Assembly: GCA_017412025.1 (NCBI GenBank)
Contig: JAFQOY010000147.1
Location: 1-24,636 of the forward strand
Length of the DNA: 24,636 bases
Direction of reading: 5' to 3'
Source: Clostridia bacterium
Lineage (GTDB): Bacteria; Bacillota_A; Clostridia; Christensenellales; Aristaeellaceae
The translations under genes and the position numbers were made by a program. Positions 1-24,636 of the stretch are shown here, piece by piece. The notes below the pieces were generated by a model that made no database searches, was not told where the DNA came from, and saw only the letters and a program-made list of their open reading frames with translations. Numbering within the stretch: the stretch's first letter is position 1; the number at the start of each line of letters is the position of its first letter.

Positions 1-524
1 CAGCAGGAAAAGAGCATCGGCGCCGCCGCCTCATCCCGGGATCCGTATTTATGGTCGCCCACCAGCGGATGCTTTCTGCTGGCAAACTGCACGCGGATCT
101 GATGGCTGCGCCCCGTGTGCAGGCGGATGCGCACGAGCGAGATCTCCCCCTCTGTCAGGCGGCGGTATTCAAGCCGCGCCTTCTTCACGCCCGCGCGCAT
201 GCGGCTGACGACAAACACCTTGTTCTTTCTTGCGTCCTTGAAGAGCAGGTCTTCCCAGTCGCCCTCTTCAGGCGGCGCGCCGTGTACCATGGCCACGTAT
301 TCCTTGACCATCGTTCCTTCCTGAATCGCGCGGGAAAGCGCCGCCGCAGCCGCCCTGCTTCTGGCATAGACCATCACGCCGCCGACATTCAGATCCAGCC
401 TGTGCACGGCGAAGACCTCGCCGCCGATTGCCTGCCGGATTGCCTGCGGCAGCGCATGCTCCGAATCCATACCCACGGGCTTGACGACCACGGCAATATC
501 CCTGTCCGAATAGATGATCTCCAT
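1..524 (-). CDS. RluA-family pseudouridine synthase, 3' part cut by window edge
   Basis: This is the N-terminal 174 codons of an RluA/RluD-type RNA pseudouridine synthase, which isomerises uridine to pseudouridine in rRNA or tRNA. The protein starts MEIIYSDRDIAVVVKPVGMD. The catalytic-Asp motif appears as HRLDLNVGG with Asp at residue 44; the family norm is HRLDxxTSG, so the T and S are replaced here. Further on come the family's RLHTGRSHQIR segment and GDHKYGS. The start is set by GAGG seven bases upstream of the ATG at 524. The reading frame is still open at base 1, so the C-terminus lies outside the window. It follows the purine nucleoside phosphorylase gene by 27 bases and is probably the last visible gene of the deoB operon. 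The target base cannot be told from sequence alone. Confidence 0.9.
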   Translation of the reverse strand, partial: MEIIYSDRDIAVVVKPVGMDSEHALPQAIRQAIGGEVFAVHRLDLNVGGVMVYARSRAAAAALSRAIQEGTMVKEYVAMVHGAPPEEGDWEDLLFKDARKNKVFVVSRMRAGVKKARLEYRRLTEGEISLVRIRLHTGRSHQIRVQFASRKHPLVGDHKYGSRDEAAAPMLFSC

Positions 525-551
525 GTCTGTCCTCAATTGCAATCCTTCATC

Positions 552-1370
552 TCACAGCGCTGCGATCATGCCGTCAAGCAGCGATTTGAACTGCTCCTTC
601 ACGCGGTTGGCCGTCTGCGTCACTTCCTCATGGCACAGCGGCTGATCGAGGATGCCCGCCGCCATGTTGGTCACGCAGCTCACGCCCAGCACGCGCATGC
701 CGCCATGGCGCGCGGCGATGACCTCCGGCACCGTGCTCATGCCCACAGCGTCCGCGCCCAGCACGCGCGCCATGCGGATCTCCGCCGGCGTCTCGTAGCA
801 CGGCCCCGGGAACTGGCAGTACACGCCCTCCTGCAGGGAAAAGCCCTGCGCCCTCGCCGTCTCATGCGCAAGCGCGCGGAGCTCCCTGTCAAACGCGCAC
901 GTCATGTCCGGAAAGCGCGGACCGAACTCGTCAAGGTTCGGCCCGATGAGCGGGCTGGTTCCCGTCAGGCTGAACATATCCGAAATCACCATCAGATCTC
1001 CCGGCACGAAGGAGAGATTTACGCCTCCGCAGGCATTGGTCACAATCAGCACCTTGACGCCCATCTTCTGCATCACGCGAACGGGCAGCGTGATCTCCTT
1101 CATTGAATACCCTTCATAATAATGAAAGCGTCCCTGCATCATCACCACGCGCTTTCCATGGCGCATGCCGCATAAGAGCATGCCCGCATGCCCTTCCACC
1201 GTAGACCGCGGAAAACCGGGGATCTCGCTGTAGGGCAGCTTCACCGCGCCCTCCAGCTCATCCGCATAGCTGCCCAGACCGCTGCCCAGGATGACGCCGA
1301 TTTCCGCGCCTCCCAGCACGCCGCAGACCTTCTGCGCCGCTTCGTTGATTCTCATCATCTCATCCTGCAT
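552..1370 (-). CDS. punA: Purine nucleoside phosphorylase (inosine/guanosine type)
   Basis: A 272-residue trimeric-type purine nucleoside phosphorylase. It splits inosine, guanosine and their deoxy forms with phosphate, giving the free base and (deoxy)ribose-1-phosphate in the cytosol. Visible family signatures are GVILGSGLG near residues 25-33 (phosphate loop), STVEGHAG, MQGRFHYYEGYS, NACGGVN, FPGPCYETPAEIRM and GMSTVPEVIAARH, then CVTNMAAG near the purine site. The length is normal for the family. The start follows GAGGTG by seven bases. The gene begins 15 bases after deoB ends. That arrangement fits function, because the ribose-1-phosphate it makes is the substrate of phosphopentomutase. 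Assignment to the inosine/guanosine class rather than the hexameric DeoD class rests on the trimeric-class motifs. Confidence 0.96.
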   Translation of the reverse strand: MQDEMMRINEAAQKVCGVLGGAEIGVILGSGLGSYADELEGAVKLPYSEIPGFPRSTVEGHAGMLLCGMRHGKRVVMMQGRFHYYEGYSMKEITLPVRVMQKMGVKVLIVTNACGGVNLSFVPGDLMVISDMFSLTGTSPLIGPNLDEFGPRFPDMTCAFDRELRALAHETARAQGFSLQEGVYCQFPGPCYETPAEIRMARVLGADAVGMSTVPEVIAARHGGMRVLGVSCVTNMAAGILDQPLCHEEVTQTANRVKEQFKSLLDGMIAAL

Positions 1371-1385
1371 ATGCGCACCTCACGG

Positions 1386-2555
1386 TCACTTTCCGATTTC
1401 CGGAAGAAACGACGTACCCTTGATTGTGTTTTCAATGCCGAAGAAATCGAGCACCGTCGCGCTCAGATCGGCATACGTATCGCGCACGCCGAGGTTGACG
1501 CCGCACATCATGTTCTTCCCCCATGCAAGCACGGGCACGTGCTCGCGCGTGTGATCCGTTCCCGTGTGGCAGGGGTCGCAGCCGTGATCCGCCGTGATCA
1601 GCAGCAGATCCTCCTCCCCCATCAGCGCCCTGATCTCAGGAATCTGCGCATCGAAGGCCTCCAGCGCCTTTGCATAGCCCTGCACGTCCCTGCGATGGCC
1701 GTACACCATGTCAAAGTCAACCAGATTGACAAAGAGCAGGCCGTCAAAGTCCTCCTTCATCGCCGCAAACGCCGCTTCCATGCACGCCGCATTGCCGGCG
1801 GCGTGGTTCGACTTCGTGATGCCGCGCATGCAGAAGATATCCTCAATCTTGCCCACGCCGTAGACCGTCCTTCCGCTTTGCGCAAGCAGATCGCACATCG
1901 TCGTCGGCGGAACGGCGCTGTAATCCCTGCGCCCGCCCGTGCGCTTGAACGCGCCGGCCTTCTCCCCGATAAACGGGCGCGCAATCACGCGGCCGACCTC
2001 CAGATCGCCCGTGAGCATCTCCCGGGCGATTTCGCAATAGCGATACAGCTCCTCAAGCGGCACGACCGCCTCGTTTGCCGCAATCTGGAAGACGCTGTCC
2101 GCCGACGTATAGACGATCAGCTTGCCGGTACGGATGTGCTCCTCGCCCAGCTCGTCAAGGATCGCCGTGCCGGAGGCGGGCTTGTTGCCCAGCGTGCCGC
2201 GGCCTGTCGCCTTTTCAAACGCATCGATAAAGTCCTGCGGGAATCCCTCCGGGAACGTCGGGAACGGGCGCGCCAGCTGCACGCCGGCAATCTCCCAGTG
2301 TCCGGTCGTCGTGTCCTTGCCGGCGGAAACCTCTTTCATCTTGCCGTAGCAGGCGGACGGCGCACAAACCGCGCCGCCAAAGCTCACGCCGTCGATATTG
2401 CCGAGGCCCATCTCCATCAGATGGGGAATATGGGGATGGCAGGTGTTGATAACATGCCCCAGCGTGTCCGCGCCCGCGTCGCCATAGGCCGGGGCGTCGG
2501 CAAGCGCGCCGATCCCCACGCTGTCCAGCACAATCAGAATCGCTTTTTTATTCAT
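1386..2555 (-). CDS. deoB: Phosphopentomutase
   Basis: A 389-residue phosphopentomutase of the alkaline-phosphatase superfamily. It interconverts (deoxy)ribose-1-phosphate and (deoxy)ribose-5-phosphate and so links nucleoside breakdown to the pentose phosphate pathway or to deoxyribose-phosphate aldolase. Visible features are the N-terminal metal-binding VLDSVGIGALADAPAYGD, the phospho-acceptor Thr region GKDTTTGHWE, TSADSVFQIAANE, and the C-terminal metal cluster ITADHGCDPCHTGTDHTREH. The length matches the usual 385-395. The start at 2555 follows AAAGGAGG. A clear promoter lies upstream (2609-2637), and a palindrome resembling a catabolite-control site sits inside it. The gene is the first of the salvage operon. 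Confidence 0.98.
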   Translation of the reverse strand: MNKKAILIVLDSVGIGALADAPAYGDAGADTLGHVINTCHPHIPHLMEMGLGNIDGVSFGGAVCAPSACYGKMKEVSAGKDTTTGHWEIAGVQLARPFPTFPEGFPQDFIDAFEKATGRGTLGNKPASGTAILDELGEEHIRTGKLIVYTSADSVFQIAANEAVVPLEELYRYCEIAREMLTGDLEVGRVIARPFIGEKAGAFKRTGGRRDYSAVPPTTMCDLLAQSGRTVYGVGKIEDIFCMRGITKSNHAAGNAACMEAAFAAMKEDFDGLLFVNLVDFDMVYGHRRDVQGYAKALEAFDAQIPEIRALMGEEDLLLITADHGCDPCHTGTDHTREHVPVLAWGKNMMCGVNLGVRDTYADLSATVLDFFGIENTIKGTSFLPEIGK

Positions 2556-2608
2556 GCCGTCTCCTCCTTTCAGGAAAACACAGATACTTTGCTTATCATT
2601 CTATGCAC

Positions 2609-2637
2609 ATTATAACGTATCCAAAGCGCTTTTTCAA
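2609..2637 (-). promoter_or_regulatory. Promoter of the deoB operon, with cre-like palindrome in the spacer
   Basis: On the minus strand TTGAAA (2637-2632) and TATAAT (2614-2609) are 17 bases apart, a near-consensus sigma-A promoter about 50 bases upstream of the deoB start. The perfect 10-base palindrome AAAGCGCTTT (2623-2632) fills the -35-proximal spacer. It matches the core of a CcpA cre site (TGAAAGCGCTTTCA), but the outer two bases on each side do not match, so CcpA control is only a suggestion. Confidence 0.75.
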
Positions 2638-2700
2638 TCTCCGCGCCCGTATGTATACGACGCACATTTACTGCAAAACCCGCTGCATATGCAAAGGATT

Positions 2701-2729
2701 TTGCCCCGTGCGCAGCGAATCTCTATCTT
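2701..2729 (+). promoter_or_regulatory. Possible promoter for the ROK kinase gene
   Basis: TTGCCC (2701-2706) and TATCTT (2724-2729) are 17 bases apart, about 80 bases upstream of the kinase start. The match is moderate and no other candidate in the gap is better. Confidence 0.35.
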
Positions 2730-2808
2730 CAGAAAGCCATATACGGCCCGCTCTGTGCAGCGGGATATCCGGGCACCCTATATCACATCACCGGGAGGCG
2801 ATACAATC

Positions 2809-3747
2809 ATGGATCAGCTTTATTTCGGCGTGGACGTCGGCGGCACAACCACCAAAATCGGCGCGTTTGATCACCACGGGCATCTGCTCTCCAAATGGGA
2901 GATCAAAACGGATACCTCCGAGGGCGGCAGTCTCATCCTGCCCAACATCGCAGAAGAGATTCTGCATTACGCCCGAAGCCTTGCCAAGGTCGTCGCCATT
3001 GGCGTGGGCATCCCCGGTCCGGTACAGCGCGGCGGCTATGTCAAGCGCTGCGTGAACCTCGGCTGGGGCGACATCAATCCCGCCCGCGAGCTTGCCGCCA
3101 TCCTGCGCGGCGTACCCGTATTCGCAGGAAACGACGCCAATATGGCCGCCATGGGCGAATACTGGAAGGGCAGCGGCAAGGAGGCCGACAGCCTCGTCTT
3201 CATCACCCTGGGCACCGGCGTGGGCGGCGGCATCATCCTTGACGGCAGGATGGTGTACGGCATGAGCGGCCTGGGCGGCGAAATCGGCCATGTGGTCGTC
3301 AATCCGGAGGAAACCACGCCCTGCAACTGCGGCCAGTACGGCTGCCTGGATCAGACGGCGTCGGCCACCGGCATCGTGCGCAGCGCGCAGCGCATGCTCA
3401 GCGAAAGCGACGCGCCGTCCTCGCTGCGCGCTCTTGATACCATCACCTCGCGCGACGTCGTGGACGCGGCCAAGCACGGCGACGAGCTCGCCGCCAGAGC
3501 CTTTGACCGCTGCACGTATTTCCTTGGCAAGAGCATGGCCATGCTGACCAACATCCTCGATCCTGAGATGTTCATCATCGGCGGCGGCGTTTCCAAAGCC
3601 GGCAGCTTCCTCGTGGATTCCGTTGAAAAGCATTACGCCTCCCTGTGCGTGCTCTCCGAGCGGCGAGCCGCCATCACGCTCGCCACGCTCGGCAACGACG
3701 CGGGCATCTACGGCGCGGCGAAGCTGGCCATGGATTCCTCCCGCTGA
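2809..3747 (+). CDS. ROK-family sugar kinase (glucokinase-like)
   Basis: A 312-residue ROK-family kinase, which uses ATP to phosphorylate a hexose such as glucose or an amino sugar in the cytosol. The ATP-binding GVDVGGTTTKIG lies at residues 7-18, AGNDANMAAMGEYWKG carries the catalytic Asp, and TLGTGVGGGII follows. The ExGH motif ends at His161. The zinc-binding cysteines are Cys172, Cys174 and Cys179 in CNCGQYGCLD, so the full ROK signature is intact. The frame is open to 2554, but the start at 2809 is chosen because GGGAGG lies just upstream and homology begins there. There is no helix-turn-helix N-terminus, so it is a kinase and not a ROK repressor. A strong terminator follows. The sugar specificity is not readable from the sequence; glucokinase is the default call. 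Confidence 0.93.
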   Translation: MDQLYFGVDVGGTTTKIGAFDHHGHLLSKWEIKTDTSEGGSLILPNIAEEILHYARSLAKVVAIGVGIPGPVQRGGYVKRCVNLGWGDINPARELAAILRGVPVFAGNDANMAAMGEYWKGSGKEADSLVFITLGTGVGGGIILDGRMVYGMSGLGGEIGHVVVNPEETTPCNCGQYGCLDQTASATGIVRSAQRMLSESDAPSSLRALDTITSRDVVDAAKHGDELAARAFDRCTYFLGKSMAMLTNILDPEMFIIGGGVSKAGSFLVDSVEKHYASLCVLSERRAAITLATLGNDAGIYGAAKLAMDSSR

Positions 3748-3783
3748 GCGCCGCCATTCACTGCGCATCCCTTCATCCGTCAG

Positions 3784-3840
3784 TCAGGCCCTGCGTCTTC
3801 GCCGTCGGCGTCACGCAGGGCCTGATTTCTTCTCTTTTTG
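3784..3840 (+). terminator. Rho-independent terminator after the ROK kinase
   Basis: A perfect 13-base stem, TCAGGCCCTGCGT (3784-3796) with its complement at 3813-3825, encloses a 16-base loop and is followed by a T-rich tract (3826-3839). The tail is T-rich only on the plus strand, so it ends the kinase transcript and not the convergent SGNH gene. Confidence 0.92.
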
Positions 3841-3854
3841 CTGCCGTGCGGCGG

Positions 3855-5279
3855 TCAGAATCGCTTCTGCGCAGCCGTTTCTCCCGTTCTCCTGTCGTAT
3901 ACATCGACTGCAACGGTCGACGCAGCGTCTGCGCCAAGCGCCCGGGCGACGGCGCTTTCCGCCTCTGCGCCGCGCTCCTCGCGCCAGACTCCGTTCTCTC
4001 TGTGCAGGCAGTACGCGCCGCCTTCCTCAATCGCCGCGTCAAATCCCTCAAGCGGGAACATGAAATTCGAGGATTTGTCATATTCCTCGCCGGACAATAC
4101 GCGCTCGCGCGCGATATTGTGCATCAGCAGAATCAGCAGTTCGTCATACCAGACCGGCGCATCGGCGCCGATATACAGGCTGAAATCGTAATCCGTATCG
4201 TGCAGAAGCATCAGCACGTTTTCAAGGCTCTCCTGGCTGCGCATCACCGACATCTTTTCATCGGTATACGCCTGAAGATGCTCCTGCCAGTGCGCATAGC
4301 CGGGATCCTGCCTGCGGTCGGGCAGATCGTAATGCCTGTCCAGATAGCTGGCCAGATACGCCGTCATCTTGAGCGTGCCGGCATTGTTCAGGTGCGGATC
4401 CTCGTCCATGCAGTCCACCGCGTAATCCACAATGCTGTCCGGCAGCGTCGCATCGATAAAGCCGATTCCGTATTCATCGGCAATGCTTCGCGCCGTATTG
4501 GCAAACCGCTGCGAATTGATGATCATCGGAGCGGGCATGTGTGCCAGCACCACGTCAATCCCGCGGCCAAGGCATTCCTCAATGGCCGCGCGCAGGTAGG
4601 CAAAGCTGTATCCGCCCTCCTCCGCATAGTCGTCCTCATCGACGGTCTCATACGCAAAGATCGGAAAGACGCCGGTCATGAACTCGCCGCCTCTGGCATA
4701 GGAGGGGCGCTTTGCAAAATCCGCCTGCGTCAGCTCGCTCCAGCGGCTGTGATACTTGCCCAGCGGGAAATAGTACTCCCACTTCAGATCCCGATACCGG
4801 TTTCCCGCGACGTCGTCATAGTCTGGATGCTCCGGATCGTCAAACAGGTCGTTGATCATTCTCACCTTGTTCACGCTCAGCGGCCAGAAGTCCATCGCCG
4901 TGTGCACATCGCTGCTGTTTCTGGAGATCTTGTAATCCTGAAACATGCCGTTGACCGCAAACACCACCACCTTCGGGCTGGCATAGTCAAGCGCGTTGAT
5001 CATCGTCCAGTAGCATAGGGGCATCATGTTGCTGTAGCTGGCAAGGTTATAGCCCGCAATGCCGTAATCCTTATACATTTCCATGGGCATCACGCCGGTC
5101 ACGCACTGGCTGTCGCCAAAGAGCAGCACGTCATATGCCTCCGGTTCCTCCAGGAAGCCGCCGAACATCATGCGGCTCTCCTTGCGCTCCACGACAAAAG
5201 AAACCAGCGCCACCACGGCGCACAGCACAATCAGAAAAAACAGCGCCTCCGCAAGGCGCATAACGGATCTGCGTTTCAT
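3855..5279 (-). CDS. Membrane-anchored SGNH/AlgJ-like hydrolase or acyltransferase
   Basis: A 474-residue protein with a basic start and one hydrophobic segment (about residues 9-30), predicting a type II anchor with the rest outside the cell. VLLFGDSQCVTGV places a GDS nucleophile at Ser57. A downstream DPHLNNAG places Asp294 and His296 in a D-x-H pair, as in the AlgJ/AlgX/PatB branch of SGNH proteins that O-acetylate surface polymers. LFGDSQ, the following YNLASYS and HMPAPMIINSQRFANTARS support an SGNH fold. The last 140 residues are acidic and unassigned. It has its own promoter and is divergent from the caspase-like gene. AlgJ/DltD-type proteins often need an MBOAT acyl donor partner; none is visible nearby. 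Acyltransfer is an inference, and simple esterase activity is equally possible. Confidence 0.7.
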   Translation of the reverse strand: MKRRSVMRLAEALFFLIVLCAVVALVSFVVERKESRMMFGGFLEEPEAYDVLLFGDSQCVTGVMPMEMYKDYGIAGYNLASYSNMMPLCYWTMINALDYASPKVVVFAVNGMFQDYKISRNSSDVHTAMDFWPLSVNKVRMINDLFDDPEHPDYDDVAGNRYRDLKWEYYFPLGKYHSRWSELTQADFAKRPSYARGGEFMTGVFPIFAYETVDEDDYAEEGGYSFAYLRAAIEECLGRGIDVVLAHMPAPMIINSQRFANTARSIADEYGIGFIDATLPDSIVDYAVDCMDEDPHLNNAGTLKMTAYLASYLDRHYDLPDRRQDPGYAHWQEHLQAYTDEKMSVMRSQESLENVLMLLHDTDYDFSLYIGADAPVWYDELLILLMHNIARERVLSGEEYDKSSNFMFPLEGFDAAIEEGGAYCLHRENGVWREERGAEAESAVARALGADAASTVAVDVYDRRTGETAAQKRF

Positions 5280-5322
5280 CCCTCAACATCCTCTGTACGG
5301 TAATCAGCCTGTTGCCTTTCCT

Positions 5323-5351
5323 ATTATACAGGCATCGCGCGTTTTTCTCAA
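5323..5351 (-). promoter_or_regulatory. Promoter of the SGNH-like gene
   Basis: On the minus strand TTGAGA (5351-5346) and TATAAT (5328-5323) are separated by 17 bases, 44 bases upstream of the start codon. Confidence 0.8.
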
Positions 5352-5454
5352 CCGGTCATTTTGCCATCTTGATCCCATATTCGCCGCAGGCGGCGGCAAA
5401 TGCGGCGCAATGATGACAGAAACCGGGTATTTTGCGGCAATGTGTCCCATCCGC

Positions 5455-5483
5455 TTGCGCGCACGCCGAAAAAGAGATACAAT
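5455..5483 (+). promoter_or_regulatory. Promoter of the caspase-like gene
   Basis: TTGCGC (5455-5460) and TACAAT (5478-5483) are 17 bases apart, giving a leader of about 140 bases. A second, weaker pair (TTGTGC and TACAGT, also 17 apart) lies closer to the gene, around 5560-5588. The divergent gap 5280-5629 holds these promoters and a short GC-rich inverted segment near 5390; nothing else was recognised. Confidence 0.6.
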
Positions 5484-5629
5484 AACCCTTGGTCATATCT
5501 GCACGGAGCACTCATCCCTCGTCGACATTCTTATCATATTTTTTGCCGGACGCGAAATTTGTGCGTTCCCGTATACGTCTATACAGTATGCCATCTGTGG
5601 CGCAGCTGCAAAGGAAAGGAGGAAGAACG

Positions 5630-7093
5630 ATGAACAGAATGCTGTCCGCATTGGGCTTCGCGCTTCTTTTCCTGCTCTTTCCCCTTTGTGCTTCCGTCGA
5701 CGCGCGCGCGCTGCTCGTCGCCTGCTCCGATTTTGTAACGCAGCCGGATCTGGGCAACGCCATTTCCGGCAACCTGCACATGATCGGCTCCGCGCTGATC
5801 AGCTCCGACATGCCGCTGGGCAACCTGTCCATCGAGGACGGCACCATCGGAACCTCGGAAGCATTTGAAAGCGCCGTCGTCGACGCCTTTTCTTTAAGCG
5901 ACGAGGACGATCTCTCCATCCTTTATCTCTGCACGCACGGCGTCCTCTCCTCTGCAGACGACGGTCAGGTTTATCTGCTCCTTGGAGACGGCGAAAAGGA
6001 AACCCCGCTCTCTGCCGACGCGCTCTATGCCATCATCCGTCCCATTCAGGGCAAAAAGCTGCTCATTCTCGACGCATGCTTTTCCGGCGCGCTCATCGGC
6101 CGCGGCGGCTCCGGCGCGCAGGAAGAGACCCCCGATTTCCTCTCGCCGTTTCTCAGCGATACAAGCATCCACGTGCTGACCTCTGCCAGCGGCAGCGAAT
6201 CCAGCTGGTATTACGACAGCCAGCATCTGGACACGGGCGCCGTATCGTATTTCGCCTCCGCGCTCTCCAGCGGCCTGGGGCTTTACGGCACGCCGGAGGC
6301 AGATCTGAGCGGCGATGGCGGCGTCACGCTCGCCGAGCTGCACCGCTATCTCAGCGTCGCCGTCCCCTCTTCCTCCAGCCAGCTGCTCTCCGCCCATGCG
6401 GACAGCCTCTTCCTTCCCGTGGCCGCAGGCCCCGCGCTCTCAAGGCCGCTTTCCGGCTTCTCCTACAGCACGTCGCTCCTCTCCACCGACGATCCCGTGT
6501 TTGAGCTTTCCTTTACCGTCACGCAGGCGGATACCGGCGTGCAGTACCGGCTTATCGATTACGACAACGGACGCTGGAACTGGGAAAACGCACAGGAATT
6601 CTGGGATGACGGCGACGAAGGCGGGCAGCAGCTCGCCCCGGGGCGCAAGCACCGCGCGCTTTCGCTGGAAAACATCGCGCCGGAGGACAGCGGCTACCTG
6701 ATGCTGCAGGTGTTCTCCGTACGCGGAGAATCCATCCAGCTGTGCTCCGAGCGTCTGATCGCCGTCCAGCCGGCGCAGCGCAGTCCCCAGCTGCGCGTCT
6801 CCTGCCGCGATACGCTTGATCGTCCCGGCGTGCGCGAGTTGCCCATTGACGTATACGCCGCCGTACCGTGCGAAATCAGCGTCAGCGTATACGATTCCGA
6901 CGGCGCGCTCGTCCGCCGTCTCGCTTCCAGCCAGCTGACCCGCCCCGCCGCCGGCGATCTGACGCGCCTGTACTGGGACGGACGCGACGCCTCCGGCGCA
7001 GTCGTGCCGGACGGCGATTACACCATCGCCGCGGAAACCGCTTCCGGATCCGGCAGGATCAAGACCGCATGCAGCGTCTCGGTGCGCCGCTGA
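5630..7093 (+). CDS. Secreted caspase-fold (C14) protein with FlgD-like C-terminal domain
   Basis: A 487-residue protein with a signal peptide (hydrophobic residues 4-22, likely cleavage near ASVDARA). It is followed by a caspase/metacaspase fold: the catalytic His is in YLCTHG (His103) and the catalytic Cys in LLILDACFSG (Cys150), both intact. DLSGDGGVTLAEL inside the fold resembles an EF-hand calcium loop, which bacterial caspases often carry in this place. Residues about 405-487 (VYDSDGALVRRL, YWDGRDASGAVVPDGDY) form a FlgD/Ig-like beta domain. The start at 5630 is set by AAAGGAGG (5615-5622); the frame stays open upstream but without a signal peptide. It ends 27 bases from the convergent patatin-like gene, with no terminator seen between them. 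The substrate is unknown; a calcium-dependent cell-surface protease is the natural inference. Confidence 0.85.
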   Translation: MNRMLSALGFALLFLLFPLCASVDARALLVACSDFVTQPDLGNAISGNLHMIGSALISSDMPLGNLSIEDGTIGTSEAFESAVVDAFSLSDEDDLSILYLCTHGVLSSADDGQVYLLLGDGEKETPLSADALYAIIRPIQGKKLLILDACFSGALIGRGGSGAQEETPDFLSPFLSDTSIHVLTSASGSESSWYYDSQHLDTGAVSYFASALSSGLGLYGTPEADLSGDGGVTLAELHRYLSVAVPSSSSQLLSAHADSLFLPVAAGPALSRPLSGFSYSTSLLSTDDPVFELSFTVTQADTGVQYRLIDYDNGRWNWENAQEFWDDGDEGGQQLAPGRKHRALSLENIAPEDSGYLMLQVFSVRGESIQLCSERLIAVQPAQRSPQLRVSCRDTLDRPGVRELPIDVYAAVPCEISVSVYDSDGALVRRLASSQLTRPAAGDLTRLYWDGRDASGAVVPDGDYTIAAETASGSGRIKTACSVSVRR

Positions 7094-7120
7094 GCTGGAG
7101 GCTGCTCCGCCTGACGGGCT

Positions 7121-7990
7121 TTACTGCGCGTCTGCGCGCCTGTGCGCCGGCCTGAACGGCAGCACCCTGCAAAACGACATGCCCATCTTCCCGAGCAGCT
7201 GATCCAGCTGCCGCTTTGCCGCCAGCCTTCCCGCCTCGGCGATCTCCTCCAGGCGTTCCACGCTCAGCGCTCCCGCATCCTGCGGCATATCCACCTGCAG
7301 GACGGCCGACCGACCGGGCGGAAGCGGCTCTCCGCCCCCGGCCGCTGCCATGCCTGTCAGATCGAGCGCATCCGGCTCATGCCTTGGCGAAAGCACAGGG
7401 CGAACCACAAGCACCCTGTGCATGCCCATCGCCAGAAGCTGGGCGCACGCAAAGCCCTCGTCATGCTCGGCAAGCAGCAGCGAGCCCATCCACTGCGCCG
7501 GCGCGAGAAACGGCGGCAGCGTCATCGCAGCGCGCGCAGCAAACCCGGCAGACGCCTGCATGCACAGCATGGCATGCTCGTTCTGCGCGTAGGCATAGGA
7601 TGAAAAGATCACCTTTCTGCCGCCCGACGCCGTCCGGCACAGCAGGATCCCGGGGCGCGGACACATGCACAGCAGGCTCTTTGCGGTCTGCGCCGCAAGC
7701 AGATGCTCCAGCCTTTTTGCATCCGCCAGCGCGGCGCGCCGTCCGTGCAGCAGCGCGGCAGCGCCCGCTGCAGGCCTGAGCATCCGTCTGCCCATCAGCG
7801 CGCTCTGGCGCAGCGCCAGCTCTGTCTCCTCCATATTTCTGCCGGCCATGTACAGCGCAGCGGGCCAGGCGCCCGTCTGCATGCCGCAGACGGCGGCAGG
7901 GTCGATTCCTCTTGCGCAGAGCTCCTTCAAGACCCCGACCCCGGCTGCCGCCAGCGCGCCCGTCCCCGTCAGCACAATCCCCAGCTGCAT
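7121..7990 (-). CDS. Patatin-fold protein lacking the catalytic residues (probable pseudoenzyme)
   Basis: A 289-residue protein whose N-terminus follows the patatin-like phospholipase pattern: LGIVLTGTGALAAAGVGVLKE (residues 3-23) aligns with the family's LSGGGxRGxxxxGVL. VCGMQTGAW (about 34-42) aligns with GTSAGA. The oxyanion-hole Arg-Gly is replaced by Leu-Ala, and the nucleophile Ser of GxSxG is Gln38. The later Asp-Gly-Gly position, WMGSLLLAEHDEGF, has no Asp-Gly pair. All three catalytic elements therefore appear lost while the fold framework persists. The start at 7990 follows GGAGG; an upstream in-frame ATG lacks a site. It is rich in Ala, Leu, Met and Arg, with no signal peptide, so it is probably cytosolic. 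It is divergent from the CotH gene. It may act as a binding or scaffold protein; the function is unknown. Confidence 0.65.
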   Translation of the reverse strand: MQLGIVLTGTGALAAAGVGVLKELCARGIDPAAVCGMQTGAWPAALYMAGRNMEETELALRQSALMGRRMLRPAAGAAALLHGRRAALADAKRLEHLLAAQTAKSLLCMCPRPGILLCRTASGGRKVIFSSYAYAQNEHAMLCMQASAGFAARAAMTLPPFLAPAQWMGSLLLAEHDEGFACAQLLAMGMHRVLVVRPVLSPRHEPDALDLTGMAAAGGGEPLPPGRSAVLQVDMPQDAGALSVERLEEIAEAGRLAAKRQLDQLLGKMGMSFCRVLPFRPAHRRADAQ

Positions 7991-8161
7991 AGCCTCATTC
8001 CTCCGGCTCTTTCTTTTCAGGCAGTATATGCGTTTTTGCGATGGAATATGGCAAGCCGCGTTCATTTTTCCCGAAGGCGCGGCCTTTGTCCCGGCAGGCG
8101 CAAAATATATTCAAATGCAGAATAGAAAGTTTTTCTTTCTCTTTCACTCTGAAGGTTTTTA

Positions 8162-8170
8162 TGCTATAAT
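8162..8170 (+). promoter_or_regulatory. Extended -10 promoter of the CotH operon
   Basis: TGCTATAAT (8162-8170) is a perfect -10 box with the extended TGn element. No good -35 is present 16-18 bases upstream, which is typical of extended -10 promoters. The leader is about 34 bases. A pyrimidine-rich run lies just upstream (8129-8150). Confidence 0.72.
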
Positions 8171-8210
8171 GTCTAAGGTTATTTTGTCGAATCTTGAAAG
8201 GAAGTCATTC

Positions 8211-11200
8211 ATGCGTTCCAAGCGGATCAGAAATTCAAGCCCGCCCAGGAGAAAACGCCGTGCGCTCAGGCGCGTCAAGCCCCGCAAGGGCACGCTGACG
8301 TTCCTGCTGCTGCTCAGCGCCCTGCTGGTGGCGCTTATCCTCTTTGCTCCCGGTCTGCATCTGACGCCTGCGGCCAATGTATCCGGCACCGAGATTGACG
8401 AGACGATCGCTGCCACCGGCAACACCAGCCTGCGCGTCAGCGAAGTCATGTCCTCCAACAGCACGGCGTTTCCGGATGAAACCGGTTCCTTCCCCGACTG
8501 GATTGAGCTGACCAACACGGGCGACGCGCCCATTGCGCTTGAAGGCTACGGTCTGTCCGACCGCGCCGACAAGATCACGTTCGTCTTCCCGGATATCACG
8601 CTCAATCCCGGCGAATACCTGATCGTATTCGCATCCGATGAAAACCGGAACGTCGCAGGCAAAACGCTGCACGCCAAGTTCAAGCTCTCCTCCTCCGGCG
8701 ACTCGCTCTTCCTCTTCGGCAGCGACGGCGTCGCCTTCTCGGAGATGACCATTCCCGCAATGGACAGCAACATGAGCTATGCGTTCATCGGCAAAGACGA
8801 GTACATCATCACCAGCCAGTATACGCCCGAGTACGAAAACACGCAGGAGGGCTTCGCCGCCTTCCGCGCCTCGACCGTGCTGACCACAGGCTCTCTGGTG
8901 ATCAATGAAATCTGCGCCTCCTCCATCACCACGCTCCGGGATGAGGACGGGGAGTATCCCGACTGGATCGAGCTGCGCAACACCTCCTCCAGGGCGATCG
9001 ATCTTTCCAATTATGCGCTGAGCGACGACCCGGATTCCCTGGTCAAGTGGCGTTTCCCGCAGGGCAGCGTGATCGAGCCGGGCGGCTACTTCGTGGTCTA
9101 TGCCTCCGACAAGGACAGGCCCGCAGCCTCCTCCTCCCAGTGGCCGCACGCGAGCTTCAAGCTCCGTTCCAACGGCGAAACCGTCATCCTCTCCGACATT
9201 CAGGGCCGCATGCTCGATCTGGTCACGTATGACCTGCTCGACGCCGACGTATCCTGGGGCCGCGACGAGGAGGGCGTATCCGGCTTCAAGCGCTTCACCC
9301 AGCCCACGCCCGGCCTGCCCAACACGCGCGCCGGCGAGGTCGCGATGGACACCTCCTTCTGCCTGGCCAATACGTCCGGCCTGTACATCACGGAAGTCAT
9401 GTCCGGCAACAAAAACGTTGTCGGACCCGGAGTCCGCAATCCTTATGATTACATCGAGATCTACAACATGAGCGGACAGGCCGTCAACCTCAAGGGTTAC
9501 GGCCTGTCCGACAACATCAAAAAACCCAGAAAATGGCTCCTGCCTGATATTACAATCGAAAACAACAGCTATCAGGTCATCTACTGCGACACGACGCAGA
9601 CGACCAAGGACGGCGTTTATTATTTTACAAACTACAATCTGGCCAAATCCGGCGAAACCGTCTGCCTGTCCACACCCGACGGTGAAATCCTTGACAAGGT
9701 TGTCGTTCCCCAGCTCTATGACGACGTCTCCTATGGCCGCACGCTGGGTCAGGCAGGTCTGTTCTACTACTCCTCCCCCACGCCGGGCGACGGCAACGGA
9801 CAGGGCTTCATCGGCTTTGCCGATCTCCCCGTCATCAACACGCCGGGCGGCCTGTACGAGCGCCCGCTTGAAGGCGGCAGCGCCGTCACCATCACAGTTC
9901 CCGCCAATTCCGTCGTCCGCTATACCACGGACGGCACGGACCCCGATCTGCACTCCGAGGAATACACCGGACCGATTCCCATCGAGAAAAACACGGTGCT
10001 GCGCGCCCGCGCCTTCCGCGACGGCGTAGAGCCCTCGCAGATCGTCACGCAGACGTACCTCATCTCCGTCTACCATACGATGCCCGTCGTCTGCCTGACG
10101 ACAGATCCCGACAACCTCTGGAATGAGGCGACCGGCATGTTCGCCGACGGCCCGGAGCTTGACCGCGAGACGCAGGAGCGCCCGTGGGAAAACGCAACCT
10201 ACTGGCAGAAAAACTGGTTCGGCGGCTGGGTGGAATACTACGACACTTCCGGCGTGCAGCAGATCAGCCAGGGCATGACCTTCCGCGTCATGGGCCAGTT
10301 CTCGCTGGATATGCCGCAGAAGAGCCTGTACGTCAAGGCGGACGGCCAATACGGCAAGAGCAGCTTCGACTATGCGTTCTTTGACGAAAGGCCCTATGAA
10401 TCCTACGCCAGCTTCGTCCTGCGCAACGGCGGCCAGGACGGCATGTACTCCCGCGTGATCGACGGCATGCAGGCGCGGCTGGTCGATCAGTCCGGCTCCA
10501 ATCTCGCCAATCAGGCGTGGAAGCCCGTCATCGTCTACATCAACGGCGAATACTGGGGTCACTACAACCTGCGCGAGCGCGCCGGCGCCAAGATGATTGC
10601 GCAGCATGAGGGCTGGGACAATCCCGACGACATCGACCTGCTGGAGAGCGACGGCACCCGTTCCAGCCAGATCAATCAGGGCTCCAACAAGGCCTACAAG
10701 GATCTGGTCGAGTACGTGGAAAGCCACGATCTGGTCAAAGACAGGGAAGCCTTTGAATACGTCTGTTCTCAGATCGATATCGACAACATGCTCGATTACT
10801 TCATCTTCGAGTCGTTCTTCGGCAATACCGACCCGGGCAACATCCGCTTCTACCGCAACGCCAAATCCGGCGACGGCAAGTGGAGATATCTGCTTTACGA
10901 CATCGACTGGGGCTTCTTCAGCGTCCTGGGCAACCGCAATCAGCTCATCGGCGGCGTCGGCTATGTGCTCAACGAAAAGGGTATGGGCGATCACCGCATC
11001 AAGTCAAACGTCCTCATCCGGCATCTGATCAGGGTGCCCGAGATCCAGGATCGGTTCCTCACGCGCTACGGCCATTATTTCCAGACCGTATTCACCACGG
11101 AATACATGACCAATCTCTTTAACCAGATGATCACGCAGATCAAACCGGAGATGCAGATGCACATGCGGCGCTGGGCAGACAAGGTGCATCCCAAGGTCAG

Positions 11201-11387
11201 CTTTGATCAGCCCAAGAACCCTGAAGGCGGCTACAACTACTGGGTATCCCGCTGCGAGCGCATGCTCACGCGAATCTTCCCGCGCCGTCCGTACTACATA
11301 TGGCAGGAAATCATCCAGTACTTCGGTCTCTCCGAGGCGCAGATGGTTGCCTACTTCGGCCCCTGCCCGCCCAAACCCGCTGATTGA
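8211..11387 (+). CDS. Membrane-anchored CotH-family kinase with three lamin-tail domains
   Basis: A 1058-residue surface protein. A strongly basic start (Arg/Lys-rich, residues 1-26) precedes one membrane segment (about 28-46), so the rest faces outward. Three lamin-tail (LTD) beta domains follow, beginning near residues 73 (SLRVSEVMSSNS), 227 (SLVINEICASS) and 389 (GLYITEVMSGN), each with the 'DWIEL/DYIEIYN...L..Y.LSD' pattern. About 542-620 is a chitobiase C-terminal-like domain (RYTTDGTDPD). From about 623 comes the CotH domain, with WGHYNLRERAGAKM and the DxDW metal/catalytic motif LLYDIDWGFF (Asp897, Asp899). CotH proteins are atypical protein kinases known from spore coats. The start at 8211 follows AAAGGAAG; the frame is open upstream without a site. 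It heads an operon with the DUF4956 and VTC genes. Its substrate is unknown. Confidence 0.92.
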   Translation: MRSKRIRNSSPPRRKRRALRRVKPRKGTLTFLLLLSALLVALILFAPGLHLTPAANVSGTEIDETIAATGNTSLRVSEVMSSNSTAFPDETGSFPDWIELTNTGDAPIALEGYGLSDRADKITFVFPDITLNPGEYLIVFASDENRNVAGKTLHAKFKLSSSGDSLFLFGSDGVAFSEMTIPAMDSNMSYAFIGKDEYIITSQYTPEYENTQEGFAAFRASTVLTTGSLVINEICASSITTLRDEDGEYPDWIELRNTSSRAIDLSNYALSDDPDSLVKWRFPQGSVIEPGGYFVVYASDKDRPAASSSQWPHASFKLRSNGETVILSDIQGRMLDLVTYDLLDADVSWGRDEEGVSGFKRFTQPTPGLPNTRAGEVAMDTSFCLANTSGLYITEVMSGNKNVVGPGVRNPYDYIEIYNMSGQAVNLKGYGLSDNIKKPRKWLLPDITIENNSYQVIYCDTTQTTKDGVYYFTNYNLAKSGETVCLSTPDGEILDKVVVPQLYDDVSYGRTLGQAGLFYYSSPTPGDGNGQGFIGFADLPVINTPGGLYERPLEGGSAVTITVPANSVVRYTTDGTDPDLHSEEYTGPIPIEKNTVLRARAFRDGVEPSQIVTQTYLISVYHTMPVVCLTTDPDNLWNEATGMFADGPELDRETQERPWENATYWQKNWFGGWVEYYDTSGVQQISQGMTFRVMGQFSLDMPQKSLYVKADGQYGKSSFDYAFFDERPYESYASFVLRNGGQDGMYSRVIDGMQARLVDQSGSNLANQAWKPVIVYINGEYWGHYNLRERAGAKMIAQHEGWDNPDDIDLLESDGTRSSQINQGSNKAYKDLVEYVESHDLVKDREAFEYVCSQIDIDNMLDYFIFESFFGNTDPGNIRFYRNAKSGDGKWRYLLYDIDWGFFSVLGNRNQLIGGVGYVLNEKGMGDHRIKSNVLIRHLIRVPEIQDRFLTRYGHYFQTVFTTEYMTNLFNQMITQIKPEMQMHMRRWADKVHPKVSFDQPKNPEGGYNYWVSRCERMLTRIFPRRPYYIWQEIIQYFGLSEAQMVAYFGPCPPKPAD

Positions 11388-11468
11388 CGGAACGCTGCAA
11401 GGCGCTTCCTTCGTCACCATAATCCACGTCATTCCATTCAACAAACGATTCAGTAGGAGGACTCATTC

Positions 11469-12143
11469 ATGAACAACATCATCAACGACGCAAGCGTAAA
11501 CGAGTGGTTTTCACAGCAGATGGCCAGCCTCACGCCGATGAAAATGGTGCTGGCGCTGGCGATGGGCTTTGTCGTCGGCCTGATCATCGCGCTGGTCTAT
11601 CGCAAGGCCTTCCGCGGCGTGCTCTATTCTCCGTCCTTTGCCACCACGCTGATCATGCTGTGCATGATCACCACCCCGGTCGTCATGTGTATCAAGTCCA
11701 ACATCGCTCTGTCCATGGGTATGGTCGGCGCGCTGTCCATCGTCCGTTTCCGCACTGCTGTTAAGGATCCGCTGGACACCGCCTACATGTTCTGGAGCCT
11801 GACCATGGGCATCCTGCTGGGCGCCGAGCTGTACACCATCGCGCTCGTCGTCGTCGCCGGCATTTCCATCGCGATGCTCGCCATGGCGTTCTTCCGCCTG
11901 CGCTCCCCGAACACCTTCCTGCTCGTGACCCACTACGACTCCGAGGCGGAAGAGGCCGTGATGGATTTCGTCCGCCGCATCAAGGTGCAGCGCCTGCGCA
12001 GCAAGACCGTGACCCCGGGCGGCACCGAGCTGACCGTCGAAGTGCAGCTGCGCGAGCGCTTTGACATCGTCAACAAGCTGCTGGACACCGAGGGCGTGCA
12101 CAATGCGACCCTGATCGCCTGCCAGTCCGAAGCCGGCAACTAA
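11469..12143 (+). CDS. DUF4956 multi-pass membrane protein
   Basis: A 224-residue membrane protein of the DUF4956 family. About four hydrophobic segments are visible: residues about 23-44, 57-76, 80-95 with 105-122, and 125-146. A soluble C-terminal tail of about 75 residues follows (LLVTHYDSEAEEAVMDFVRR onward). The loop IVRFRTAVKDPLDTAYMFW is the best-conserved stretch of the family. The biochemical role is not known; the family is repeatedly found beside VTC polyphosphate-polymerase genes, as here, which suggests it serves as membrane partner or channel for that enzyme. AGGAGG (11455-11460) fixes the start. It lies 81 bases after the CotH gene with no terminator between. Confidence 0.88.
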   Translation: MNNIINDASVNEWFSQQMASLTPMKMVLALAMGFVVGLIIALVYRKAFRGVLYSPSFATTLIMLCMITTPVVMCIKSNIALSMGMVGALSIVRFRTAVKDPLDTAYMFWSLTMGILLGAELYTIALVVVAGISIAMLAMAFFRLRSPNTFLLVTHYDSEAEEAVMDFVRRIKVQRLRSKTVTPGGTELTVEVQLRERFDIVNKLLDTEGVHNATLIACQSEAGN

Positions 12144-12187
12144 GCAGCCCGCGCTGCACCGACTTCGCTTTCCGGCGGCTTTAACCC

Positions 12188-12217
12188 GTTTCGTTCGGGC
12201 GAAGGGCCCTCCGAAAC
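12188..12217 (+). other. Intercistronic hairpin between the DUF4956 and VTC genes
   Basis: GTTTCG (12188-12193) pairs with CGAAAC (12212-12217) and encloses a smaller TTCG/CGAA pairing and GGGCCC. There is no T run, so it is not a terminator. It may be an RNA-processing or stabilising structure, or chance in GC-rich sequence. Confidence 0.3.
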
Positions 12218-12251
12218 TGCGAAGCAGATCATTCGTGAAGAGGGAGCACTT

Positions 12252-12959
12252 ATGCCAATCATCCGCAACATTCCGCTGAGGCACGAGCTCAAGTACTTCA
12301 TTACGCCCGCTGAGATGAACGTCCTGCGCGGCATTCTGACGCCGGTGATGCAGCTCGATCCCAACGGCAACGAAAACAACGAGTACCACATCCGTTCGCT
12401 GTACTTTGACACGATCAACGACGATGCGCTGGAAGAGAAGATCGCGGGCGTGGGCAACCGCAAAAAGTACCGCATCCGCATCTACAACTTCTCTGACAGG
12501 GTCATCAAGCTGGAGTGCAAGAGCAAATACGGCGACCTGATCTCCAAGCAGTCCGTCACGATTCCGCGCGAGCTGTGCGAGCAGCTTATCGCGGGTGATC
12601 CGGAGGGGCTGCAGCGCATGCGCCATCCCCTGCTGCACGACATGTACCGCGAGATGAAGACCCGCCTGCTGCGCCCGGCTGTGATCGTGGATTACACCCG
12701 CGAGGCGTACATCCATCCCGCGCAGGAGGTGCGCGTGACGTTTGACAAGCAGCTGCGCACAGGCCTTTATTCCCACGACATGTTCAACAAGGCCATCCCC
12801 ACCTATCCGGTCTTTGATGATCCGGTGGAGATCCTTGAGGTCAAGTACGACGAATTCCTGCCCAGCTACATTCAGTCGATCCTCAGCGGCATTACCGCAC
12901 AGCGCAGCGCGATTTCCAAGTATACGCACTGCCGCCGCTACGAAAACAAGGAGTTTTGA
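12252..12959 (+). CDS. VTC-domain polyphosphate polymerase
   Basis: A 235-residue protein that is essentially one VTC domain, the triphosphate-tunnel fold which in yeast Vtc4 makes polyphosphate from ATP. The tunnel's charged residues are visible: RHELKY (Arg10, Glu12, Lys14), RSLYFDT (Arg48), KYRIRIY (Lys72, Arg74, Arg76), KLECKSK (Glu88, Lys90, Lys92), a DYTREAY Arg at 140, and EILEVKYDEFLP (Glu196, Lys198). The domain therefore looks catalytically complete. There is no membrane segment, so it probably works at the inner membrane face with the DUF4956 protein. A purine-rich site (GAGGGA) precedes the ATG at 12252. It is the last gene of the CotH operon, followed by a terminator. Polyphosphate synthesis is inferred from the family; another nucleotide polymerisation is possible. 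Confidence 0.9.
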   Translation: MPIIRNIPLRHELKYFITPAEMNVLRGILTPVMQLDPNGNENNEYHIRSLYFDTINDDALEEKIAGVGNRKKYRIRIYNFSDRVIKLECKSKYGDLISKQSVTIPRELCEQLIAGDPEGLQRMRHPLLHDMYREMKTRLLRPAVIVDYTREAYIHPAQEVRVTFDKQLRTGLYSHDMFNKAIPTYPVFDDPVEILEVKYDEFLPSYIQSILSGITAQRSAISKYTHCRRYENKEF

Positions 12960-12975
12960 TCCTCATACAGTAAAG

Positions 12976-13010
12976 AAGGGACGCTTTCCGAAATGGAAGG
13001 CGTCCCTTTT
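12976..13010 (+). terminator. Terminator between the VTC gene and the convergent thioesterase gene
   Basis: A 14-base stem with one G-T pair (12976-12989 with 12995-13008) and a five-base loop, followed by TT and, after ATGG, TTTT. It ends the CotH operon. On the minus strand the stem is followed by TCTTT, so it may also serve the convergent operon. Confidence 0.88.
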
Positions 13011-13029
13011 ATGGTTTTGTCCGTGCGCG

Positions 13030-13515
13030 TCAGATGCCGTCGAGCTTGTCCTTCTTGCGCTGGATACGGATTCTGCGCCGCTCCTCGCCATGCGCCCAGG
13101 CCAGATGCTCGTCCTCCGTCTGCAGGATCAGACGCGGCACGCGCACAGGCTGATCGTTTTCATCCAGAGCAACCATCATAAAGTGCGCATTGTTGATCCT
13201 GCGGCGCTCGCCCAGATGGTTTTCCACGTAGGTATCCACGCAGACCTCCATGGAGGACGAACCCACCCAGGTCATCTTGCCCTTGATGACGACCATCTCG
13301 TTCTGATATGCGCCGTGCAGGAACGTCAGGTTGTCCACAGATGCGGTGGTGACATTGCTCATGGAATGACGCTTGGCGACAATGCCCGCCACCTCGTCAA
13401 TCCACTGCATCAGAATGCCGCCGAAGAGGCGGTTGGCGCCGTTGAGATGATTCGGCCGCACGATGCGGACGGTTTCCACACGGGATTCGTCCACGGTTTT
13501 CGCTTCAATATTCAT
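13030..13515 (-). CDS. Hotdog-fold acyl-CoA thioesterase
   Basis: A 161-residue acyl-CoA hydrolase of the hotdog superfamily (BFIT/YciA-like), which splits an acyl-CoA to the free acid and CoA. The signature NHLNGANRLFGGILMQWIDE lies at residues 22-41, with the FGG loop and Asp40 in the expected catalytic place. TTASVDNLTF and VGSSSMEVCVDTYVE form the central strands. The start at 13515 is preferred because GAGG lies five bases upstream; two earlier in-frame ATGs lack a site. It begins 71 bases after the pyruvate:ferredoxin oxidoreductase gene. The gap holds a six-base hairpin (13546-13573) without a T run, so read-through from the upstream operon is likely. Substrate chain length is unknown. 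Confidence 0.9.
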   Translation of the reverse strand: MNIEAKTVDESRVETVRIVRPNHLNGANRLFGGILMQWIDEVAGIVAKRHSMSNVTTASVDNLTFLHGAYQNEMVVIKGKMTWVGSSSMEVCVDTYVENHLGERRRINNAHFMMVALDENDQPVRVPRLILQTEDEHLAWAHGEERRRIRIQRKKDKLDGI

Positions 13516-13586
13516 ACTTTCCTCTTTCATATTCAGAAATATCATCTGCCGCAGCGAAACCTCCGCACGGCAGTCCTCCGCCTTAC

Positions 13587-16500
13587 TTACTGATTCTCCA
13601 TCGCCTTGTACTTCTTATACCGCGCGATGGAGTCCTCCTTCGCCTGCTTGAAGAGCTTCTGCGCGTATTCCGGGAACGTCCGCCTGAGGGACGCATAGCG
13701 CACCTCGCCGTCAAGGAACTCCTCATAGTCCATCGTCGGCATTTTGGAGTCGATGGTCATCGGCTTTTCCGCATTCGGGTTATAGCGGTAGAGCGTCCAG
13801 TATCCGGCGTCCACCGCGCGCTTCATCTCGCTCTGCACGTTCTTCATGCCGGCCTTGATGCCGTGATTGACGCAGGGCGTATACGCCACCACCACGGACG
13901 GCCCCTTGTGCTCCTGCGCCTCGCGCAGCGCGCGGATCAGCTGATTGGGATCAGCGCCCATCGCCACCTGCGCCACGTATACGTTGCCGTACGTTTTAAA
14001 GATCTCGCCCAGCTCCTTCTTGCGGCTGCGCTTGCCTGCGGAGGCAAACTGCGCCACAGCGCCCAGCGGCGTCGCCTTGGAACTCTGGCCGCCGGTATTG
14101 GAATACACCTCCGTATCGATGACGAATACGTTGATGTCCTCGCCGCTGGCGATCACATGGTCCAGGCCGCCAAAGCCGATGTCATACGCCCATCCATCGC
14201 CGCCGAACATCCAGAAGCACTTCTTTGCCAGCTGGTCCCGGCGCTCCAGGATCTTCTTTGCCAGATCGGTATCCGCGCTCTCCAGCTCGGCAATCAGGCT
14301 GTCCGTCGCCCTGCGGGAAGCGTCAAAGTCGTCAAACGCATCGAGCCACGCCGCAGCGGCCGCACTGCCCGTCTGCGCCGCGTATTCCTCCACCAGCGCC
14401 TTCTGCTTCTCCCGCTGCTGCCTGACGGAGAGGAACATGCCAAGCTCCATCTCCGCGTTGTTTTCAAACAGGCTGTTCGTCCACGCGGGGCCAAAGCCGC
14501 GCTTGCTGGTCGTATACGGAATACCCGGCATCGGGGATCCCCATGCCTGCGAGCAGCCCGTCGCGTTCGCCCAGTACACACTCTCGCCGAAGAGCTGCGT
14601 GAGCAGCTTGGCATACGGCGTCTCGCCGCAGCCCGCGCAGGCGGCGGAGAACTCGACAAGCGGCTGACGGAACTGGCTGCCCTTGATGCTGTAGACCGGG
14701 AATACGTCGCCCTTGTCGGAAAGCGACAGGCCGTACGCCCAGTGCTCGCGGTGCTTCGCGGTAAACGCGGCCGGTTCCATGGCAATCGCCTTCTCCTTGG
14801 CCGGGCAGCAGGCCACGCAGCTGCCGCAGCCGGTGCAGTCAAGCGCAGAGATCTGCATGCTGAAGTGCATGCCCTTTGCGGCGGCGCCGATAGCAGGCGC
14901 CGTTTCAAATCCATCCGGTGCGCTTTGCTTCTCCTCCTCGCTGAGCAGATACGGGCGGATGACGGCATGCGGGCAGACCAGCGCGCAGCGGTTGCACTGA
15001 ATGCACTTCGCTGCGTCCCACTTCGGAATGCTCAGCGCAATGCCGCGCTTTTCAAACGCGGTCAGGCCCATGTCAATGCGGCCGTCCTCATAGCCCTTAA
15101 ACGCGCTGACAGGCAGATCGTCGCCCTTCTGGCGATTGATGGGCAGCAGCAGCTTCTTCACAACGTCCGGCAGCTGCGCGCTGTCCGCATCCGCCTCTGG
15201 CTGCGCCGCGCCCCAGGAGGCCGGCACGTCCACACGCACAATCTGCGTCGCGCCCGCGTCAATCGCGGCGACGTTGCGCGCCACCACGTCGTCTCCCTTG
15301 GCAAAGTATGTCCTGCGGACGGCGTCCTTGATCATCTCAAGCGCTTTTTCCGTGGGAATCACATCCATCAGCGCGAAGAACGCAGCCTGCAGCACCGTAT
15401 TGGTATGGCTGCCCAGGCCCAGATCGCGGGCGATGGCGTTGGCGTCGATCATGTAAAACCGAATGTTCTTCTGCGCGATCTGACGCCTGACAGCGGCGGG
15501 GATGTGCGCTTCAAGCTCGTCCGCCTTCCAGCTGCAGTTGAGCAGGAATGTGCCGCCGGGCACAATCTCATCCACGATGTCGTACTGCGTCATGTAGCTC
15601 TGGTTGTGGCAGGCGCCAAAATCGGCCTGCTTAACGAAATAGGAGCTTGTAATCGGCCTGTCGCTGAAGCGCAGGTGCGATTTCGTCACGCCGAAGGACT
15701 TCTTGGCGTCATATTCAAAGTATGCCTGAGCAAACTTCTCCGTGTTGTCGTTGATGATGCGAACCGTGTTGTGGTTCGCGCCGACGGTGCCGTCTCCGCC
15801 AAGACCCCAGAACTTGCAGCGCACGAGGCCTGCCGTATCCTCCTCATAGGGCTTCAGCGGCAGGGAAAGATGCGTCACGTCGTCATGGATGCCCACGGTA
15901 AAGCTGCGCACAGGATGGGCGGACGCGAGATTGTCAAACACCGCAGCAATCTGCGCCGGATCCGTATCCTTGGAGCTGAGGCCATAGCGTCCGCCGATGA
16001 CCTTGATGCTCAGGTCGCTGTTCATCAGCACGCTGCACACGTCCTCAAACAGCGGCTCGCCCACGCCGCCCATCGCCTTGCAGCGGTCAAGCACCGCAAT
16101 GCGCTGCGTGGTCTTGGGCAGCGCGGCGAGGAAGTGCTTTGCGGAGAATGGACGATACAGGTGCACCTGCAGGAAGCCGACCTTCCTGCCCTGCCCGTTC
16201 AGCCTCCTGGTCACGTCGCGGATCACGCCGCTGGCGGAACCCATGGCGATCACCACGTCCGTCGCGTCCTCCGCGCCATAGTAGTTGAACGCGTGGTATT
16301 CCCTGCCGGTGATCTTCGCCATCTCGGAAAGATACTTTTCCACAATGTCCGGCAGCGCGCTGTAAAAGCCGTTGTTCGCCTCGCGCACCTGGAAGTAGAC
16401 GTCGCCGTTCTGCACCGTGTTGCGCAGCATCGGGTGCTCCGGATTGAGCGCGCCGTCGCGGAAAGCCTTCAGCGCATCCTGATCGATCAGCGCAGCCACC

Positions 16501-17069
16501 TTTTCCATATCCGGCAGCTCGATCTTGTTGATCTCATGGGACGTGCGGAAACCGTCAAAGAAGTGCATGAACGGTATCCGTCCCTCGATCGCGCTCAGAT
16601 GCGCGACGGGCGCAAGGTCCGCCACCTCCTGCACGCTGCCCGCGCTGAGCATGGCAAAGCCGGTCTGCCGGCAGGCCATCACGTCGCTGTGGTCGCCGAA
16701 GATGCTCATCGCATGCGTGCCCACCGTGCGCGAGGCCACATGCAGCACGGCCGGCAGGCGCTCGCCCGCGATCCTGTAGAGCACGGGCACCATCAGCATC
16801 AGGCCCTGCGAGGAGGTATACGTCGTCGCCAGCGAGCCCGTCTGCAGCGCGCCGTGCACAGCGGTGATCGCGCCCGCCTCAGACTGCATCTCCGTCAGCG
16901 TCACCGTCTGACCAAATACATTCTTTCTGCCCTTGGCCGACCAGGCGTCCGTCAGTCCCGCCATCGGGGAGGACGGCGTAATCGGGTAAATCGCCGCGAT
17001 CTCCGTAAAGGGGTATGCCATCGTCGCGGCCGCTTCGTTGCCGTCCATGGTCACATATTTTCCAGCCAT
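13587..17069 (-). CDS. nifJ: Pyruvate:ferredoxin (flavodoxin) oxidoreductase
   Basis: A full-length 1160-residue single-chain pyruvate:ferredoxin oxidoreductase. It converts pyruvate and CoA to acetyl-CoA and CO2 and passes electrons to ferredoxin or flavodoxin, the central step of anaerobic clostridial metabolism. The N-terminal domain has YPITPSSPM and TSSQGLMLMVP. Two [4Fe-4S] sites follow: CIQCNRCALVCP (about 688-700) and CTGCGSCVACCP (about 742-755). The C-terminal thiamine-diphosphate domain has CAGCGETPYAK (about 810), GDGWAYDIGFGGLDH (about 955) and the Mg-binding YSNTGGQSSKATP. GAGGTGA precedes the ATG at 17069. It begins 36 bases after the isomerase-ligase fusion gene, with no terminator or promoter in the gap, so it is probably read from the T-box promoter. 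No deletion or frameshift was seen. Confidence 0.98.
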   Translation of the reverse strand: MAGKYVTMDGNEAAATMAYPFTEIAAIYPITPSSPMAGLTDAWSAKGRKNVFGQTVTLTEMQSEAGAITAVHGALQTGSLATTYTSSQGLMLMVPVLYRIAGERLPAVLHVASRTVGTHAMSIFGDHSDVMACRQTGFAMLSAGSVQEVADLAPVAHLSAIEGRIPFMHFFDGFRTSHEINKIELPDMEKVAALIDQDALKAFRDGALNPEHPMLRNTVQNGDVYFQVREANNGFYSALPDIVEKYLSEMAKITGREYHAFNYYGAEDATDVVIAMGSASGVIRDVTRRLNGQGRKVGFLQVHLYRPFSAKHFLAALPKTTQRIAVLDRCKAMGGVGEPLFEDVCSVLMNSDLSIKVIGGRYGLSSKDTDPAQIAAVFDNLASAHPVRSFTVGIHDDVTHLSLPLKPYEEDTAGLVRCKFWGLGGDGTVGANHNTVRIINDNTEKFAQAYFEYDAKKSFGVTKSHLRFSDRPITSSYFVKQADFGACHNQSYMTQYDIVDEIVPGGTFLLNCSWKADELEAHIPAAVRRQIAQKNIRFYMIDANAIARDLGLGSHTNTVLQAAFFALMDVIPTEKALEMIKDAVRRTYFAKGDDVVARNVAAIDAGATQIVRVDVPASWGAAQPEADADSAQLPDVVKKLLLPINRQKGDDLPVSAFKGYEDGRIDMGLTAFEKRGIALSIPKWDAAKCIQCNRCALVCPHAVIRPYLLSEEEKQSAPDGFETAPAIGAAAKGMHFSMQISALDCTGCGSCVACCPAKEKAIAMEPAAFTAKHREHWAYGLSLSDKGDVFPVYSIKGSQFRQPLVEFSAACAGCGETPYAKLLTQLFGESVYWANATGCSQAWGSPMPGIPYTTSKRGFGPAWTNSLFENNAEMELGMFLSVRQQREKQKALVEEYAAQTGSAAAAAWLDAFDDFDASRRATDSLIAELESADTDLAKKILERRDQLAKKCFWMFGGDGWAYDIGFGGLDHVIASGEDINVFVIDTEVYSNTGGQSSKATPLGAVAQFASAGKRSRKKELGEIFKTYGNVYVAQVAMGADPNQLIRALREAQEHKGPSVVVAYTPCVNHGIKAGMKNVQSEMKRAVDAGYWTLYRYNPNAEKPMTIDSKMPTMDYEEFLDGEVRYASLRRTFPEYAQKLFKQAKEDSIARYKKYKAMENQ

Positions 17070-17105
17070 CAGATATCACCTCAGCATGTTTTCTCTATTG
17101 CTCGC

Positions 17106-19622
17106 TCAGTCCTTGCCCTTCGCGGTGTCGATGCCGGCGGCGCCGACCAGGCCAAGCCGCCTGGACGCTTCCTCGCGCATCTTATACTTGAGCACCTTGC
17201 CCGCCGCGTTCATCGGGAAGGAATCGACAAATTCGATGTACCGCGGCACCTTGTGGCGCGCCATGCTCGCCGCGATATAGTCATGCATCTCTTCAACGGT
17301 CACGGCGCAGTTCTCCTTGAGGATGATGCAGGCCATGGCCTCCTCGCCATAGCGCCTGTCCGGCACGCCGATGACCTGCACGTCGCGCACGGACGGATGC
17401 GTATAGATGAACTCCTCGATCTCCTTGGGATAGATGTTTTCGCCGCCGCGGATGATCATGTCCTTCAGCCTGCCAGTGATGCGGTATGTGCCGTCGGCGT
17501 CCCTGCAGGCCAGATCGCCGGAATGCAGCCATCCCTCCGCGTCAACCGTATCGCGCGTCGCCTCGGGCATCTTGTAATAGCCCTTCATCGTGTTGTAGCC
17601 TCGGGAGCAGAACTCGCCGTTTACGCCGTCCGGCACGGTCTCGCCCGTCTCCGGGTCGATGATCTTGCACTCGATGTGCGGGAAATTGTAACCGACGGTA
17701 TTGGTGCGCAGGTCCAGCGGATCCTCCCATGCGGACATCGTGCTGCCGGGCGAGGACTCCGTCTGTCCATACACGCTGACGATGCCGCGCATGTTCATCT
17801 CATTTGGATCGGCTGCGCGGCGCATCAGCTCAGGCGGGCAGCCTGCGCCGGCCATGATGCCCGTGCGCATGTAGGAGAAATTGGTCTTTCTGTAGTCCTC
17901 ATGGTTGAACATGGCGATGAACATCGTCGGCACGCCGTTAAAGCACGTGATGCGCTCCTGATTGATGCACGCCAGAGAGGACTTGGCGGAGAAATACGGC
18001 AGCGGACAGACCGTCGCGCCATGGGTCATCGAGGCGGTCATGGAGAGCACCATGCCAAAGCAATGGAACATGGGCACCTGAATCATCATGCGGTCCGCCG
18101 TGGACAGGCCCATGCGGTCGCCGATGCACTTGCCGTTGTTGACGACGTTGTAATGCGTGAGCATGACGCCCTTGGGGAAGCCCGTCGTACCGGAGGTGTA
18201 CTGCATGTTGCATACGTCGTCCGGACGCACGCGCGCAGCCATGCGGTGCAGCTCCTCAGGCGCAACCAGCTCAGCCCTATCCATCGCCTCGTCAAACGTC
18301 AGGCAGCCTGGCTGCCTGAAGCCAACCGTAATCACGTTGCGCAGGAACGGAAGGCGCTTGCAGTGCAGCGGTCTGCCCGGCGTGCTCGATGCAATTTCCG
18401 GGCACAGGTCGTTGATGATCTGCCTGTAGTTGGAATCCAGGCAGGATTCGATCATGATCAGCGTATGCGTATCCGACTGGCGAAGCAGATAATCCGCCTC
18501 ATGGCTCTTATACGCCGTATTGACCGTCACCAGCACCGCGCCGATCTTCGTCGTCGCCCAGAAGGCGATATACCACGCGGGCACATTGGTCGCCCAGACG
18601 GACACCTTCATGCCCGCCTTCACGCCCAGGGAGATGAGCGCACGGGCAAAATTGTCCACATCCTCGCGGAACTCCTCATACGTGCGCACATAATCAAGCG
18701 TCGTATACTTGAACGCATACTGATCCGGGAATTCCTCCACCATACGGTCAAGCACCTGGGAAAACGTCAGGTTGATCAGCTCGTCCTTTTTCCACACATA
18801 CTGGCCCGTGCCGTCGTGGTTGGGATAGAGCGATTTCTTCTTGCCGCGCGTCTTTTCAAAGCGGCTCATGTAGTTGACAAAGTGCGGGAAGATGACCTCG
18901 TAATCCGGCAGATCCTCCATCCAGTCCACCTTCCACTCAAGCGAGATGAAGCCGTCGTAGTCGATGGAGGAAAGCGCGCGCATCATATCCGCCACGGGCA
19001 GCGTGCCTTCGCCGATGAGGTTATAGGTATCCTTATCGTCCGAGTCTCGCAGATGCACATGCTTCACATACGCGCCCAGATTCTTGATCGTCGTATCCGC
19101 GCTCTCGCCAAAGTCCCGGTAGGGATGATGCATATCCCAGAGCGCAGCCAGCTGGTCGCAGGCAAAATCATCCATCAGCGCGCGCAGCCGGGCCGTATTG
19201 GCATAGATGCCGCTGGTCTTGATCAGGATGGTGACGCCGGCCTCCTCCGCGTCGCAAAGCAGCTCGCCGATGCGCTCACGCACCGTCTCTTCCCTGTCGC
19301 TGAGCGCCACCACCGTCACATACGGCACCTGCATCAGCTTTGCCGTCTGGATGAGTCCCCTGAGCGAGGGAACAAAGTTTTCTTCGTTGGAGGAAAGATC
19401 GCACGACGTATCAAAGCAGGGAATCATCAGCTTCTTTTCGCGCAGCTGGCGCGCCGTCGCCGCCATGTTGTATTTGTGGAAGGGCGCGCTGCGCTCCATC
19501 ATCTCCGGAAATTTGGGCAGGTTATAGACCTCGATGCCCTCAAAATCCATATTGACGCCGATATCGAGACATTCTTCCCAGCTCAGATGGGACCAGCCTC
19601 GGGTCGAAAAGGAAAGCTTCAT
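17106..19622 (-). CDS. Fusion: TIM-barrel sugar isomerase-like domain plus AMP-forming acyl-CoA synthetase
   Basis: An 838-residue two-domain protein. Residues 1 to about 265 follow the xylose-isomerase-like TIM barrel (sugar phosphate isomerase/epimerase): Asp163 in LWDMHHPYRD, KHVHLRD (His188, His190) and Glu229 in ISLEW are likely metal-site residues. However, the strand where the family usually has a metal-binding Glu reads TILIKTSG, with Lys135. From about 275 to the end is an acyl-CoA synthetase: the P-loop YTSGTTGFPKGVMLTHYN (about 473-490), YGQTESSPG (about 617), GRLKDMIIRGGENIYPKEIE (about 716) and a C-terminal AGKVLKYKMRE with the adenylation Lys, so this half looks active. The start overlaps the upstream stop by four bases (ATGA). 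The linker (about 255-275) is Lys-rich. The acid substrate is not readable from the sequence. Confidence 0.88.
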   Translation of the reverse strand: MKLSFSTRGWSHLSWEECLDIGVNMDFEGIEVYNLPKFPEMMERSAPFHKYNMAATARQLREKKLMIPCFDTSCDLSSNEENFVPSLRGLIQTAKLMQVPYVTVVALSDREETVRERIGELLCDAEEAGVTILIKTSGIYANTARLRALMDDFACDQLAALWDMHHPYRDFGESADTTIKNLGAYVKHVHLRDSDDKDTYNLIGEGTLPVADMMRALSSIDYDGFISLEWKVDWMEDLPDYEVIFPHFVNYMSRFEKTRGKKKSLYPNHDGTGQYVWKKDELINLTFSQVLDRMVEEFPDQYAFKYTTLDYVRTYEEFREDVDNFARALISLGVKAGMKVSVWATNVPAWYIAFWATTKIGAVLVTVNTAYKSHEADYLLRQSDTHTLIMIESCLDSNYRQIINDLCPEIASSTPGRPLHCKRLPFLRNVITVGFRQPGCLTFDEAMDRAELVAPEELHRMAARVRPDDVCNMQYTSGTTGFPKGVMLTHYNVVNNGKCIGDRMGLSTADRMMIQVPMFHCFGMVLSMTASMTHGATVCPLPYFSAKSSLACINQERITCFNGVPTMFIAMFNHEDYRKTNFSYMRTGIMAGAGCPPELMRRAADPNEMNMRGIVSVYGQTESSPGSTMSAWEDPLDLRTNTVGYNFPHIECKIIDPETGETVPDGVNGEFCSRGYNTMKGYYKMPEATRDTVDAEGWLHSGDLACRDADGTYRITGRLKDMIIRGGENIYPKEIEEFIYTHPSVRDVQVIGVPDRRYGEEAMACIILKENCAVTVEEMHDYIAASMARHKVPRYIEFVDSFPMNAAGKVLKYKMREEASRRLGLVGAAGIDTAKGKD

Positions 19623-21034
19623 GCCATCTCCGCCTCCTCATAGGTAATCTTGTTGAGCGCATTGATGTAGGCCTGAATGCTGGAGCCTACGATATCCGTC
19701 GACGTGCCGCGCCCGGAATAAAGCTTGCCGCTGGAGCGGAGGCGGACGACGGTTTCGCCCATGGCCTCGCGGCCCTCGGTGACCGAGCGGATCTGGAAGT
19801 CGTCCAGCTCATAATGGCAGCCCAGAATATTCTCGATGGCGAGGAACGCCGCATCGACCGGACCATCGCCGATGGCCACGCCCTCCAGCTTCTGCCCGTG
19901 CTTTTCAAGGCACATGTAGGCCATCGAGGAGGACGTGTTGCTTGCCGTGATGGAATAGCTGCGCAGCACATAGGTCGAGGGCACCTGCATCGCGGCGGAG
20001 GCGACAATGGTATCCAGCTCGCGGCTGGTGATCACTTCCCTGCGCGCAGCAATGGTCTGAAACGCCTCCCACACGCGCGCGCCGTCCTCCTCGCTCAGAT
20101 CATAGCCGAGCTTTTCCACTGCCTTGAGCACCGACGTGATGCTGTCATGGCTGGTGAGCGACACCTCGTCCGTCATCTCCTGCACGCCGTTGTCAAACGG
20201 AGAATTCTTGCTCCTTCGCGTTTCGCACATCCACGCAATCTGCTTGACAATGCGGTTCATCTCCACCGTGCGCACCGGACAGCTTACGCCCCAGACATCG
20301 CCCTTGGCCGCAAGCAGACGCGAGACGTTTGACAGCGAAACCTGATCGATCTGATAAGCAGCCGCCTTGATCTCTCTCACGCCGTGTTTGATCGCCGCAA
20401 TCGCGCAGGCGTCCGCCATGGCCAGCTCGTTCAGGCAGGAAAGGCCGAGCACGACCGTTCTGAGCTCCTCCACATTGCCGTAGAGCGCATCCAGGAATTC
20501 TCCCAGCTCATCCGGCAGAATGGCGCCCGTCGCATCGCAGACTGTCACGGTCTTTGCGCCCGCGCGGATCGCGGCGGCAATCGCCTGATACAGGAATTCC
20601 CTGTCGCTGCGCGTCGCGTCCTCCGCGACAAACTCCACGTCCGCCGTCTTTGCGCAGCAGGCAGAAACGGTCTCTTCAATCGCCTTCAGCATCGCGGCAG
20701 GCTTTTTCCTGAACAGGTATTCCATCTGCACCGTGCTGACTGAGGCGCACACCTGCAGGCGCGGATGCCTGGCTTCCTTCAGCGCGTTCCACGTCGCGTC
20801 GATGCTCTCCTGCGACAGCTGAACCGGAACGGCGACAACGCTGTTTTTCACCGTAGAGGCGACGGATTTGATCCTCAGCGCATCGATTTTCATCTGCACA
20901 ATCGGCTCAAGCTCAATCACAGATACGCCCAATCGATCCAATAGCTTCGGAATCTCTATCTTTTCCTTGAAAGAAAGTATAAAGCCCTTTCCGGTCTGCT
21001 TCATGGTGACGTCGCTGATTCTGATCTGTTCCAT
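19619..21034 (-). CDS. 2-isopropylmalate synthase homologue without the catalytic residues
   Basis: A 471-residue LeuA-family protein with a DRE-TIM-type barrel and a C-terminal LeuA regulatory domain (from about residue 340, TYVLRSYSITASNTSSSMAY onward, ending RGTSTDIVGSSIQAYINAL). Its active site is stripped. The family's DTTLRDGEQ is DVTMKQTGK (residues 8-16). The metal-binding HxH reads Ser-Cys-Leu (199-201) before NELAMADAC. The GERAGN loop reads DQVSLSN (230-236). The second-shell VEFVAEDATRSD (133-144) and CDATG are kept. Isopropylmalate synthesis is therefore unlikely; leucine binding or a different reaction is possible. The start at 21034 is chosen because GGGGAG lies upstream; an ATG at 21055 abuts the terminator tail and has no site. 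The gene lies directly behind the T-box leader. Confidence 0.85.
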   Translation of the reverse strand: MEQIRISDVTMKQTGKGFILSFKEKIEIPKLLDRLGVSVIELEPIVQMKIDALRIKSVASTVKNSVVAVPVQLSQESIDATWNALKEARHPRLQVCASVSTVQMEYLFRKKPAAMLKAIEETVSACCAKTADVEFVAEDATRSDREFLYQAIAAAIRAGAKTVTVCDATGAILPDELGEFLDALYGNVEELRTVVLGLSCLNELAMADACAIAAIKHGVREIKAAAYQIDQVSLSNVSRLLAAKGDVWGVSCPVRTVEMNRIVKQIAWMCETRRSKNSPFDNGVQEMTDEVSLTSHDSITSVLKAVEKLGYDLSEEDGARVWEAFQTIAARREVITSRELDTIVASAAMQVPSTYVLRSYSITASNTSSSMAYMCLEKHGQKLEGVAIGDGPVDAAFLAIENILGCHYELDDFQIRSVTEGREAMGETVVRLRSSGKLYSGRGTSTDIVGSSIQAYINALNKITYEEAEMA

Positions 21035-21060
21035 TGTGCTGCTCCCCTTTTCCATTCAGA

Positions 21061-21349
21061 AAATAAAAAGTCCTTGAAGCGTTTGCTTCAAGGACGAACA
21101 TGGCATTCGCGGTACCACCTTGATTACAGCAGCCTTGCGGCATACTGTCACTCTCGGGCTCTATCAAGCCCACAGCCTGTAACGGGGCGACCGTACTCCA
21201 CTACTCAAACATACATCCTTCGCAGAGTCAACTCAGGAGTGAGACTGCTTCTTCCCTCCGTACCGGCTTGCACCAGCCGCCGGCTCTCTGAAACATCCGT
21301 AAAGAAGCTTACTTCCGTTATCGTCTTTCTTATCCGGTTCTGTGAAATT
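21061..21349 (-). ncRNA. T-box leader, probably leucine-tRNA sensing
   Basis: Read on the minus strand, the leader carries the T-box core AGGTGGTACCGCG (21120-21108), an AGAGAG element followed by a CCGGC/GCCGG hairpin in stem I, a GGGCTTGATAGAGCCC hairpin, and a terminator: an 11-base stem (21095-21085 with 21080-21070) with a T-rich tail (21069-21061). The probable specifier segment ACTCCTGAGTTG (from 21240) contains CTC (21239-21237) and an overlapping CTG, both leucine codons; CCT (Pro) is a competing reading. The variable base of the TGGN core is T, which pairs with an A discriminator, as in tRNA-Leu. Uncharged tRNA would stabilise the antiterminator and switch on the LeuA-like operon. 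Confidence 0.92.
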
Positions 21350-21355
21350 AGCGTA

Positions 21356-21384
21356 AGTATATCACAAAGGAGCCTGCAAGTCAA
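21356..21384 (-). promoter_or_regulatory. Promoter of the T-box operon
   Basis: On the minus strand TTGACT (21384-21379) and TATACT (21361-21356) are 17 bases apart. Transcription should start near 21349, just before stem I of the T-box. Confidence 0.88.
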
Positions 21385-21444
21385 ACAAAAACACGCAATT
21401 CATTTAAAAATATTCACTATTTGCCGCTAACAGGGCATAAAACG

Positions 21445-21478
21445 TGCATATATGCATCTGCAAACCGGAGGATTTGCA
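21445..21478. promoter_or_regulatory. Two adjacent palindromes between the T-box operon and the 5'-nucleotidase gene
   Basis: TGCATATATGCA (21445-21456) is a perfect 12-base palindrome. Two bases on, TGCAAA (21459-21464) and TTTGCA (21473-21478) form a second inverted pair. They lie about 50 bases upstream of the nucleotidase -35 and could be operators. No regulator gene is nearby. Confidence 0.3.
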
Positions 21479-21526
21479 AAACTGCAGATACCTTTCATGA
21501 ACCGGTTTCAAAAAACACAAAGTATA

Positions 21527-21555
21527 TTGATCTTGCGCAGCCGCTGCCTTATACT
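21527..21555 (+). promoter_or_regulatory. Promoter of the 5'-nucleotidase gene
   Basis: TTGATC (21527-21532) and TATACT (21550-21555) are 17 bases apart, about 40 bases before the start codon. Confidence 0.75.
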
Positions 21556-21593
21556 GTATGCACATCCCTTTGACTGCGAAAGAAGGTGCATCC

Positions 21594-22505
21594 ATGCCAT
21601 ATGATCTCACTCAGCCGCTGGTGATCGGCATTTCATCCCGAGCGTTGTTCAACCTTGAAGAAGAAAACCGGATATTTGAGCAGCAGGGCATCGAATCCTA
21701 TGCGGCATATCAGAAGGAACACGAAAACGACATCCTGCAAAAGGGTCCTGCCTTTCAGCTTGTCAAAGCTTTTCTGCGCCTGAACAAGCCGGACGAGCCC
21801 AGGATGGTCGAGGTTATCATCATGTCGCGCAACAGTCCGGATACGAGCCTGCGCATCTTCAAGTCCGTTCAGGCCTATGGACTGGATATCACCCGCGCTG
21901 CACTGGTGGGCGGCGCAGAGATGACGCCCTACCTCAAGGCGTTCAAGACCGATCTCTTCCTTTCCGCACACGACGAGGACGTGCGGCAGGCTGTCGATCA
22001 CAACATCGCGGCAGGCCGTATCGTGACAGGCAGTTCAACCGAAGATGGACAAATCGACCAGATCCGCATTGCCTTCGACGGCGACGCCGTGCTCTTTGCC
22101 GCCGAATCCGAACGGATCTTTCAAAAGCACGGCCTTCAAGCCTTCCTGGCACACGAGGTTTCCCATGCCGACGAGCCGCTTTCCCGCGGGCCGTTTGCCA
22201 ATTTCCTGATGACGCTCTCCAACCTGCAAAGCCAGTTCAAAACGCGTGAGGAATCCCCCATCCGTACGGCGCTGGTCACATCGCGCAGCGCGCCTGCGCA
22301 CGAGCGCGCGATCAAGACCCTGCGCAAGTGGAATGTCCGCGTGGACGAGGCCTTCTTCCTGGGCGGCGTCCGCAAGAAAGAGGTGCTCTCCGCATTCGGC
22401 GCGCATATCTTCTTTGACGATCAGGAGGTGCATACCACGCCCGCTTCCGAGGTGGTATCCTCTGCCGTGGTGCCCTACAGAAAGGGCGATGATCCGCACG
22501 CATAA
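21594..22505 (+). CDS. Cytosolic 5'-nucleotidase (cN-I-like family)
   Basis: A 303-residue protein of the bacterial/animal cN-I-like 5'-nucleotidase family (Pfam 5-nucleotidase), which dephosphorylates nucleoside monophosphates such as AMP or IMP. Visible signatures are VIGISSRALFNLEEENRIF at the N-terminus, VEVIIMSRNSPDTSLRIF (about 72-89), the HAD-like nucleophile motif IAFDGDAVLFAAESERIF, ALVTSRSAPAHERAIKTLR and FFLGGVRKKEVLSAFGAHIF. The length is close to the family's usual 300. The start at 21594 follows AGAAGG; an ATG at 21558 lies only just past the -10 box. No signal peptide is present. It stands alone under its own promoter, divergent from the T-box operon. Its stop codon adjoins an 85-base repeat. 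It could feed nucleosides to the salvage enzymes at the other end of the window. Confidence 0.92.
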   Translation: MPYDLTQPLVIGISSRALFNLEEENRIFEQQGIESYAAYQKEHENDILQKGPAFQLVKAFLRLNKPDEPRMVEVIIMSRNSPDTSLRIFKSVQAYGLDITRAALVGGAEMTPYLKAFKTDLFLSAHDEDVRQAVDHNIAAGRIVTGSSTEDGQIDQIRIAFDGDAVLFAAESERIFQKHGLQAFLAHEVSHADEPLSRGPFANFLMTLSNLQSQFKTREESPIRTALVTSRSAPAHERAIKTLRKWNVRVDEAFFLGGVRKKEVLSAFGAHIFFDDQEVHTTPASEVVSSAVVPYRKGDDPHA

Positions 22506-22509
22506 TACT

Positions 22510-22594
22510 ATTCTCAAATCAAGCTGTGCCGTCTTTTCGCATCTTTTTCGTCCTGTCGCCGCTTCGTTTCAGTCAGCTCAGACAGGACAAGAAT
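22510..22594 (-). repeat. Inverted repeat copy 1 (85 bp)
   Basis: On the minus strand this matches copy 2 (23935-24049, plus strand) at 79 of 85 aligned bases, apart from 30 extra bases in copy 2. It contains an eight-base inverted pair, GTCCTGTC (22550-22557) and GACAGGAC (22581-22588). It starts four bases after the 5'-nucleotidase stop codon and runs into the desulfhydrase gene, whose last codons and stop it supplies. No transposase is present. Confidence 0.9.
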
Positions 22595-23543
22595 CCGCCC
22601 TCCAGCCTGCAAACAGCCCGCCCGCGCCGCCGGAATGCAGAAACAGCACGCGTTCCTCCGGCGCGAAGGCGCCCTCCTTTGCCATGGCAATCAGACCGGC
22701 GAAGGCCTTGCCCGTATAAACCGGATCCAGGAATATACCTTCCTGGGCGGCCATCAGCGATACGGCGGCATTGCCCTGGTCAGACGGAATCGCATAACCT
22801 GGCCCACACTGATCGCGGAGCGCAAAATCATCGCCTGTGATGGAGATATCCGCCTCAAGCAGCGCGGCCGCCTCGCGCATCAGCGAAAGCGTGATCACGT
22901 CAAACGGATCGCTGTCGACCATCATGCCCGTCACCCGGGTACCGGGCATAAAGAGCTTTGCGCCCAGCGCAAGGCCTGCCATGGTGCCGCCGCTGCCTTC
23001 CGCGCAGATGATATGGTCAAACTGCATCCCCTGATCCCGGATCTCGCGCACGCAGTCCACATAGCCCAGCGTCCCCAGCGCATTGGAACCGCCGCAGGGA
23101 ATCTTGTAATACGGCCTCCCGAGCGCCGCGCCCACGCGATCCATCTCCGCATAGATGTCCGCATAATCGTCCGTATCCATAAACCGGACGTCAACGCCCA
23201 TCAGGTGATTGAGCAGCTGATTGCCCAGCCTCTCAGTCACGCCGCGCTTTTTTAGAATCAGAATCGGCTCCATACCCAGCTTTCTGGCGGCAGCCGCGGT
23301 CAGCATGGCGTGGTTGCTCTGTGCTCCGCCTGTGGTGAACACGACCTGAGCGCCCTTTGCCTTCGCATCCGCAAGGAGGAATTCAAGCTTGCGCACCTTG
23401 TTGCCGCCCAGGCCAAGGCCGGTCATGTCGTCGCGCTTGATATAAATCTCAGCGCCAAGCGCGCGGCTGATGTTATTGAGCCTGTAAACCGGAGTCGGCA
23501 GGATACCGAGCGATATCCTGTCAAAATGATCAAGCGATTTCAT
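22578..23543 (-). CDS. D-cysteine desulfhydrase / ACC deaminase-family PLP enzyme
   Basis: A 321-residue fold-type II PLP enzyme of the D-cysteine desulfhydrase/ACC deaminase family. D-cysteine desulfhydrase gives pyruvate, sulfide and ammonia. The PLP lysine is in LGLGGNKVRKLEFLL (Lys49). TTGGAQSNHAMLTAAAA is the substrate-carboxylate loop, and AEGSGGTMAGLALGAK and LHSGGAGGLFAG bind the cofactor phosphate and close the fold. Which amino acid is the true substrate cannot be told; D-cysteine is the usual bacterial assignment. AGGGGA precedes the ATG at 23543. The last residues, about from DSCPV, and the stop codon fall inside the 85-base repeat, so the C-terminus was probably changed by that element. 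It has its own promoter far upstream (23776-23804) and a leader of about 225 bases. Confidence 0.9.
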   Translation of the reverse strand: MKSLDHFDRISLGILPTPVYRLNNISRALGAEIYIKRDDMTGLGLGGNKVRKLEFLLADAKAKGAQVVFTTGGAQSNHAMLTAAAARKLGMEPILILKKRGVTERLGNQLLNHLMGVDVRFMDTDDYADIYAEMDRVGAALGRPYYKIPCGGSNALGTLGYVDCVREIRDQGMQFDHIICAEGSGGTMAGLALGAKLFMPGTRVTGMMVDSDPFDVITLSLMREAAALLEADISITGDDFALRDQCGPGYAIPSDQGNAAVSLMAAQEGIFLDPVYTGKAFAGLIAMAKEGAFAPEERVLFLHSGGAGGLFAGWRADSCPV

Positions 23544-23691
23544 GCAGATCCCCTTCCTTCACGGTATTTACCATCGTACATACAGGCGTCCACGCCGCCG
23601 CTTTCAGCAGGCACTGCTCAGGGCTGAATACGTCCTGGTGAACCTTTTCGTTCTTTCCCCGGACGAGGCAGCCGTCTGCGCCGGTATGCAT
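23530..23691 (-). CDS. Possible 53-residue leader peptide overlapping the desulfhydrase start
   Basis: An open frame in the long leader of the desulfhydrase gene, reading MHTGADGCLVRGKNEKVHQD at its start and ending KEGDLHEIA. It overlaps the first 14 bases of the downstream gene, which would allow translational coupling. Codon third positions are moderately GC-rich, as in the real genes. No clear ribosome binding site precedes the ATG, and I do not recognise the peptide. It contains three Cys (residues 8, 28 and 38), which may be chance or may matter beside a cysteine-degrading enzyme. Confidence 0.25.
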   Translation of the reverse strand: MHTGADGCLVRGKNEKVHQDVFSPEQCLLKAAAWTPVCTMVNTVKEGDLHEIA

Positions 23692-23775
23692 TGCATTATC
23701 TGATTGCTTTTTGTCACATGTCGGCACAGCAGCATCACGTCCCCGGTGAAAATCTGCCTGCCCACTTTTGTTTTC

Positions 23776-23804
23776 ATTATAACATCGAAGATAACAAACG
23801 TCAA
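23776..23804 (-). promoter_or_regulatory. Promoter of the desulfhydrase gene, giving a leader of about 225 bases
   Basis: On the minus strand TTGACG (23804-23799) and TATAAT (23781-23776) are 17 bases apart, a near-perfect promoter. The transcript would start near 23769. The leader to 23544 shows no riboswitch class that I recognise and no terminator. Confidence 0.85.
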
Positions 23805-23844
23805 TTTTGCCGCTCACCGGACTGCAGAGCCTGCCGCAGGCAGC

Positions 23845-23874
23845 AAAAAATCCGCAGAGGTCTCCCCCTGCGGA
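23845..23874 (-). terminator. Terminator downstream of the SPFH/zinc-ribbon gene
   Basis: On the minus strand the stem TCCGCAG (23874-23868) pairs with CTGCGGA (23857-23851) and is followed by six T (23850-23845). It lies about 180 bases beyond the SPFH stop and just upstream of the desulfhydrase promoter, so it insulates the two. The stretch 23875-23934 between it and the repeat shows nothing else recognised. Confidence 0.85.
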
Positions 23875-23934
23875 CTGTTCATGCATTTGTTTTATACTAT
23901 TTTCAGATCAGAATGTGCCTGAATTTTCAGAAGA

Positions 23935-24049
23935 ATTCTTGTCCTGTCTAAGCTGAGTGAAAGAAAGCACAGCTGCGCGGCGTTGACTGGAACGAATCGA
24001 CAACAGGACGAAAAAGATGCGAAAAGACGGCACAGATTGATTTGAGAAT
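23935..24049 (+). repeat. Inverted repeat copy 2 (115 bp)
   Basis: Plus-strand copy of the element at 22510-22594, with 30 additional bases after AGCT (about 23955-23984). A 32-base stretch ending the second half is identical in both copies. It also has the GTCCTGT/ACAGGAC inverted pair. It begins, in the sense of the SPFH gene, four bases after that gene's stop codon, the same offset as copy 1 has from the nucleotidase stop. Confidence 0.9.
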
Positions 24050-24053
24050 CGTG

Positions 24054-24636
24054 TTACTTCACGTCGGCCTCGTCAAACGGATCGCCGCACTCCGGGCAGA
24101 ACTTCGGCGGATTCGCCGGATCCTCGGGCTTGAAGCCGCACTTGTCACACTGGTACAGCGGAGCGCCCGCGGGCTTCTTCGCGCCGCATTCCGGGCAGAA
24201 CTTGCCCCTGTTCACAGAGCCGCACGCGCAGGTCCAGCCCTCCTTCGTCTCGGGCTTCTTCGCGCCGCACTCCGGGCAGAACTTGCCGGTCGCCGCCGTG
24301 CCGCACGCGCAGATCCAGCCGTTTGCCGCAGGCTTTGCCTGCTGCACGGGCTGCACCGGCTGCGCAGCCTGCTGCCTCGCGCCCAGCTCAAACAGCTGCG
24401 CGGCATTGACCCCGCCGCTGCCCTGCGCCATGTTCATGCCCATAAAGCCGGTGAACGCGCCGCCCGCGTTCTTCGCCGCGTCCTGCATGGCCTGCGCCTG
24501 CGCGCCGACCATGTGCGCCGCCGCCATGTTCGCATTGCGGAATACCGCGTTGCGCTGCAGCTCCTTGATCATGGCCTCGTCCTCTTCGGAGGCCTTGACG
24601 GAATTGACGCCGAGGGAGACGATCTCCACGCCGCGC
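24054..24636 (-). CDS. SPFH-domain protein with three C-terminal zinc ribbons, 5' part cut by window edge
   Basis: The last 193 residues of an SPFH (band 7/virion-core-like) protein of the YdjI type. The visible start RGVEIVSLGVNSVKASEEDE is the end of the SPFH domain. A helical, Ala/Gln/Met-rich linker follows (MVGAQAQAMQDAAKNAGG, GFMGMNMAQ, then a QPVQPVQQ run). Three four-cysteine zinc ribbons end the protein: two near-identical ones (WICACGTAATGKFCPECG, about 24254-24318; WTCACGSVNRGKFCPECG, about 24171-24237) and a longer third (YQCDKCGF...KFCPECG, about 24074-24150). The gene continues beyond base 24636, so the GTG at 24629 is not taken as the start. SPFH proteins assemble on membranes; in Firmicutes this type is linked to membrane-stress responses. 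The duplicated ribbons suggest recent domain repetition. Confidence 0.88.
   Translation of the reverse strand, partial: RGVEIVSLGVNSVKASEEDEAMIKELQRNAVFRNANMAAAHMVGAQAQAMQDAAKNAGGAFTGFMGMNMAQGSGGVNAAQLFELGARQQAAQPVQPVQQAKPAANGWICACGTAATGKFCPECGAKKPETKEGWTCACGSVNRGKFCPECGAKKPAGAPLYQCDKCGFKPEDPANPPKFCPECGDPFDEADVK

Follow-up and report, generated by a model that had tools for sequence, protein, structure and literature searches.

A LeuA homologue without catalytic residues, kept under selection behind a leucine T-box and beside an acyl-CoA ligase fusion in Clostridia

A gene resembling leuA stands first in an operon on the reverse strand of the window, the 24,636-nucleotide stretch of Clostridia DNA (contig JAFQOY010000147.1) analysed here, and its product seems to be stripped of the residues on which LeuA relies. 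For what purpose is such a gene maintained? An initial annotation of the sequence had described a pseudoenzyme with an intact frame and a well-preserved regulatory domain, regulated by a T-box, and had suggested a sensor, a partner of another synthase or an enzyme with a new chemistry. All features given below lie on the reverse strand.

The LeuA-like gene (19619..21034) encodes 471 amino acids from the ATG at 21034; another ATG upstream, at 21055, precedes the probable ribosome-binding site. The 120 relatives listed were 465–472 amino acids long. Its architecture is that of type-I LeuA (E. coli LeuA, TIGR00973, PRK00915), with a TIM barrel of the HMGL-like fold (residues 1–270, 20225..21034) and a LeuA regulatory domain, LeuA_dimer (residues 346–471, 19622..19999; PF08502 at 104.6 bits, cut-off 24.9). 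The regulatory-domain motifs GDGPVDAAF (389–397) and STDI (445–448) are kept. The protein stayed under the cut-off of every LeuA model listed, the best scores being 299 of 532 (NF002086) and 264 of 598.7 (TIGR00973).

In the LeuA family the metal is bound by D14, H202 and H204 (E. coli numbering). The window protein reads K12-Q13-T14 (20993..21001) in place of the RDG motif and S199-C200-L201 (20432..20440) in place of the metal-binding HxH. Upon alignment, D14, H202 and H204 were found in none of 83 family members and in all 24 canonical LeuA proteins. At the RDG position the lysine is shared by 68 and the glutamine by 65 of the 83 members, while the H204 column is variable, with S, A, V, C and L among its residues. 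All 83 members have a shortened GERAGN loop from which E234 and R235 are deleted, and the column of its metal asparagine, N238, holds N in seven members and Q in the window protein. Three residues, E44, E137 and D170 by E. coli numbering, do not vary among the 83. A mere shift of the metal histidines or the RDG arginine to other positions was ruled out by the alignment and the fold. Phylogenetically, the LeuA-like proteins form one clade (support 100/100), which groups with type-I LeuA (joint support 95/89). The gene is hereby confirmed as a type-I LeuA paralogue without catalytic residues, as the active-site loss in the initial annotation had implied.

Locus counts refer to 80 of 127 matching genome loci, two of which (L014 and L015) come from a single contig, encode identical proteins and are thus not independent. 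An intact frame was present at 78 of the 80. dN/dS was sought for fourteen pairs, and in four of them dS was saturated; the ten usable pairs gave 0.04–0.15 for the barrel and 0.02–0.07 for the regulatory domain, with the higher value in the regulatory domain in two pairs. The gene is under purifying selection and is not a pseudogene. A decaying gene or an assembly artefact would fit the missing catalytic residues and the in-frame stop at one locus (L012), but 83 sequences from many assemblies, all in one clade, lack the same residues, and this, together with the low dN/dS and the intact frames, leaves decay or artefact next to no probability.

The distribution of constraint within the protein is inverted relative to canonical LeuA. 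Mean pairwise identity in the LeuA-like family is 0.72 for the regulatory domain, its most constrained part, and 0.54 for the barrel, against 0.46 and 0.64 respectively in canonical LeuA. The regulatory domain is the better conserved of the two in 3401 of 3403 family pairs; the reverse holds for 266 of 276 canonical pairs. The barrel could nevertheless be active in this pathway and catalyse a novel reaction that needs no metal, for instance with the CoA ester or the 2-oxoacid of its neighbours as substrate; the regulatory domain would then provide normal feedback inhibition. The invariant E44, E137 and D170 keep such a new chemistry in consideration, as do the common K13/Q14 pair and the low dN/dS of the barrel. 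In a working enzyme, however, one would expect a fixed pocket, and here the other pocket positions vary, as in the H204 column, and the GERAGN loop is shortened; the greater conservation of the regulatory domain, opposite to canonical LeuA, also points away from catalysis. We consider this reading unlikely. Of the functions proposed at the outset, a sensor fits best, since constraint has moved to a regulatory domain of the leucine type.

Regulation by leucine is also indicated by the leader. A full-length match to the T-box family RF00230 (110.1 bits, gathering threshold 93) was located at 21087..21330, upstream of the LeuA-like gene as had been reported, and alignment to the Rfam consensus placed the specifier triplet CUC, for leucine, in the stem I loop at 21241..21243. 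The intrinsic terminator of the T-box (21070..21095) consists of an 11 bp stem followed by a T-run; the region contains two terminator-like sites against 6.7 expected, and the call is supported by its position. A sigma-70-like promoter, TTGACT-17-TATACT with a TG before the second hexamer, was called at 21356..21384 by a consensus scan, which found two in the region against 2.6 expected by chance and is weak evidence alone; it gains support from lying immediately before the T-box. Leaders were found for 68 family members, each with a CUN specifier; in 24 of them it was the sole match to the specifier pattern, and in 44 the pattern also matched at further places, which were set aside. The pattern search detected no T-box core in 13 of 81 upstream regions. 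With a T-box leader and a leucine specifier the LeuA-like gene belongs to the leucine T-box regulon, and with the single clade and the low dN/dS the description as a maintained, T-box-regulated pseudoenzyme stands. T-boxes open on uncharged tRNA, which for a leucine T-box means leucine starvation. A T-box also precedes leuA genes in some bacteria (PMC2494555); in the part of that 2008 survey available, leuA is mentioned once and the term acyl-CoA is absent.

The gene overlaps by 4 nt with the next one (17106..19622), which encodes a fusion protein of 838 amino acids made up of a xylose-isomerase-like TIM barrel (18843–19622) and an AMP-forming acyl-CoA ligase (about 17151–18791). This fusion, a constant neighbour that the initial annotation had not mentioned, adjoins the LeuA-like gene in 79 of the 80 loci. 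TSGTTG and N-x-x-G-K are catalytic motifs of acyl-CoA ligases; among linked fusions of more than 700 amino acids they were found in 70/70 and 67/70 respectively. The nearest subfamily of the ligase is PRK12583 (667 of 832). A PFOR-type 2-oxoacid:ferredoxin oxidoreductase (13587..17069) follows 36 nt after the fusion, its model match, named pyruvate:ferredoxin oxidoreductase, being well over the cut-off. A gene of the 4HBT thioesterase family (13030..13545) is probably the last of the transcript, and a scan of the region found no terminator-like sites between the operon genes.

PFOR lies directly downstream in 22 of the 80 loci and PFOR or VOR was found at 60 of 79; elsewhere the neighbours include VOR or aminotransferase genes, and one locus (L025) has ilv-like genes and BCAT directly upstream. 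Relatives of an HTH-cupin ligase are present near 47 of 79 loci. For two ligases from beside the loci, one of them the HTH-cupin ligase, the best NCBIfam match was MbcS, although both are far under its cut-off (440 and 411 of 850). MbcS is a branched short-chain acyl-CoA synthetase of Staphylococcus aureus that makes poor use of isovalerate (PMC10026030).

Gene linkage makes the fusion the putative partner enzyme of the LeuA-like protein. The partnership might be purely structural, the LeuA-like protein acting as a scaffold with its barrel against that of the fusion; leucine binding would then have been lost, or be incidental. The constant adjacency and the 4-nt overlap would agree with this, and so would the loss of the first metal glutamate of the isomerase-like domain in 63 of 70 linked fusions against none of 16 lone ones. 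A scaffold does not account for a regulatory domain that is the most constrained part and retains its GDGP and STDI motifs, and we regard it as quite unlikely.

Carrier-genome counts rest on genomes of relatives of the window. The class sample comprised 291 genomes of the class of G003 (named Roseburia), presumably Clostridia. The fusion was present in all 34 carrier genomes of this sample, the last one being G186. LeuC, for which a single clostridial model was applied at E 1e-100, was found in 4 of 33 genomes with the LeuA-like protein against 173 of 257 others (Fisher 1e-9, a P value that overstates independence because the genomes are related). G003, as the sample centre, was left out of this test and of the VorB comparison below and is included in the counts of 4/34 and 46/57; G111, with a split LeuA-like gene, was counted as LeuA-like in the 4/34 and VorB counts and not in the Fisher test. 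LeuB exceeded the cut-off in 5 of 34 carriers. This general lack of LeuB and LeuC also goes beyond the initial annotation.

The LeuA-like protein might instead form a hetero-oligomer with a genuine LeuA encoded at another place and act as its regulatory partner. Both proteins occur together in some genomes, such as G071 and G241, where ilv and leu genes stand in a row. No other LeuA_dimer protein was found, however, in 25 of 32 genomes (the sources of 32 of the first 80 loci) or in 25 of the 34 carriers of the class sample, and the synthase partner suggested earlier is thus most improbable. Incomplete assemblies may hide some LeuA_dimer proteins in carrier genomes.

VorB was present in 83 of 90 fusion genomes and in 101 of 200 without the fusion; a few of the matches that define the 91 fusion genomes are truncated at contig ends. 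In 57 of the 291 sampled genomes the fusion occurs without the LeuA-like protein. Of 18 lone loci fetched, two (L180 and L186) encode a ligase without the isomerase half and were not counted as fusions. For nine of the 16 lone full fusions a separate T-box core was identified, and VOR or PFOR lies near one of the 16. Based on these 57 genomes and nine T-boxes, the fusion can work without the LeuA-like protein.

The preferred reading, to which we assign a probability of about one half, is that the LeuA-like protein is a leucine-sensing pseudoenzyme that adjusts the neighbouring ligase in a route from isovalerate to leucine. The ligase would activate an external branched acid to its CoA ester; isovalerate is the most likely substrate, as suggested by the leucine T-box and the neighbouring genes. 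The PFOR-type enzyme in the window, or VOR elsewhere, would convert isovaleryl-CoA to 4-methyl-2-oxopentanoate by reductive carboxylation, and a branched-chain aminotransferase would then yield leucine without LeuABCD. Both enzymes typical of a reductive carboxylation route, the 2-oxoacid:ferredoxin oxidoreductase and a ligase with intact motifs, are encoded. The T-box would open at low leucine and close when leucine is ample, while ample leucine, sensed by the regulatory domain, would slow the ligase. The catalytic residues are lost and the effector-binding part is kept under selection, as in sensing pseudoenzymes; leucine binding, the contact with the fusion and the direction of control are putative. 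Several observations weigh against this reading: the lone fusions and their T-boxes, the scarcity of VOR or PFOR beside these, the occurrence of VorB in half of the genomes that have no fusion, the pyruvate-type model match of the operonic oxidoreductase, the upstream regions in which no T-box core was detected, the two pairs with the higher dN/dS in the regulatory domain, the stop in L012, and the invariant barrel residues with the K-Q pair, which could point to residual or new catalysis.

The operon could also run in the catabolic direction, from leucine via 4-methyl-2-oxopentanoate and isovaleryl-CoA to isovalerate, VOR and PFOR being reversible enzymes. This direction is disfavoured by the T-box, which opens on leucine starvation and has a leucine specifier in 68/68 leaders. 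AMP-forming acyl-CoA ligases, moreover, run towards the CoA ester, and LeuB and LeuC are mostly missing from the carriers. Catabolism is therefore highly doubtful.

HisZ, which derives from histidyl-tRNA synthetase, offers a parallel for the leucine-sensing pseudoenzyme. It is the regulatory subunit of the short ATP phosphoribosyltransferase HisGS (PMC9734150). The LeuA-like protein is not homologous to HisZ and derives from the first enzyme of the pathway itself, and its complex and inhibition are proposed by analogy. Compared with type-I LeuA, it is linked to an acyl-CoA ligase fusion instead of leuBCD. The carboxylation of isovalerate to leucine reportedly goes back to biochemical work on rumen bacteria by Allison, Bryant and Doetsch in 1962. 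It is stated for rumen cultures, citing that work, in PMC7356843. Those organisms too are gut anaerobes, and the ligase, oxidoreductase and aminotransferase genes described here match the steps; the rumen route is known as biochemistry, whereas ours is read from genes and its substrate from their context. Among the matches listed in open-access PubMed Central, no publication was found on a LeuA pseudoenzyme or on the genes of the isovalerate-to-leucine route.

More tentatively, and with somewhat less than even odds, a LeuA that lost its own pathway may on a single occasion have become a control subunit of the fusion, gated by leucine, in a gene set that makes leucine from isovalerate and replaces LeuABCD in about a tenth of the sampled species of the class (33/290). 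Such proteins appear in the sources under varying names: hypothetical protein, 2-isopropylmalate synthase and alpha-isopropylmalate synthase regulatory domain-containing protein. Under the second of these names, the carrier species would be annotated with a pathway absent from most of them. If the proposal is true, it would provide the genes and the control logic for a leucine route known biochemically in rumen bacteria for decades, would give a reason why many gut Clostridia seem to be without leucine synthesis and would add, beside HisZ, another dead enzyme fold that serves as an amino-acid sensor, in this case derived from the enzyme it replaces.

The LeuA-like gene (19619-21034, minus strand) encodes a 471-aa protein that combines an HMGL-like barrel with a LeuA_dimer domain. 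Upon alignment to E. coli LeuA (L111), R13-D14-G15 of the E. coli enzyme corresponds to K-Q-T and H202-T203-H204 to S-C-L, and GERA is deleted, confirming the loss of the RDG motif, metal histidines and GERAGN loop described in the initial annotation. Whether close homologues share these losses can also be answered: D14, H202 and H204 were found in none of 83 family members, compared to all of 24 canonical type-I LeuA proteins. E44, E137 and D170 do not vary in either set. One LeuA-like match (L012:10001-11404) carries a single in-frame stop at codon 268, between the barrel and the regulatory domain, which may reflect a damaged copy, a genuine split or an error in sequencing.

In a protein search, 8000 candidates were scored and 7863 kept at E 1e-3, a set that probably includes true LeuA; among the matches listed (120 of 7863), identity was 79-100% and length 465-472 aa. 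A genome scan yielded 127 loci, of which 80, 48-89% identical, were kept, from records named e.g. Clostridia, Lachnospiraceae, Oscillospiraceae, Ruminococcus and two Eggerthellaceae. In a tree of 62 rows, the 33 sampled family members formed one clade (support 100/100) inside a group that also includes canonical type-I LeuA (95/89). The loss of the residues thus defines one clade. The deepest-branching proteins sampled, L163 (genome G071) and L164 (G241), come from genomes in which a run of consecutive ilv and leu genes is still present, and may show the state preceding LeuABCD loss.

A full T-box (RF00230) ends about 50 nt upstream of the LeuA-like gene, with promoter-like and terminator-like matches at the expected places. 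The T-box core was present in 68 of 81 upstream regions (the window and 80 loci). With its position taken from the window's leader as aligned to the Rfam consensus, the specifier reads CUC, CUG or CUU in all 68, and the preceding bases vary. According to Marta 1996, as cited in PMC2494555, a CUC triplet gives leucine control in Bacillus subtilis.

Elsewhere in the window, two inverted-repeat pairs (22503-22594 and 23935-24056; 73 nt 90% and 34 nt 88% complementary) flank a D-cysteine desulfhydrase-family gene (22578-23543) and may represent a mobile cassette or a pair of terminators. Genes for a lamin-tail/CotH kinase protein, DUF4956 and a VTC domain lie in a row at 7665-12959 (plus strand).

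The gene that follows the LeuA-like one (17106-19622, minus strand) encodes an 838-aa fusion of a xylose-isomerase-like barrel and an AMP-forming acyl-CoA ligase. In a sample of 291 genomes from the class of G003, LeuA-like proteins (448 bits or more) occurred in 34, plus a split gene in G111, and the fusion in 91. All 34 LeuA-like genomes carry the fusion (33 by the sample-wide search, G186 by direct inspection of its contig), and 57 genomes have it without a LeuA-like protein. Among 16 full lone fusions read (L169-L179 and L181-L185), nine have their own T-box core, each with CUC; with Rfam, eight T-boxes were confirmed among the 12 loci searched. At isomerase position 135, the first glutamate of the metal site is retained in 16/16 lone fusions versus 7/70 linked to a LeuA-like gene, where lysine is usual (60/70); thus the partner domain, too, has changed in the presence of the LeuA-like protein. 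D163, H190 and E229 are retained in all 70; the divergent L167 fusion, outside this set, has lost more isomerase residues. Fusions occurring alone, as well as the three invariant barrel residues, count against the proposed role of the LeuA-like protein as a leucine-sensing subunit, the main rival explanation being that its barrel performs a new chemistry.

LeuC was found in 4/33 LeuA-like genomes versus 173/257 others (Fisher 1e-9; G003 left out), and in 46/57 lone-fusion genomes versus 4/34 having both genes; incomplete assemblies inflate such absences, yet alone should not create the contrast between groups. LeuB exceeded its cut-off in 5/34 LeuA-like genomes. As to a true leuA elsewhere, raised in the initial annotation, another LeuA_dimer protein is present in 9/34 carriers of the class sample and 7/32 genomes of the first set. 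In the latter, ilvC was found in 18/32, so that 14 may be unable to make 2-oxoisovalerate, which LeuA requires.

Among 79 loci, a PFOR-type oxidoreductase (13587-17069, minus strand, in the window) was found at 23 and VOR genes at 38, with one or both at 60; a branched-chain aminotransferase (BCAT) occurred at 20 and relatives of HTH-cupin acyl-CoA ligases at 47. Eight loci have none of these, which at six is explained by a contig that stops where the fusion match does or no more than 129 nt beyond it. At L025 the order is ilvB-ilvN-ilvC-ilvD-BCAT-(LeuA-like)-fusion-PFOR, with ilv genes named from N-terminal sequence, ilvC also found on the same contig and BCAT tested separately. The VorB and aminotransferase tested scored above the respective NCBIfam cut-offs; for the adjacent ligases, MbcS was the best match, though far under its cut-off. 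Genome-wide, VorB was present in 83/90 fusion genomes versus 101/200 without, and in 31/34 LeuA-like genomes versus 153/256 others. Tandem HTH-cupin-acyl-CoA ligase fusions lie close to VOR genes at L036:4675-9338 and L071:1986-6714; the joining of a transcription-factor-like head to a ligase is unusual, and the one tested matched MbcS best, well under cut-off. The 22 operonic-type PFORs (at least 61% identical to that of the window; one of them, L139, lies outside the LeuA-like loci) can be told apart from 14 paralogues by residues at sites that are constant otherwise, such as A112, G117, M121 and N870, presumably near the pyruvate pocket. Another PFOR, in some cases partial, was found in 10 of 15 genomes with the operonic one.

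Together these findings are consistent with an acyl-CoA being reductively carboxylated; given the leucine T-box, the starting acid is most likely isovalerate. Leucine can arise from isovalerate carboxylation, as stated in PMC7356843 citing Allison, Bryant and Doetsch 1962. The LeuA-like protein is proposed to act on the fusion as a leucine-sensing subunit, with its binding of leucine, its contact with the fusion and the direction of its control all inferred.
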